A stretch of DNA of 64,000 nt from Pseudomonas sp. 8O (GTDB lineage Bacteria > Pseudomonadota > Gammaproteobacteria > Pseudomonadales > Pseudomonadaceae): contig NZ_LR733263.1 in NCBI RefSeq assembly GCF_902506495.1, positions 101,371 through 165,370 on the forward strand, written 5' to 3'. Positions 1-64,000 of this stretch are shown piece by piece. The notes under the pieces are model-generated. The model did no database searches. It saw only the letters and a program-made list of their open reading frames with translations, and was not told where the DNA came from. The translations under genes and the position numbers were made by a program. The first letter of the stretch is position 1, and each line of letters starts with the position of its first letter.

Positions 1-576
1 ATCGCCACCGTGGGCTCGAAGTGGATGGGCGCGGGGCGCGGTTACAGTCTGCTCAACGGCGCGGTGTACGGCCTGGCGACCATGTTCGGTCTGATCGCCT
101 TCATCGCTGCGCTGATTCCTGTGGCGGTGGTGGCGCCGATTCTGGTGTTCGTCGGCATGTCGATGATCGCCACGGCGTTCAACAGCAACCACGCCCGTCA
201 TTACCCGGCGGTCGCGCTGGCGATGCTGCCGTATTTCGCCAACTACCTGATGACCCGTTTCAATCGGGGCGCACCCGAGGTGGTCGAGGGTATTTCCAGT
301 GCCATTGGTGCGTTGGGACAGGGTGCGATGTTCAGTGCCATTCTGCTCGGCGCCATGTGCGTGGCGGTGATCGACCGCCAGTTCCGCCAGGCCACTGTCT
401 TCGCTCTGGTGGCGGCCGGCATGGCCTTCGTCGGCCTGATGCATGCACCGAAGCTGGCCTGGTACGCCGCGCCGGACTTCGTCCACGGCTATCTGCTGAT
501 GGCGCTGTTCTTCGCCTGGTATGCCTGGCGCGGCGTGGAGCCGGCGGCGCCCGAGCGAGTGACCAGCGCCGACTGA
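1..576 (+). CDS. NCS2-type (xanthine/uracil family) permease, C-terminal part
   Basis: Inner-membrane nucleobase-type permease cut by the window start; the frame is open from base 1, so about 190 C-terminal residues remain. The visible part has long hydrophobic stretches (five or more likely membrane segments), a conserved polar GSKWMGAGRGYSLLNG segment at the edge, and a short hydrophilic tail. The pattern (a Gly-rich re-entrant segment, then paired helices rich in PVAVVAPILVF-type residues) resembles putative NCS2 permeases of Pseudomonas. The substrate cannot be told from this fragment. It converges with the Na/Pi transporter gene, with only one base between the two stop codons. Confidence 0.65.
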   Translation: MATVGSKWMGAGRGYSLLNGAVYGLATMFGLIAFIAALIPVAVVAPILVFVGMSMIATAFNSNHARHYPAVALAMLPYFANYLMTRFNRGAPEVVEGISSAIGALGQGAMFSAILLGAMCVAVIDRQFRQATVFALVAAGMAFVGLMHAPKLAWYAAPDFVHGYLLMALFFAWYAWRGVEPAAPERVTSAD

Positions 577-577
577 G

Positions 578-2218
578 TCACTCGCCACCTTCGAGCCTGA
601 GAGCACCCGTTTCCTGGCCCTCCAGCACCACATAGGCGCTGGCGCAGAACAGCGAGTTGAGGCGCTTCATGTCGGCGATCAGCTCCAGGTGCAGGGAGCT
701 GGTCTCGATGCTCTGCACCACCTGGCGCTGCAGCCGGCCGATATGAGCATGCGCCAGGCGGCGTTCCTGCGCGCGGAAGCGGCGTTTCTCGCGTAGCAGC
801 TGGCTGGCGCTGGCATGGTCGGCACTGAGAAAGACATTCAGGCCCAGGCGCAGGTTGGCCATCAGCTGGGTGTGCAGGTGAGTCAGCTCCTCCAGGCCCT
901 TTTCGGAAAACGCCCGGCGCTGTGCGGTTTTCTCATTCTGGATCTTGCCGAGCATGCGCTCGATCAGGTCCCCGGCCTGCTCAAGGTTCACCGCCAGCTC
1001 GAGAGTTTCCGCCCAGCGCCGCCTTTCATGCTCACTCATCGCTTCGCGCGGGATCTGCGCGAGGTACAGCTTGACTGCCCGACACAGGCTGGCGACATCG
1101 TCATTGAGGCTGCGCAACTCCTTGTTCAATGCGGGTTGGTTCTGTTCCAGCACTGGCTGCAGATGGCCGAGCATGGCCTCGATCTTGTCGCCCACGCGCA
1201 GGGTTTCACGCACGGCGTTGGCCAGCGCCAGGCTGGGCGTGGTCAGGGCCGTCGGATCGAGGTGGCGCGGTCGAGCGATGCCGCTGTCGTCAGCACGGTC
1301 CGGCAGCAGCCAGTTGCAGAAGCGCGCCATCAGCCCGACGCTGGGCAACATCAGCACGGCGCGCAGGCTGTTGTAGAGCAGGTGGAAAAAGATCACCAGC
1401 TCCGCCGGGCGCCAATTCAGGCTGTCCAGCCAGTCGGCCAGCGGCTGTAGCACGGGCAGCACCAGCACCAGCCCGATCAGCTTGTAGATCAGGCTGCCCA
1501 GCGCCACGCGACGCCCGGCAGGGTTTTGCAGACTGCTGGTAAGAAAGGCCAACAGGCCGCTGCCGATGTTGGCGCCAATCACCAGGCCGATCGCTACCGG
1601 CAGGCTGATCAGCCCGGCGCCGGCCAGGGTCGCGGTGAGCAGCACGGCGGCCAGGCTCGAGTAGGTGAGCAGGGCGAACAGCGCACCGACCAGTGCGTCG
1701 AGCAGCAGGTCGCCGGTCAGTGACGCGAACAGCACGCGAATCCCGCGTGCTTCGGTGATGGGCGTGGCGGCGGCGACGATCAGCTCCAGCGCCAGCAGCA
1801 TCAGGCCCAGGCCGATGGCGACGCGGCCGAGTTGGCCCGCGCGGGTCTGTCGACGCGAGAGAAAGAAGAGTACCCCGAGAAAGATCAGCAGCGGGCTGAG
1901 CCAACTGAGGTCGAGCGTCAGTACGCGGGCCATGAGCGCCGTACCGACGTCAGCTCCGAGCATGATCGCCAGGCCCGGCGCCAGCGCCATCAAGCCCTGG
2001 GCGACGAACGAGGTGACCAGCAAGGCTGTGGCGTTGCTGCTCTGCACCAGCGCCGTGACGCCGATGCCGGCGACGAACGCCAGCGGCCGGCGGCCGATGT
2101 TGTGGCTGAGTACCTTGCGCAACTGCGAGCCGAATACGCGCAGGATGCCGGTACGTACGATGTGTGTGCCCCAGACCAACAGAGCAATGGCTGACAGCAA
2201 ATGCAGCAGGGTCAGCAT
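578..2218 (-). CDS. Na/Pi cotransporter family protein with PhoU-like tail
   Basis: Inner-membrane sodium-phosphate symporter-like protein of 546 residues. About the first 310 residues hold two Na/Pi cotransporter repeats with the typical QSSNATALL and GANIGSGL motifs in hydrophobic segments. Residues from about 330 form a helical PhoU-like cytoplasmic domain. This architecture is that of the bacterial NptA/YjbB group, which moves phosphate (export is reported for E. coli YjbB). The ATG at 2218 has an AGGGGG ribosome site eight bases upstream. It is transcribed alone, convergent with the permease. No Pho box was found in the 87-bp upstream gap. Confidence 0.85.
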   Translation of the reverse strand: MLTLLHLLSAIALLVWGTHIVRTGILRVFGSQLRKVLSHNIGRRPLAFVAGIGVTALVQSSNATALLVTSFVAQGLMALAPGLAIMLGADVGTALMARVLTLDLSWLSPLLIFLGVLFFLSRRQTRAGQLGRVAIGLGLMLLALELIVAAATPITEARGIRVLFASLTGDLLLDALVGALFALLTYSSLAAVLLTATLAGAGLISLPVAIGLVIGANIGSGLLAFLTSSLQNPAGRRVALGSLIYKLIGLVLVLPVLQPLADWLDSLNWRPAELVIFFHLLYNSLRAVLMLPSVGLMARFCNWLLPDRADDSGIARPRHLDPTALTTPSLALANAVRETLRVGDKIEAMLGHLQPVLEQNQPALNKELRSLNDDVASLCRAVKLYLAQIPREAMSEHERRRWAETLELAVNLEQAGDLIERMLGKIQNEKTAQRRAFSEKGLEELTHLHTQLMANLRLGLNVFLSADHASASQLLREKRRFRAQERRLAHAHIGRLQRQVVQSIETSSLHLELIADMKRLNSLFCASAYVVLEGQETGALRLEGGE

Positions 2219-2305
2219 GAATCGGCCCCCTGAAAGACGGCCGATGAGGAGTTATGGTTTCGGCCTGTATAGATGAGCATCGGCCGAAATCACTGATAAA
2301 GCCAG

Positions 2306-3436
2306 TCAGCCGTCGCGCAGCACCTTGAGTTCGGCGTCGTCTGCAGAGAACCCGCGCTCGAGCTTGAACTTGAGGCTGAGGTCGGTCCGCGAGTCGGCGA
2401 ACTTGAGCGCTTCGGCCAGGCTGATACGGCCGGCTTCGAGCAGGGCGAACAGGTGCTGGTCGAAGGTCTGCAGACCTTGCTCAGCTGCCCGCGCCGTGGC
2501 TTCGCGCAACGCCTCCAGTTCATCGCGCTGGATCAGATCGCGGATATAGGGCGTACCCAGCATCAGCTCCACCGCTACCACGCGTTTTTGCGCGATGCCC
2601 GGCACCAGGCGCTGTCCGATCACCGCGAGCAGGTTGTGCGCCACGTCGGCCAGCACCTGCGTGCGGGCTTCGTCGGGGAAGAAGCGGGCGATACGCTCGA
2701 TGGCGTGGCTGCTGCTGGTGGCATGCAGCGTAGCCACGCACAGGTGACCGGTTTCGGCGTAATGCAGCGCGTGCTGCATGGTGGCAGCATCGCGGATCTC
2801 ACCGAGCATGATCACATCCGGCGCCTCGCGCAGCACGTTGCGCAGGGCATCGCCGAAGCTGTGGGTATCGAGGCCGACCTCACGCTGGTCGATGATCGAG
2901 CGCTGATGGCTGTGGAGGAACTCGATGGGGTCTTCGATGCAGACGATATGCCCGCTCTTGTGCCGATTACGGAAATCCAGCATCGCCGCCAGGGTGGTGG
3001 ACTTGCCTGAGCCGGCCGCGCCGGTAACCAGGATCAACCCGCGATCCTGCATGGCCAGCTTCTCCAGCATTTTCGGCAGACCGAGCGCCTCGAAGCTGGG
3101 AATCTGGCTCTTGATCAGGCGCACCACCATGGCTACTTCGCCGCGCTGGTAGTAGAGGTTGACCCGATAACGTCCAGCGCCCTGCAGACTGACCGCCAGA
3201 TTCATCTCCAGATCGCGCTCGAACTCGGTGACCTGCTTCTGGGTCATCAACTGATAGGCCAGCTGTTGCACCTCGCCGGCCTTCATGATGCGCTGACCCA
3301 CCGGCTGGCTGTGTCCTTCCACTTTCATGTGCGGCGGTGCGCCGACGCTGAAGAACAGGTCCGAGCCGCCGTGCTGGTGGATCAGTTGCAGGTAGGGGAA
3401 AACGTCAGGCTGATCGTTGGCGTTGGTGTCATTCAT
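2306..3436 (-). CDS. PilT/PilU-family type IV pilus ATPase (PilU-like paralogue)
   Basis: Cytoplasmic hexameric ATPase of the pilus-retraction family, 376 residues. Walker A is GAAGSGKST at residues 139-147, Walker B VIMLGE at 208-213, and the His box HLCVATLHA follows at 231-239. The N-terminal QHGGSDLFFSVGAPP segment and the SGHIVCIEDPIEF and YAETGHLC stretches are closer to PilU than PilT. The ATG at 3436 was chosen because the N-terminus then aligns with PilU; the frame stays open 57 codons further upstream without family likeness. The normal Pseudomonas pilT-pilU pair lies next to the proC/yggS region, which is absent here, so this is probably an extra, stand-alone paralogue. Its role in twitching is unknown. 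Confidence 0.85.
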   Translation of the reverse strand: MNDTNANDQPDVFPYLQLIHQHGGSDLFFSVGAPPHMKVEGHSQPVGQRIMKAGEVQQLAYQLMTQKQVTEFERDLEMNLAVSLQGAGRYRVNLYYQRGEVAMVVRLIKSQIPSFEALGLPKMLEKLAMQDRGLILVTGAAGSGKSTTLAAMLDFRNRHKSGHIVCIEDPIEFLHSHQRSIIDQREVGLDTHSFGDALRNVLREAPDVIMLGEIRDAATMQHALHYAETGHLCVATLHATSSSHAIERIARFFPDEARTQVLADVAHNLLAVIGQRLVPGIAQKRVVAVELMLGTPYIRDLIQRDELEALREATARAAEQGLQTFDQHLFALLEAGRISLAEALKFADSRTDLSLKFKLERGFSADDAELKVLRDG

Positions 3437-3625
3437 CGATGTGCCGCACCTCGTTCGCTTTGCGGCAAGAATAGACGGCGTCTTGCCCTGTCTGTTGCTT
3501 CGTATCAAGAGAACAGGACGAATTGTCGCCCTATAGCCTGGTTGCACTGGACAGGCGTGCTTGTGAGAGCAAGAGTCAATGATCAGGGGGCAGGAAGGCG
3601 ATTGCACGCCAGTGACTGGAGATCG

Positions 3626-4366
3626 ATGGTGGGATTATGGGGGGCGGCTCTGCTGAGTCTGCTGTTGTGCGCATCGGCGCGAGCCGAGGTGTTGCACCTG
3701 GCTACGGGCGATGACTATGCGCCGTTCACTGGCAAGGCATTGCCCGGTCAGGGCATGCTCACCCAGGTGGTGCGTGCGGCGCTGGCCGAGCAGGGTTCGG
3801 CAATCACACTCGACTGGCTACCCTGGAACCGCGGTTACCTGAAGGCCAGGCGCGTTGAGTACGACGCCACCTTTCCCTACGTCCGTTCTGCAGAGCGCGA
3901 GGCGGAATTTCTCTATTCGGCGCCCATCTATGTGGCCGAGCAGTACATCTTCAGCCGGGCCGGAGATCACATCGAACTCGATGATCTGCCGACCGTGAGC
4001 GGCCGCCGCCTTTGCTATCCCCTGGGTTGGCAGCCGCCGGTAGCTATCCAGCAGCTGATTGATCAGGGCGTGCTGCATCGTCACTCTCCGCTCGGTCTGC
4101 AGGAATGCGCGCGGCTGTTGCTATTGCAACGCGATGATCTGTTTGTCGCTGATCGCAATCTGGGCGATAGCGCGCTGCGATCTACCGGCGCCGAACTGAG
4201 CAAGTTTCATCGTTCGCAGACGGCGTTTCAGAGCAATACGCTGCACTTCATCGTCTCCCGACAGCATCCGCGCGCTGCAGAGTTGATCGAGCGCTTCAAT
4301 CGTGGCCTCGAAGCACTCAAGACGAGCGGCGAATATCAGCGGTTGATCGAGAGCTACGTGGAGTAG
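3626..4366 (+). CDS. Periplasmic solute-binding (SBP_bac_3-like) protein
   Basis: Secreted protein of 246 residues with a hydrophobic signal peptide (cleavage probably after ARA near residue 20) followed by EVLHLATGDDYAPFTG, a typical start of the family 3 extracellular solute-binding fold. The middle (LDWLPWNRGYLKA, FPYVRSAEREAEFLYSAPIY) matches the group of Pseudomonas amino-acid-binding-like proteins not linked to an ABC transporter. The ATG at 3626 has GGAGA upstream. It is divergent from the PilU-like gene with a 189-bp shared upstream region. No permease or ATPase gene is adjacent, so the ligand and partner are unknown; a sensory or solitary binding role is possible. Confidence 0.75.
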   Translation: MVGLWGAALLSLLLCASARAEVLHLATGDDYAPFTGKALPGQGMLTQVVRAALAEQGSAITLDWLPWNRGYLKARRVEYDATFPYVRSAEREAEFLYSAPIYVAEQYIFSRAGDHIELDDLPTVSGRRLCYPLGWQPPVAIQQLIDQGVLHRHSPLGLQECARLLLLQRDDLFVADRNLGDSALRSTGAELSKFHRSQTAFQSNTLHFIVSRQHPRAAELIERFNRGLEALKTSGEYQRLIESYVE

Positions 4367-4374
4367 CGGGCCAG

Positions 4375-5280
4375 TCAGGCTAGCAACATCATGATCGCCA
4401 CCAGGCTGCCCGCTGCCAGTAGCGTTTGCAGGGTGATGATGCCGGCCATCAGTTGGCTGTCGCCGCCGAGCTGGCGGGTCAGTACGTAGGCGGTCGGTGC
4501 GGTCGGCAGGGCGAAGAACAGCACCAACACTGCGCTTTCCATTGCCGGCAGCGCCAGCGCCCAGGCTACGCCCCAGGCCAGCAGCGGCATTGCCAGCAGG
4601 CGCAGCGCGCTGTTCCAGGTCAGCGCAGGGATTTCTCCGCCCAGCTGTTCGGGCTTGAGTGCCGCGCCAACGCAGAGCAGGCCCAGCGGCAGGCTGGCTG
4701 CAGCGAGCAGGCTGAGCAGGCGCTCGGTGCCGCCTGGCAGGCCGATGCCCGTGAGGTTGAACAGCGCGCCGCCGACGCAGGCGAGGATCAGTGGATTCTT
4801 GATGATCGGCAGCAGCAGGCTGCGCGCGCTGACGCCACGTTCGGCAGTCAGCGACCACACCGACAGCACGTTCACCGTCGGCACCATCAAGGCCAGCATC
4901 AGCGCGGCGAGGGTCAGGCCTTCCTGGCCAAACAGGCTACCGACCGCAGCCAGGCCCAGGTAGGTGTTGAAGCGCAGGATGCCCTGGGTGAAGGCGCCAA
5001 AACGCCCGGCGGGCCAGCCACGCAGACGACGTACCAGCAGCAGCGTCAGCCAGGCAATGCCCAGGCCGAGCAGCACTGCCAGCGCCAGGCGCGGCAAGGC
5101 CGGGTTGTTCAGCGGCGCACGGGCCAGGCTGGAGAACAGCAGGGCAGGGAACAGAATGAAGTAATTGAGGCGCTCGGCGCCTGGCCAGAAAGCTTCGCTG
5201 GGGAACTCGCGCAGGCGTAGCCAGTAGCCGGCGACTATCATGGCGAACAGCGGCCACAAGGCCAGCAACAGGTCTATCAC
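4375..5280 (-). CDS. AEC-family transporter (auxin efflux carrier-like)
   Basis: Inner-membrane carrier of 301 residues with about ten hydrophobic segments, beginning IDLLLALWPLFAMIVAGYWL and containing the PTVNVLSVW and IIKNPLILACVGG motifs usual in bacterial AEC (PF03547) proteins. The GTG start at 5280 puts a GGGG ribosome site at suitable spacing and gives the normal family length; the open frame extends upstream into Pro/Arg-rich non-membrane sequence that I excluded. The gene is convergent with the solute-binding protein. The substrate (organic acids or amino acids in known members) cannot be assigned. Confidence 0.8.
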   Translation of the reverse strand: MIDLLLALWPLFAMIVAGYWLRLREFPSEAFWPGAERLNYFILFPALLFSSLARAPLNNPALPRLALAVLLGLGIAWLTLLLVRRLRGWPAGRFGAFTQGILRFNTYLGLAAVGSLFGQEGLTLAALMLALMVPTVNVLSVWSLTAERGVSARSLLLPIIKNPLILACVGGALFNLTGIGLPGGTERLLSLLAAASLPLGLLCVGAALKPEQLGGEIPALTWNSALRLLAMPLLAWGVAWALALPAMESAVLVLFFALPTAPTAYVLTRQLGGDSQLMAGIITLQTLLAAGSLVAIMMLLA

Positions 5281-5348
5281 GGCAACCCCCGATGGTGGTG
5301 AGCGCCCATCTTGGTCAGCGGCGCGGGGCAATGCAAGGCGGAGGCAGG

Positions 5349-5753
5349 ATGAAGGTCGAACATCAGGGCGGCTGCCAGTGCGGCGCACTGCGCTATCGGG
5401 TCGATGCGCCGCTGACGGACATCGCTCATTGTCATTGCTCGATCTGTAGGCGCAGCAGCGGCGGCATTCTCACCACCTGGGTCACGGTGCCGCGCCAGGC
5501 ATTTCACTGGCTGCGCGGCACGCCGAAGGCTTTCGCCTCATCGGCCAGCTGCACGCGCTACTTCTGTGGTGACTGCGGCGCGCATCTGACGTTGTTCACT
5601 TCGCTCAGCCCGAACACGCTGGATGTGACCGTCGCCACGCTGGACGAACCGGAGCAGGCCCCGGCGGATCGACATATCTGGGTAGGCAGTCGGCTGCCTT
5701 GGCTGCGATTGGACGAGCAATTGCCACGAGAAGACGAAGAGGACATTCCGTGA
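5349..5753 (+). CDS. GFA-fold (Mss4-like) zinc protein
   Basis: A 134-residue protein of the glutathione-dependent formaldehyde-activating (GFA/CENP-V) family. It shows the zinc-ligand pattern: GGCQCGALRY near residue 8, CHCSICRRSSGG near residue 32, and YFCGDCGAHL near residue 74. These proteins bind one or two zinc ions; enzymatic formaldehyde adduct formation is established only for a few members, so only the fold is assigned. The ATG at 5349 has GGAGG shortly upstream; an earlier in-frame codon gives an extension without likeness. It is divergent from the AEC gene. Confidence 0.85.
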   Translation: MKVEHQGGCQCGALRYRVDAPLTDIAHCHCSICRRSSGGILTTWVTVPRQAFHWLRGTPKAFASSASCTRYFCGDCGAHLTLFTSLSPNTLDVTVATLDEPEQAPADRHIWVGSRLPWLRLDEQLPREDEEDIP

Positions 5754-5812
5754 GCAGGTAGCTTTCGGGTTGAGTGCCACTATTTTGATGTCAAATTCTT
5801 GTTTGCTTTGCT

Positions 5813-5828
5813 TGTGAGCTGTGTCACA
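5813..5828. promoter_or_regulatory. Candidate Vfr/CRP binding site
   Basis: TGTGA (5813-5817), six bases, TCACA (5824-5828): an exact match to the CRP/Vfr half-site consensus and spacing. It lies 32 bases upstream of the GTG start of the CHASE2 gene in a 107-bp intergenic region that is AT-richer than its surroundings. I infer cAMP-Vfr control of the three-gene operon. No clear -35/-10 pair was seen, so activation cannot be distinguished from repression. Confidence 0.55.
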
Positions 5829-5860
5829 TTTCTGCGCCAAGCTATATCAAGGATGTTCTT

Positions 5861-7213
5861 GTGCTTTCAGGGATGCGCCTCAGGCAAATTTTTCTTGCTC
5901 CATTGCTCAACAAACCTGGCGCTGTTCTGGGTTTGCTGTTGATGCTCTTCGTCGCGTTCTTCAATCCGTTCGGTCTGCGCGATGCCTCCGACCGTCATAG
6001 CGAAACCTGGCTGTTGCGCATGCTGGCGCCTTTCTACCCTGAGGCTGGGCAGGAAGACGTGGTAGTGGTGCTGATCGATGATCAGGCGCTGACAGATCTG
6101 GGTGCTAGCTGGCCGTTGCGTTATGGCGAGCAGGCGCGCCTGTTGCGGCAGTTGCTCAGCTATCAGCCCAGGTCACTATTCGTTGACCTGCTATATACCC
6201 AGCGACGTTACGACGGCGGTCCCACCGAGAGCCTGCAGCGGGTCTTGAGCAGCTTTCGCGAGCAGGGCGTGCCGCTGATTCTTGCCGATTACCACGATGC
6301 GCAGGGCCGCTCTTTGGTATTGCCCGAATTCGCCGCCATGGCGAACACCGCTCCGACCCATTGGAGCGGCTATGGCGAGCACTATCCGCTACTTTTGCCA
6401 AGCCCGCAGGGGACACTGCGCACGCCTGCGTTGCAGTTGTACCAGGCGGCTTGCCTGGAGTGGGACTGCCCGCAGGAAGGCTTCGATGCACCGCTGTTGG
6501 TGCGCTGGGGTTACTGGAGCGACGCGGGTATGCAGGACTTCGTCGACCTGACCGGTTGTGATGTGCGTGGGCAGCGGGGGGATTGGGGGCAGGTGTTCAG
6601 TATGCTGGCCGCCGATGCATTCCGTTCGCAGCGCATCGCCAGTGAGGTTGAGCGACCACAGCCTTGTCCCTACACCCGCACCCTGTATGCCAATCAGTTG
6701 CGTGACCCGAGTGTCGCCGAAGTCTTGCGTGGCAAGCATGTGCTGTTGGGGGCGCATATCCGCGGCATCCCGGATTTTGTCAGCAGCCCGGTGCAGGGGC
6801 TGTTGCCGGGCGTATACGTGCATGCGATGGCTCTGGACAACCTGCTGACGCAGGGACACAGCTACTGGCGAGCGGCGCCAGATGGTTGGCTTGGTATCAG
6901 TTTGAGCGACTGGCTGGAGATCGCCTTGCTGCTGCTGGCGGGCTTGGTGGCGCTCTGGATTCCGTCACAACCACCAGCCAAGGGTGGGCGCCTCTATCGC
7001 TGTGCGAGCCATTACCTGTTCTGGTTCGTTCTGCTCAGCAGTCTCGCATTGCTGATCAGTTTCTATCTCGCGCGCTGGCTGCATATCGCGCCATTCGACT
7101 GGCTGGGACTGCTGCTGATGATCGGCCTGTTCTACGCCTACCTGGGGGAGGCCAGGGTTGCCGAGTGGTGGCACCAGCGCAGGGGTCGCACGTCAACTGA
7201 AAGGGAGATCTAG
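5861..7213 (+). CDS. CHASE2-domain membrane protein without output domain
   Basis: A 450-residue protein. One membrane segment (about residues 20-38) is followed by a periplasmic CHASE2 sensor domain (DVVVVLIDDQALTDLG, SLFVDLLYTQRR, and a closing GVYVHAMALDNLL) up to about residue 330, then a cluster of three C-terminal membrane segments. CHASE2 is an extracytoplasmic sensory module normally joined to a cyclase or kinase; here no output domain follows the last helix. The GTG start at 5861 has AAGGA at suitable spacing; an ATG four codons on is the alternative. It is the first gene of an operon with the small secreted protein and the M48 lipoprotein, so it may sense the envelope state for them. 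Confidence 0.8.
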   Translation: MLSGMRLRQIFLAPLLNKPGAVLGLLLMLFVAFFNPFGLRDASDRHSETWLLRMLAPFYPEAGQEDVVVVLIDDQALTDLGASWPLRYGEQARLLRQLLSYQPRSLFVDLLYTQRRYDGGPTESLQRVLSSFREQGVPLILADYHDAQGRSLVLPEFAAMANTAPTHWSGYGEHYPLLLPSPQGTLRTPALQLYQAACLEWDCPQEGFDAPLLVRWGYWSDAGMQDFVDLTGCDVRGQRGDWGQVFSMLAADAFRSQRIASEVERPQPCPYTRTLYANQLRDPSVAEVLRGKHVLLGAHIRGIPDFVSSPVQGLLPGVYVHAMALDNLLTQGHSYWRAAPDGWLGISLSDWLEIALLLLAGLVALWIPSQPPAKGGRLYRCASHYLFWFVLLSSLALLISFYLARWLHIAPFDWLGLLLMIGLFYAYLGEARVAEWWHQRRGRTSTEREI

Positions 7214-7215
7214 CA

Positions 7216-7581
7216 ATGTTCAGAGCCACAGTATTCGGGCTGTTGCTGTGTAGCGTGTCGGCATGGGCGCAGGAGCCGCTGAAAATTATCGGTTACCCGT
7301 TGGAAAAGGTCGCGCTGTATGACGAACAGGGCGAGTTTCTCGGCGATATGAGTCGTGATCAGCTCCCTGTTCCAGACGTGCAGGTGATCAGCTTCAGCGA
7401 AGCCAAGAACCTGCTGCTGATCGCCGTTGGTGAGCGCCAGGTCTGGCTTGATCCGCTGGATGTGAAACTCAATCACGGTAAGACAGTTGCCTTCGATTGC
7501 CGCAAGGTCGCCGAGACCAGCCTTCTGGCAGACAGCAAGACCAATGCGGTGATGGGCTATTCGAAGGCCTGCGGCAAGTGA
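7216..7581 (+). CDS. Small secreted protein of the CHASE2-M48 operon
   Basis: A 121-residue protein with a clear signal peptide (cleavage probably after AWA at residue 18, before QEP). The mature part, about 103 residues, has two cysteines (FDCRK and SKACGK) that could form a disulfide, and no family I can name. It starts two bases after the CHASE2 stop, with GGGAGA as the ribosome site, and is followed 14 bases later by the M48 lipoprotein gene. Co-transcription is therefore very likely and a periplasmic partner role is inferred. Confidence 0.7.
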   Translation: MFRATVFGLLLCSVSAWAQEPLKIIGYPLEKVALYDEQGEFLGDMSRDQLPVPDVQVISFSEAKNLLLIAVGERQVWLDPLDVKLNHGKTVAFDCRKVAETSLLADSKTNAVMGYSKACGK

Positions 7582-7595
7582 ATCAGGGAGTATTC

Positions 7596-9260
7596 ATGCG
7601 TAAGGAAATGACATTGGCAATTGCCTGTTCGCTGTTGATCGGATGCCAGCAGATGCCGTCGACCGGCAATGTGCCACTTGAAGGCAAGTTCATTGACAGT
7701 CCGCGTGCTCGCCCGCTGGCACTGCAGCCGGTGACCAACAGCCCCTGGTTGAATAATGCTCTGGTTGATCGATTGGCCGGTGCCAGCGATCCGGATGAGA
7801 TTCGCGGGTTCGGCAAGGTAGACCTGACCGAGCAGATGGCCCAAGTCGAAAGCTTTCAGGTCCCGGAGCTGCAGGTTTACTGCGATCAGGTGCTGAGCCG
7901 TTTGCTGGCCCACTGGCCGCATGCCAAACCAGACATCAAAGTGCGCTTCAGCGCTTCGGAGAGTTTTGGTGCGCGCGCTACCGCAGAAAATGTCATCTAC
8001 CTCAACTTGGGCACTCTACAGGCCATCGAGAGCGAGGACGAACTAGCGGCGATGCTTGGCCACGAAGCGGCTCACTTGCTGCTGGGACACCTCGATCGCG
8101 AGCATTTCTTCAATCAGCAGAAGAAGTTGCTGGATGCATCGGTAACGGCGGTCAGCCTGGGCGTTACGGTGGCCGGGCTGGAAAGCCAGAAGAGCGGTAC
8201 GTCACGCAAACTGGTTGTGGGTGATCCCGACGCAGTGGGCAAGACAATCGTACAAAGCAGCCTGTCAGGTACTCTGCTCAAGGCAGTATCCGACAATTTC
8301 TGGAACAGCAGCTGGACGCGTGCTCAGGAGGATGAGGCTGATTTGCTGTCCGTCGATCTGCTCAGTCGTGCGGGTTACTCTCCGCGTGGTGCGGTACATG
8401 GCATCCAGCGGCTACAAAGCTTCGAGGGTAGTAATGTCAGCCAGTTGCAGCGCTATCAGGCCATGCAGAAACAGCTGTTCAGCCAGGCGATGCAGAAGAA
8501 GGGCATCGGCGGTCTGCTCGAGCAGGGTATCCAGAGCGGGGTGACCGCTGCGCAGCTGGCAGCCGTGGATGTATGGACGGACTTTGGCAAGACCCACCAG
8601 TTGCCTGCCCAGCGGGAGGAGGCGTTGGTGCGTTATATCGCCAGCGAGTATCGCAGCGAGCGACGCAGAAGCCCGCAGCTTGCCAGTTATCAGCGACAGC
8701 TCCTTGGTGGTCAGAGCGGCAAGATTCTCGCCGGACAGGTGCTGATCAACCGTGCGACCAAGGCCCTCGACAAGGGCGATCTGAGCGAGGCGCGCCAGTT
8801 GGCCAAGGAAGTGGCGAGCGGACCGGCTGCCAGGAGCATGCGTGCACAAACCTTGCAGTTCGTCCTGGCGGTTCAGCAAAGACGTTACAAGGATGCACTC
8901 GCCAATCTGGAGCAGGTTCCAGAAAGCGAATGGCAGTATGCGTCCCTCTCCAGCTATGACCAGATCATCACGTTGTCGCTCAGTCTCGACCGGCAGGCTC
9001 AGGCCGAGCGCTATCTGCAGCGCGGTCAGGCACATTGGGGCAATCAACTGATGACGCCACTGGAGATTTCCGTGCACCTGCAGAGCGAGCGGGTCGTCCA
9101 GGCACAACAGGCCTATCAATCATGCCAAAGCGCAACGAGCAAAGGCTTGTTGGCTCAGTGCGAATCGGCGATTGGTCGCTTCAAACCTCAGCAACAGGCG
9201 CCTGCCAATCCGCTGCAGCAGTTGGGCCTGCCTTCGATGGGCAAGCTGCTAGGTAGCTGA
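7596..9260 (+). CDS. M48-family metalloprotease lipoprotein with TPR-like tail
   Basis: A 554-residue envelope zinc protease. The N-terminus has a lipobox (LLIGC, Cys17), so the mature protein is lipid-anchored. The zinc site is HEAAH at residues 156-160, with the third ligand in the EDEAD segment near 245-249. The region from about 380 onward is helical and repeat-like (ATKALDKGDLSEARQLAKE), as in the TPR tail of BepA/YfgC-type M48 proteins that work in outer-membrane protein quality control. The ATG at 7596 has GGGAG upstream. It is the third gene of the CHASE2 operon. A 50-residue insertion follows the first zinc motif. Confidence 0.85.
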   Translation: MRKEMTLAIACSLLIGCQQMPSTGNVPLEGKFIDSPRARPLALQPVTNSPWLNNALVDRLAGASDPDEIRGFGKVDLTEQMAQVESFQVPELQVYCDQVLSRLLAHWPHAKPDIKVRFSASESFGARATAENVIYLNLGTLQAIESEDELAAMLGHEAAHLLLGHLDREHFFNQQKKLLDASVTAVSLGVTVAGLESQKSGTSRKLVVGDPDAVGKTIVQSSLSGTLLKAVSDNFWNSSWTRAQEDEADLLSVDLLSRAGYSPRGAVHGIQRLQSFEGSNVSQLQRYQAMQKQLFSQAMQKKGIGGLLEQGIQSGVTAAQLAAVDVWTDFGKTHQLPAQREEALVRYIASEYRSERRRSPQLASYQRQLLGGQSGKILAGQVLINRATKALDKGDLSEARQLAKEVASGPAARSMRAQTLQFVLAVQQRRYKDALANLEQVPESEWQYASLSSYDQIITLSLSLDRQAQAERYLQRGQAHWGNQLMTPLEISVHLQSERVVQAQQAYQSCQSATSKGLLAQCESAIGRFKPQQQAPANPLQQLGLPSMGKLLGS

Positions 9261-9261
9261 C

Positions 9262-11217
9262 TCAGGGCAGCTGCAACCCACCACTGGCCTTGTGCAACAC
9301 ACGCAGGTGTTCGCCCAATGCCACCAGGTTGGCCTCGTTGGCCTCCAGTTCGGCCAGGCGCTCGGGTTGCAGCAGGTTGCGGACTTCGTCATCGAGTTCA
9401 TCGCTGAGCTGGCGCAGTTGCTGCTGGCGCTCACGGCTGCTGATTTCGAGGCGCTGCCATTCCTTCTGTTGCGGCAAGCCGTAACCGCCTTCGAGCAGTT
9501 CGGCCGGGCGGCTGAGGAAACCGCTGTTTGCGAGAATTTGTTCCAGCGCGGCACCGGCCTTGTTCAGGCTCGGATCGCCAGCGGCGCGGCCGGTCAGGTA
9601 GCGGCGCTTCAGTTCGTCCTGGGCCAGCAGCAGTTGCCGGCGCAGCGCGGCCTGCTCCAGCAGCAGCAGGGCGGCACTGGCGCGCAGGTCGGCCTCGTCG
9701 AACCACTGGCGGCGAGCCTGTGCGGACTGTTCCAGCCAGGACTCGACGCTGTCCTGCTGGATGGGCAGGCGCTGGCGCAGCACGGCGAACATGGCCTGAT
9801 AGCGCTCGCGGAAGGAGTCGAAGCGATAGCCCAGACGCAGCGCCTCGCGCGGGTCGTCGAGCACTGTGGTGTCGGCCAGCCCGCGAGCATCCATCAGTTT
9901 CAGCAGGCCATTGGGCAGGATGCTGTCGAGTGCGTGCAGACGCGGATTAGCGGTGCCGCTGCGCAGCAACTTGAGGGTTTCCACCGCGCAGTTGTTGGAG
10001 ACGAAGTAGTAGTCGCCGTCATAGCTCCAGTGCTGTTCGGCGGCGCGTACCACCAGTTGTTCGACCTCGTTGCGCGACAGGCGCAGCGGTACCGAGGCCA
10101 GGCTGCGCAGCTCGACCTTGGTGTATTCATCGATCACCTGCTCCAGCGGCAGGACGAACAGGCGTGAGGGGTAGACGCCGGTCAGGCCATCCCAGCTCGA
10201 CAGTTGCAGGTCGCCGACGAAGGCACGATAGGACAGCACCAGGTGGTGGTCGAGATCCAGGCGGCAGTCCGGGCCACGTGGCCGGCCCGGTGCGCAGACC
10301 ACCAGGCGCAGCATGCTGTGGCCCCAGCGGCTCATCCAGGCATCGTTGGCTTCAGCGAGCAGGTAGTCGACCTCATAAACGCGCTCAGGATCGAGTCGCC
10401 CCAGTGGCTGCAAGGCAAAGTCGCGCCCGGCATTGAGGTAGGGATAGTCGTTGGCGCAGTTCTCGCTGGGCGGCGTCCAGTCGAAGTGCTCACGGAAATA
10501 GCGCGCCAGCGAGGGGCGGCGGCAGGCGTAGCTGGGGTCGAGCAGGAAGTATTCGAGGTTGACCGCGACGAACTCCAGCGCATTGGTCAGCTCGTAGCTG
10601 TCCGGGCTGCGTGCGACCTGGCCGTTGTTCAGATCGCGCGCGCCATGCTGGCCGACCCGCTGCGACCAGCCAGCCAAATCGAGCAGGCGCGGGTCGTCGC
10701 TGAGGGTAAAACGCCGCTCGGTCTGGCCACGACAGTCCTCCGGCAGCCCAACCGGACCCATTGAACTGGCGCGTTGTCGGCACTGGCTCATGTGGCGGCG
10801 TTCGGCGACAGGCCAGAGGCGGGCGCGGTCGTAGAGGTGGGTCAGCTCATGCAGCAGCGTGGCCAGCAACTCCTGGCGCTGGGTGCCGTGCGGGCGATCG
10901 GTGCGATTTTCTGCAGCCGAGCCATCGACCAGCTTCGGCAGCAGCTCGGCGTTGAGTTCGATGCCGCTGAAGCGACCGACCTGACCGTAGATCTCCGAGG
11001 GCAGCCCGGCGCGCCAGCTGACCCTCACTTCTCGGTCCAGTTGCTGGACGAAGCGCGGGGGCAATGCGGCTATCGCTTCGTCCAGCAGGGCCTGGCTCGC
11101 CTGGCGTTCGGCTGCGTCTAGAGCGCTGTCGTCCAGCGTCAGACGCAGCTGCGCCTGGGCGAAGCCTGCGGCCATCGCCAGCAGCGCGCCGCAGCACCAG
11201 GCGGCGAGGTGGGTCAC
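9262..11217 (-). CDS. DUF4105-domain exported protein with HExxH motif
   Basis: A 651-residue exported protein with a signal peptide (to about residue 22). Its N-terminal third carries HELTH at residues 123-127, a zincin-like signature within a peptidase-like module. The middle third has the DUF4105 features (WGHSMLRLVVC, DLDHHLVLSYRAFVGD, YYFVSNNCAVETLKLL; the Asn-Asn-Cys is typical). The last third is helical and charged. DUF4105 is of unknown function, and a thiol-peptidase-like fold is sometimes proposed. The GTG start overlaps the stop of the DUF2388 gene upstream (GTGA), so translation is probably coupled. It converges with the M48 gene one base away. Confidence 0.8.
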   Translation of the reverse strand: MTHLAAWCCGALLAMAAGFAQAQLRLTLDDSALDAAERQASQALLDEAIAALPPRFVQQLDREVRVSWRAGLPSEIYGQVGRFSGIELNAELLPKLVDGSAAENRTDRPHGTQRQELLATLLHELTHLYDRARLWPVAERRHMSQCRQRASSMGPVGLPEDCRGQTERRFTLSDDPRLLDLAGWSQRVGQHGARDLNNGQVARSPDSYELTNALEFVAVNLEYFLLDPSYACRRPSLARYFREHFDWTPPSENCANDYPYLNAGRDFALQPLGRLDPERVYEVDYLLAEANDAWMSRWGHSMLRLVVCAPGRPRGPDCRLDLDHHLVLSYRAFVGDLQLSSWDGLTGVYPSRLFVLPLEQVIDEYTKVELRSLASVPLRLSRNEVEQLVVRAAEQHWSYDGDYYFVSNNCAVETLKLLRSGTANPRLHALDSILPNGLLKLMDARGLADTTVLDDPREALRLGYRFDSFRERYQAMFAVLRQRLPIQQDSVESWLEQSAQARRQWFDEADLRASAALLLLEQAALRRQLLLAQDELKRRYLTGRAAGDPSLNKAGAALEQILANSGFLSRPAELLEGGYGLPQQKEWQRLEISSRERQQQLRQLSDELDDEVRNLLQPERLAELEANEANLVALGEHLRVLHKASGGLQLP

Positions 11218-11534
11218 AGAGCGAGAATGGCTTCGGCCAGTTGCAGATCGCTGGCAGCCTGCGCTTGCGGCAACTGCTGACGGATGGTCTGCAGCGCGGC
11301 TTCCAACTGCGCACCGCGAATCTCACCGGCGCTGGCGACGAAGCTGGCAGCGTCGTCACGGGCTTGCACCACGGCCTTCATGTCGCGCAGCGAGGTGGTG
11401 GTGTCGGACGTGAAGTTGATGCTGCGATCCAGGGCGCGCACCACGATGTTGCTGGTGGCGACCACGGTTTGCGCCTGAGCGATACCGCTGAACAGGGCGC
11501 AGGCGGCAACGGCGATGACGAATGAGCGACGCAT
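11214..11534 (-). CDS. DUF2388 exported protein, coupled to the DUF4105 gene
   Basis: A 106-residue secreted protein with a signal peptide (cleavage probably after AQA, residue 22). The conserved TSLRDMKAVVQARDDAASF and SAGEIRGAQLEAAL blocks define DUF2388, a Pseudomonas-enriched family of unknown function. Its TGA overlaps the GTG of the DUF4105 gene, indicating an operon. A paralogue lies 145 bp upstream on the same strand. Confidence 0.85.
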   Translation of the reverse strand: MRRSFVIAVAACALFSGIAQAQTVVATSNIVVRALDRSINFTSDTTTSLRDMKAVVQARDDAASFVASAGEIRGAQLEAALQTIRQQLPQAQAASDLQLAEAILAL

Positions 11535-11679
11535 GATAAGGAGCTCCGAGAACTGCAGAACGGACGATTTGACGTGGACAGGCCGGCGCGGTTCCCCGCG
11601 ACCTGGCAGGTAGGCGAAGTTTACGGGGCCAAGCAGCCCCGGTCAGCAGCGAGCCGAGTGATAGACGTGTGCAAAGTTT

Positions 11680-12003
11680 TCACAGGCTGAGGATGGCCTG
11701 AGCGAGGGCCAGGTCATCTGCCGTCGCCAACTCGGCATCATGACGGCGAATGTGCGCCAGGGCCGCTTCGAGCCGTGCGCTGCGGATCGCGCCAGCGCTG
11801 GCGACGAAACTGGCGGCGTCATCGCGGGCCGCGCGCAGCTGTTTCATGTCGCGCAGCGAGCTGGTCGCGTCAGAGGTGCCCTCGGCGGTGCCGGCCAGGG
11901 CTCCCCCCAGGGTATCGGTCGTCGCGACCAGGCTGCTGGCGCAGGCGGTGCCTGCCAGTCCTAATGAAAGGAGCGCTGCAATCAGGGATATCTTCAGGTG
12001 CAT
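11680..12003 (-). CDS. DUF2388 exported protein, second copy
   Basis: A 107-residue paralogue of the gene at 11214-11534. It shares the signal peptide and the SSLRDMKQLRAARDDAASF and SAGAIRSARLEAAL core; the C-terminal LALAQAILSL parallels LQLAEAILAL. The tandem arrangement suggests local duplication followed by divergence. The 145 bp between the copies holds no evident gene; a GC-rich stretch there may be a weak terminator. Confidence 0.85.
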   Translation of the reverse strand: MHLKISLIAALLSLGLAGTACASSLVATTDTLGGALAGTAEGTSDATSSLRDMKQLRAARDDAASFVASAGAIRSARLEAALAHIRRHDAELATADDLALAQAILSL

Positions 12004-12086
12004 ATGGGGTCACTCCGGTAGGGCGGGGCGCTGTTCTGCCCGCATCCGCAGCTTAGCCCAACACGGTTTCCCGCTCCATGGCTGGT

Positions 12087-12290
12087 TCAGCGCCAGAAGG
12101 GCTTGGCCAGTTCCTGTTCACGCTCCGCTGTGCTGATGCCGGCGTCAGCCAGTTGTTGCTGATTGAGCAGGGCAAGCTGCCGACGGGTGCGGCGGTTGCG
12201 TTGCCAGTGACGCAGCGTCGAATAGAGGCCGAGCCAGTGCAGGGACTTGCCGTGTGCAGGTTGCGAGAGCGGTTCGTGAGTGCGGTCCAT
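12087..12290 (-). CDS. DUF1127 small protein
   Basis: A 67-residue, highly basic protein. The C-terminal half (WQRNRRTRRQLALLNQQQL, then ADAGIS) is the DUF1127 core. Some DUF1127 proteins in alphaproteobacteria are reported to bind RNA and affect phosphate or carbon metabolism; nothing specific is known for this one. It starts MDRTHEPLSQ, like its neighbour's MERTLSSALL, which supports both start choices. The C-terminus ends KPFWR in both. Confidence 0.8.
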   Translation of the reverse strand: MDRTHEPLSQPAHGKSLHWLGLYSTLRHWQRNRRTRRQLALLNQQQLADAGISTAEREQELAKPFWR

Positions 12291-12444
12291 GGCGTTCTCC
12301 TGTCGAGAGACAAGGTTGGCAGCTCATGTTCTCGCAAGTGCTCGTAAGCGAGCAGATACAACTGAAGGGAATTGTGCGGGGGCAGTGGCGGCTTTATGGC
12401 AACTGTACTGCTCGCTGAGGCGATGACTGTTGCAGATAAAACGA

Positions 12445-12474
12445 AAGCCCCACCGCAGCAGAGGCGGTGGAGCT
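12445..12474 (-). terminator. Rho-independent terminator of the upstream DUF1127 gene
   Basis: On the minus strand the stem AGCTCCACCGC / GCGGTGGGGCT with a 7-base loop is followed by TTCGTTTT. It lies about 40 bases downstream of the DUF1127 stop at 12514 and separates the two DUF1127 genes into distinct transcripts. Confidence 0.75.
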
Positions 12475-12513
12475 CTCAGAAGATCCCAGATTGGGATGGA
12501 GCAAAGCGGGGTG

Positions 12514-12729
12514 TTAACGCCAGAACGGCTTCTGCAGTTCGACGTAACGCTGATTTTCGCTGATGCCGGCGTCAGCGAGCAGGCGGGCATCCAGTCGAGC
12601 CAGTTGACGACGGCTGACGATGCGGCGCTGCCACAGGCTGAGGGTGGCGATAACGCGGAGCAGCCAGGCCGATTTGTCGCTGGCAACGCTGTGAGTTTGA
12701 AGCAGGGCGGAACTGAGGGTACGTTCCAT
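12514..12729 (-). CDS. DUF1127 small protein, second copy
   Basis: A 71-residue basic protein with the DUF1127 core (RRIVSRRQLARLDARLL, then ADAGIS) and the same KPFWR end as its neighbour. I chose the ATG at 12729 because AAGGA lies eight bases upstream; the ATG three codons earlier overlaps that ribosome site. The 5' leader and the downstream terminator make it a monocistronic unit. Confidence 0.8.
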   Translation of the reverse strand: MERTLSSALLQTHSVASDKSAWLLRVIATLSLWQRRIVSRRQLARLDARLLADAGISENQRYVELQKPFWR

Positions 12730-12737
12730 GGTGGTCA

Positions 12738-13041
12738 TCCTTCCGCTTGTGGCGGCGCTGGTGTTTGCTTTCGATGGGCAAATTATCCCGAGCGCAGGAG
12801 TGGCTCAGTAGTCACAGCTGGATGAAATTGTTGTGCTATTAGATAGGTTGCTTTGTAACTGTTCGGTCAGGAATCGATGTTACTGTACTGGCCATAAGTG
12901 AAAAGACTGGGTGCAACCTGTTTTGGCGAGATTTTTAACTGGGTGCAACCCGATTATATTGATCTTTCAAGCAGTACAGTTTGAAATTGATCTGTTGTGA
13001 TGATTGACCTGAAAATCAATTTTTTTGCTGGGCCCATAACC
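12738..13041. other. Intergenic region with a repeated 13-mer
   Basis: About 300 bp of AT-richer sequence between the DUF1127 gene and the pnt operon. No gene is supported. ACTGGGTGCAACC occurs twice, at 12906-12918 and 12938-12950, and a diverged third copy occurs on the far side of the pnt operon at 16165. The leader and promoter of the DUF1127 gene must lie at the left end, but no clear -35/-10 was picked out. Confidence 0.5.
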
Positions 13042-13070
13042 AGGAAACCCGGCACATGGCCGGGTTTCCT
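13042..13070 (-). terminator. Probable terminator hairpin after pntB
   Basis: AGGAAACCCGG / CCGGGTTTCCT, a perfect 11-bp stem with a 7-base loop, sits 18 bases after the pntB stop. There is no U-tract directly after the stem on the minus strand, so termination may be partial or the hairpin may protect the mRNA 3' end. Confidence 0.55.
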
Positions 13071-13087
13071 GTCTGACCGGTCAGGGC

Positions 13088-14524
13088 TTATTCCACGGCC
13101 TTGACCATGTCTTCTATCACCTTCTTGGCATCGCCGAAGACCATCATGGTCTTGTCCATATAGAACAGTTCGTTGTCCAGGCCGGCGTAGCCGCTGGCCA
13201 TCGAGCGCTTGTTGACGATCACGGTCTTGGCTTTGTAGGCCTCGAGGATCGGCATGCCGGCGATCGGCGACTTCGGATCGTTCTTCGCTGCCGGGTTGAC
13301 CACGTCGTTGGCGCCGAGCACCAGCACCACATCGGTCTGGCCGAACTCGGAGTTGATGTCCTCCATCTCGAACACCTGCTCGTAAGGCACCTCGGCCTCG
13401 GCCAGCAGCACGTTCATGTGGCCAGGCATACGCCCGGCGACCGGGTGGATCGCATACTTCACGGTCACGCCGCGGTGGGTCAGCTTCTCGGCCAGTTCCA
13501 TCAGCGCATGCTGGGCACGCGCCACAGCCAGGCCATAGCCGGGCACGATGACCACGGTGTCGGCGTTGGTCAGCAGGAACGCGGCGTCGTCGGAAGAGCC
13601 CGACTTCACGCTGCGCTGCTCCTGGCTGCCGCTGGCTGCACCGGTATCTGCATCGGCGCCGAAGCCGCCGAGGATGACGTTGAAGAACGAGCGGTTCATC
13701 GCCTTGCACATGATGTACGAGAGGATGGCGCCCGAAGAGCCAACCAGGGAACCGGCGACGATCAGCATCGAGTTGTTCAGCGAGAAGCCGATACCGGCCG
13801 CCGCCCAGCCCGAGTAGCTGTTGAGCATCGACACCACCACCGGCATGTCGGCGCCGCCGATAGGGATGATGATCAGCACGCCGATGACGAACGCCAGCGC
13901 CACCAGGATGGCGAACGAGGTGATGTCGCCGGTGAAGGTGTAGACCAGGCCCAGACCGAGAATGGCCAACCCGACGGCCAGGTTGAGCAGGTGCTGGCCT
14001 TTGAAAACCACCGGCGCGCCCTGGAACAGGCGAAACTTGTACTTGCCCGACAGTTTGCCGAAGGCGATCACCGACCCGGAAAAGGTGATGGCGCCGATGG
14101 CTGCACCGAGGAACAGTTCCAGGCGGTTACCGGCCGGGATCGGGTCGGCCATGCCGGCGACGATTCCCAGCGACTGCGGCTCGACGACGGCGGCGATGGC
14201 GATGAACACGGCAGCGAGGCCGATCATGCTGTGCATGAAGGCGACCAGTTCCGGCATCTTGGTCATCTCGACGCGCTTGGCCATGATGGTGCCGATGCTG
14301 CCACCGACCAGCAGGCCGACGATGACGAAGCCCAGGCCTTGAACGGCCAACTCGCTGCCGAGCTTGTAGATCAGGCCGATGGTCGTCAGCACGGCGATAG
14401 CCATGCCGATCATGCCGAACAGGTTGCCGCGTCGCGACGAAGTCGGGTGCGACAGGCCCTTGAGCGCCTGGATGAAGCACACCGAGGCGACGAGGTAGAG
14501 AACAGTGATCAGGTTCATGCTCAT
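13088..14524 (-). CDS. pntB: NAD(P) transhydrogenase subunit beta
   Basis: A 478-residue inner-membrane protein carrying about eight membrane helices of domain II and the C-terminal NADP(H)-binding domain III. The domain III motif GYGLAVARAQHALMELA near residue 325 and the AIHPVAGRMPGHMNVLLAEA segment are characteristic. With PntAA and PntAB it couples hydride transfer between NADH and NADP+ to proton entry. It lies three bases after the pntAB stop. The ATG AGC ATG start leaves a second methionine two codons later as an alternative. Confidence 0.95.
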   Translation of the reverse strand: MSMNLITVLYLVASVCFIQALKGLSHPTSSRRGNLFGMIGMAIAVLTTIGLIYKLGSELAVQGLGFVIVGLLVGGSIGTIMAKRVEMTKMPELVAFMHSMIGLAAVFIAIAAVVEPQSLGIVAGMADPIPAGNRLELFLGAAIGAITFSGSVIAFGKLSGKYKFRLFQGAPVVFKGQHLLNLAVGLAILGLGLVYTFTGDITSFAILVALAFVIGVLIIIPIGGADMPVVVSMLNSYSGWAAAGIGFSLNNSMLIVAGSLVGSSGAILSYIMCKAMNRSFFNVILGGFGADADTGAASGSQEQRSVKSGSSDDAAFLLTNADTVVIVPGYGLAVARAQHALMELAEKLTHRGVTVKYAIHPVAGRMPGHMNVLLAEAEVPYEQVFEMEDINSEFGQTDVVLVLGANDVVNPAAKNDPKSPIAGMPILEAYKAKTVIVNKRSMASGYAGLDNELFYMDKTMMVFGDAKKVIEDMVKAVE

Positions 14525-14527
14525 CGA

Positions 14528-14839
14528 TTACTTCTCCACCTGGGCCTTCGGGGCCTTCTTCTTGAACATTTCCAGCATGCGCCGGGTTACCAGGAAGCCG
14601 CCGAACACGTTGACTGCGGCCAGGGCCACGGCCAGGGTGCCCATGGTCTTGCCCAGCGGGGTGACGGTAAGCGCGGCCGCCAGCATGGCGCCGACGATCA
14701 CGATGGCGGAGATGGCGTTGGTTACGGCCATCAGCGGGGTATGCAGGGCCGGGGTGACGTTCCACACCACGTGGTAGCCGATATAGATGGCCAGCACGAA
14801 GATGATCAGGTTGTAGATGCCGTCGGAAATCAGATCCAT
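14528..14839 (-). CDS. pntAB: NAD(P) transhydrogenase subunit alpha part 2
   Basis: A 103-residue membrane protein with three to four helices ([53 protein letters not shown]), matching the separately encoded membrane part of PntA in Pseudomonas and other bacteria with three-gene pnt operons. The ATG at 14839 has AAGGAG nine bases upstream; a longer open frame upstream overlaps pntAA without likeness. Confidence 0.95.
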
Positions 14840-14850
14840 GTCACTACTCC

Positions 14851-15972
14851 TTAGCCGTTCTTGCGCACGACTTCGCCGGCATTGCACATCAGGCAGGCCG
14901 CGACGATGTCGTCTTCGAGGTTGAGCTGGAACTGGCCTTCCTTGTCGATCACGAGCTTGAGGAAGTCCAGCAGGTTGCGTGCGTACAGGGCGGAGGCATC
15001 TGCCGGCACCAGTGCAGCCAGGTTGGTGTGGCCGACCAGGGTCACGCCATGCTTGACCACTACCTTGTCGGCCTCGGTCAGCGGGCAGTTGCCGCCCTGG
15101 GCTGCCGCCAGGTCGATGACCACGGAGCCGGGCTTCATTTCGGCCACCGTGCTCTCATGCAGAAGCGTCGGTGCCTTGCGGCCGGGGATCAGTGCGGTGG
15201 TGATGACGATATCGGCCTGCTTGGCGCGCTCATGCACGGCCTTGGCCTGACGCTCCATCCATGACGGCGGCATCGGCCGGGCATAGCCGCCCACACCCTG
15301 AGCGCACTCACGCTCTTCATCGGTCTCGAAAGGCACATCGACGAACTTGGCGCCGAGCGACTCGATCTGCTCCTTGACCGCCGGACGCACATCGGAGGCT
15401 TCGATCACCGCACCCAGGCGCTTGGCCGTGGCGATGGCCTGCAGACCGGCAACACCGGCACCGAGAATCAAAATACGCGCGGCCTTAACGGTACCCGCAG
15501 CGGTCATCAGCATCGGCATGAAGCGTGGATAGTGGTGGGCTGCCAGCAGCACGGCCTTGTAGCCGGCGATATTGGCCTGCGAGCTCAGTACGTCCAGGCT
15601 TTGCGCGCGGGAGGTGCGCGGTGCGGCCTCCAGGGCGAAGGCAGTTACGCCGCGAGCATTCATGCGCGCGATGGTCTCGTTGCAGAACGGGTTGAGCATC
15701 CCAACCAACACGGCCCCGGCTCTGATGTGAGCGAGCTCGGCTTCGGTCGGTGCGACCACCTTGAGCACGAGGTCTGCGCCAAACGCGGCAGAGTCGTTGC
15801 CAATGGTCGCGCCAGCAGCCTCGTAAGCGCTGTCTGGAATGCTGGCGCTGATGCCGGCGCCGGCCTGGACGGTCACCTGATGACCTTGGCCGACCAGCTT
15901 TTTGATGGTCTCTGGGGTCGCGGCAACCCGCGTCTCCCCGGCATGGGTTTCGAGAGGAACACCGATGTGCAC
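14851..15972 (-). CDS. pntAA: NAD(P) transhydrogenase subunit alpha part 1
   Basis: A 373-residue soluble NAD(H)-binding domain I of transhydrogenase, related to alanine dehydrogenase. It begins [21 protein letters not shown]. The Rossmann motif is [22 protein letters not shown] near residue 167, and the [20 protein letters not shown] and PGRKAP motifs follow. First gene of the operon, 11 bases before pntAB. Upstream lies a 465-bp non-coding region. Confidence 0.95.
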
Positions 15973-16441
15973 GTCTAATCTCCTGCGTGATCTTTTTTGT
16001 GAACCGGGGCACTGCGCTGGCGCGCCGGCGATTGGGGATCAGCACATAACCCGCCGGAAGGTGGCGAGCGCGGCGATTGTGCAATCGAACGCAAACCCTT
16101 ACAAGAAGTTATGGAGTAAAAAGAATGCATTACTACAAGTAATGGGTCTATGAGGGATTTTTATACTGAGTGCAGCCCGCGCAGATTCGGGCCGACAGCA
16201 GATTCTGCGCAGCTTGTAGGGCAGTATAGGCAGTCACGCGCCGGATGACCGCTGGTCGAATCGGGAGGAGTGTGGAGAGTAACGAACAATCCGTTCAGAA
16301 TAGTGCCATAGCCCGAAAGTAGTGGTTAGTGAGCACTTTCCCTGGTGAACTAAATGTAGTGTGACCGTATTTGCGCTACGGGTTCTATTTTTGGGCGTAT
16401 CTGTTCTCTGCGAGCTAAAAGCGATCTTTCTCTAGCGATGA
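15973..16441. other. Intergenic region upstream of pntAA
   Basis: About 465 bp between pntAA and the LysR gene, both read leftward. No gene is supported. It must hold the pnt promoter. It contains ACTGAGTGCAGCCCG (16165-16179), a diverged copy of the 13-mer repeated downstream of pntB, preceded in both places by a GAG...ATTTTTA segment. Confidence 0.4.
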
Positions 16442-17338
16442 TCATGCACCCCGATAGGCGTCGGCCTGGGCCAGGAGCCAGTCACGAAAGGCCTTCAGCG
16501 CTGCAGACTCGGCCTTGCGTTCCGGCACTATCAGGTAATAGGCGCGGTCGTTGTTTGGCACAGCTCGATCAAGGGCGATCACCAGGCTGCCCTCTTTCAG
16601 TTCGCGCTGGATCAGAAAGGGTGGGATCAGTGCGATGCCCATTTCATGCTGCGCTGCCTGGGCCAGCATGGAGAACAGTTCCAGTCGCGGGCCGGTCATG
16701 TCGCGAGCCACATTCATGCCCTGGGCGGCGAACCACTGGCGCCAGGCGTAGGGACGGGTGGTCTGCTGCAGCAGGGGCAGAGCGGCGATGTGCTCAACTG
16801 TCACCGGGGTGTCGCCCAGTAGCGCCGGGCTGCACACCGGCAGCAGGTGCTCATGCATCAGGAAATGGGCTTCGGTGCCCGACCATTCGGCGTCGCCGTA
16901 ATAAATGGCGGCATCGAAGTGAGTGTCGGCGAACAGGAAGGGGCGCGTGCGGTTGGTGAGGTGCACCGTCACCTCAGGGTGCAGCTGCTGAAAGTTACGC
17001 AAGCGTGACAGCAGCCACTGCGTGCCAAAGGTCGGTACCACCGCCAGCTCGATACTGGTGGTGCCCTGGTTGCCCATCAGCGCCAGGGTGTCGCGCTCCA
17101 CTGCATCGAGTTGCGCTGCCACCTTGCGACTGTAGGCGACGCCCGCTTCGGTCAGCACCACGCCGCGCCTTGAGCGGCGAAACAGCTCCACATTAAGAAA
17201 GCTCTCCAGCCCGCCGATCTGCCTGCAGATCGCGCTCTGCGTCAGGTTCAACTCGTCGGCGGCCTTGGTGAAGCTCTGGTGGCGAGCGGCGGACTCGAAG
17301 GCGACCAGGGCGGCGGTGCTGGGTATCTTGCGGCGCAT
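16442..17338 (-). CDS. gcdR: LysR-family regulator, GcdR/GcvA type
   Basis: A 298-residue LysR regulator: winged helix-turn-helix at about residues 5-64 (FTKAADELNLTQSAICRQIGGLE), then a substrate-binding domain. The N-terminus MRRKIPSTAALVAFESAARH is of the GcvA subgroup. It is divergent from gcdH, the arrangement known for the glutarate-pathway activator GcdR in pseudomonads. I chose the ATG at 17338 because GTGAGG precedes it; an ATG seven codons earlier (17359) lacks a ribosome site. The shared region contains the TTATTCATCTGAATTTATCG stretch, suitable for LysR binding. Confidence 0.85.
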   Translation of the reverse strand: MRRKIPSTAALVAFESAARHQSFTKAADELNLTQSAICRQIGGLESFLNVELFRRSRRGVVLTEAGVAYSRKVAAQLDAVERDTLALMGNQGTTSIELAVVPTFGTQWLLSRLRNFQQLHPEVTVHLTNRTRPFLFADTHFDAAIYYGDAEWSGTEAHFLMHEHLLPVCSPALLGDTPVTVEHIAALPLLQQTTRPYAWRQWFAAQGMNVARDMTGPRLELFSMLAQAAQHEMGIALIPPFLIQRELKEGSLVIALDRAVPNNDRAYYLIVPERKAESAALKAFRDWLLAQADAYRGA

Positions 17339-17518
17339 ATATGCAAAAGCCTCACTCATAATCGATAAATTCAGATGAATAAACTATCTCGGAGTGAGGA
17401 AAAAGCACAGATATGTGCAAATTCTGCGTTTGTCCTCTGCTCGAAGCCGGCCTAGGATCAAAGCCATTCAGGGTCGGCTGGGTTGGCCGCTCACTTCACT
17501 GCTTCGAGGGTTTTCGCA

Positions 17519-18697
17519 ATGGCCAAGGCAAGCTTCAACTGGATCGACCCGCTGCTGCTCGATCAGCAACTGACCGAAGAAGAGCGCATGGTGCGTGATA
17601 GCGCCCAGCAGTTCGCGGACGACAAGCTGGCGCCTCGCGTGCTCGAGGCGTTCCGCCACGAGCAGACCGATCCAAAGATCTTCCGTGAAATGGGCGAAAC
17701 CGGCTTGCTGGGGGCGACCATTCCTGAGGCCTACGGTGGCAGTGGCCTGAATTACGTGTGCTACGGGCTGATCGCCCGTGAAGTGGAGCGCATCGACTCC
17801 GGTTACCGTTCGATGATGAGCGTGCAGTCCTCGCTGGTGATGGTGCCGATCAACGAGTTCGGTAATGAAGCGACCAAGCAGAAGTACCTGCCCAAGCTCG
17901 CAAGTGGCGAGTATATCGGTTGCTTCGGCCTGACCGAGCCGAACCACGGCTCCGATCCGGGCGCTATGGTCACCCGTGCCAAGAAGGTCGAGGGTGGCTA
18001 TCGCCTCACTGGCAGCAAGATGTGGATTACCAACAGTCCGATCGCCGATGTGTTCGTGGTCTGGGCCAAGGACGATGCTGGCGAGATCCGTGGCTTCGTG
18101 CTGGAGAAAGGCTGGGAAGGTCTTTCCGCTCCGGCGATTCACGGCAAGGTGGGTTTGCGCGCCTCGATCACCGGCGAGATCGTCATGGATAACGTGTTCT
18201 GTCCCGAAGAGAACGCCTTCCCGGATGTGCGCGGCCTGCGCGGCCCATTCACCTGCCTGAACTCCGCCCGTTACGGCATCAGCTGGGGTGCCCTGGGCGC
18301 CGCCGAATTCTGCTGGCACACCGCACGCCAGTACGTGCTCGATCGCAACCAGTTCGGCCGGCCACTGGCGGCTAATCAACTGATCCAGAAGAAGCTGGCC
18401 GACATGCAGACCGAAATCACCCTGGCTCTACAGGGTTGCCTGCGCCTCGGCCGAATGAAGGATGAAGGCACCGCTGCGGTGGAGATCACCTCGATCATGA
18501 AGCGCAACAGCTGCGGCAAGGCGTTGGATATCGCGCGCCTGGCGCGCGACATGCTGGGCGGCAACGGCATCAGCGACGAGTTCGGCATTGCCCGTCACTT
18601 GGTCAACCTCGAGGTGGTCAATACATACGAGGGCACGCATGACGTACATGCACTGATTCTTGGGCGTGCGCAGACCGGCATCCAGGCGTTCTTCTAA
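17519..18697 (+). CDS. gcdH: Glutaryl-CoA dehydrogenase
   Basis: A 392-residue acyl-CoA dehydrogenase that oxidises and decarboxylates glutaryl-CoA to crotonyl-CoA, feeding electrons to ETF, in lysine and glutarate breakdown. Motifs: [14 protein letters not shown] near residue 140, [17 protein letters not shown] near 178, and the catalytic Glu371 in [15 protein letters not shown]. The start at 17519 has GAGGG at good spacing. The adjacent divergent gcdR and downstream CoA-transferase support the assignment over other acyl-CoA dehydrogenases. Confidence 0.95.
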
Positions 18698-18753
18698 AGG
18701 CTCGCGCCTATCACTGATCCATGGTGCGCGTGGCGCACCCTACGGAGAAGCCT

Positions 18754-19977
18754 ATGTCCGGTGCTCTGTCACATATCCGCGTACTCGATCTGTCGCGCGT
18801 GCTGGCTGGTCCCTGGGCCGGACAGATATTCGGTGACCTCGGTGCAGAGGTGATCAAGGTCGAGCGTCCGGGCTCGGGCGACGACACCCGGCATTGGGGG
18901 CCTCCTTATATAAAGGATGCCGAGGGTAATGACTCGCGTGAGGCGGCCTACTTCCAGAGCGCCAATCGCAACAAGCAGTCGCTGACCCTGGATTTCACCC
19001 AGCCCGAAGGCCAGCGCCTAGTGCGTGAGTTGGTCGCGCAGTGCGATGTGCTACTGGAGAACTTCAAGGTCGGTGGCCTGGCGGCCTATGGCCTGGATTA
19101 CGAATCGCTGAAGGCGATCAACCCACGTCTGATCTATTGCTCGATCACCGGCTTCGGCCAGAACGGCCCCTATGCCAGGCGCGCGGGCTATGACTTCATG
19201 ATCCAGGGGCTCGGAGGCCTGATGAGCCTGACTGGGCGTCCGGAAGGTGAGGAAGGTGCGGGTCCGATGAAGGTCGGCGTGGCGCTGACCGATATCCTTA
19301 CCGGCTTGTATGCGACGGTGGGCGTGCTGGCCGCGCTGAATCAGCGTGAGCAATCCGGTGTGGGTCAGCATATAGATGTGGCTTTGCTCGATGTGCAGGT
19401 TGCCTGCCTGGCCAATCAGGCCATGAACTACCTGGCGACAGGTGTATCACCCAAGCGCCTGGGGAATGCCCATCCCAATATCGTGCCCTACCAGGACTTC
19501 CCCAGTGCCGACGGCAGCTTCATTCTCGCGGTGGGTAACGACGGGCAGTTCCGTAAGTTCTGCGAAGTGGCGGATATTGCGACGCTTGCCGATGACCCTC
19601 GCTTTGCCACTAACAAGGCCCGGGTTGCCCATCGTGCCGAGCTGATCCCGCTGTTGCGCCAGGCCACGGTATTCAAGACCACTGCGCAGTGGATCGAGTT
19701 GCTGGAAAAGGCCGGCGTGCCTTGTGGGCCGATCAACGATCTGCAGCAGGTGTTTGCCGACCCTCAGGTACAGGCGCGCGGTTTGCGTCTCGACCTGCCC
19801 AATGCCCTGGGCAGCAACACACCGCAGGTCGCCAGTCCGTTGCGCCTATCCGCTACGCCGGTGGCTTATCGTGCGGCTCCGCCACTGCTGGGTCAGCACA
19901 CCGATAGCCTGCTGCAGAGGTTGCTGGGCATGAGTGAAATGCAGATTGCCGAGTTGCGCGAGGCAGGAGTGATCTGA
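18754..19977 (+). CDS. Family III (CaiB/BaiF) CoA-transferase, probably glutarate-activating
   Basis: A 407-residue class III CoA-transferase: N-terminal IRVLDLSRVLAGPWAGQIFGDLGAEVIKVE, then LTLDFTQPEGQRLVRELV and a C-terminal GVPCGPINDLQQVFADPQVQARG block. Next to gcdH the likely reaction is CoA transfer from succinyl-CoA to glutarate (as for human SUGCT and its bacterial homologues), giving the GcdH substrate. The ATG at 18754 has GGAG; an earlier in-frame ATG at 18721 adds an unlikely tail. The 56-bp gap to gcdH suggests one operon. Confidence 0.85.
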   Translation: MSGALSHIRVLDLSRVLAGPWAGQIFGDLGAEVIKVERPGSGDDTRHWGPPYIKDAEGNDSREAAYFQSANRNKQSLTLDFTQPEGQRLVRELVAQCDVLLENFKVGGLAAYGLDYESLKAINPRLIYCSITGFGQNGPYARRAGYDFMIQGLGGLMSLTGRPEGEEGAGPMKVGVALTDILTGLYATVGVLAALNQREQSGVGQHIDVALLDVQVACLANQAMNYLATGVSPKRLGNAHPNIVPYQDFPSADGSFILAVGNDGQFRKFCEVADIATLADDPRFATNKARVAHRAELIPLLRQATVFKTTAQWIELLEKAGVPCGPINDLQQVFADPQVQARGLRLDLPNALGSNTPQVASPLRLSATPVAYRAAPPLLGQHTDSLLQRLLGMSEMQIAELREAGVI

Positions 19978-20039
19978 GCCTTCATATATAGATGGGAGGG
20001 CGGTTGATCCGATTTACGTAATTATTTGCATACCAGGGG

Positions 20040-20067
20040 TTTACAGCTCGCCGTGCTGATGTAGAAT
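20040..20067 (+). promoter_or_regulatory. rRNA-type promoter P1 (orphan)
   Basis: -35 TTTACA (20040-20045), 16-bp spacer, -10 TAGAAT (20062-20067), then the GC-rich discriminator GCGCGCC. This is the form of stringently controlled rRNA/tRNA promoters in Pseudomonas. No rRNA or tRNA gene follows. Confidence 0.6.
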
Positions 20068-20137
20068 GCGCGCCACTTCAGCGATGAAGCTCTTCAAAAA
20101 CTTCTTGTTAATCAATAAGTTAAGTTTAAAAGAGGGG

Positions 20138-20165
20138 TTGCAAAGCGAGGTGAGGCGTGTAGAAT
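20138..20165 (+). promoter_or_regulatory. rRNA-type promoter P2 (orphan)
   Basis: -35 TTGCAA (20138-20143), 16-bp spacer, -10 TAGAAT (20160-20165), discriminator GCGCGCC. It lies 98 bp after P1 with an identical GTAGAATGCGCGCC block and an AT-rich stretch between, as in tandem rRNA operon promoters. About 20 bases downstream the truncated xseA begins, on the opposite strand. Confidence 0.6.
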
Positions 20166-20186
20166 GCGCGCCGGTCGACAGGGTGG

Positions 20187-20603
20187 AATCTTGCGTTCGG
20201 TAGAGAACAGACCTTCGGCGCCGAGCTTCTCCTTCAGCGCCTCGAAGGCCAGGCGCAGGGCGCCGTCGCCGGCCGGCTCCACGGCGTCGAGAATCAGCTG
20301 GTAGTCGCCGCGCCCCTCGAACAGCGAGACCTTGCCGCGCACCTTCACCGCCAGGCCATCGCGCAGCGCCTGGCGCACGCGCGCGGCGTTCTGCCGGAAC
20401 AGCGCGCAGCGCACCTGGGCCTGGCTGTCCTTCAGGGTGAAGTAGATGTGGCCGGAGGCCGGGCGGGCGAGGTTGGAAATTTCCCCCTCGACCCAGATGC
20501 CGGCGAACACGTCCTCCAGCAGCAGGCGGGCGCGGTTGTTGAGCTGGCTGACGCTGAGGACCTCGCGGTCGAGGTTCAGGCGGGCAAAAGGGTCATTGAT
20601 CAT
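20187..20603 (-). pseudogene. xseA: xseA N-terminal fragment (exonuclease VII large subunit)
   Basis: The first 138 codons of exonuclease VII large subunit are intact: MINDPFARLNLDREVLSVSQ, the OB-fold segment WVEGEISNLARPASGHIYFT, and FEALKEKLGAEGLFSTERK. Likeness stops after the Lys at codon 138 and an unrelated 25-codon tail runs to a stop at 20112. Full XseA is about 450-460 residues, so the catalytic and coiled-coil parts are missing. The start (20603) and orientation, facing away from guaB 12.5 kb to the right, fit the xseA/guaB divergent arrangement seen in E. coli. The product would be at best a DNA-binding fragment. Confidence 0.85.
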
Positions 20604-20646
20604 GGGGCGGCATGATAAGTCGAGAGCGATATCGGCGCGACCTTCA

Positions 20647-21525
20647 TCAGGCGTCTTGCTGCAGGCGTTCGAGCAGCCAGGCCGCGACCGGGCCGAGCTC
20701 GCGCTGGCGCGACCAGATGGCGTCTACCGTCACCCGCCGCGGCCAGCCACTGCAGGGCAGTTCATGCAGGCCACCGAAGCCGTAGGCATCGACCAGTTGC
20801 CGCGGCAGTTCGGCCCAGCCGAAGCCCAGCCGTGCCATCTCCAGCAGCATCAGGTAGTCCGGCGCGGCCCAGCAGCGGCCGCCGCTGCCGGGCAACTCGT
20901 CCGTGTTCGCATCGTCATGGGCGACGCTGCTCAGGCGTAGCAGGCGCCAGCGCGACAAGTCATCCTGACGCACCTGGGGCAGCGTGCTCAGGGGGTGACC
21001 CTTGGCGACGAACAGCCCAAACTCGCTGCTCATTTCCAGGCGGGCGTGGGCGATATGCGGCGGATAGGTCGCTTGCGCACCAAGCAGTCCCAACTGCGCG
21101 CGGCCCTGCGTGACCAGATCGAGCACGTCGGTCTGTTCGGCGATCAGGCTCTCGAACTGCAGGTCGGGGAAGCGCTGATCCAGCTCCTGCAGGCGCACTT
21201 CGTATTGTTTCGGCTGGTAGGCGTCGGACAGTGCCAGCGTCAGGCGTGCCTCCTGGCCTCTGGCCAAACCTGCGGCGTGGCGCGCCAGACGGTCGCTGGC
21301 GCAGAGGACTTCCTCGGCATGAGCCAGCAAGCTGGCACCGGCTGCGGTCAGCTGCAGTTTGCGCGGGCCGCGTTCGAACAGTGCCACGCCCAGGTCGATT
21401 TCCAGGCGAGCGACGGCCTCGCTGATGGTCGATTGGCTCTTGCCCAGACGCCGCGCTGCGGCGCTGAGCGATCCGCAGTTGGCCGCCTGGGCGAAGGCCT
21501 GGAGGGAATCGGGGGAAATATTCAT
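20647..21525 (-). CDS. LysR-family transcriptional regulator
   Basis: A 292-residue LysR regulator. The helix-turn-helix spans about residues 5-63 (SLSAAARRLGKSQSTISEAVARLE), followed by an effector-binding domain. It is divergent from the PACE efflux gene, with the intergenic region as the likely operator. This pairing is usual for PACE transporters, so it probably controls that gene. MNISPDSLQAFAQAA is chosen as the start; the frame is open 23 codons upstream and an earlier start cannot be excluded, because no strong ribosome site is visible. Confidence 0.85.
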   Translation of the reverse strand: MNISPDSLQAFAQAANCGSLSAAARRLGKSQSTISEAVARLEIDLGVALFERGPRKLQLTAAGASLLAHAEEVLCASDRLARHAAGLARGQEARLTLALSDAYQPKQYEVRLQELDQRFPDLQFESLIAEQTDVLDLVTQGRAQLGLLGAQATYPPHIAHARLEMSSEFGLFVAKGHPLSTLPQVRQDDLSRWRLLRLSSVAHDDANTDELPGSGGRCWAAPDYLMLLEMARLGFGWAELPRQLVDAYGFGGLHELPCSGWPRRVTVDAIWSRQRELGPVAAWLLERLQQDA

Positions 21526-21613
21526 ATCGGTTTTGCCGATGGCAGCTGCCTTTTGGTTGGCTGATATTCCGATGATCATAGCGCTCGTCGTCACTTATCA
21601 CGAGGTTCGTTTC

Positions 21614-22081
21614 ATGACTCAGCCCCTGCCGCGCTCATTGCGTGAGCGCATCGGTCACGCCCTGGCCTTCGAGACCATCGCCGTGCTCATCTGCGCGCCG
21701 ACCATGGCCTGGTTCATGGACAAGCCGCTGCTGCACCTGGGTGTGCTGACCCTGATGTTTTCCACCGTGGCGATGCTGTGGAACATGCTGTTCAATTACC
21801 TGTTCGACCGCGCACAGAGTCGTCTGGGCTTCGAGCGCGGCCTGTGGGCGCGGGTCAGTCATGCGCTGCTGTTCGAAGCGGGCTTAATCGTCGTGCTGGT
21901 ACCGCTGGCCGCCTGGTGGCTGTCGATTGGCCTGCTCGAGGCGTTGCTGCTGGATATCGTGCTGATCCTGTTCTTCCTGCCTTATACCCTGGCGTTCAAC
22001 TGGATCTATGACGTGTTGCGTGCGCGCTGGCTGGCTCGGCGCGAAGCACAGGCGACTGCTGCGATCTGTCGCGGGGCTTGA
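21614..22081 (+). CDS. PACE-family multidrug/chlorhexidine efflux transporter
   Basis: A 155-residue inner-membrane protein with four helices arranged as two bacterial transmembrane pair domains, as in AceI-type PACE proteins. Visible marks are RIGHALAFETIAVLICAPT (helix 1, with the conserved membrane Glu), WNMLFNYLFD between helices, and FNWIYDVLRAR near the C-terminus. Such proteins use the proton gradient to export chlorhexidine and short-chain diamines. The ATG at 21614 is chosen at the family N-terminus. It is divergent from the LysR gene. Confidence 0.9.
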   Translation: MTQPLPRSLRERIGHALAFETIAVLICAPTMAWFMDKPLLHLGVLTLMFSTVAMLWNMLFNYLFDRAQSRLGFERGLWARVSHALLFEAGLIVVLVPLAAWWLSIGLLEALLLDIVLILFFLPYTLAFNWIYDVLRARWLARREAQATAAICRGA

Positions 22082-22136
22082 TTTGCCGGTGGCAGCGCCT
22101 AAGCTGCCGCCTTTCTTTGCACCCACTTCGAGCCCC

Positions 22137-22691
22137 ATGACTGCACAACTGATCCTCGTCCCGCAGATATCCACGCTTCCCGCTCACGAGCAAAAGGCCC
22201 AAGCCATGCTGCGCTGGCTGGTCAAGCGGGAAATCGTCGAGGCGCTGCCGACCACCTGCGGACAGGGCGGCAACGGCATGGCCTACGCCATCGGGCCAGG
22301 CGCTCGGCGTATCGCCCAGCGTCCCGAGTTGCTGCCCTATGGTCAGGCGCACAATGGCCTGGAGATCATCACCAACCGCTGCATATACATGCCGACGCAG
22401 GGCTTTCTCGAAGAGGCGGGCTGCGCCGAATGCCGCAAGGAAGTGGGCGTGCCGCTGTTCGACAGCCTGGAACTGTGGTGGCCAGGGGAAACCGACAACT
22501 TCACCTGCCCGGAATGCGGGCATGAAGATGACATCAACGGCTTCCTGTTCCTGCAGCCCTGCGGGTTTTCCAACCTGGGCTTCATCTTCAACGGCTGGAT
22601 GGACGCCGGCCTGCGCCCGGCGTTCGTCGAAGAATTCGGCGAACGCCTGGGCTTTGCGGTGAGGCAGGTACGGGTCGACGCTCCGGCTTGA
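22137..22691 (+). CDS. Conserved hypothetical protein with zinc-ribbon cysteines
   Basis: A 184-residue soluble protein without signal or membrane segments. Two CxxC pairs (CAECRKEV and CPECGHED) about 36 residues apart suggest a zinc ribbon in its second half; NGWMDAGLRPAFVEEFGERLG follows. Pseudomonas genomes carry this family as a conserved hypothetical. I cannot assign a function. It follows the PACE gene by 55 bp on the same strand, so co-transcription is possible. Confidence 0.7.
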   Translation: MTAQLILVPQISTLPAHEQKAQAMLRWLVKREIVEALPTTCGQGGNGMAYAIGPGARRIAQRPELLPYGQAHNGLEIITNRCIYMPTQGFLEEAGCAECRKEVGVPLFDSLELWWPGETDNFTCPECGHEDDINGFLFLQPCGFSNLGFIFNGWMDAGLRPAFVEEFGERLGFAVRQVRVDAPA

Positions 22692-22709
22692 GCAGGTGCG
22701 CTTAGGCCC

Positions 22710-22769
22710 GTGGGAGGGGCTTCAGCCGCGATTTGTGCTGTCTTCAGTCGCCGCTGAAGCGCCTCCCAC
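22710..22769. repeat. REP palindrome pair (BIME-like)
   Basis: GTGGGAGGGGCTTCAGCCGC at 22710-22729 and its inverted partner GCCGCTGAAGCGCCTCCCAC at 22750-22769 flank an 18-20 bp loop, the standard form of Pseudomonas REP doublets. The right half recurs at 30828-30847 beside the intact receptor paralogue. Confidence 0.8.
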
Positions 22770-22811
22770 AGGTGCTCGGCACAAGGTGGCTGCGCTGCCG
22801 TCAGGATAAGC

Positions 22812-23620
22812 TCAGAACTCGACGCTGGCCGACAGGCGCAGTTCACGCGGCTCGCCCACGGCGATGCGCAGGTCACCACCGCTGGACGGGTAGTATTCCT
22901 TGTTGAACAGGTTGTTGGCATTGAGCTGCAGCCTGGTTTTGTCGCCTAGCAGGCGCGTGGTTTCCCAGGAGACGAAAGCATCGGCCACGGTGTAGCTGTC
23001 CAGCCAAGCACTGTTGGCGTTATCCACCGCACGCTTGCCGACGTAACGTGCACCGCCGCCGACACGCCAGAGGCCAAGTTCGCCTCGCACCGCCAGGTCA
23101 TGGCTCAGGTACAGACTGCCCATGTTCTTCGCTGCGTTGACCAGTGCATTGCCCTTATTGCTCGGATCATCAAGGATTTCCGTGTCGGTGTGGGCGTAGG
23201 TGGCGATCAGGTTCCAGCGCTCGGCGATGCGCCCGGTCAGGTCGACTTCCACACCGCGCGAACCCACCTTGCCGGCGGCTTCGGAGTTGCCGTTGTTGCT
23301 GACCACCACGTTGTGCTTTTCGATGTCGTAGACCGCGATGTCGGTGCTGAGGTAGGGCGTGATGTCGTACCTGGCGCCAATCTCGCGGCTCTTGCCCTCT
23401 TCCGGGTCATAGGCACTGGCATCGGCCAGAGTGTCCGACTAATTGGGTTTGAACGATTCGCTGTAGTTGGCATGCAGCGATAGCTTGTCCGTGGCGGCGA
23501 ATACCACCCCCTACAAAAGGCAGGAAGGCCTGGCCCTGATCGCCGATCAAACGGTTATGGCTGCTGCCCAGCCCCTGAACCAGATATTGGTCGTAGCGTT
23601 GATAGAGGCCACCCAGCTTA
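22812..23620 (-). pseudogene. TonB-dependent siderophore receptor, 3' fragment, decayed
   Basis: About 265 codons of the C-terminal beta-barrel of a TonB receptor, ending in the terminal-Phe signature LRLSASVEF. It aligns throughout with the C-terminal third of the intact receptor at 30878-32980 (NLFNKEYYPSSGGDLRIAVGEP against NLFDERYYSSSGGNLRVAVGEP). Upstream of the intact stretch there is an in-frame TAG at 23439-23441 (YSESFKPN, stop, SDTLADA). A frameshift follows near 23503-23515, and likeness ends near 23620. Plug domain and signal peptide are missing. It is non-functional. Confidence 0.9.
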
Positions 23621-23788
23621 ATTTTCTCTACTCTGGAGGTTTACGTTGACAGTAAATTCGCTCCAAATTGTCGCGTAGCTGAACGATTCAGAGATTTATG
23701 ACTTTTTTGTTGCGGATTGTTGTGGCTTTATTTTTTTTACGATAGCGTGCCTGCAGTTACTAGGAGATTTTTGTAGGTAAGGGATGAC
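23621..23788 (+). promoter_or_regulatory. AT-rich leader of the phosphoramidate-type cluster
   Basis: About 170 bp, much richer in A and T than the flanks (including runs of T), between the receptor fragment and the MFS gene. It presumably holds the cluster promoter. A TTGACA occurs at 23646-23651, but no convincing -10 lies at the right distance, so an activator-dependent or AT-rich xenogeneic-type promoter is likely. Confidence 0.35.
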
Positions 23789-24982
23789 ATGCGATTTAAT
23801 CATTCGTTTAAAATTCTCACAGTCCTTATTTGGGTTGTAAATCTGTGCGCCATTTGTGCGTCCACGCTAACCTATATCTATCTGTCTTATTACACTTACA
23901 AGGAAACCGGCAGCTTGCTTTATTCGCAGGTCGTGCTGTTTTCACCCATGCTCTTGCCCGTATTGTTTGTTGGGCAAATTTATAGACTGTCCGATCAAGT
24001 ATCTCCACGTACATTATTGCTTTTGTCCAATGCCTTGGCGCTGTTGGTGGTAGTGCTGGTTTATTCGCTACTGCCGACTGTTGCATTGGTTGCAATCGTT
24101 GGCGGTATTGCTATTGGTGCACTGGACGCGTTGCAGCGGGTCGGCCGAATCGTTGCCATCAAATGCTACTTCAATTCAGCAAATGTCGAGTCCACCGTTC
24201 CGTTGACCCTGACAGCGCAGTTTATTGCCGGTGGCATCGCCGGTACTGCAATGACACTGGTCAAGGGCGATATGATGCCTTGGCACGCGTTGGCAATCAC
24301 TACCGCGCTGTTCTCCATAGCCTCCTTCGCTGCCTTTCTGCTACCCCGTGCGGAGCGCCCGGTTACCGTCACCATCCCTCAGTCTGCGGCGCTGATCAAA
24401 ACATTTGCGAATCTTATGAGGACCAGCCCGCAACTGCGCCGCAGTTTCTGGAACTTCATTATTCTCGTCAGCGTTTATCAGGGCTTCTTCAATGTCTCGC
24501 GGGTGATTCTGCCGGCCCATGTTCTGGGTTTGTCGGAGGACTATGTGGGCTTGCTGCAAATGGTCAATAGCGTGGCCGCCTTGGTCGGCGCGATCCTTTA
24601 CTACAAGGTGAGCAAGCGCGGTCATAAGTTGTCGCCCCTTTCCATGGCAGCTGCGAGCGCATTGTTCATGATGGCAGCCGCCTACGGTGGAGGCTTGACC
24701 TCCAGTTATGGAGCTTACTTTTTCTATATTTTTTTCTTTGAACTGGCATTTTTCAAGTTGCAATCCGACGTCGTGTTGGCAACTCCGGCCAATGCCATGC
24801 CTCTGGTTGCGTCAGTGCAATATGCGGGCGTTTATGCCGGAATGGTTTTAACAATAATCTTCGGTTCGTTATTGGTTGAGCATATTGGCTTGCTGTTGAC
24901 TAGCATTATTTTTTCCGTGCTTTATTTTTCGGTTGCTCTAGTGTTCTCGTTGAGTTTGAAGCCGGTGGAGCAGGTTATGTAG
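23789..24982 (+). CDS. MFS transporter, putative exporter of the cluster
   Basis: A 397-residue inner-membrane protein with about 12 hydrophobic segments in two halves separated by a charged loop near residues 190-215. The overall pattern is that of the MFS_1/MFS_3 drug-efflux type (ending LLVEHIGLLLTSIIFSVLYFSV). No binding-site motif gives a substrate. First gene of the six-gene cluster, followed 36 bp later by the CDP-alcohol phosphotransferase. Base composition is visibly lower in GC than that of flanking genes. I infer export of the cluster's product, with self-protection as a second possibility. Confidence 0.8.
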   Translation: MRFNHSFKILTVLIWVVNLCAICASTLTYIYLSYYTYKETGSLLYSQVVLFSPMLLPVLFVGQIYRLSDQVSPRTLLLLSNALALLVVVLVYSLLPTVALVAIVGGIAIGALDALQRVGRIVAIKCYFNSANVESTVPLTLTAQFIAGGIAGTAMTLVKGDMMPWHALAITTALFSIASFAAFLLPRAERPVTVTIPQSAALIKTFANLMRTSPQLRRSFWNFIILVSVYQGFFNVSRVILPAHVLGLSEDYVGLLQMVNSVAALVGAILYYKVSKRGHKLSPLSMAAASALFMMAAAYGGGLTSSYGAYFFYIFFFELAFFKLQSDVVLATPANAMPLVASVQYAGVYAGMVLTIIFGSLLVEHIGLLLTSIIFSVLYFSVALVFSLSLKPVEQVM

Positions 24983-25018
24983 TAAATATTTTGAATATGC
25001 ACAAGGAAGTCATGAGAT

Positions 25019-25636
25019 ATGCACAGGATGGCTGCGATATTTCCGTTCGTTCGTTTTTTTGATTTAGCTAATGGGGTGACAGTATTAAACACTCTGTTGT
25101 CTTTTGCGGTCGTGGTCGTGGCGCAACAAGGACGCTTGTCTTGGGCTGCTAGTATTATTTGTTTGGCGGCGATACTAGATTTTGTTGATGGGCACATTGC
25201 AAGAACTTGGTTGGCCGCTGACGCGCCAAGGCGCGAGTTTGGCAAGCATCTGGACAGTTTTGCCGACCTGCTGAATTTCAGTGTCGTACCAGCACTTGTT
25301 CTGATCATGCTGATTCCTTCATCTCTGGCCGTACTGGCGGGTTCTGCACTAGTGCTGTCCGGTGTACTGCGCCTAGCTGTTTTCTCCATCAATCATCCTG
25401 ACGCTCCGGTGGGTTATTGCGGTTTGCCGACGACCTACTCCGGTTTGCTGTTCGCGCTAGCTTTCCAGTCAGTGGCGGCAGGCAAGGTTGGCGCTGATGA
25501 CGTGCTGGTGCTGATGTTTCTCATTGCCGTACTTCAGGTCATGAACCTGAAATTGCCGAAATTCAAGACCGTTCCCACGGTGGCCTTCATTACGGTTGTC
25601 TTTTCCTTCTGCAGTTTTCTCCTCTATTACGCATAA
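25019..25636 (+). CDS. CDP-alcohol phosphotransferase family protein (PssA-like)
   Basis: A 205-residue integral membrane enzyme with about six helices. The full CDP-OH-P motif is present: D54-x2-D57-G58-x2-A61-R62, then 12 residues, G75-x3-D79-x3-D83. The metal-binding and catalytic aspartates are therefore all kept. The GKHLDSFADLLNFSVVPALVL stretch is closest to type II phosphatidylserine synthase. Family members displace CMP from a CDP-activated group with an alcohol. The next genes appear to make a CDP-linked phosphoramidate, so I infer that this donor rather than CDP-diacylglycerol is used. An ordinary lipid role remains possible. AAGGAAG precedes the ATG by nine bases. Confidence 0.8.
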   Translation: MHRMAAIFPFVRFFDLANGVTVLNTLLSFAVVVVAQQGRLSWAASIICLAAILDFVDGHIARTWLAADAPRREFGKHLDSFADLLNFSVVPALVLIMLIPSSLAVLAGSALVLSGVLRLAVFSINHPDAPVGYCGLPTTYSGLLFALAFQSVAAGKVGADDVLVLMFLIAVLQVMNLKLPKFKTVPTVAFITVVFSFCSFLLYYA

Positions 25637-25652
25637 CTATATGGGGCGCTTT

Positions 25653-26963
25653 ATGAAACATGTCGTTTTGGTTGATAGCACTGTCAGTGGCCTGCTCGCC
25701 TTTGAAGCTGCCAAGCGCCTGGGTTGTCATGTGACATTTATTCACCAGCGCGATACGTCGTTTCTGACAATATCGCTCAAGGGGGATCACTCGAAAATCG
25801 AGACGTACCTTAAACACGTCGACGAATATATTCGCGTTGATTCGCTTGAGGGCGACGAGTTTCACAATCTGTTGGCAAAGCTCAACGGCATTCGAAAAAT
25901 TGATGCGCTGATCTCTACGTCCGAGGCGGCGATTGTTGCCGTGGCCCGAGAAGCCGAGTTGCTCGGTACGCGTTACCCAAGCTATGAAAATCTTTGCGGC
26001 GCTGTCTATAAAAGTCGTCTGCGTGAAATATTGCGCACCCAAAACGTGCGTTCTCCTGACTTCCAGGTCTTGACCGAAAGCCAACTGGCCGAAGGCATCG
26101 CGCCTTGGTTGGCTTTGCCGTTCGTGATCAAACCCACGCGTGGTTTTGCCAAACAGTTTTCGGCGATCTGTTTTACTCAGCAGGATTTCGACGCATTCGT
26201 CGAAAATATCCGTCAAGTCCGTACTGATTCCGATCAGATGATTGAAGCCTTAGTCAGCCGCGAATACCTGGTCGAACAATACGTGAACGGTACGCTGCAC
26301 TCTGCTGAAGTCATCGTTCAGGACGGGGTAGTGTCTTGCTACGCTACCACTATTCGTTTTCGCGCCGACTACAACGAGATCCTCGAGATGACAGCAACCA
26401 TGCCGTCAGGTCTGGATACGGCAGCGCGGAATGAAATAGAGACCTATGTTCAGCAGGTATTCACTGCCTTGAAACTGGACGTAGGCCTGTATCACGTCGA
26501 GTTGCTCCGTGACGAAAACGGCCCATGCCTGGTGGAGATCAATGCACGCATGATGGGCAGTGTCGCACCGCAAATGTATAGGATGCTGACCGGTATTGAT
26601 CCATTCGAAATGCTGATCCGTCTGCATTTGGGGGAGATCATCAAGATTGACGATTCGCTGATTGAAACTGCGGGTACCGTAGTCACGATCGCCTCGCGAC
26701 ATGGCGGACGGATTGCCGATAGCTATGATCCTCGAACGCTACAGCAGCTGCTGGACAAGTACGAGATCGAGTTTTGTACTGCCCATGTTGTGCCCGGTCA
26801 GCATGTGAGCGTCTACACCGGCAATATCGGAACGATCGGCCATGTCATTGTGCTCGACAGCTGCCCCTACGCGGCCGCGAAAAAGGGCAACAGTTTTCTG
26901 GCTGAACTGTCCTTGTTGTATGGCAACGAACTGGCGAAATACGCCGGTCCGGAACTGACGTAA
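25653..26963 (+). CDS. ATP-grasp ligase (amino-acid ligase type)
   Basis: A 436-residue cytoplasmic ATP-grasp enzyme. The N-terminal third is a Rossmann-like preATP-grasp domain (MKHVVLVDSTVSGLLAFEAA). The ATP-binding Lys is in PFVIKPTRGFAKQFS, the adenine-contact strand is EYLVEQYVNG, and the metal-binding ExNxR is present in CLVEINARMMGS. This is the layout of L-amino-acid ligases (BacD type) and PurD/CarB relatives, which make an acyl-phosphate and then an amide. Substrates are unknown. Here it probably joins an amino acid to another cluster metabolite. Start ATG 25653; 25641 is an alternative. It follows the phosphotransferase gene by 16 bp. Confidence 0.8.
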   Translation: MKHVVLVDSTVSGLLAFEAAKRLGCHVTFIHQRDTSFLTISLKGDHSKIETYLKHVDEYIRVDSLEGDEFHNLLAKLNGIRKIDALISTSEAAIVAVAREAELLGTRYPSYENLCGAVYKSRLREILRTQNVRSPDFQVLTESQLAEGIAPWLALPFVIKPTRGFAKQFSAICFTQQDFDAFVENIRQVRTDSDQMIEALVSREYLVEQYVNGTLHSAEVIVQDGVVSCYATTIRFRADYNEILEMTATMPSGLDTAARNEIETYVQQVFTALKLDVGLYHVELLRDENGPCLVEINARMMGSVAPQMYRMLTGIDPFEMLIRLHLGEIIKIDDSLIETAGTVVTIASRHGGRIADSYDPRTLQQLLDKYEIEFCTAHVVPGQHVSVYTGNIGTIGHVIVLDSCPYAAAKKGNSFLAELSLLYGNELAKYAGPELT

Positions 26964-27039
26964 GTCACTGTCATACCGGTTCTTGGCAGTCATAGCTGCT
27001 CACAATGGAATGTAATTACCTCTAACAGTGGAAGACGAC

Positions 27040-29400
27040 ATGCAGTCGATGACTTTAGCCGGCCCTTTCGAGTTTTCTGGTAAAGCCGGGACGCTGGAAA
27101 GCCTTGCCCCATTACTGAAAACTGGCCGCGTGCTGCCATTACTCCGGTTCACGGTCAGGAACTGGCGTAGCAAGCGACAGGCCATTCTGGATTATTGTGT
27201 AAACCGCTTCGGTGATCATTCATTGATCGTGCGCTCCAGCAGTCTGTCGGAGGATCAAGATGGCACCTCGGGGGCTGGTATGTACGATTCGGTTGGTAAT
27301 GTGCGTGGGGCTATAGCATTGGAACAGGCCATTGAACGGGTAATCGGCTCATACGGGCAAGCCGGCGATTTCGATGAAGTGCTGATCCAGAGTATGGCAA
27401 CTGGGGTGTTGGCGTCGGGGGTAGCGATGACTCGTGATCCGGAAACCGGCCTGCCTTACTATGTGGTCGATTATGTACCAGGTCACGAAACGGATGGCGT
27501 CACTGCCGGCACCGGTACTGTTCACTCGTTCGTGGCGCTCAAATCCCAGTGCTGTTCAGAACCGGTGGAGCTCAAGGGGTTGTTCGCCCTGCTGGCCGAA
27601 GTCGAGCAACTGACTGAGCGCGACGCGCTGGATATCGAGTTCGCGATCACCGAAGACGGGCCGCTTCTGTTTCAGGTTCGGCCGATGACGGGACAAGGCG
27701 TGGAGAACATCGATTTGCAATCGGACCAGGCGTTGCTTTCGATCCTGGATTCAGAGGTAGTGCTGCTTGAAGGGTTGGCCAGAAATACTCGAGAGCCCGA
27801 GCATAGCTTCAATGCCTTTTTGGGGCTGATGCCGGACTGGAATCCAGCCGAGATGATTGGTGTCAAGCCGCGACCGTTGGCGTATTCGCTATATAAGGAG
27901 CTGATCACTGATGTGAATTGGGCGTCGGCGCGGTTCCGCTACGGCTACCGCGACATGCGCAACAAACCATTGATGTATCAGTTCAGTGGCTCACCATACA
28001 TCTGCATTCCCTATAGCGTGGAGTCGTTCATTCCAGCAGCGCTGCCGTTGTCGATCGTCAACTCGGTGGTCAAGGAGTGTTGTGAATACCTCGCAGCTCA
28101 CCAGTCGTTGCACGACAAGATTGAGTTTTCGATTATTCCCACCTGTTTTACGCCACAACTGGCGGCCATGCCCGCGAGATCAATTCCAGCTTTCAACGGA
28201 TTGAGCGCGGCTCAGCATGCGCTCTATCTGGCAGAACTGAAGAGCGTTACCGAACACATCATCAGCGCCGATGGGCCGTTTTTCTCGGACCTGACGCGAC
28301 TCCCCCGGATTGAACAAAAAGTCGAAAGACTTGGCAGCCATCAGCAGAGCGAGGATCCGCTTCAGCGATTACGTCACGCCCTGGCTGACGCAAAGGTGGT
28401 TGGAGAAGTTTTTTCCGGCGTAGCGCGGGCGGCATTTGTTGCTACCTCAGTCATCAAGTCGCTGGAAACCATGCAGCGAATTCCTGCGGGTGTCACGGAT
28501 TCGCTGATCGGCAGCGTGTACACCGTTGGACGCAAGATAGCCGACGACTTTCGAATACTGCACAAAGAAGCGTTCTTACGCCTGCACGGCCATGTACGTC
28601 CCGGCACTTACGATTTACGCGTGGCTCGATACGATGAAACCCCCGACGCCTATTTCGACTGGAATACGCCGCTGCAACGGGCTCATCGTGATGAAGGACC
28701 GCGGGTGATCAGTCGTGAAGTTCGTAATGCTGTGCAACAAGCCTTCGACGAGTGTCAGCTTCGCGTATCGGCTGAACATTTTTTCAAGTTTCTTGATGCC
28801 GCTGTCGCCGCCCGGGAGAAGGTAAAGTACTTGTACGGTGCTTTCGTCTCGCAAGCCCTCAAGGCGCTCGGCATTTGGGGAGAGAGTCATCAGTTGGGGC
28901 GCGAAGAGTTGAGTTTCGCAAGAGTTGACGATTTTTTCGGCAACCTTGAAGAGCTCCGGGTGGAGATGATTCGTGATGAGATCGCCAGCAACCGAGTGCG
29001 GTGGCAGTCGACTCAAGGTATCCGCACCCCGGTCATTGTATGCAAGCCTCAGGATTTGTTGTCTCACGCCATTGAGACATGCAATCCGAACTTCATCACC
29101 CGCAGTGCGACTGAAGCGCCAGTGGCGGTATTGCGGGCAGAAGAGACTAGCAAGCGCGACATCGAAGGCTGCATTGTGTTGATCGAGAGCGCCGACCCTG
29201 GTTTCGACTGGATTTTCACTCACCGTATCGCGGGGTTCATTACCGCTTACGGTGGCGAAAACTCTCACATGTCGATCCGTGCCCGGGAGTTTGCAATCCC
29301 CGCTGCAATCGGTGTTGGGGACGCGAAATTTCGTAGTTTGCTGTCGAGCGCACGGTTAATTCTCGATTGTGCCGAGCGTCGTATCCAGGTGCTGTCATGA
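27040..29400 (+). CDS. Glutamine kinase-like enzyme (PEP-synthase fold, Cj1418 type)
   Basis: A 786-residue three-domain dikinase-like protein. The N-terminal ATP-grasp part (SLIVRSSSLSEDQ and SGAGMYDSVGNV, with FQVRPM near 210) is of the PPDK/PpsA type. The middle, about residues 240-690, is helical and unlike the PEP-binding barrel. The C-terminal swivelling His domain holds GGENSHMSIRARE with the phospho-carrier His743. The same ATP-grasp / spacer / His-domain order and size are found in C. jejuni Cj1418, which phosphorylates the amide nitrogen of L-glutamine using ATP. The neighbours are its pathway partners. The ATG at 27040 has GGAAG five bases upstream. Its stop overlaps the next start (ATGA). 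Confidence 0.8.
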   Translation: MQSMTLAGPFEFSGKAGTLESLAPLLKTGRVLPLLRFTVRNWRSKRQAILDYCVNRFGDHSLIVRSSSLSEDQDGTSGAGMYDSVGNVRGAIALEQAIERVIGSYGQAGDFDEVLIQSMATGVLASGVAMTRDPETGLPYYVVDYVPGHETDGVTAGTGTVHSFVALKSQCCSEPVELKGLFALLAEVEQLTERDALDIEFAITEDGPLLFQVRPMTGQGVENIDLQSDQALLSILDSEVVLLEGLARNTREPEHSFNAFLGLMPDWNPAEMIGVKPRPLAYSLYKELITDVNWASARFRYGYRDMRNKPLMYQFSGSPYICIPYSVESFIPAALPLSIVNSVVKECCEYLAAHQSLHDKIEFSIIPTCFTPQLAAMPARSIPAFNGLSAAQHALYLAELKSVTEHIISADGPFFSDLTRLPRIEQKVERLGSHQQSEDPLQRLRHALADAKVVGEVFSGVARAAFVATSVIKSLETMQRIPAGVTDSLIGSVYTVGRKIADDFRILHKEAFLRLHGHVRPGTYDLRVARYDETPDAYFDWNTPLQRAHRDEGPRVISREVRNAVQQAFDECQLRVSAEHFFKFLDAAVAAREKVKYLYGAFVSQALKALGIWGESHQLGREELSFARVDDFFGNLEELRVEMIRDEIASNRVRWQSTQGIRTPVIVCKPQDLLSHAIETCNPNFITRSATEAPVAVLRAEETSKRDIEGCIVLIESADPGFDWIFTHRIAGFITAYGGENSHMSIRAREFAIPAAIGVGDAKFRSLLSSARLILDCAERRIQVLS

Positions 29401-29999
29401 CCTTGATAGCCGTCACCATGCTTCGGCTGTTCGATACAGCGCGAGATGAGTGGAGGGATGCGATTGATGCGCGCTGGACGTCCTTTCTGTCTCATTGTGG
29501 GGTGCTACCTCTTTACATGCCCAATGATGCCCATGTCAGTCGTGACCTGTTGGCGCGGCTTCAGCCGCAGGGTGTGCTATTGACCGGGGGCGGTAGTTGT
29601 CAGGTGTTGTCGGGTATTACCGGTCCGCGAGATGAAACCGAAGCCATGCTGTTGGCGTGGGCCGCACAGAATCGCCTTCCAGTCCTAGGCATATGTCGTG
29701 GTATGCAGGTGATGCTCAGTCGTGCCGGGGCAACGCTAGAGCCCGTTGCATCCCACGTAGGCGAGCACGACATTGACTTTCACGGCGCGGTTCGACGGGT
29801 CAACTCGTTTCACGATTACGGCTTTTATGCAGTGCCACCTGATTATAAAGTCGAGGCAGTCAGTGAGGACGGTGTAGTCGAAGCCGTCAGCAACCCCTGC
29901 TTAGGTCATAGCGCCGTGATGTGGCACCCCGAACGTAATCAACATTGGGACAGTGCTGACCTTTCCTTGGTCCGCCAGGTTTATGGAATTTCACCATGA
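29397..29999 (+). CDS. Class I amidotransferase-fold hydrolase (gamma-glutamyl-CDP-amidate hydrolase, Cj1417 type)
   Basis: A 200-residue single-domain class I glutamine amidotransferase/peptidase C26 protein. The nucleophile is Cys100 in VLGICRGMQVM and the triad is completed by His177 and Glu179 in MWHPERN. No synthetase domain is attached or adjacent. In C. jejuni the equivalent Cj1417 hydrolyses CDP-L-glutamine to cytidine diphosphoramidate plus glutamate. Position between the kinase-like and cytidylyltransferase-like genes, with ATGA overlaps on both sides, makes the same reaction likely. PuuD-type gamma-glutamyl hydrolase is the main alternative. Confidence 0.8.
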   Translation: MTLIAVTMLRLFDTARDEWRDAIDARWTSFLSHCGVLPLYMPNDAHVSRDLLARLQPQGVLLTGGGSCQVLSGITGPRDETEAMLLAWAAQNRLPVLGICRGMQVMLSRAGATLEPVASHVGEHDIDFHGAVRRVNSFHDYGFYAVPPDYKVEAVSEDGVVEAVSNPCLGHSAVMWHPERNQHWDSADLSLVRQVYGISP

Positions 30000-30721
30000 A
30001 GGCAATCATTCTTGCGGCTGGACGTGGTAGCCGATTGGGGGCGCTCACTGATCTGCGGCCCAAGGCATTGGTGACATTCAACGGTATGCCGTTAATCGAG
30101 CGAACAGTTCGTACTTTGCGTGCCGCTGGTATTACCGAGATCGGCATTGTTGCGGGTTATCGCAGCGATATGCTCGCGCCCTATGCTGATCGGCTGTTTA
30201 TCAACCCGCTGTGGAGTACGACGGGAATTCGCCAGTCGCTTAGTGCTGCCCATGAATGGCTGGACTCGCAGGCGTGTGTGGTGAGTTACGGCGATATTTT
30301 CTATTCGCCAGAGCTAGTCAGGGCCCTGATACAAAAAGACGAAGATATTGATCTAGCATTTGATCCCCGGGCGGTGAAACTCTGGCAGCAGCGCTTCGAT
30401 CAACCTCTGGATGACATGGAGCGATTTGTTATCGAGAACGGCAGGATCTGCGAAATCGGCCATCGTGCCGAGACGTTGGAGCAGATCCAAGGACAATACA
30501 TGGGCTTATTCAAGCTGACGCCGAGAGGTTGGTGTGCTCTCAATGATCAACTGCAACGGTTGAGCATTGAGCAGCGTGAACAAGTTGATATGACCTCGCT
30601 GTTTTCCTTGCTGATTGAGGACGGTATACGGGTTGGCGGGACGCCGACGAATGCGCCATGGGGCGAAATTGACTGCCCTTCCGACGTGCAATTGTATGAG
30701 CGGATTTATCCACAGCTATGA
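29996..30721 (+). CDS. Nucleotidyltransferase (CTP:phosphoglutamine cytidylyltransferase, Cj1416 type)
   Basis: A 241-residue sugar-nucleotidyltransferase-fold enzyme. The NTP loop is LAAGRGSRLGALTDLRPKAL (residues 6-25, with Lys23), and the metal-binding Asp is in SYGDIFYS near residue 97. C. jejuni Cj1416 has this fold and couples CTP to glutamine-phosphoramidate, giving CDP-glutamine and pyrophosphate. The ATGA overlap with the hydrolase gene shows coupled translation. Taken alone it could be any NDP-sugar or phosphocholine cytidylyltransferase; the neighbours decide the call. Last gene of the cluster. Confidence 0.8.
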   Translation: MKAIILAAGRGSRLGALTDLRPKALVTFNGMPLIERTVRTLRAAGITEIGIVAGYRSDMLAPYADRLFINPLWSTTGIRQSLSAAHEWLDSQACVVSYGDIFYSPELVRALIQKDEDIDLAFDPRAVKLWQQRFDQPLDDMERFVIENGRICEIGHRAETLEQIQGQYMGLFKLTPRGWCALNDQLQRLSIEQREQVDMTSLFSLLIEDGIRVGGTPTNAPWGEIDCPSDVQLYERIYPQL

Positions 30722-30827
30722 GCGTATAGCTTGAACTGCCAGTAAGCTTGGTTTCCACGCGAAATTCAAATCTGCTGAGGTGTTGATAAATTTCAAATTT
30801 TGCGTAGGGATTATGATGTTTTCAGTC

Positions 30828-30847
30828 GCCGCTGAAGCGCCTCCCAC
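30828..30847. repeat. Single REP half-element at the right edge of the cluster
   Basis: GCCGCTGAAGCGCCTCCCAC, identical to the right half of the REP doublet at 22750-22769. Both copies sit at the 3' end of a TonB-receptor sequence, so the REP plus receptor 3' end forms a long direct duplication bracketing the cluster. The remaining 100 bp before it hold no gene. Confidence 0.75.
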
Positions 30848-30877
30848 AGGCGCTCAGCAGTTGCCATCAGGCTAAGG

Positions 30878-32980
30878 TCAGAACTCGACGCTGGCTGACA
30901 AGCGCACCTCGCGCGGCTCGCCCACGGCAACGCGTAGATTGCCGCCGCTGGAGGAGTAGTAACGCTCGTCGAACAGGTTGCGTACGTTCAGTTGCAGGCG
31001 GGTCTTTTCGCCGAGCAGTTGGCTGTCCCAACTGACGAAGGCATCGGCCACCGTGTAGCTGTCCAGCCAGAATGTGTTGGCGTTGTCGCCGGCACGCTCA
31101 CCGACGTAACGGGCGCCGCCACCCAGTCTCCACTGACCCAACTCCTGGGGCAGATGCAGATGATGGACGAGGTAGAGACTGCCGACATTGCGCGCGGCGT
31201 TGACCAGTTCGTTGCCTTCGTTGGCCGGGTCATCGAGGATTTCCGTATCGGTGTAGGCGTAGCTGCCAAGCAGTTCCCAGCGCTCGCTGAGGCGGCCGGT
31301 GATATCCAGCTCTACGCCGCGCGAACTGACCTTGCCTGCGGCTTCCGATACGGAATTGTTGGTAACTACGACGTTTTCCTTCTCGATATCGAACAGCGCC
31401 AGGCTGGCGCCGATACCTTGAGGCAGATCGAGTTTCACGCCCAGCTCGTAGCTGCGACCTTCTTCGGGGTCGAATGCCTGGCCGGTATCGGTATCCGAGG
31501 CATTGGGCACGAAGGAGCGGCTGTAGTTACCGTAGAACGCCACCTGGTCGTTCAATTGGAAGACCAGGCCACCGAAGGGCAGGAAGGTGGTGTCTTGCCG
31601 GTCGGTGGTCGGCTTGTACAGCGCCCCTCGACCTTGCCCGACCAACTGCTCGAAGCGCTGGTAACGGCCGCCAAGCACCAGAATCCATTGCTCGTTCAAG
31701 TGCCAGTTGTCTTTCACGTAAAGTGAGCGCGAATGCAATTCGTCGCGGCGATCGCTCTGTGACAGATTGAGCAGGGAGGGTGCGGCAAGGTTGCCGTAGA
31801 CCGGGTTGTAGATGTTGAAGCCGCCGACTGCCGGGCCGCGCCAGGTATCGCCACGAAAGTTGTCGACGCGTTCTGTGTCTGCACCAATTAGCAGATCATG
31901 GCGCTGACCGAATAGCGTGGCCTTGCCGATCCAGTCCCAGGCCAGATATTGGGTCTGGTTGTCATGCTCGCTACCATCGGAGCGGCGGCTGAGCGCGCCT
32001 GTAGTGGCATTCAGAACATTGGGGCGAGCTTCGGCATAGTCGTAGCGCTCGTTGTTCCAGCCATAGGTGAGGCGGCTCGACCAGTCGGCGCTGAGCTGGT
32101 ACTCGGCAGTAGCCGTGAGCAGTTCATCGATACCTTCAGCCTTGGACCAGCGCTCGCTGAAACGGTCGTTATAGGAAACCTTGGCCGGCTTGCCGTTGAT
32201 GATCACCGTGCCTCGATCCACCGGGCTGCTGTATTCCTTGTATTCGTAGGCGATGTTGAGGCGCAGACGTTCGCCCTCCCAGCTCAGCGAGGGCGCGATC
32301 AGGCTGTGCTCTTCTTCGCCGAAGTTACGCCAATAATCTTCGTGCTGACGCTCGGCAACCAGGCGAAAGGCCAGGCCGCTATCGGCAATTGGGCCGGTAA
32401 CGTCAACTGCCAGGCTGCCTCCGCCGAAGCTGGAGCTGTCCGCGCTCAGTTGCGTGCCCCATTGGTACTGCGGTTTCTTGCTGATGACGTTGATCAGGCC
32501 ACCCGGCTCCAGCGCGCCATACAGCAGTGAGGCCGGCCCCTTGAGCACTTCCACGCGTTCGGTGGTGGCGCTGAAGTTGCGTGAGAGGCTGGAGCGAATG
32601 CCGTCACGGAGGATCGACCCGTCGGCGTTGCCACCAAAGCCGCGCTTGACGAAACCATCCTGTGTGCCAGCCAGTGTGTTGCTCTGGGTCATGCCACTAA
32701 CGAACTTCATCGCATCGTCCAGCGACCTGACCTGGAAGTCCTCGATAGTCTGTGGCGTTACCACCTGTACTGATTGGGCCTCATCCTTGAGTGCGACGGA
32801 GGATTTGCTTGCCGTGCTGGCGCGCTTGGCCTGGTAGCCGTCTTCTTCCAGGGCGGGCTTGGCGACCACTTCCTGGCTGGGCAGCTCCAGCTCCTGGGCC
32901 AGCAGTTGACCGGCTGGAAGCAGGCAAAGGGTAAGCAGAGTGGCGCATCGGCTACTCAAGAACGGGCGGGTAGATTTCAT
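30878..32980 (-). CDS. TonB-dependent siderophore receptor
   Basis: A 700-residue outer-membrane ferric-siderophore receptor. The signal peptide is cleaved probably after LLAQ/LA near residue 28. The plug domain holds SVQVVTPQTIEDFQVRSLDD and VEVLKGPASLLYGALEPGGL, and the barrel ends in LRLSASVEF with a terminal Phe. The sequence is complete, without an N-terminal signalling extension. A Fur-like box lies about 24-46 bases upstream. No siderophore synthesis gene is adjacent, so it may serve a xenosiderophore. A decayed paralogue lies at 22812-23620. Confidence 0.93.
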   Translation of the reverse strand: MKSTRPFLSSRCATLLTLCLLPAGQLLAQELELPSQEVVAKPALEEDGYQAKRASTASKSSVALKDEAQSVQVVTPQTIEDFQVRSLDDAMKFVSGMTQSNTLAGTQDGFVKRGFGGNADGSILRDGIRSSLSRNFSATTERVEVLKGPASLLYGALEPGGLINVISKKPQYQWGTQLSADSSSFGGGSLAVDVTGPIADSGLAFRLVAERQHEDYWRNFGEEEHSLIAPSLSWEGERLRLNIAYEYKEYSSPVDRGTVIINGKPAKVSYNDRFSERWSKAEGIDELLTATAEYQLSADWSSRLTYGWNNERYDYAEARPNVLNATTGALSRRSDGSEHDNQTQYLAWDWIGKATLFGQRHDLLIGADTERVDNFRGDTWRGPAVGGFNIYNPVYGNLAAPSLLNLSQSDRRDELHSRSLYVKDNWHLNEQWILVLGGRYQRFEQLVGQGRGALYKPTTDRQDTTFLPFGGLVFQLNDQVAFYGNYSRSFVPNASDTDTGQAFDPEEGRSYELGVKLDLPQGIGASLALFDIEKENVVVTNNSVSEAAGKVSSRGVELDITGRLSERWELLGSYAYTDTEILDDPANEGNELVNAARNVGSLYLVHHLHLPQELGQWRLGGGARYVGERAGDNANTFWLDSYTVADAFVSWDSQLLGEKTRLQLNVRNLFDERYYSSSGGNLRVAVGEPREVRLSASVEF

Positions 32981-33003
32981 TTGGCACTCAAGTGCAGGTG
33001 TTT

Positions 33004-33026
33004 TTGAGAATCATTATTTTATGATT
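33004..33026 (-). promoter_or_regulatory. Candidate Fur box for the TonB receptor
   Basis: TTGAGAATCATTATTTTAT within the 144-bp gap between the receptor and guaB; on the minus strand it reads AATAATGATTCTCA, a good fit to the Fur consensus. It is close to the receptor start and would give iron repression. Confidence 0.6.
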
Positions 33027-33060
33027 TTCAAGACATGACTGCCTAGAGGCATACTTTGCA

Positions 33061-34594
<1,534 letters not shown>

Positions 34595-34595
34595 A

Positions 34596-34734
34596 AAAAT
34601 CGATTTGACGCTGCTGCGCTTGGGCATGCTGCGTTGGAGAAAAACTCGAGATGCTCATTTGCTTCAGCAAACTCCGCTCTCTCGTTTCTCTCCGCCTTGC
34701 CTGCTCGTCGCTCGCGACGCGGCAAATCGATTTT
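34596..34734. repeat. Palindromic intergenic element between guaB and guaA
   Basis: The 139-bp segment is bounded by inverted copies AAAATCGATTTG (34596-34607) and CAAATCGATTTT (34723-34734) and has further internal symmetry (GGAGAAA... near 34635 against ...TTTCTCTCC near 34693; TGCTCATTTGC against GCAAACTCC). It has no coding capacity. It looks like a small mobile or structured repeat placed inside the guaBA transcript. Confidence 0.6.
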
Positions 34735-34748
34735 ACAATGTATGAATA

Positions 34749-34772
34749 ACGGGGCTGTTCGATCAGCCCCGT
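34749..34772 (+). terminator. Hairpin before guaA (terminator or attenuator-like)
   Basis: ACGGGGCTG / CAGCCCCGT, a perfect 9-bp stem with a 6-base loop, followed by GTCATTTG rather than a U-run. It lies 31 bases before the guaA start within the guaB-guaA gap and could reduce read-through. Confidence 0.5.
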
Positions 34773-34802
34773 GTCATTTGTGAATACCTACGAGAGACGG
34801 CC

Positions 34803-36380
34803 ATGGCCCACGACATTCACGCCCACCGCATCCTCATTCTGGACTTCGGTTCCCAGTACACCCAACTGATCGCCCGCCGCGTGCGCGAGATCGGCGTCTA
34901 TTGCGAGCTGCACCCCTGGGACATGAGCGACGAGGACATCTGCGCCTTCGCACCGCGCGGCATCATCCTCGCCGGTGGCCCGGAGTCGGTGCACGAAGCA
35001 GGTAGTCCGCGTGCTCCGCAAGCCGTGTTCGACCTGAACGTGCCGGTACTGGGCATCTGCTACGGCATGCAAACCATGGCCGAGCAGCTCGGCGGCAAGG
35101 TCGAAGGTTCCGACCTACGTGAGTTCGGCTACGCCCGTGTCGACGTGGTCGGCAAGAGCCAGTTGCTGGCCGGCATCGAAGACCATGTCGACGCCGACGG
35201 CGTGCTCGGTCTCGACGTGTGGATGAGCCACGGCGACAAGGTCACCCGTCTGCCGGAAGGCTTCCACATCCTTGCCAGCACCCCGAGCTGCCCGATCGCC
35301 GCCATGTGCGACGACACTCGCCACTACTACGGCGTGCAGTTCCACCCGGAAGTGACTCACACCAAACAGGGCGGTCGCATCCTTTCGCGCTTCGTGCTGG
35401 AAGTCAGCGGCTGTGAAGCCCTGTGGACCCCGGCCAACATCGTCGAAGACGCCATCGCTGCCGTACGCGCCCAGGTCGGCGATGCCAACGTGCTGCTCGG
35501 CCTGTCCGGCGGTGTCGACTCCTCCGTGGTCGCCGCGCTGCTGCACAAGGCCATCGGCGACCAGCTGACCTGCGTATTCGTCGACAATGGCCTGCTGCGT
35601 CTGCACGAAGGCGATCAGGTCATGGCCATGTTCGCCGAGAACATGGGCGTCAAGGTGATCCGTGCTGATGCCGAAGAGCAGTTCCTTGGCAACCTGGCCG
35701 GCGAGTCCGACCCGGAGAAGAAGCGCAAGATCATCGGTCGCACCTTCATCGATGTGTTCGATGCGCAGGCCAGCAAGCTGGACAATATCCAATTCCTCGC
35801 CCAGGGCACCATCTACCCGGACGTGATCGAGTCGGCTGGCGCCAAGAGTGGCAAGGCCCATGTGATCAAGAGCCACCACAACGTTGGCGGCCTGCCGGAG
35901 GAAATGAACCTCAAGCTGGTCGAGCCGCTGCGTGAGCTGTTCAAGGACGAAGTGCGCAAGATCGGCCTGGAACTGGGCCTGCCCTACGACATGGTCTACC
36001 GCCACCCGTTCCCGGGTCCGGGCCTGGGTGTGCGCATCCTCGGCGAAGTGAAGAAGGAATACGCCGACATCCTGCGCCGCGCCGACCACATCTTCATCGA
36101 AGAACTGCGCAAGGCCGACTGGTACCACAAGACCAGCCAGGCATTCGTGGTGTTCCAGCCGGTGAAATCGGTTGGCGTGGTCGGTGATGGTCGTCGCTAC
36201 GCCTGGGTCGTCGCCCTGCGCGCGGTGGAAACCGTCGACTTCATGACCGCTCGCTGGGCGCACCTGCCTTACGAGCTGCTGGAGACCGTCAGCGGCCGCA
36301 TCATCAACGAGATCGAAGGCATCTCCCGCGTCACCTACGACGTGTCGAGCAAGCCGCCAGCGACCATCGAGTGGGAGTGA
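34803..36380 (+). CDS. guaA: GMP synthase (glutamine-hydrolysing)
   Basis: A 525-residue enzyme converting XMP to GMP. The N-terminal class I amidotransferase has nucleophile Cys86 in [12 protein letters not shown] and the HPE of FHPEVTH. The ATP-pyrophosphatase domain has the P-loop [13 protein letters not shown] near residue 235, and the C-terminal dimerisation domain ends in ATIEWE, the usual terminus. Ribosome site GAGAG before the ATG. Confidence 0.97.
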
Positions 36381-37022
36381 AGCCAGGTCCTTCCGAGCTT
36401 CGGTAGCAATCTATAGATGCCGTGACGTGTTGATTCAGAAGAAAGTCGTCATGGTATCTGTCGGTGGCTATCGCTGGGCAGCAGAAGGCTCTGGCGGTAG
36501 GGGCAACGGTAGGCATCGGCGGCCTGATGAAGACCCTCCCGCTGCTATCGGAGCTGACGGTAAATCTCCTCCAGGGAAGCCTGCGCCATGCGGCTTTCCC
36601 TGCATCAGCAGGCCTCCTGGCCCTCGACGGTAAAGGCCGTCATGAGCCCGGTCTCAGGCAAAACTCAAGCCCTGCAAGGCTTCCGGGCGTGCTGGCCAGC
36701 ATTCCAGCAATCAAAGCAGACACCCGAAGAGCGTCAGTGGTGGGTGTTCTCGCGTCAGTGAGTTTTCCCCGTGCTCTGCGTGGCTATGCGCTCTATCTGG
36801 TAAGCGGTCCGGCACCGCCCTGCGCTCCGATCAAGCAATTGAGGTGGTGCGCGCCTGGTGCATAACTGGCTCAATATCAAGAGATATCAGTAAATCTATA
36901 TGTAAGTCATTATCGTTTTGATGTGTGTTTTCTGCTATGTTGCCGCCGCCAACCAGGCGGTATCGCCACGATAGAAAGATGACAAGGCAGGCCGCTGACA
37001 CGCCTCTTAACCGATAAGGACC
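36381..37022. other. 640-bp intergenic region with a weak small ORF
   Basis: No recognised gene lies between guaA and the second TonB receptor. A 57-codon frame at 36588-36761 (+; contains SGKTQALQGFRACWPAFQQ) and a longer overlapping frame at 36464-36865 are open, but neither shows a family or a good ribosome site, and the region may be a decayed gene. The last 130 bp are AT-rich and contain the receptor promoter region. Confidence 0.4.
36903..36923 (+). promoter_or_regulatory. Candidate Fur box for the second TonB receptor
   Basis: TAAGTCATTATCGTTTTGAT, a partial match to the Fur 19-mer, 106 bases upstream of the receptor start and inside an AT-rich stretch. The match is weaker than that at 33004. 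Confidence 0.35.
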
Positions 37023-37028
37023 ATGAGC

Positions 37029-39191
37029 ATGACCGATAGTAAGAACGGGGTTCTCGATACACGAGCGCCCTGGCGGCGCGTTACCAGCGTTGCTCTGTTT
37101 TGCACGCCGCTGGTGGCTGCGCCTCTATACGTTCAGGCGCAAGAGGCAAGCGCAGCCGCAGAGGATGAACCCTTTCGTCTCGCGCCAATTATCGTCAACG
37201 CCAAGGCCTCGGCAGGTGATGATGCCAGCTCGGTCGTCGCTCAGGAGCTCTGGGTCGGCGGCAAGGTCGCTACCAGTATCCTCAATACCCCGGCTTCGGT
37301 TTCCGTTATCACGCAGAAAGAAATCGAACAGCGCAGTGCCAGCACCACTGAAGAAGTGCTGAAATATACGCCGGGTGTTATTACCGACTACTACAGCACC
37401 GATGACCGCAACGATTATTTCCAGATCCGTGGCTTCAATGCCACTACCTATCGCGATGGCCTGACCCTGGGCTCGATGCGTGGCGTGCGTGAAGATTCGT
37501 TCGCCTATGAGCGTGTCGAGGTGCTACGCGGCGCCAACTCCACGCTGTTCGGTCCGGCCGACCCGGGTGGCTCGGTGAACTTCGTAACCAAGAAGCCGCG
37601 CTTCGACAAGTTCGGTCAGGTCTACGCAAGCTACGGCTCGTTCAATCACAAGGAAACCGGTATCGACGTTGGCGATTCGCTGGATGCGAATCAGACTCTG
37701 GCTTATCGCTTCACCGGCAAGTTTCAGGACAGTGACCGTGAATACGATCATTCTCGTGACGACAACCAACTCGCCATGGGCGGCCTGACTTGGGCTCCGA
37801 CTGCTTTTACCTCGGCGACGCTGGTCGTGGATCACCTCAAGAGAAAGAGCACGCCCAATAGCGGCGGTTATCCGATGGACAGGGAGTATGACCGTGATGA
37901 GTTCTTCGGCGAGCCTGGCTACAACTTCCACGATGTCGAGCGTACCAATATCAGCGGCAGTCTCAGTCACGACTTCGACAACGGCTTCGTACTGCGTAGC
38001 AACGTACGTTACAGCGAACTGCACGATGATTATGGTTATGCCTATCTGACCGGAGTCCGCACGGGAGACATGCTGGATCGCGCTATCCTGGGTGCAGACA
38101 ATGAGGCTGAGCAGGTCAACGGCAACCTGATGCTGCAGTACGACGCCCGTTTTGGGAATATCGACAGCAGCACCACGGTCGGGGTGGAGTACGGCGACTC
38201 GTCGACCGACGAAAGCGCTGTATATCAGGGGATCGATCCCATCAGCGTTACCAACCCCGTGTACACCGGCGTTGCTTCAGGACTTTTGCCTTATCTCAAC
38301 AGAAAACAGGAATACACCACCAAGTCGGTATTCCTGCAGCAGAACCTGTCGTTCTACGAACGTTTTATTGTCACGGCCGGTGTTCGTAACGACTCCATGG
38401 ATCTGTCCAGCAAGGGATTCAACACCTTCAATGTTGTCCCGGAGTTTAATGACAGCGATAGCTTCTCAGAGACCTCTTATCGCGCGGCACTGACCTATAT
38501 CGCCACTGACGAAATTTCCACCTACATCAGCATGGTGGAGTCCGTCGCCGTACCAGAGGTCGGCACCACCCCGGAGCGCGGAAGGCAGTACGAAGTAGGG
38601 GTGAAGTATTCGCCAGTGGCGATGAATGCGTTGTTCTCTGCTGCCATCTATGAGCTGACTCAGGAAGATGTCACCACGGCGGTTGTTCAGCAGAATGGCG
38701 TTATTGACTTGCAGAGCGTGGGCGAGCAGCGTGTGCGTGGCCTCGAGCTTGAGGCCAAGGCCGAGCTGACAGAGAACCTGAGCCTGGTTGGCGGTTACAC
38801 CTACATGGATACCGAGGTGCTTCGTGGTGCACTGCAAGTGTGGAACGGGACGGGCTATGGCGCCGTATCGATCAAGGGTAATGAGCTCGTTACCGCTCCC
38901 AAGCATTCGGCTTCGCTCTGGACTTATTACAGCGTGCCGGGAACGGATATTAGTGTCGGTCTAGGCGCTCGTTATGTTGGTGCTTACCACTTCAATGACC
39001 TCAACGACAACGGCGAAAGCGATGGCACTACTCTGTTCGACGCCGCCTTCACCTACAACATCGTCAAGGGTACGGATCTGGCTCTGAACGTCAGCAATCT
39101 GCTGGATGAGCAGCACGTGGTCGGCTCCGGTACTGCTGACTACTACAACCCGGGCCGTGAGGTTACCGCCAAGCTGAGCTACAGCTGGTAA
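37029..39191 (+). CDS. TonB-dependent siderophore receptor (second)
   Basis: A 720-residue outer-membrane receptor. The signal peptide probably ends at VQAQ near residue 40. The TonB box/plug shows VSVITQKEIEQRSASTTEEV and VEVLRGANSTLFGPADPGGSVNF, and the barrel ends REVTAKLSYSW with a terminal aromatic residue. It is not a close paralogue of the receptor at 30878. The ATG at 37029 is preferred because AAGGA lies eight bases upstream; the ATG at 37023 is too close to it. The ligand is unknown. Confidence 0.92.
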   Translation: MTDSKNGVLDTRAPWRRVTSVALFCTPLVAAPLYVQAQEASAAAEDEPFRLAPIIVNAKASAGDDASSVVAQELWVGGKVATSILNTPASVSVITQKEIEQRSASTTEEVLKYTPGVITDYYSTDDRNDYFQIRGFNATTYRDGLTLGSMRGVREDSFAYERVEVLRGANSTLFGPADPGGSVNFVTKKPRFDKFGQVYASYGSFNHKETGIDVGDSLDANQTLAYRFTGKFQDSDREYDHSRDDNQLAMGGLTWAPTAFTSATLVVDHLKRKSTPNSGGYPMDREYDRDEFFGEPGYNFHDVERTNISGSLSHDFDNGFVLRSNVRYSELHDDYGYAYLTGVRTGDMLDRAILGADNEAEQVNGNLMLQYDARFGNIDSSTTVGVEYGDSSTDESAVYQGIDPISVTNPVYTGVASGLLPYLNRKQEYTTKSVFLQQNLSFYERFIVTAGVRNDSMDLSSKGFNTFNVVPEFNDSDSFSETSYRAALTYIATDEISTYISMVESVAVPEVGTTPERGRQYEVGVKYSPVAMNALFSAAIYELTQEDVTTAVVQQNGVIDLQSVGEQRVRGLELEAKAELTENLSLVGGYTYMDTEVLRGALQVWNGTGYGAVSIKGNELVTAPKHSASLWTYYSVPGTDISVGLGARYVGAYHFNDLNDNGESDGTTLFDAAFTYNIVKGTDLALNVSNLLDEQHVVGSGTADYYNPGREVTAKLSYSW

Positions 39192-39256
39192 GTCGGCCCA
39201 GGCGCCCGGACGGGGCCAGTAGCCATTGGTTGGCATTGGCTTCAGGGCTCAATGAA

Positions 39257-39280
39257 GAAACCGGCTTCGGCCGGTTTTTT
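39257..39280 (+). terminator. Rho-independent terminator after the second receptor
   Basis: AAACCGGC TTCG GCCGGTTT followed by further T residues, a strong UUCG-tetraloop hairpin 66 bases after the receptor stop. The stem is symmetric with A on the left, so it could also serve the convergent gene at 39296. Confidence 0.85.
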
Positions 39281-39295
39281 CATGGCTGCATGCTT

Positions 39296-39811
39296 TCAGT
39301 GTGGCAGCAGAGACAGCGTGACGGTGAGTGCGAACAGGCTCAGGCTCAGAAAACTGATCAGCAGCAGGCGTCTGTCATTACGAATCTGGCTGGTGAGTAT
39401 CGCCTTGCGCAGGCGCCAGTCGCAGGCAATCGTGACCCAGCGTTTTTCCAGCAGCTGGCGCCAATCTTCATCGCTTAGCCAGCAGGCGATGTGGTGTGCC
39501 GGTAAATCCAGCGCAGGGAACAACTCCTCGCACGTCAACGGGCCCAGGGATACCTGAAAGCGCTGACCGTGACGCTCGCAATCGAGTTCAAGGCGGATTT
39601 GCGGGCGGGTATCCTGGACGTGAATGTCTTCAGGATCAGGTGTGAATACTTCGTAGGACGTGATTTGCGCCGTGCCTGGACGCAACAAGGCTCTGCGGAT
39701 TTTTTCCCAGAGCAGTCGCATAAGTTTGTAAGAGGCCCAGGCGGAAAATGCGAAAAGCAGCAGGCTGATCAGCCATAGTAGGCCGCCGAGCACGATGAAT
39801 AGCACTATCAC
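39296..39811 (-). CDS. Hypothetical membrane protein
   Basis: A 171-residue protein with an N-terminal helix (residues 2-27), a soluble middle of about 110 residues, and a C-terminal helix (LLLISFLSLSLFALTVTLSLL). I recognise no family. It starts with GTG two bases after the stop of the upstream membrane-protein gene, so the pair is one operon and perhaps one complex. Confidence 0.6.
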   Translation of the reverse strand: MIVLFIVLGGLLWLISLLLFAFSAWASYKLMRLLWEKIRRALLRPGTAQITSYEVFTPDPEDIHVQDTRPQIRLELDCERHGQRFQVSLGPLTCEELFPALDLPAHHIACWLSDEDWRQLLEKRWVTIACDWRLRKAILTSQIRNDRRLLLISFLSLSLFALTVTLSLLPH

Positions 39812-39813
39812 GC

Positions 39814-40284
39814 TCAGAACCCTGTAAGCAGTGTCGGCGCGGCTTCCCAGATGAGGTAGCCCATGATCATCAGCATGATTGCGGCGAAGGGCGATGCGGC
39901 GCTTGGGGCTTCGGGGGAGGCATCGGCCGGGTTCGCTTTGGGAACGTATAGCAGAAAGGTTCCTTCCTGCTGGTTGAGCTCGACATGCTCTTGGTTGAGC
40001 ACGAGATGCTCCACTTCGTAGGTGTGTTGTTCGTACTCGTAACGCAGGCGATAGACGGGCTTGAGGCTGACCATTGTGTTTTTGCCAACGCTGATGCGTG
40101 CGTTGACAAGCTTTTGATCGATGATCGCCGCTTTTACGATGTCGTGCGGGCGGCTCAGCCGGTAGCAGTCAGTCCAGATCATTTCCCCAAACGCAGCCAT
40201 GAGCCCGATCCACATGAGCAGGAGCATGGGGGTTATCGCCACCATCATGATTGCCAAGGGGGCGTCGAAGAAGAAACTGTCCAT
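39814..40284 (-). CDS. Hypothetical membrane protein (DUF3592-like)
   Basis: A 156-residue protein with helices at residues about 8-36 and 132-152. The middle (KPVYRLRYEYEQHTYEVEHLVL, EGTFLLYVPKANPADA) resembles the small beta domain of DUF3592 proteins. Function unknown. First gene of a two-gene operon with 39296-39811, and divergent from cumA. Confidence 0.6.
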   Translation of the reverse strand: MDSFFFDAPLAIMMVAITPMLLLMWIGLMAAFGEMIWTDCYRLSRPHDIVKAAIIDQKLVNARISVGKNTMVSLKPVYRLRYEYEQHTYEVEHLVLNQEHVELNQQEGTFLLYVPKANPADASPEAPSAASPFAAIMLMIMGYLIWEAAPTLLTGF

Positions 40285-40464
40285 GTTCTGGTGAGCGTTC
40301 CTGTGAAGTGCCCTGCGATTCTATACCGATCGGCGGTTTCCTATCTGGGCGGTATCTCGCACCTGGTGCCGCGGCAATTTGTCTTGCCGGGGCGCTCGTC
40401 TGGTCATCCATGAAAATGAGAAGATACCGCAATTGAGTATGCCCGCAGATTGCCGAGGATGAAG

Positions 40465-41838
40465 ATGTCGTTTACCCGTAGACAAGTGCTCGCCGGGCTT
40501 GCTGGCCTGGGTGTTGCCGGCTTCGGCGCTGGCGGTGTGCGTTACTGGTTGGGGCGCCCGGAGAACGTGGCGAGCCATGACTACGAGCTGATCGCCGCGC
40601 CGCTGGATCTTGAACTGGTGCCGGGGCATGTGACGCCGGCCTGGGCCTACGGCGGTCAGGCACCCGGGTTAGAGTTGCGTTGCCGTCAGGGCGAGCGCTT
40701 GCGAGTGCGCTTCATCAACAAGCTGGAGCAGCAGAGCACCATCCACTGGCATGGTATCCGCCTGCCGCTGGAGATGGACGGCGTGCCCTACGTTTCCCAG
40801 GCGCCGGTACTGCCGGGCGAGTACTTCGATTACGACTTCATCTGCCACGATGCTGGCAGCTTCTGGTACCACCCGCACACCACCAGCGCCGAGCAGTTGG
40901 GGCGTGGCCTGGTCGGGCCGCTGATCGTCGAGGAGCGCGAGCCAACCGGCTTCCGCCATGAGCGCACGCTGAGCCTGAAGACCTGGCACATCGACGAGCA
41001 AGGCGCCTTCACCGAGTTTCTGGTGCCGCGCCAGGCGGCGCGCGAAGGTACGCGTGGACGCTTGACCACCATCAACGGTGAGTCCAATCCGACCCTCGAA
41101 TTGCCAGAGGGGCAGGTGGTGCGCCTGCGTCTGATCAATGTCGACAGCACCATCACCTATCGCCTCAATCTGCCGGGTGGTGAGGCGCGCATCTACGCGC
41201 TGGACGGCAACCCGGTTCAGCCGCGCCCTTTGGGCAAGGAGTACTGGCTGGGGCCAGGTATGCGTATCGACCTGGCGCTCAAGGTTCCCGCTGCTGGAGA
41301 GGAGTTGTCCCTGCGTAACGGACCGCTGCGCCTGGCGACCTTGAAGGGCATCGCCAGTAGCGAAGTGGCCGGGGATTGGCCGCCGGCGTTGCCGGCCAAC
41401 CCGATCGCCGAGCCTGACCTGTCACGTGCCGAGACATTGCGCTTCAACTTCGAGTGGGCCGCCGCGCTGGCCTCGCCGGCCGACGAGGCCGCCGGTCGCT
41501 ACAAGTACTGGCAGATCAACGGCCAGGCCTGGGATATCAACGACAAGACCTGTGCCGACCGCCCGATTGCAACGCTGAAGAAGGATGGTCACTACATCTT
41601 CGTGCTGCGCAACATGGCGCAGTATCAGCACCCGATTCACCTGCACGGCATGACCTTCAAGGTGCTGGGTTCGGATCGACGCAAGATCGTTCCGTATTTC
41701 ACCGACACCTACCTGCTGGGCAAGAACGAGACGGCGCGCATCGCCTTCGTTGCCGATAATCCTGGGGTGTGGATGTTCCATTGCCACGTCATCGACCATA
41801 TGGAAACGGGGCTGATGGCGGCCATCGAAGTGGTGTAG
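40465..41838 (+). CDS. cumA: Multicopper oxidase, CumA-like
   Basis: A 457-residue Tat-exported multicopper oxidase. The twin-arginine signal MSFTRRQVLAGLAGLGVAGF opens the protein. Copper ligands are visible: HWHG (94-96), WYHPH (136-138), HPIHLHG in the C-terminal third, and HCHVIDHMETGL at 439-450 with the type 1 Cys440. The sequence and the following tadA gene match the cumA(-cumB) pair of pseudomonads. CumA was originally linked to Mn(II) oxidation, but later genetic work in P. putida questioned that role, so the natural substrate is open. The ATG at 40465 has GAGG six bases upstream. Confidence 0.88.
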   Translation: MSFTRRQVLAGLAGLGVAGFGAGGVRYWLGRPENVASHDYELIAAPLDLELVPGHVTPAWAYGGQAPGLELRCRQGERLRVRFINKLEQQSTIHWHGIRLPLEMDGVPYVSQAPVLPGEYFDYDFICHDAGSFWYHPHTTSAEQLGRGLVGPLIVEEREPTGFRHERTLSLKTWHIDEQGAFTEFLVPRQAAREGTRGRLTTINGESNPTLELPEGQVVRLRLINVDSTITYRLNLPGGEARIYALDGNPVQPRPLGKEYWLGPGMRIDLALKVPAAGEELSLRNGPLRLATLKGIASSEVAGDWPPALPANPIAEPDLSRAETLRFNFEWAAALASPADEAAGRYKYWQINGQAWDINDKTCADRPIATLKKDGHYIFVLRNMAQYQHPIHLHGMTFKVLGSDRRKIVPYFTDTYLLGKNETARIAFVADNPGVWMFHCHVIDHMETGLMAAIEVV

Positions 41839-41894
41839 GGTAGGCGCCGTTTTCAGGTCCGCCTCGCAGAGCGGTCACCCTTCGGATTGATGCA

Positions 41895-42371
41895 ATGAAA
41901 CGACCGCAGATCATCGACCGCTCGCGTGACGAGCATTTCATGCGCCTGGCGCTGGCGCAGGCGCGTTTGGGCGCGGAGCAGGGCGAGGTGCCGGTCGGCG
42001 CCGTGCTGGTGCAGGATGGCGAGGTGGTGGGGCAGGGCTTCAACTGCCCGATCCTGCGTCACGACCCCAGTGCCCATGCCGAGATGGTGGCGATCCGCGC
42101 GGCAGCGCAAGGCGTGCAGAACTATCGGCTGCCTGGCAGCACCCTGTACGTCACGCTGGAGCCCTGCAGCATGTGCGCCGGCCTGATCGTGCATGCTCGC
42201 ATCGCCCGGGTGGTTTACGCCGCCAGCGAGCCGCGCGCGGGGGTGGCGATCAGCCAGGGGCAGTTCTTCGATCAGGGTTTTCTCAATCACCGCGTACGCG
42301 TGGAGGGTGGGTTGCTGGCCGAGGAGAGCGGGGCGCTGCTGAAAGAGTTCTTCAAGGCTCGACGAGGCTGA
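41895..42371 (+). CDS. tadA: tRNA-specific adenosine-34 deaminase
   Basis: A 158-residue zinc deaminase that converts A34 to inosine in tRNA-Arg(ACG). The zinc/catalytic motif H61-A-E63 and P90-C91-x2-C94 (LEPCSMCAGLI) are intact. The FNCPILRHDPSAHAEM stretch is typical of TadA. It lies 56 bp after cumA and 21 bp before the small secreted protein. Confidence 0.95.
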   Translation: MKRPQIIDRSRDEHFMRLALAQARLGAEQGEVPVGAVLVQDGEVVGQGFNCPILRHDPSAHAEMVAIRAAAQGVQNYRLPGSTLYVTLEPCSMCAGLIVHARIARVVYAASEPRAGVAISQGQFFDQGFLNHRVRVEGGLLAEESGALLKEFFKARRG

Positions 42372-42392
42372 GCGTTCATACAGGGAATGAGC

Positions 42393-42860
42393 ATGAACAA
42401 ACGGATATTGAGTGTGTTGGCGCTCCTGGCTACGCCAGTGTTCGCTGAGCAATCCGGGGTGTATCTGATCGCCAGCGTGCAGCTGGGCGGCTCCAATCTG
42501 GCGCAGAGCATTTTCCTGCATGAGCCGCAGATCGCCACGCTTGAAGAGTGCCAGGAGGCCGTGCGTGTCGGCCAGCGTGATCGCGACTGGCAGCGTTATC
42601 ACCACATCTTCATGCGTGATCGCTTTCAGGGCTTTACCGGTCATCTCGACTATCGCTGCGTGTTCAGTGCTCAGCGTTTCAGCGCCTGGAACGACCGCGC
42701 GCGTTACGCCCATCCCTATCTGATCAGCATCGACGAGCAGGCCAATCTGCAGGTCGAGCGGATGGCGAGTCAGGCGCAGTGTGCGACTCGCCTCAAAAGC
42801 TTGCCACAGGCTCGGCAGTCGATCAGTCGCTGTGCGGTGGGGAGTCAGGGCTTGCTCTGA
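42393..42860 (+). CDS. Hypothetical secreted protein
   Basis: A 155-residue protein with a signal peptide cleaved probably after VFA (residue 18). The mature part has four cysteines (EECQEA, YRCVFS, QCATRL, RCAVG) that could form two disulfides; no family is recognised. The ATG at 42393 is chosen because GGGA lies six bases upstream. The stop is three bases before the MITE-like element, so its native 3' end may have been close by. Confidence 0.65.
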   Translation: MNKRILSVLALLATPVFAEQSGVYLIASVQLGGSNLAQSIFLHEPQIATLEECQEAVRVGQRDRDWQRYHHIFMRDRFQGFTGHLDYRCVFSAQRFSAWNDRARYAHPYLISIDEQANLQVERMASQAQCATRLKSLPQARQSISRCAVGSQGLL

Positions 42861-42863
42861 CTG

Positions 42864-48661
<5,798 letters not shown>

Positions 48662-48667
48662 TAGCGG

Positions 48668-48863
48668 CCGCGTAGCGGCCCTCTGATGACCCTCTCCCGC
48701 TCGCGGTAGAGGGTGCCCGAAGGGCGGGAGAGGGCAAAAGCGGCCGCGCACCAGTCTTCTGATGACCCTCTCCCGCAAGCGGGAGAGGGGAGCAGGGCCC
48801 GTAGCCCGGATGCAATCCGGGAAAACGCCGTCACTCCTCGCCCCGGATTTCATCCGGGCTACA
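48668..48863. repeat. Cluster of palindromic repeats after purL
   Basis: Two related hairpin units (GACCCTCTCCCGC... with GCGGGAGAGGG partners at about 48688-48737 and 48761-48789) are followed by GTAGCCCGGATGCAATCCGG and its inverted partner CCGGATTTCATCCGGGCTAC (48800-48863). Such sequences are dispersed repeats in Pseudomonas and neighbours. They could end the purL transcript. No gene lies in this 210-bp stretch. Confidence 0.7.
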
Positions 48864-48874
48864 TAGGCCCAACC

Positions 48875-49144
48875 ATGGCCGATGATCCCCGCGTTGTCCT
48901 TCCCGAAGTTCGCCTGGTCAAACCCGGTGAAACTCATCGTCTTTGCCGCTGCGGGCACTCGCCCGAGATGCCGAACTGTACATCCAACTGCGTCCAGGCC
49001 CTGATTCTGCGCCCCGAGCGGGAGCAGCGTCTGCTGCTATGCCGCTGTAGCCGATCCGCAAACCCGCCCTACTGCGACGGTAGCCACAGCCCGCCGGCCT
49101 CTGGTCTGGCCGACAAATGGCGGCGTTTTTTCAGCGGTCGCTGA
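48875..49144 (+). CDS. CDGSH iron-sulfur domain protein (two motifs)
   Basis: An 89-residue protein with two CDGSH-type motifs. The second is canonical, CRCSRSANPPYCDGSH (three Cys plus His ligands for a 2Fe-2S cluster). The first, CRCGHSPEMPNCTSNC, has Cys in place of the usual Asp-Gly-Ser-His end. Redox or cluster-transfer roles are proposed for bacterial members. The ATG at 48875 lies within the repeat-bordered leader and has no strong ribosome site. Confidence 0.8.
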   Translation: MADDPRVVLPEVRLVKPGETHRLCRCGHSPEMPNCTSNCVQALILRPEREQRLLLCRCSRSANPPYCDGSHSPPASGLADKWRRFFSGR

Positions 49145-49231
49145 GAACGCCACGCCCGTCGCCTGAGTCGAAGGCTGCAGATCGTCTTAATTCTACGTGT
49201 GGATTTGTGCGGGCGATCTCAAGACAACTCC

Positions 49232-49246
49232 ATGTCAAAGTGACAT
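49232..49246. promoter_or_regulatory. Small perfect palindrome upstream of the Nif3-like gene
   Basis: ATGTCA AAG TGACAT, a perfect 6-3-6 inverted repeat 55 bases before the start of the next gene, in an AT-richer 156-bp gap. Possible operator; the regulator is unknown. Confidence 0.3.
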
Positions 49247-49300
49247 CATATTGGCGTCATGGCTTGTCTGTTGTTCGGTTGCCCATCTGCGGAGAACTTG

Positions 49301-49618
49301 ATGTACAAACTGTGTTTCTACGTGCCGGAAGCCCATCTGGAGCCGGTGAAAAAGGCGGTGTTCGCAGCTGGAGGCGGGCGCATCGGGCGTTACGACAGTT
49401 GCTGCTGGCAGGTGCTGGGTCATGGCCAGTTCCGTGCTCTGGAAGGTAGCCAGCCGTTCATCGGGCAGGTCGGCAGCGTCGAGCAGGTTGCCGAATGGAA
49501 AGTGGAAATGGTCGTTGCCGACGAGCTTATCCATGATGCCGTCAAGGCGCTGAAGAAGAGTCATCCCTACGAAACGCCGGCCTTCGATGTCTGGCGGTTG
49601 TCCGATCTGCAGTTTTGA
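49301..49618 (+). CDS. Nif3-like (YqfO family) small protein
   Basis: A 105-residue protein matching the insert domain of YqfO/Nif3 family proteins: MYKLCFYVPEAHLEPVKKAVFAAG, GRIGRYDSCCWQVLG, and the HPYETPAFDVW terminus. Stand-alone copies of this PII/CutA-like fold are common in Pseudomonas; function unknown. The ATG at 49301 has GGAG seven bases upstream. Confidence 0.85.
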   Translation: MYKLCFYVPEAHLEPVKKAVFAAGGGRIGRYDSCCWQVLGHGQFRALEGSQPFIGQVGSVEQVAEWKVEMVVADELIHDAVKALKKSHPYETPAFDVWRLSDLQF

Positions 49619-49651
49619 ATCGCTTCAGATAAGGCCTTCAACGCATTCCTT

Positions 49652-49727
49652 CGTAGGAGCCCCGCCTCGGGGCGAAGCTTTTCGATTCCGCGCGGCTCGG
49701 GTTCGCGGCGGGACGCCGCTCCTATAG
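49652..49727. repeat. REP doublet between convergent genes
   Basis: CGTAGGAGCCCCGCCTCGGG and the inverted half GCGGGACGCCGCTCCTATAG form an imperfect REP pair, a form different from that at 22710. It lies between the convergent Nif3-like and L,D-transpeptidase genes, a usual place for such elements. Confidence 0.7.
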
Positions 49728-49753
49728 GTTCGGTGCACTTTCAAGGTTTGGGT

Positions 49754-50257
49754 TCAGGGCCTGATTTCGATCAGCGTCCCATCCTTGACCAGGCTCCAGA
49801 CCTCGCGCATGTCTTCGTTCTTCATGGCGATGCAGCCTTCGGTCCAGTCGAGCGTGTGGAAGAACCACTCCGGGTATTCCTCATCCAGCGGCGTACCGTG
49901 GATCATGATCATGCTGCCCGGCGGCACTCCGGCGTCCCTGGCCTTGGCCAGGTCGCGGGCGTTGGGGTAGGAGATGTGCAGCGACAGTTGGTACTTGTCG
50001 CTCGGCTTGCGCCAGTCGATCCAGTAGAAGCCTTCCGGTGTGCGCAGATCGCCTTCGCGCTGCTTGGCGCCGCTGGGCTGTTTGCCCAGCGAAATGCGGT
50101 AGGACTTGATGGTCTCGCCGCGTTGTTGCAGGTGCAGTTTGCGCTCGGCCTTGAGTACCAGCACCTTGTCCACGGTGCGGCTGCTGGTCGCTGGCGTGGC
50201 GCTGGCCAGGGCGTTGAAGCTGAGAGTCAGGCAAAGCAGGGGCAACAACCAACGCAT
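49754..50257 (-). CDS. L,D-transpeptidase (YkuD domain), secreted
   Basis: A 167-residue periplasmic protein with a signal peptide (cleavage near ALA, residue 19). The YkuD catalytic motifs are IMIHGTP and DWTEGCIAMKNEDM, with the nucleophilic Cys in the second; the usual SxGC is TEGC here, which is common in the small secreted subgroup. Probable role in peptidoglycan 3-3 cross-linking or lipoprotein anchoring. The ATG at 50257 was chosen over an upstream TTG. Confidence 0.88.
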   Translation of the reverse strand: MRWLLPLLCLTLSFNALASATPATSSRTVDKVLVLKAERKLHLQQRGETIKSYRISLGKQPSGAKQREGDLRTPEGFYWIDWRKPSDKYQLSLHISYPNARDLAKARDAGVPPGSMIMIHGTPLDEEYPEWFFHTLDWTEGCIAMKNEDMREVWSLVKDGTLIEIRP

Positions 50258-50275
50258 CGGGAACGTCCGCAAGGG

Positions 50276-50830
50276 TCAACGGGGTGTGTAATGGGCACGC
50301 AGTGCTTCGAGTGGCTCATTGCGTACCGGAAAGAGATTTTGCCGACGGTCGGCGAAGAAGCATTCTAAGGTACGGCCTATGGTCGGGAAAGCCAGCTCTG
50401 ACCAAGGGATTTCGCTTTCTGTAAACAGTCGCACCTCCAGGCTCTCTTCGCCCACGGCGAAATCCAGATCGACCAGCTCGGCGCGAAACATCATGTACAC
50501 CTGGCTGATGTGCGGCAGGTCGAACAGGGTGTAGAGGCTGAGATCGCGCACGCGGGCGCAGGCTTCTTCGAGGGTTTCGCGGGCGGCGGCCTGCTCGATG
50601 GTCTCGCCGTTTTCCATGAAGCCGGCCGGCAATGTCCAGTAGCCGCGGCGCGGCTCGATGGCGCGGCGGCACAGCAGCACCCGGTCGCGCCATACGGGCA
50701 GGCAGCCAGCGACGATACGCGGGTTTTCGTAATGCACGGTGGCGCAGTGAGCGCAGACATGGCGCATGCGGTTGTCGCCAGCCGGGATCATGCGCGTGAC
50801 GGGGTTGCCGCACTGACTGCAGAATTTCAT
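50276..50830 (-). CDS. Nudix hydrolase with zinc ribbon
   Basis: A 184-residue enzyme. An N-terminal zinc ribbon (CSQCG near residue 4, CAHC near 26) is followed by a Nudix domain with box GFMENGETIEQAAARETLEEA (last Gly replaced by Ala-Cys). The ribbon resembles that of NudC NADH pyrophosphatase, but the protein is too short for NudC, so a different nucleotide diphosphate substrate is likely. It is followed 18 bp later by the L,D-transpeptidase gene. Confidence 0.85.
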   Translation of the reverse strand: MKFCSQCGNPVTRMIPAGDNRMRHVCAHCATVHYENPRIVAGCLPVWRDRVLLCRRAIEPRRGYWTLPAGFMENGETIEQAAARETLEEACARVRDLSLYTLFDLPHISQVYMMFRAELVDLDFAVGEESLEVRLFTESEIPWSELAFPTIGRTLECFFADRRQNLFPVRNEPLEALRAHYTPR

Positions 50831-50973
50831 GCCCGCTCCTCTTTTTCTGGCGTTATCTTGGCCGGCTGAGAGGTGGCCGGCAAGCCCGCTATTGCGGCCA
50901 GCCTGTCCTGTCGTCGGGGTTGGGCGCCCGCCTGCTTTCATGCCATGATGCCTGGCAAAACAAGACTCCGAGT

Positions 50974-51585
50974 ATGCCCATGCTGGACGAGTTGCTCCAT
51001 CGTGTGCGCGGTTACAGCCCGCGCCCTCTGGAGACCGAGCGCAGCTTCCCCGAGGCGGCGGTGCTGGTCCCGATTACCCGCAGTGATGAACCTGAGCTGG
51101 TGCTGACCCTGCGCGCCAGCGGTTTGTCGACCCACGGTGGTGAGGTCGCCTTTCCCGGTGGCCGGCGCGACCCGGAAGATCGTGATCTGGTGGACACCGC
51201 GCTGCGCGAAGCCGAAGAGGAAATAGGTCTGCCACCCGGCTTGGTGGAAGTAGTCGGGCCGCTCAGCAGCCTGGTCTCACGCCACGGCATTCAGGTCACG
51301 CCCTACGTCGGGCTGGTGCCGGATTATGTCGAGTACAAGGCCAACGACGCCGAGATCGCCTCGGTATTCTCGGTACCGTTGGAGTTCTTCCGCAGCGACC
51401 CGCGCGAGATGACTCATCGCATCGATTACCTCGGGCGTAGTTGGTACGTGCCGTCCTACACCTATGGCGAATACCGCATTTGGGGGCTCACGGCGATCAT
51501 GGTGGTGGAGCTGGTCAACCTGCTCTTCGATGATGCGCAGATCGCCCTGCACCAACCGCCCGAACACTTCATACACCTGCGCTGA
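50974..51585 (+). CDS. CoA pyrophosphatase-type Nudix hydrolase (NudL-like)
   Basis: A 203-residue Nudix protein with the GGEVAFPGGRRDPEDRDLV segment and ALREAEEEIGL box of the UPF0035/NudL family, which cleaves CoA to 4'-phosphopantetheine and 3',5'-ADP. A second ATG two codons on (50980) is an equal start candidate. It precedes the carbonic-anhydrase-like gene by 21 bp, and the two are probably co-transcribed. Confidence 0.88.
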   Translation: MPMLDELLHRVRGYSPRPLETERSFPEAAVLVPITRSDEPELVLTLRASGLSTHGGEVAFPGGRRDPEDRDLVDTALREAEEEIGLPPGLVEVVGPLSSLVSRHGIQVTPYVGLVPDYVEYKANDAEIASVFSVPLEFFRSDPREMTHRIDYLGRSWYVPSYTYGEYRIWGLTAIMVVELVNLLFDDAQIALHQPPEHFIHLR

Positions 51586-51606
51586 CAGCGCCGAGGACTG
51601 ACGAGC

Positions 51607-52134
51607 ATGAAATATCGCCTGGGAAGCTCCCGTGTCGACGCCCATCCTGATAGCTGGGTCGCGCCAAGTGCCGACCTGATCGGCAAGGTCCGCCTGGAGG
51701 CTGGTGCCAGCGTCTGGTTCGGTGCCGTGCTGCGCGGCGACAACGAACTGATCCATATCGGCGAGAACAGCAACGTGCAGGACGGCAGCGTCATGCACAC
51801 CGACATGGGTTTTCCGCTGACCCTGGGCAAGGGTGTCACCGTGGGTCACAACGTGATGATGCATGGCTGCACGGTGGACGATTACAGCCTGATCGGCATC
51901 AATGCGGTGATCCTCAACGGCGCCAGGATCGGCAAGTACTGCATCATCGGCGCCAACAGCCTGATCCCCGAAGGCAAGGAGATTCCCGATGGCAGCCTGG
52001 TCATGGGCAGCCCCGGCAAGGTGGTGCGCGAGCTGACCGAGGCGCAGAAGAAGATGCTGGAGGCCAGCGCTGCTCATTACGTTCATAATGCGCAGCGCTA
52101 TTCCCGTGAGCTGGTACCTGATGACGATGAGTGA
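51607..52134 (+). CDS. Gamma-carbonic anhydrase-like hexapeptide protein
   Basis: A 175-residue left-handed beta-helix protein with many hexapeptide repeats ([43 protein letters not shown]) and the zinc-ligand histidines of the gamma-CA family ([14 protein letters not shown]). Homologues include YrdA and PaaY. True CO2 hydration is not shown for most bacterial members. Its 3' end overlaps the next small gene by eight bases. Confidence 0.88.
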
Positions 52135-52324
52135 TGTAGAAAAACCGGTGCGTTCGCCCTGCGTGCATGTCTGCGCGCTGGATGAGCAGGATGTCTGCAT
52201 TGGTTGTCAGCGTACCGTCGCCGAAATCACCCGCTGGGGCCGCATGGACAATGCCGAGCGCCGCGAGGTACTGCAACGCTGCCTGGAGCGCGCTCGTGCT
52301 TCCGGTCTCTTAATGACTTCCTGA
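52127..52324 (+). CDS. DUF1289 small cysteine-rich protein
   Basis: A 65-residue protein with the DUF1289 pattern [21 protein letters not shown], followed by EITRW and an ALR-like helix; four cysteines may bind a metal or Fe-S cluster. It overlaps the end of the upstream gene, so translation is likely coupled. An ATG two codons upstream is possible. Confidence 0.85.
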
Positions 52325-52345
52325 TTCACTGTTCGAGGAACACTC

Positions 52346-53527
52346 ATGCCCCGTATTGGAACCCCTTTGTCGTCCTCCGCGACCCGTGTACTGCTGTGTG
52401 GTTGCGGCGAGCTCGGCAAGGAAGTGGTGATCGAGCTGCAGCGTCTGGGCTGCGAAGTCATCGGTGTCGACCGTTACGCCAATGCGCCGGCCATGCAGGT
52501 GGCACATCGTAGCCACGTCATCGACATGCTCGATGGTGCAGCCCTGCGTGCAGTGATCGAGAAGGAGCAGCCGCACTACATCGTCCCGGAAATTGAAGCC
52601 ATCGCCACTGCCACTCTGGTCGAGCTGGAGGCCGAAGGCTTCAACGTGGTGCCGACCGCGCGTGCTGCGCAGCTGACCATGAACCGCGAAGGCATTCGTC
52701 GCCTGGCGGCCGAGGAACTGGGCCTGCCAACCTCGCCGTACCATTTCTCCGACACCTTCGAGGACTACACCGCGGCGGTGAAGTCCGTCGGCTACCCCTG
52801 CGTGGTCAAGCCGATCATGAGCTCCTCCGGCAAGGGCCAGAGCGTGCTCAAGAGCGATGCCGACCTGCAGCGCGCCTGGGACTATGCCCAGGAAGGTGGC
52901 CGCGCCGGCAAGGGGCGGGTGATCGTCGAGGGTTTCATTGACTTCGACTACGAAATCACCCTGCTCACCGTGCGTCATGTCGGCGGCACCAGCTTCTGCG
53001 CGCCGATTGGCCATCGCCAGGAGAACGGCGATTACCAGGAGTCCTGGCAACCTCAACCCATGAGCCCGAAGGCCCTGGCCGAGTCCGAGCGCGTGGCGCT
53101 GGCGGTGACCGAAGCGCTGAGCGGGCGCGGCCTGTTCGGCGTCGAGCTGTTCGTAAAGGGCGACCAGGTGTGGTTCAGCGAAGTCTCGCCGCGCCCGCAT
53201 GATACCGGTCTGGTGACGCTGATTTCCCAGGAGCTGTCCGAGTTCGCCATGCATGCGCGTGCGATTCTCGGTTTGCCGATTCCGGCGATCCGCCAGATGG
53301 GCCCGTCCGCGTCGGCGGTGATTCTGGTGGAGGGCAATTCGCAGCAGGCCAGCTTCGCCAACCTCGGAGCCGCATTGAGCGAGGCAGACACCGCGCTGCG
53401 TCTGTTCGGCAAGCCCGAGGTCAAGGGCCAGCGCCGCATGGGCGTGGCGCTGGCGCGTGACGAATCCATCGAAGCGGCTCGCGCCAAGGCACTGCGCAGC
53501 GCGCAAGCGGTTTGCGTCCAGTTGTGA
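52346..53527 (+). CDS. purT: Formate-dependent phosphoribosylglycinamide formyltransferase
   Basis: A 393-residue ATP-grasp enzyme that makes formyl-GAR from GAR, formate and ATP, the folate-free route for the third purine step. Marks: [20 protein letters not shown], the ATP-binding [18 protein letters not shown], and the metal site [13 protein letters not shown]. The stop overlaps the GTG of the next gene. It is the second purine gene cluster in the window besides purL and guaBA. Confidence 0.97.
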
Positions 53528-54258
53528 GTCGGCATGCGCTGTGGTGGCTGGCGACTGTGCCACTGCTGCCATTGGCGCTGCCTCTGGCCCTGCACACCCG
53601 GCGCACGGCATTGCGTCTGCCGGTTGCGCAGGGCGAGCCAAGCGGCACCGCCGCCGCGCATTTACCGGGTGAGCCGTTACGCCTGCTGCTGATCGGTGAA
53701 TCGACCGTGGCGGGCGTTGGTGTCACGCACTTCGATCAGTCCCTGGCGAATTGTCTGGCAGTCGTCCTGGCCGAGCGTCTGGGGCGGCCGGTACGCTGGC
53801 GCGCCTGTGGCGAGAATGGCATCACGGCCTCTGAGGCGCATGAACGCCTCCTGCCGCTGGCATTGGCGGAGCCGGCTGACCTGGCGCTGCTGGTGTTCGG
53901 CGTCAATGACACCACGCACCTCACACCGAGCAAGCGCTGGATACAGGCGCTCGCCGGCATGGCCGATGCGCTGGGCGAGCGGGGCTGTCGCGTGGCATTC
54001 AGCGCTGTGCCGCCCTTGCAGCATTTCAGCGCATTGCCGTGGCTGTTGCGGCAGTTGATGGGCTGGCGGGCCAGCTTGCTGGATCGTGAGTTGCAGAGCC
54101 TGGCGCAACGCCTGGGCGCGCGGCACTGCGTGCTGGACCTACCGTTCGAGGCGCATTATCTCGCCGAGGATGGCTATCATCCGTCGGCACTGGGCTACCA
54201 GCAATGGGCTGCAGGCCTGGCCGAGCGCCTCACTCCGGAGCTGCTGCGTCCGCTTTGA
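53524..54258 (+). CDS. SGNH/GDSL hydrolase with N-terminal membrane anchor
   Basis: A 244-residue protein with a hydrophobic N-terminus (residues about 6-24). The SGNH blocks are [10 protein letters not shown] (nucleophile Ser), GENG (Gly-Asn area), [11 protein letters not shown] (Asn), and DGYHPS with Asp and His. Lipase/esterase-type activity on the periplasmic face is likely. The GTG at 53524 overlaps the purT stop, so it is probably translated from the same mRNA. Its last 29 bases overlap the end of the convergent CorC-type gene. Confidence 0.85.
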
Positions 54259-55516
54259 CCTTTTCCACCTGCCAGACGCGCACGCTCTTCACCCGGTTCT
54301 CTGCGGCCTGGAGAATCTCCAGGCGGTAGGGGCCGATCTTCAGGCAGACGCTGCTGTCAGGGATGCTCTCCAGTGCTTCGGTGATCAGGCCGTTGAGGGT
54401 CTTGGGGCCGTCGCTGGGCAGGTGCCAGCCGAGGGTCTTGTTCACTTCGCGAATGTAGGCGGCGCCGTCGATGACCAGAGTGCCATCCTCCTGCGGGTGG
54501 ATATCCGGGCTGCGCAGGCTGTCCTGGTTGCTGAAGTCGCCGACGATCTCTTCGAGGATGTCTTCCAGGGTGACGATGCCGATCACATCGCCATATTCGT
54601 CGACGACGATGCCGATGCGCCGCTTCTGCTTCTGGAAGTTGATCAGTTGGGTCGCCAGGGGCGTGTTTTCAGGGATGAAGTAAGGCTCGTTGCAAGCTGC
54701 CAGCAGCGAGTCCTTGGTCAGTTGGTTGTGGCTCAGCAGGCGGGCGATCTGGCGCATGTGCACCACGCCTTCGATCTGATTGATGTCGCCACGAAACACC
54801 GGCAGGCGCGTGTGCGAGGTGCTGCGCAACTGGCCGATGATGATTTCCAGGTCGTCGTCGAGATCGATGCCGGTCACTTCGTTGCGCGGAATCATGATGT
54901 CGTCGACCGTGACCCGTTCGAGGTCGAGGATGCTCAGCAGCATGCTCTGGCGATTCAGTGGCAGCTCCGAGCCCGATTCGCGCACCACGCTGCGCAGCTC
55001 TTCGGTGGACAGGCTGTCGCTGGCGCGCTTCGCCGGGTCGACGCCCAGCAGGCGCAGCAGGCCGTTGCTGATCGCGCTGGTAAGCCACACCACTGGGTAG
55101 AGTACGCGTAGCAGCAGGCTGAGCACGCGGCTGGCGGGGAAGGCAACCAGTTCCGGGCGCAGGGCGGCCAGGGTCTTGGGCGTGATTTCGCCGAAGATCA
55201 GCACGATGATGGTCAGGCCCGCCGTGGCGATGGCGATGCCGGCTTCGCCCCAGAGGTCCACCGCCAGCACCGTGGCGATGGAGGCGGCGAGAATGTTGAC
55301 CACGTTATTGCCAACCAGGATGGTGCCGAGCAGGCGGTCCGGGCGGTCGAGCAGGCGGATGACGCGCTTGGCGCCGCTATGCCCTTCCTTGGCCAGATGC
55401 TTGAGCCGGTAGCGGTTGAGGCTGAGCATGCCGGTCTCGGAGCTGGAAAAGAACGCCGAGCAGAGAATCAGGAAAATCAGCAGGCCGAGTAGGTAGCTCG
55501 AATGAATGTCGTCCAC
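54230..55516 (-). CDS. HlyC/CorC-family (CNNM) transporter
   Basis: A 428-residue protein with an N-terminal DUF21/CNNM membrane domain (four helices, with FSSSETGMLSLNRYRLKHLA and VGNNVVNILAAS), two CBS domains (about residues 200-330), and a C-terminal CorC/HlyC domain. Such proteins are linked to magnesium or cobalt efflux and resistance. GTG start; 10 bases lie between it and the stop of the upstream CcsA-like gene, so the two form an operon. Convergent 29-bp overlap with the hydrolase gene. Confidence 0.9.
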   Translation of the reverse strand: MDDIHSSYLLGLLIFLILCSAFFSSSETGMLSLNRYRLKHLAKEGHSGAKRVIRLLDRPDRLLGTILVGNNVVNILAASIATVLAVDLWGEAGIAIATAGLTIIVLIFGEITPKTLAALRPELVAFPASRVLSLLLRVLYPVVWLTSAISNGLLRLLGVDPAKRASDSLSTEELRSVVRESGSELPLNRQSMLLSILDLERVTVDDIMIPRNEVTGIDLDDDLEIIIGQLRSTSHTRLPVFRGDINQIEGVVHMRQIARLLSHNQLTKDSLLAACNEPYFIPENTPLATQLINFQKQKRRIGIVVDEYGDVIGIVTLEDILEEIVGDFSNQDSLRSPDIHPQEDGTLVIDGAAYIREVNKTLGWHLPSDGPKTLNGLITEALESIPDSSVCLKIGPYRLEILQAAENRVKSVRVWQVEKVKADAAAPE

Positions 55517-55526
55517 GACGTCTGTC

Positions 55527-56327
55527 TCAGATGTGCAGGATGAATTCGCGTACCAGCTTGCTGCCGAAGTACGCCAGCATCAGCAGGCAGAACCCGGCGA
55601 GGGTCCAGCGAATGGCCTTGTGGCCGCGCCAGCCGAGTTGGTGGCGCCCCCACAGCAGAACGGCGAAAACCACCCAGGCGAAGCAGGAAAGGATGGTCTT
55701 GTGTGCCAGGTGCTGGGCAAACAGATCATCGATGTACAGCGCGCCGGACAGCAGCGACAGCGACAGCAGCAGCCAGCCCGCGAAGAGAAAGCCGAACAGC
55801 AGGCTTTCCATGGTCTGCAGTGGTGGAAAGTTGCGGATCAGTCCGGAAGGGTGCTTGTGCTTTAGCTGATGATCCTGCAGCAGCAACAGGACCGACTGGA
55901 ACACGGCGATGGTGAGCATGCCGTAGGCCATGATCGAGAGCAGGATATGGGCGAGGATGCCAGGGTGTTCGTCGATTGGGTTGATGGTGCCGCTGGGCAT
56001 GAACTCTGCGGCAAGGACCGTCAATGTGCCGAGCGGGAACAGGAGCAGCAGCAGGTTTTCCACCGGGATGCGCAGGCAGGCCAGCAGAATCAGGCCAATG
56101 ACCGCGCAGGCGATCAGGCTGGCGGCATTGAAGAAGTCCAGGCTGAGGCCGTGAACGTCATACAGCTGATAGAACAGGCTGATGCCGTGCAGGCAAAGCG
56201 CGACCACGCCAAGCAGCGCGAGCAGACGTTTGTCAGGAATGCTGCGCTGCGTAAGGCGCAGTCCTTGGTAAGCGGCGGCGCCAGCGTAGAGGAGGGCGGC
56301 GGCGAGGCTGGGCAACAGAGGGTGCAT
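55527..56327 (-). CDS. Cytochrome c assembly (CcsA/YpjD-like) membrane protein
   Basis: A 266-residue membrane protein with about eight helices and the CcsA/CcmC-like core: HGISLFYQLY, AYGMLTIAVFQSVLLLLQDHQL, and AHKTILSCFAWVVFAVLLWGRHQLGWRG. Conserved His residues in the outer loops suggest haem contact. It is encoded just upstream of and divergent from ffh, a conserved Pseudomonas arrangement; function is not established. The ATG at 56327 is chosen; the longer frame starts in soluble sequence. Confidence 0.87.
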   Translation of the reverse strand: MHPLLPSLAAALLYAGAAAYQGLRLTQRSIPDKRLLALLGVVALCLHGISLFYQLYDVHGLSLDFFNAASLIACAVIGLILLACLRIPVENLLLLLFPLGTLTVLAAEFMPSGTINPIDEHPGILAHILLSIMAYGMLTIAVFQSVLLLLQDHQLKHKHPSGLIRNFPPLQTMESLLFGFLFAGWLLLSLSLLSGALYIDDLFAQHLAHKTILSCFAWVVFAVLLWGRHQLGWRGHKAIRWTLAGFCLLMLAYFGSKLVREFILHI

Positions 56328-56484
56328 AAATCCGTGTAAGGCGAGCCCGAAAGGCGCTGAGTGTGGCACAGAAGGGCATCAGCACGAAAGACTGCCGGCG
56401 GTGTCGGCAGCTCGGCGACTTCGCTATAATCCGCCGCCTGTCGCACACCCGGCGCGCCGGGTCGCACCTATCAAAGGAACGCGC

Positions 56485-57864
56485 ATGTTCGAAAATCTTA
56501 CCGATCGCCTGTCCCAGACGCTGCGTAACGTCACGGGCAAGGCCAAGCTCACCGAAGACAACATCAAGGACACCCTGCGTGAAGTGCGCATGGCCCTGCT
56601 CGAGGCCGACGTGGCGCTGCCGGTGGTCAAGGACTTCGTCGGCAAGGTCAAGGAGCGCGCCGTTGGCACCGAAGTTTCCAAGAGCCTGACCCCGGGGCAG
56701 GCCTTCGTGAAGATCGTCCGCGCCGAGCTGGAAGAGCTGATGGGCGCGGCCAACGAAGATCTGGCACTCAATGCGGCGCCACCTGCCGTGGTGCTGATGG
56801 CGGGTCTGCAGGGGGCGGGCAAGACCACCACTGCCGGCAAGCTGGCCAAGTTCCTCAAGGAGCGCAAGAAGAAGTCTGTGCTGCTGGTGTCGGCCGACGT
56901 TTACCGTCCGGCGGCAATCAAGCAGTTGGAAACCCTTGCGAGCGATCTCGGGGTGACCTTCTTCCCCTCCGACGCCAGCCAGAAACCGGTGGATATCGCC
57001 AATGCAGCGATCCGCGAAGCCAAGCTGAAGTTCATTGACGTGGTCATTCTCGATACCGCCGGTCGCCTGGCCGTGGATACCGAGATGATGGCCGAGATCC
57101 AGGCGCTGCATGCTGCGGTCAACCCGGTCGAGACGCTGTTCGTGGTCGATGCCATGACCGGCCAGGATGCCGCCAACACGGCCAAGGCGTTCGGCGAGGC
57201 GTTGCCGCTGACCGGCGTGGTGCTGACCAAGGTCGACGGTGATGCGCGGGGCGGTGCGGCTTTGTCCGTGCGCCACATCACTGGCAAGCCGATCAAGTTC
57301 ATCGGTATGGGCGAGAAGAGTGACGCGCTCGAGCCCTTCCACCCGGATCGTATCGCCTCGCGCATCCTCGGCATGGGTGACGTGCTCAGCCTGATCGAAC
57401 AGGCCGAGCAGACCCTTGATCGCGAGAAGGCCGAGAAGCTCACCAAGAAGCTGAAGAAGGGCAAGGGCTTCGATCTCGAAGACTTCCGTGATCAGCTGCA
57501 GCAGATGAAGAACATGGGCGGCCTTGGCGGCCTGATGGACAAGCTGCCGTCCATTGGTGGCGTCAACCTGTCGCAGATGGGCAGCGCCCAGGGCGCGGCC
57601 GAGAAGCAGTTCAAGCAGATGGAGGCGATCATCAACTCGATGACCCCTGCCGAGCGCCGCGACCCGGATATCATCAGCGGCTCGCGCAAGCGTCGCATCG
57701 CTCTGGGTTCCGGTACCCAGGTGCAGGACATTGGTCGGCTGATCAAGCAGCACAAGCAGATGCAGAAGATGATGAAGAAATTCACCGCCAAGGGCGGTAT
57801 GGCCAAGATGATGCGCGGCATGGGCGGTATGCTGCCCGGCGGCGGTGGCATGCCGAAATTCTAG
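56485..57864 (+). CDS. ffh: Signal recognition particle protein Ffh
   Basis: A 459-residue SRP54-type GTPase that binds 4.5S RNA and nascent signal peptides for delivery to FtsY and SecYEG. N domain to about residue 90; G domain with GLQGAGKTTT (107-116), DTAGRL, and TKVDGDARGG; methionine-rich M domain to the end (MQKMMKKF, MRGMGGMLPGGGGMPKF). A TATAAT -10 lies at 56425-56430. The ATG at 56485 follows AAAGGA. Confidence 0.97.
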   Translation: MFENLTDRLSQTLRNVTGKAKLTEDNIKDTLREVRMALLEADVALPVVKDFVGKVKERAVGTEVSKSLTPGQAFVKIVRAELEELMGAANEDLALNAAPPAVVLMAGLQGAGKTTTAGKLAKFLKERKKKSVLLVSADVYRPAAIKQLETLASDLGVTFFPSDASQKPVDIANAAIREAKLKFIDVVILDTAGRLAVDTEMMAEIQALHAAVNPVETLFVVDAMTGQDAANTAKAFGEALPLTGVVLTKVDGDARGGAALSVRHITGKPIKFIGMGEKSDALEPFHPDRIASRILGMGDVLSLIEQAEQTLDREKAEKLTKKLKKGKGFDLEDFRDQLQQMKNMGGLGGLMDKLPSIGGVNLSQMGSAQGAAEKQFKQMEAIINSMTPAERRDPDIISGSRKRRIALGSGTQVQDIGRLIKQHKQMQKMMKKFTAKGGMAKMMRGMGGMLPGGGGMPKF

Positions 57865-57872
57865 GCAAAGCA

Positions 57873-57960
57873 GCCACAAGCCAGGAGCTTCAAGCCGCAA
57901 GAAAGAGCTGCAGTCTGGAAATCTGCTTTTACTTGTAGCTTGTGGCTTGAAGCTTGCCGC
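57873..57960. repeat. Imperfect inverted repeat after ffh
   Basis: CACAAGCCAGGAGCTTCAAG (57874-57893) pairs imperfectly with CTTGTGGCTTGAAGCTTGCC (57939-57958). This GCTTGAAGCTTG-type repeat is dispersed in Pseudomonas. It may act as the ffh terminator, and its right arm overlaps the -35 of the rpsP promoter. Confidence 0.55.
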
Positions 57961-57975
57961 TTTTGCTCATAGAAT
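57947..57975 (+). promoter_or_regulatory. rpsP: Promoter of the rpsP-rimM-trmD-rplS operon
   Basis: TTGAAG (57947-57952), 17-bp spacer, TAGAAT (57970-57975), then ATGCGGCC. The leader is about 70 bases to the rpsP ATG. Confidence 0.6.
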
Positions 57976-58049
57976 ATGCGGCCTTTCGGGCCCAGGCCCA
58001 TTTTTAATGTGTGCCTCAAGTTAGCACCGACTATAGGAACGATGTTCAC

Positions 58050-58301
58050 ATGGTAACCATCCGTCTTGCTCGTGGCGGCTCCAAAAAGCGCCCCTTCTAC
58101 CACCTGACCGTGACCAACAGCCGCAATGCGCGCGATGGTCGTTTCGTTGAGCGTATCGGTTTCTTCAACCCGATCGCTGCCGGTGGCGAAGTGCGTCTTT
58201 CCGTCGACCAAGAGCGTGCGACCTACTGGCTGGGCCAGGGCGCTCAGCCGTCTGAGCGTGTTGCTCAGCTGCTCAAGGAAGCTGCCAAGGCTGCTGCCTA
58301 A
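58050..58301 (+). CDS. rpsP: 30S ribosomal protein S16
   Basis: An 83-residue ribosomal protein, complete from [20 protein letters not shown] to the lysine-alanine-rich end. First gene of the conserved rpsP-rimM-trmD-rplS operon. The ATG at 58050 is chosen at the family N-terminus; the frame is open 13 codons further upstream. Confidence 0.98.
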
Positions 58302-58309
58302 GCATCTTT

Positions 58310-58846
58310 ATGAGTACGACGCCGGCCGTCGCCGAGGATTTGATCGTTCTCGGCAAGATTGTTTCGGTGCACGGCGTCAAGGGTGAAGTGAAGGTGTACT
58401 CCTTTACCGATCCTATCGATAACGTGCTCGATTACCGCAACTGGACGCTCAAGCGTGACGGTGAGGTAAAGAAAGTGGAACTGGCCAGCGGCCGCCTTCA
58501 GGGCAAGGTGCTGGTAGCCAAGTTGAAAGGTCTGGATGATCGAGAAATCGCGCGTACCTACGCCGGCTTCGAGATCTGCGTGCCGCGTAGCGAGCTGCCG
58601 GATCTGGAAGATGGCGAGTTCTATTGGTACCAGTTACAGGGCTTGAAGGTCATTGATCAGGCGGGGCAGTTGCTCGGTGTGGTCGACCACTTGTTCGAAA
58701 CCGGTGCCAACGATGTGATGGTGGTCAAGCCCTGCGCGGGCAGTCTGGATGATCGCGAGCGTCTGCTGCCCTATACGGATCAGTGCGTGCTTTCGATCGA
58801 CCTGGCAGCCGGCGAGATGCGGGTCGACTGGGATGCGGATTTCTAA
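58310..58846 (+). CDS. rimM: Ribosome maturation factor RimM
   Basis: A 178-residue 30S maturation factor that binds S19 and helps 16S rRNA 3' processing. N-terminal RimM domain ([24 protein letters not shown]) and C-terminal PRC barrel ([31 protein letters not shown]). Eight bases after rpsP. Confidence 0.97.
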
Positions 58847-58851
58847 GGCCC

Positions 58852-59595
58852 ATGCGCGTAGAAGTCATCACCCTGTTCCCGGAAATGTTTGCCGCCATCG
58901 GCGAGTACGGCATTACCAGTCGTGCGGTCAAGCAGGAGCTGCTCAAGCTCAATTGCTGGAACCCGCGTGACTACACGACCGATCGTCACCATACGGTGGA
59001 TGACCGCCCTTTCGGCGGTGGTCCGGGGATGGTGATGAAGATCAAGCCTCTCGAGGATGCCTTGGCCAGTGCCAAGCAAGCCGCGGGAGAGACGGCGAAG
59101 GTGATTTACCTGTCGCCGCAGGGGCGCAGTCTGAATCAGGCTGCGGTCCGCGAGCTGGCACAGGAAGATGCACTGATCCTGATTGCCGGTCGTTATGAAG
59201 GCATCGACGAGCGTTTCATCGAAACGCATGTCGATGAGGAATGGTCGATTGGCGACTACGTCCTGTCCGGCGGTGAGCTGCCGGCCATGGTGCTGATCGA
59301 TGCGGTGACGCGCCTTTTGCCTGGTGCATTGGGTCATGCCGATTCGGCCGAGGAGGACTCCTTTACGGATGGCCTGCTCGACTGCCCGCACTACACCCGC
59401 CCGGAGGTGTATGCGGATAAACGTGTTCCCGAAGTGTTGCTGAGTGGCAACCACGAACACATCCGGCGCTGGCGTTTACAGCAGTCCCTTGGTCGGACCT
59501 GGGAACGTCGCGCTGATCTTCTGGATAGCCGCTCGCTTTCTGGAGAAGAGAAAAAGCTGCTGGAGGAATACATCCGCCAGCGGGACGATAGTTAA
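58852..59595 (+). CDS. trmD: tRNA (guanine-37-N1)-methyltransferase
   Basis: A 247-residue SPOUT-class enzyme that methylates G37 of tRNAs to prevent frameshifting. Knot motifs [18 protein letters not shown], and [14 protein letters not shown] are intact. It begins five bases after the rimM stop. The start [13 protein letters not shown] is the family N-terminus. Confidence 0.97.
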
Positions 59596-59637
59596 CGTAT
59601 CGATGGCAGGCCGGGAGGCTTGTCTTAGGAGCGCAGC

Positions 59638-59988
59638 ATGACCAACAAGATTATCCAGATGCTCGAAGCCGAGCAGATGAACAAAGAAATCCCGACTTTC
59701 GCCCCGGGCGACACCGTAGTCGTTCAGGTGAAAGTGAAGGAAGGCGACCGTCAGCGTCTGCAGGCCTTCGAAGGCGTCGTTATCGCCAAGCGTAACCGCG
59801 GCCTGAACAGCGCCTTCACCGTGCGCAAGATCTCCAGCGGTGTTGGCGTCGAGCGTACCTTCCAGACCTACTCGCCGCTGGTCGACAGCCTGAGCGTCAA
59901 GCGTCGCGGTGACGTGCGCAAAGCCAAGCTGTACTACCTGCGCGACCTGTCCGGCAAAGCCGCACGCATCAAGGAAAAGCTGTCCTAA
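59638..59988 (+). CDS. rplS: 50S ribosomal protein L19
   Basis: A 116-residue ribosomal protein ([40 protein letters not shown]). Last gene of the operon, followed by a strong terminator. Ribosome site AGGAG 7 bases before the ATG. Confidence 0.98.
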
Positions 59989-60004
59989 GTTCGGACGCTT
60001 TTCT

Positions 60005-60034
60005 GACAAAAGCAGCCTTCGGGCTGCTTTTGTC
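60005..60034 (+). terminator. Terminator of the rpsP operon
   Basis: GACAAAAGCAGCC TTCG GGCTGCTTTTGTC, a perfect 13-bp stem with a UUCG loop, followed by GTTT; 17 bases after the rplS stop. Confidence 0.9.
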
Positions 60035-60054
60035 GTTTCTGGCTTCCAGTAATC

Positions 60055-60483
60055 ATGAGTGGCAGTGACATGACTCCAAGAGAGCAAGAGATTCAGCGGC
60101 GCATTGTGCTGTCGGAAACCCGCGTGACCAAGGCGGTGTTTCCGCCGACCACCAATCATCACAACACCCTCTTCGGCGGCACCGCGCTGGCCTGGATGGA
60201 CGAAGTGTCGTTCATCGCTGCCACGCGTTTCTGCCGTTTGCCGCTGGTGACGGTGTCCAGTGATCGCATCGATTTCAAGCATGCGATACCGGCCGGCTCC
60301 ATCGTCGAGTTGATCGGGCGGGTGATCAAGGTCGGCAACACCAGTCTCAAGGTCGAGGTCGAGGTGTTCGTCGAGGGGCTGTATCAGGAAGGGCGCGAGC
60401 GGGCGATCAGCGGCAGCTTCAGCTTCGTTGCCGTCGATGATCAGCAAAAGCCCGTACCGGTCTTGCCGGGCTTCGATCAGTAG
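60055..60483 (+). CDS. Acyl-CoA thioesterase, hotdog fold (YciA type)
   Basis: A 142-residue thioesterase of the YciA/BACH group: TNHHNTLFGGTALAWMDEVSF carries the catalytic Asp region, and SSDRIDFKHAIPAG and VGNTSLKVEVEV complete the fold. The ATG at 60055 or at 60070 could be the start; neither has a strong ribosome site. Convergent with the antiporter gene. Confidence 0.88.
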   Translation: MSGSDMTPREQEIQRRIVLSETRVTKAVFPPTTNHHNTLFGGTALAWMDEVSFIAATRFCRLPLVTVSSDRIDFKHAIPAGSIVELIGRVIKVGNTSLKVEVEVFVEGLYQEGRERAISGSFSFVAVDDQQKPVPVLPGFDQ

Positions 60484-60539
60484 TCAGCCTGCGTCTCCGG
60501 GGGCGCGCAAGCTGGCTTTCAGGCTGGCCGCTCGGGCAC

Positions 60540-62381
60540 TCACATGGCGGCGGGGGCTTCCTGCGCACTGGGCTCGCTGACTGGTTCTTCTGATTCGATC
60601 AGTGCCATCAATGTCCAGCCGGTACCAGGAGTGAAGCTCAGAGGTTGCGTGGCGATATGCAGCCACCCATTCGGTGCGCGAGCCAGCAACAGTGTGGCTC
60701 GTTTGCCGTAGAGGGCGTTGTAGGCATTCCAGTCGAAGGTCTGGGTCAGAGTGGTGCTGCGTACTTCGTCGCCGCGCGCCAGGCGGCTGGCGAACTGCGG
60801 AAAGCTCAGTGGCTGTCCGCCCAGCGGCAACCCGCGTACCTCATCACTGCTGCGGTGCTTGTCGCTGCGCCTGCCGTCGGCGCTGGTGGGCAGGGTAAAG
60901 CGCCGGTTACCGGGGAAGTCGTGACGAAAATGCATGCAGGCCAGAGCATTGAGTTCTGCCGAGGGCGTCAGTGCCAGCAGGTGACCCAGGCCGACCAGAT
61001 CCAGGTGCGCCTCGGCATGTTGCGAGGTCGGGTTGCCGAAGAAGGTGGGCAGGCCGGACATGCGTGCAGCGCGGATGTTTTCCCAGCTGGAATCGGTCAG
61101 CAAGACCTGGCTGCCCAGGCCCTGGATGGCTTTGCCCAGCGCTCGCGCGACCGGGTTCGCGCCGACGATCAGGAAACCGCTGGGTGAGGGTTCGGCGACC
61201 TTGAGCAGTCGCGCCAGAGGCCGTGCCGTCGCGCTCTGCAGGACCACGGTGCCGATGATGACCAGAAAGGTCAGCGGTACCAGCAGGTGGGCCTGTTCAT
61301 TGCCCTGTTGCTCCAGGCGCAGGGCGAAGATCGCCGAGACTGCAGCAGCGACGATGCCACGAGGTGCGATCCAGGCCAGAAGGGCGCGCTCGCGCCAGTT
61401 GAGGCTGGAGCCCAGGGTGCAGACGGCGATATTCAGTGGGCGCGCGATCAGCTGGATGACCGCGAGCAAGGCCAGCGTTGCCGGGCCCAGTGCCAGCAGC
61501 GCCTGCAGATCCAGGCGAGCGGCGAGGATGATGAACAGACCGGAGATCAGCAGCACGCTGAGGTTTTCCTTGAAGTGCAGGATCGGCCTGATGTCCACGC
61601 CGCGCATGTTGGCCAGCCACATGCCCATGACCGTCACGGCGAGCAGGCCGGATTCATGCACCATCAGGTTGGCGGCGATGAAAATTCCCAGTACTGCAGC
61701 GAGGGACGCGAAATTATGCAGGTATTCCGGCAGCCAGCGTCGCCGCAGGACGATGCCGAAGGCCCAGCCCGCACCTGCGCCGAGCAGGCTGCCGCAAGCG
61801 ATCACCGCCGCGAAGGTGCTCAGGCTCTCGCTCAGGGCGTTGCCTTCTGCGTAACTGACGATGAAGGCGAAAGTCACCACTGCCAGCAGAGCACCGATGG
61901 GATCGATGACGATGCCCTCCCAGCGCAGGATGTTCGCCACCGCTGATGTGGGTCGGACCACGCGCAGCATCGGGGCGATCACGGTGGGGCCGGTAACCAG
62001 CGTGAGCGTGCCGAACAGCAGTGCCAGGTCCCAGGAGAACCCCAGCAGATAATGACTGGCGACGGTGATTACCGCCCAGGTGAGCAGTGCGCCGATGGTC
62101 ACCAGGCGCTGCACCACCCTGCCGATTTCGCGCCATTCCGACAGGTGCAGGGTCAGGCTGCCTTCGAACAGGATCAGCGCCACGGCCAGGGAAATGAACG
62201 GAAACAGCAGGGGGCCGAACAGCTCCTGCGGATCGAGCATGCCCAGCAACGGGCCCGCGAGAATGCCACCGAACAGCAGGAACAGGATGGCCGGCAGGCG
62301 CAGGCGCCAGGCTAGCCATTGACTGGCCAGGGCCAGCAGGCCGATGCCGCCCAGGCTCAGCAGGATATGAGTCTCGCTCAT
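60540..62381 (-). CDS. Cation:proton antiporter with C-terminal TrkA-like region
   Basis: A 613-residue inner-membrane antiporter of the CPA family. About 12 helices in the first 400 residues include the GPTVIAPMLRVVRPT motif (helices 4-5 region) and LAWIAPRGIVAAAVSA. A cytoplasmic tail with a Rossmann-like segment (FLIVGANPVARALGKAIQGLG) of the TrkA-N type follows, then about 130 further residues. Na+ or K+/H+ exchange is likely; the ion cannot be set by sequence. AGGGAG precedes the ATG at 62381. Divergent from xerD. Confidence 0.88.
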   Translation of the reverse strand: MSETHILLSLGGIGLLALASQWLAWRLRLPAILFLLFGGILAGPLLGMLDPQELFGPLLFPFISLAVALILFEGSLTLHLSEWREIGRVVQRLVTIGALLTWAVITVASHYLLGFSWDLALLFGTLTLVTGPTVIAPMLRVVRPTSAVANILRWEGIVIDPIGALLAVVTFAFIVSYAEGNALSESLSTFAAVIACGSLLGAGAGWAFGIVLRRRWLPEYLHNFASLAAVLGIFIAANLMVHESGLLAVTVMGMWLANMRGVDIRPILHFKENLSVLLISGLFIILAARLDLQALLALGPATLALLAVIQLIARPLNIAVCTLGSSLNWRERALLAWIAPRGIVAAAVSAIFALRLEQQGNEQAHLLVPLTFLVIIGTVVLQSATARPLARLLKVAEPSPSGFLIVGANPVARALGKAIQGLGSQVLLTDSSWENIRAARMSGLPTFFGNPTSQHAEAHLDLVGLGHLLALTPSAELNALACMHFRHDFPGNRRFTLPTSADGRRSDKHRSSDEVRGLPLGGQPLSFPQFASRLARGDEVRSTTLTQTFDWNAYNALYGKRATLLLARAPNGWLHIATQPLSFTPGTGWTLMALIESEEPVSEPSAQEAPAAM

Positions 62382-62444
62382 TGGATCTCCCTATCGCGGT
62401 GGGGCTGTGGAAAACTAGCAATCATATTTCGTCATGGACCCTCG

Positions 62445-63341
62445 ATGGCAACGTTAACTCATCCTCTGATCGAACGCTTCCTCGAAGCCCTGTGGTTGGA
62501 AAAGGGACTCTCCGCCCACACCCAGGCCGCCTATCGTAGTGATCTGGAACACTTCAATGCCTGGCTCGATGGGCGCGGTCTGGCCCTGCAGCACGTCGGC
62601 CGTGACGCCATTCTCGATCACCTGGCCTGGCGCCTCGAGCAGGGCTATCAGGCGCGTTCCACTGCGCGCTTTCTCTCAGGGGTGCGTGGTTTCTACCGTT
62701 TTTTGCTGCGCGAAACGCTGATCAGTGAAGATCCGACGTTGCAGATCGATTTGCCGCAGATCGGTCGGCCACTGCCCAAGTCGTTGTCTGAAGCGGATGT
62801 CGAGGCGCTGCTGCAGGCGCCGGACCTGGATGACCCTATCGGTCTACGTGATCGCGCCATGCTCGAGGTGCTTTATGCCTGCGGTTTGCGGGTCAGTGAG
62901 TTGGTTGGGCTGACATTGGAGCAGGTCAACCTGCGCCAGGGCGTGCTGAGGGTGTTCGGTAAAGGCAGCAAGGAGCGTCTGGTGCCATTGGGTGAAGAGG
63001 CCATTGCCTGGATCGAGCGCTACACGCGTGAGGCGCGTCCGCTGTTACTGGGCGGCAAGCCCAGCGATGTGCTGTTTCCCAGTCTGCGTGGCGAGCAGAT
63101 GACTCGGCAGACCTTCTGGCATCGCATCAAGCATCAGGCGCAGGTCGCAGGCATCAGCAAGGCGCTGTCGCCGCACACGCTGCGCCACGCCTTCGCGACT
63201 CATTTGCTCAATCACGGCGCCGATCTGCGGGTGGTGCAGATGTTGCTGGGCCACAGCGACCTGTCCACCACGCAGATCTACACCCACATCGCTCGCGCTC
63301 GCCTGCAGGAGTTGCATGCGCAGCACCATCCGCGCGGCTGA
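62445..63341 (+). CDS. xerD: Site-specific tyrosine recombinase XerD
   Basis: A 298-residue chromosome-dimer resolution recombinase acting with XerC at dif under FtsK control. N-terminal SAM-like core-binding domain to about residue 110; catalytic residues Arg149, Lys173, His244, Arg247, His270 and Tyr279 are all present (GLRVSEL, HTLRH, LGHSD, IYTH). The length equals E. coli XerD. No integrase-type extension, so not a phage or integron enzyme. Confidence 0.96.
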   Translation: MATLTHPLIERFLEALWLEKGLSAHTQAAYRSDLEHFNAWLDGRGLALQHVGRDAILDHLAWRLEQGYQARSTARFLSGVRGFYRFLLRETLISEDPTLQIDLPQIGRPLPKSLSEADVEALLQAPDLDDPIGLRDRAMLEVLYACGLRVSELVGLTLEQVNLRQGVLRVFGKGSKERLVPLGEEAIAWIERYTREARPLLLGGKPSDVLFPSLRGEQMTRQTFWHRIKHQAQVAGISKALSPHTLRHAFATHLLNHGADLRVVQMLLGHSDLSTTQIYTHIARARLQELHAQHHPRG

Positions 63342-63355
63342 CTGGCCATGAACGA

Positions 63356-63385
63356 AACCCCGCCACCGTTACCGGTGGCGGGGTT
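63356..63385. terminator. Bidirectional terminator between xerD and the DUF2790 gene
   Basis: AACCCCGCCACCG / CGGTGGCGGGGTT, a perfect 13-bp stem with a 4-base loop, 14 bases after the xerD stop. It is placed to end both convergent transcripts; only a broken T-run (CACTCTTTTC) follows on the + strand. Confidence 0.8.
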
Positions 63386-63437
63386 CACTCTTTTCAGTGA
63401 CTGCCCTCTGGCTTGCCGGGCGGACAGGTCTTGATCA

Positions 63438-63698
63438 TCAACTCTGGCTGGCGCAGGCGCTGGAGAGCTGCTCAAAGTCGAGAACTTCCACGTCCCCCGC
63501 GCTGTTGCGGTAGGTCATCGTTGCCGTGACCACTTCGCACTGCGGGCTGTTGGGCGTGTCGATGGAAATCACCTTGGCGATATCTAGGTTCTGGCCGTAG
63601 CGGTAGGGCGCGGCCTCGGCGCTGTGGGCGAGGCTGGTGAGCGACGCGCTGAGTGCGATGGCGGTCAGGGCGGTGGCGAACAGGGTGCGGGCTTTCAT
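63438..63698 (-). CDS. DUF2790 secreted small protein
   Basis: An 86-residue protein with a signal peptide (to about AHSAEA, residue 29) and the DUF2790 core YRYGQNLDIAKVISID followed by CEVVTATMTYRNSAG. Two cysteines may form a disulfide. Pseudomonas genomes carry several paralogues, some of them induced by stress or copper; the function is unknown. AGGAG ribosome site. Confidence 0.88.
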   Translation of the reverse strand: MKARTLFATALTAIALSASLTSLAHSAEAAPYRYGQNLDIAKVISIDTPNSPQCEVVTATMTYRNSAGDVEVLDFEQLSSACASQS

Positions 63699-63758
63699 GG
63701 TGGTTCTCCTCTTGGGTGCCGCGCTCGGGCGTTGGCCGCGAGCGCTGGCTGCCAGCTG

Positions 63759-64000
63759 TCAGACGATGGTCAGGGTGACGTCGATGTTGCCGCGGGTGGC
63801 GTTGGAGTACGGGCAGACGATGTGCGCGCGATCCACCAGGGTTTGTGCGGCTTCTTGGGTCAGGCCGGGCAGGCTGATGCGCAGTTCCACTTCGATGCCG
63901 AAACCGGTGGGGATGGCGCCGATGCCGACGGTGCCTTCGATGAAGGTGTCAGCCGGGATGCTCAGCTTGTCGCGGGCGGCGACGAATTTCAGGGCGCCGA
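63759..64000 (-). CDS. ohr: Ohr-family organic hydroperoxide reductase, C-terminal part
   Basis: The last 80 residues of an Ohr/OsmC protein, running off the window edge. They show [11 protein letters not shown] (Ohr usually has the first active Cys before this part) and the resolving Cys in [18 protein letters not shown], the Ohr C-terminal signature. Ohr reduces organic hydroperoxides via lipoyl partners and is normally under OhrR control, a gene that may lie beyond the edge. Confidence 0.9.

What the first reader, a model, noticed from the sequence alone, without database searches (positions are those of the whole stretch)
27040..30721. Three-gene cytidine diphosphoramidate module outside Campylobacter-type capsule loci
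Seen: a PEP-synthase-like kinase (786 aa, phospho-carrier His743), a stand-alone class I amidotransferase-fold hydrolase (Cys100, His177, Glu179) and a nucleotidyltransferase (LAAGRGSRLG), in this order and joined by ATGA overlaps. Known: in C. jejuni, Cj1418 phosphorylates the glutamine amide, Cj1416 attaches CMP, and Cj1417 removes glutamate to leave cytidine diphosphoramidate, the activated donor for capsule O-methyl phosphoramidate. Inference: the same three reactions occur here, in a Pseudomonas that shows no capsule genes nearby. The Cj1415-type kinase that adds a 3'-phosphate to the donor is absent from the window, so the final donor would be unphosphorylated CDP-NH2.
Basis: partly seen in the sequence, partly recalled or inferred. 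Interest (0 to 1): 0.93.

Follow-up and report, generated by a model that had tools for sequence, protein, structure and literature searches.

The report
Mobile phosphoramidate peptide antimetabolite gene cassette
A six-gene cassette, present in five Pseudomonas genomes at four different places, carries relatives of the Campylobacter enzymes that build an activated phosphorus-nitrogen (phosphoramidate) group, and is predicted to put that group on serine, join the result to another amino acid and export it, likely as a glutamine-mimicking poison for competing cells.

Summary
In detail: kinase 27040-29400, amidotransferase-fold hydrolase 29397-29999 and nucleotidyltransferase 29996-30721, joined by ATGA overlaps. 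Profiles of the Campylobacterales set score them above the genome's housekeeping paralogues (475 v 29, 86 v 47, 142 v 43 bits), so a cytidine diphosphoramidate (CDP-NH2) module is the best reading. Two corrections. The module is common outside Campylobacter: hydrolase and nucleotidyltransferase accompany the kinase in 75 of 80 genome loci. The six genes recur in the same order in five Pseudomonas genomes at four sites. The Cj1415-type kinase found in 68 of 80 loci is missing there and a CDP-alcohol transferase stands in: a donor for that enzyme should keep a plain CMP. Best explanation: a compact pathway for a secreted dipeptide bearing O-phosphoramidyl-serine, an isostere of phosphinothricin and of the tetrahedral intermediate of glutamine chemistry. 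The donor module is well supported, serine as acceptor moderately, the glutamine-enzyme target is inference. No enzyme activity was tested.

The parts
23789..24982 (+). MFS transporter (397 aa), predicted exporter of the product
   Evidence: PF07690 42.9 bits, over cut-off; first gene of the cassette in 5 of 5 genomes
25019..25636 (+). CDP-alcohol phosphotransferase of phosphatidylserine-synthase type (205 aa); predicted to move phosphoramidate from CDP-NH2 to serine
25178..25267 (+). CDP-alcohol transferase signature DxxDGxxAR...GxxxDxxxD with the PSS serine-contact residues D79, S80, D83 (F122 lies further on)
   Evidence: contacts of PSS from PMC8633023 (passages)
25653..26963 (+). ATP-grasp ligase (436 aa); predicted L-amino acid (dipeptide) ligase
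   Evidence: PF13535 63 bits; model pLDDT 92.8, best matches L-amino acid ligases 3vot and YwfE/BacD
27040..29400 (+). L-glutamine kinase-like protein (786 aa)
   Evidence: NF004508 778 bits v cut-off 501; Campylobacterales kinase profile 475 bits v 29 for own PpsA
29266..29268 (+). codon of His743, the predicted phospho-carrier
   Evidence: invariant in 5 cassettes and 6 Campylobacterales kinases
29397..29999 (+). class I amidotransferase-fold hydrolase (200 aa), predicted gamma-glutamyl-CDP-amidate hydrolase
   Evidence: best NCBIfam hit is NF045546, 86 bits, under its cut-off of 250; Campylobacterales profile 86 bits v 47 for own PuuD-type protein; Cys100, His177, Glu179 kept
29996..30721 (+). 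MobA/LicC-like nucleotidyltransferase (241 aa), predicted CTP:phosphoglutamine cytidylyltransferase
   Evidence: PF12804 74 bits; Campylobacterales profile 142 bits v 43 for the best own paralogue, MurU; 51 positions invariant across 5 cassettes and 6 Campylobacterales

Best explanation
The six genes at 23789-30721 form one operon-like cassette that is predicted to make and export a small peptide carrying a phosphoramidate (P-NH2) group, most likely O-phosphoramidyl-L-serine joined to a second amino acid, acting as a glutamine-mimicking antimetabolite. Steps: (1) the kinase would phosphorylate the amide nitrogen of glutamine; (2) the nucleotidyltransferase would attach CMP from CTP; (3) the hydrolase would remove glutamate and leave cytidine diphosphoramidate (CDP-NH2); (4) with no Cj1415-type kinase, this plain CDP donor would go to the phosphatidylserine-synthase-like CDP-alcohol transferase, which would move the P-NH2 group onto the hydroxyl of serine and release CMP; (5) the ATP-grasp ligase would couple that amino acid (or serine before step 4) to another amino acid; (6) the MFS protein would export the dipeptide. 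After uptake and cleavage in a neighbour, the warhead H2N-PO2-O-CH2-CH(NH3)-COO would resemble phosphinothricin and the tetrahedral intermediate of glutamine synthetase or of glutamine-using enzymes. Shown: gene content, order, conservation, family placement, predicted folds. Inferred: every reaction, the acceptor, the second amino acid, the target.
Against: No enzyme, metabolite or activity was tested. The hydrolase is under the curated cut-off of the gamma-glutamyl-CDP-amidate hydrolase model (86 v 250), and the CDP-alcohol transferase under that of every serine-type model (e.g. pssA 73 v 107). The transferase keeps R118 (R101 of PSS), but own PgsA has that R too; it has V where PSS has R104, and one homologue has A for S80; its sequence tree is weakly resolved. 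It is an integral membrane protein whose known relatives mostly use lipid donors (recalled). The ligase is 18% identical to its nearest solved relative, so its amino acids are unknown. Absence of the Cj1415-type kinase is not unique: 12 of 80 loci (six of them on contigs under 8 kb) and 3 of 6 Campylobacterales stretches lack a hit too. L016, on the same side of the kinase tree, has the module without a CDP-alcohol transferase. No self-resistance gene is evident in the cassette; the genome's eight glutamine-synthetase-family matches prove nothing. Neighbourhoods in Dickeya and Burkholderia were not seen.
Confidence: 0.5

Rival explanations
1. Surface glycan decoration: the module feeds a phosphoramidate onto a capsule, LPS or flagellar glycan, as in Campylobacter, with the acceptor genes elsewhere in the genome.
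For: The three core enzymes are of the Campylobacter type; on the other side of the kinase tree, modules sit beside methyltransferases, APS-kinase-like genes, CDP-glycerol transferases, sugar genes and flagellin genes. Glycan genes elsewhere in this genome were not searched for.
Against: None of the six cassette proteins has a glycosyltransferase, methyltransferase or sulfotransferase domain over the cut-off; no Cj1415-type kinase; the cassette recurs as these six genes with unrelated flanks at four sites; the kinase is parted from the Campylobacter ones by a branch with 100% local support (FastTree).
Confidence: 0.12
2. The CDP-alcohol transferase is a second lipid enzyme: it either makes phosphatidylserine from CDP-diacylglycerol or puts phosphoramidate on a lipid hydroxyl, giving a phosphoramidate lipid.
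For: Sequence and fold are of the phosphatidylserine synthase type and it is a predicted membrane protein.
Against: The genome has its own PssA (L145, over the pssA cut-off), only 31% identical over 111 residues; the cassette protein and its homologues have an invariant GLPTTY-G motif (26 of 26) where own PssA reads GLASPAAAG, and lack R104; it goes with a CDP-NH2 module and a dipeptide-ligase-like gene in all five cassettes.
Confidence: 0.13
3. Same donor and exporter, but another acceptor (homoserine, another amino acid, a peptide or a non-amino-acid alcohol) or another target than glutamine enzymes.
For: The serine assignment rests on homology and pocket residues only; one homologue lacks S80; ligase substrates are unknown.
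Against: The window keeps all four residues that contact serine in PSS, and serine-type models lead by a wide margin.
Confidence: 0.2

Closest known systems
[quoted passage not shown]
   Same: Three homologous enzymes, same gene order as in six Campylobacterales stretches, catalytic residues kept
   Different: No Cj1415-type kinase, methyltransferase or sulfotransferase-like transferase in the cassette; instead a CDP-alcohol transferase, an ATP-grasp ligase and an MFS transporter; other side of the kinase tree
Phosphatidylserine synthase (CDP-alcohol phosphotransferase family, e.g. M. jannaschii PSS)
   Same: Fold, CDP-alcohol signature, serine-contact residues
   Different: Linked to a CDP-NH2 module; V for R104; GLPTTY-G motif; predicted water-soluble donor; below the pssA model cut-off
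Bacterial L-amino acid ligases (BL00235, BacD/YwfE, RizA)
   Same: Whole-length ATP-grasp fold
   Different: About 15-18% identity; substrates unknown
Phaseolotoxin (Pht) cluster of Pseudomonas syringae
   Same: In print: an antimetabolite peptide with N-P bonds, a PPDK/PEP-synthase-like protein (PhtL) postulated for N-P bond formation and an L-amino acid ligase (PhtU) (PMC11278893, passages)
   Different: 23 genes (PMC5453526, abstract in the listing) and a sulfodiaminophosphinyl peptide against ornithine carbamoyltransferase (PMC3927611, passages); sequences were not compared here
Phosphinothricin/bialaphos and tabtoxin
   Same: Glutamine-synthetase inhibitors released from small peptides (tabtoxin: PMC3927611, passages; bialaphos: recalled)
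   Different: C-P bond or beta-lactam chemistry; the cassette has no PEP mutase domain

Membership tests
Cj1416-1418-type CDP-NH2 module | kinase belongs with glutamine kinases rather than PpsA | tested here: met
   NF004508 778 v cut-off 501; two of two scanned Campylobacterales kinases hit the same model; profile 475 v 29 bits for own PpsA
Cj1416-1418-type CDP-NH2 module | hydrolase over the curated NF045546 cut-off | tested here: not met
   86 v 250 bits, though it is the best-scoring NCBIfam model for this protein
Cj1416-1418-type CDP-NH2 module | hydrolase nearer to the Campylobacterales set than to other class I amidotransferases of the genome, triad kept | tested here: met
   86 bits v 47 for the best of five own paralogues (a sixth intended control, L152, proved to be the wrong ORF); Cys, His, Glu in 11 of 11
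Cj1416-1418-type CDP-NH2 module | nucleotidyltransferase nearer to the Campylobacterales set than to sugar nucleotidyltransferases of the genome | tested here: met
   142 v 43 bits for the best of nine own frames
Cj1416-1418-type CDP-NH2 module | glutamine-dependent formation of phosphoramidate and CDP-NH2 | not testable with these tools
   needs purified enzymes
C. jejuni MeOPN capsule pathway | CDP-NH2 3'-kinase (Cj1415 type) with the module | tested here: not met
   no match in the window beyond a 29-residue piece at E 0.006, none at E 1e-5 in the other cassette loci
C. jejuni MeOPN capsule pathway | methyltransferase and glycan-directed transferase genes with the module | tested here: not met
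   the six cassette proteins have none of these domains over the cut-off; the rest of the genome was not searched for them
Phosphatidylserine synthase family | CDP-alcohol signature and serine-contact residues | tested here: met
   contacts
Phosphatidylserine synthase family | NCBIfam pssA equivalog cut-off | tested here: not met
   72.7 v 107 bits; own PssA scores 125
Phosphatidylserine synthase family | uses CDP-diacylglycerol and serine | not testable with these tools
   needs assay
L-amino acid ligase (ATP-grasp) | whole-length fold | tested here: met
L-amino acid ligase (ATP-grasp) | ATP-dependent peptide bond formation | not testable with these tools
   needs assay

The most novel reading that the evidence does not exclude
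The cassette encodes a new class of natural product: a secreted dipeptide whose warhead is O-phosphoramidyl-L-serine, a biological glufosinate made with P-N instead of P-C chemistry, built by re-routing the Campylobacter capsule donor CDP-NH2 through a former phosphatidylserine synthase. It blocks glutamine synthetase or glutamine amidotransferases of competitors and spreads among Pseudomonas, with relatives in Burkholderia and Dickeya.
Probability: 0.35. Interest if true: 0.95.

Novelty: new variant of a known kind. Interest (0 to 1): 0.8.

Why it matters
P-N natural products are few: a 2019 review counts around 55 small molecules (PMC6429109, passages), and the biosynthesis of many is unknown (recalled). 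If the reading holds, six genes suffice for a phosphoramidate peptide, the activated donor CDP-NH2 gets a use beyond glycan decoration, a CDP-alcohol transferase takes a non-lipid, non-sugar donor, and a new scaffold for inhibitors of glutamine synthetase or amidotransferases becomes accessible. It also explains why the 3'-kinase of the capsule pathway is missing here: a CDP-alcohol transferase would need plain CMP as leaving group.

Tried and rejected
Considered and set aside: capsule or flagellar decoration (no acceptor or methyl genes in the cassette); plain second PssA; a phosphonate pathway (no PEP mutase domain); misannotated PpsA/PuuD/sugar nucleotidyltransferase. Neighbouring guaB/guaA as immune targets: dropped, because three of the four sites are elsewhere. 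Glutamine synthetase copies as resistance: eight family matches, uninformative. Sigma-70 promoter scan found no more than shuffles (4 v mean 6.1); terminator-like sites 13 v mean 8.6, sd 3.3. Plasmid records: 181 with a match to the ligase, the 20 listed 22-29% identical, all under 60%; phage records: none. Class sample: 0 of 368 other genomes with a ligase match at E 1e-40; Burkholderiaceae sample: 0 of 398, although protein clusters name Burkholderia ubonensis and Dickeya, so sampling was too thin. For the second ligase fold look, no family that is missing from the list is claimed absent.

Literature: ten searches in the held open-access library showed, in listings and the passages I opened, no report of such a cassette or product; subscription journals are mostly not held. 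Two primary glutamine-kinase papers that I looked up were not held; details of Cj1415-Cj1417 beyond review passages and model names are recalled.

Changed on checking: R118 is also present in own PgsA, so it is no longer counted as serine-specific; the neighbour tally covers 21 loci, not 20; own PssA, PgsA and MurU were verified.
Full report
WHAT IS THERE. The three genes of the finding are present as described, with ATGA overlaps at 29397 and 29996. They are the second half of a set of six co-directional genes, 23789-30721: MFS transporter, CDP-alcohol phosphotransferase, ATP-grasp ligase, PEP-synthase-like kinase, amidotransferase-fold hydrolase, nucleotidyltransferase (Pfam). Gaps are 36, 16 and 76 bases before the two overlaps. 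The cassette has 52.9% G+C against 61-62% in the 6 kb on either side.

THE THREE-GENE MODULE BELONGS WITH CAMPYLOBACTER. In a sample of 248 genomes of the order of L077 (a Campylobacterales record), 12 had a match to the curated gamma-glutamyl-CDP-amidate hydrolase model NF045546 at E 1e-30, 7 over its cut-off. I fetched 6 of those 7 (L132-L137) and one below the cut-off (L141). All six hold kinase, hydrolase and nucleotidyltransferase in the window's order (L134 with a gap before the third), at 29-32%, 27-32% and 31-34% identity. Profiles built from these six score the window's proteins 475, 86 and 142 bits; the best own-genome paralogues score 29 (PpsA, the only one tested), 47 (PuuD-type; best of five, as a sixth, L152, was the wrong ORF) and 43 (MurU, best of nine). 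Between 5 cassettes and 6 Campylobacterales, 148, 30 and 51 positions are invariant, among them His743 of the kinase and the Cys-His-Glu triad. The kinase is over the cut-off of NF004508, which two of two scanned Campylobacterales kinases also hit. The window's hydrolase is below the cut-off of NF045546 (86 v 250), so this model alone would not name it.

THE MODULE IS COMMON. In Pseudomonas, 35 of 398 sampled genomes have the kinase at E 1e-30; all 30 loci returned have both partners. Only 4 of the 35 (G000, G363, G203, G144) are of the window's type (56% identity or more); the other 31 lie at 34-39%. So the title claim of the finding is true but not remarkable.

THE CASSETTE IS A UNIT. The complete six-gene set, same order, is in the window, L138 (G363), L139 (G203), L003 (Pseudomonas endophytica) and L004 (Pseudomonas sp. 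UBA6562; L140 is the same contig). Among the 80 loci, MFS, CDP-alcohol transferase and ligase matches occur in L003 and L004 only. Flanks of up to 6 kb match only between L138 and L139, so five genomes show four sites. Protein clusters extend the ligase and kinase to Burkholderia ubonensis, where the two carry neighbouring locus tags (WL77_12410 and WL77_12415), and to Dickeya; their neighbourhoods I could not see.

DONOR SWITCH. In C. jejuni the donor becomes 3'-phospho-CDP-NH2 (PMC6429109, passages), through Cj1415, an APS-kinase-like enzyme (recalled). A homologue from L133 finds a match in 68 of the 80 loci and in none of the five cassettes. Of the 12 loci without a match two are cassettes and six lie on contigs under 8 kb; 3 of the 6 Campylobacterales stretches also show none, so absence alone is weak. 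But a CDP-alcohol transferase profile over 90 loci (80 plus the ten) finds one only in the cassettes and in L018 (Rhizobium paknamense), which also lacks the APS-kinase-like gene; none of the 68 has one. The profile was trained on cassette homologues, L018 and four own-genome enzymes, so the L018 hit is not independent of it; Pfam had found it first. L018's transferase too is best matched by serine-type models, below their cut-offs. In the kinase tree (105 rows, FastTree, root not set), a branch with 100% local support parts 25 rows (the cassettes, rows whose cluster shares a contig length with a ligase cluster, L010, L016, L018 and a few more) from 80 that hold the Campylobacter ones. Neighbours on the other side (114 plus-strand ORFs of 180 aa or more at 21 loci; 25 of the 139 listed, with all of four loci, were left out to meet the size limit) include methyltransferases (up to 18), APS kinase (10), CDP-glycerol transferases (7), flagellins (3), sulfotransferases (3) and sugar genes, as expected for glycan decoration.

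MECHANISM. See Best explanation. The chemical argument is inference: replacing C-gamma by O and C-delta by P turns glutamine into O-phosphoramidyl-serine, with a tetrahedral P carrying NH2, close to phosphinothricin (P-CH3; recalled). A dipeptide could hide the warhead in the producer until peptidases free it, as proposed for tabtoxin (PMC3927611, passages). Phaseolotoxin, also from Pseudomonas, combines a PPDK-like protein postulated for the N-P bond with an L-amino acid ligase (PMC11278893, passages), a parallel in logic; its proteins were not compared.

CONFIDENCE. CDP-NH2 module about 0.85; serine as acceptor about 0.55; exported dipeptide about 0.6; glutamine-enzyme target about 0.35.

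Noticed in passing
window 20112-20603 (-): xseA is split: the window holds only its first part (profile positions 1-125), while positions 129-389 lie on another contig, C6:1137376-1138284. This looks like a rearrangement breakpoint (or an assembly error) inside xseA.
   Followed up: partly
window 22733-23336 and 30811-31399 (-): A decayed TonB-receptor remnant just upstream of the cassette is 73.5% identical over 604 bases to the intact receptor gene just downstream (30878-32980); the cassette sits between two paralogues.
   Followed up: partly
L010 (Cupriavidus sp. amp6) 923-6826; L054: A relative of the kinase with no hydrolase or nucleotidyltransferase match; in L010 it precedes a PLP aminotransferase and a thiamine-diphosphate enzyme, and L054 has similar neighbouring ORFs: perhaps yet another use of phosphoglutamine.
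   Followed up: no
L018 (Rhizobium paknamense) 9917-15006: Module on the window's side of the kinase tree, followed by a serine-type CDP-alcohol transferase, no APS-kinase-like gene; the contig ends just after.
   Followed up: partly
L016 (Microbacteriaceae VKM Ac-2855) 9956-18116: Same module beside an alpha-amylase-fold protein, a family 2 glycosyltransferase and an MFS transporter, without CDP-alcohol transferase.
   Followed up: no
P0055, P0057, P0058, P0061 and others: Kinase relatives of about 960-990 aa with an APS-kinase domain in the same chain, a natural fusion of Cj1418- and Cj1415-like parts.
   Followed up: no
P0167 (Pseudomonas poae RE*1-1-14), P0181 (Spartinivicinus poritis): Ligase relatives at 48-50% identity that may mark related clusters with other partners.
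   Followed up: no
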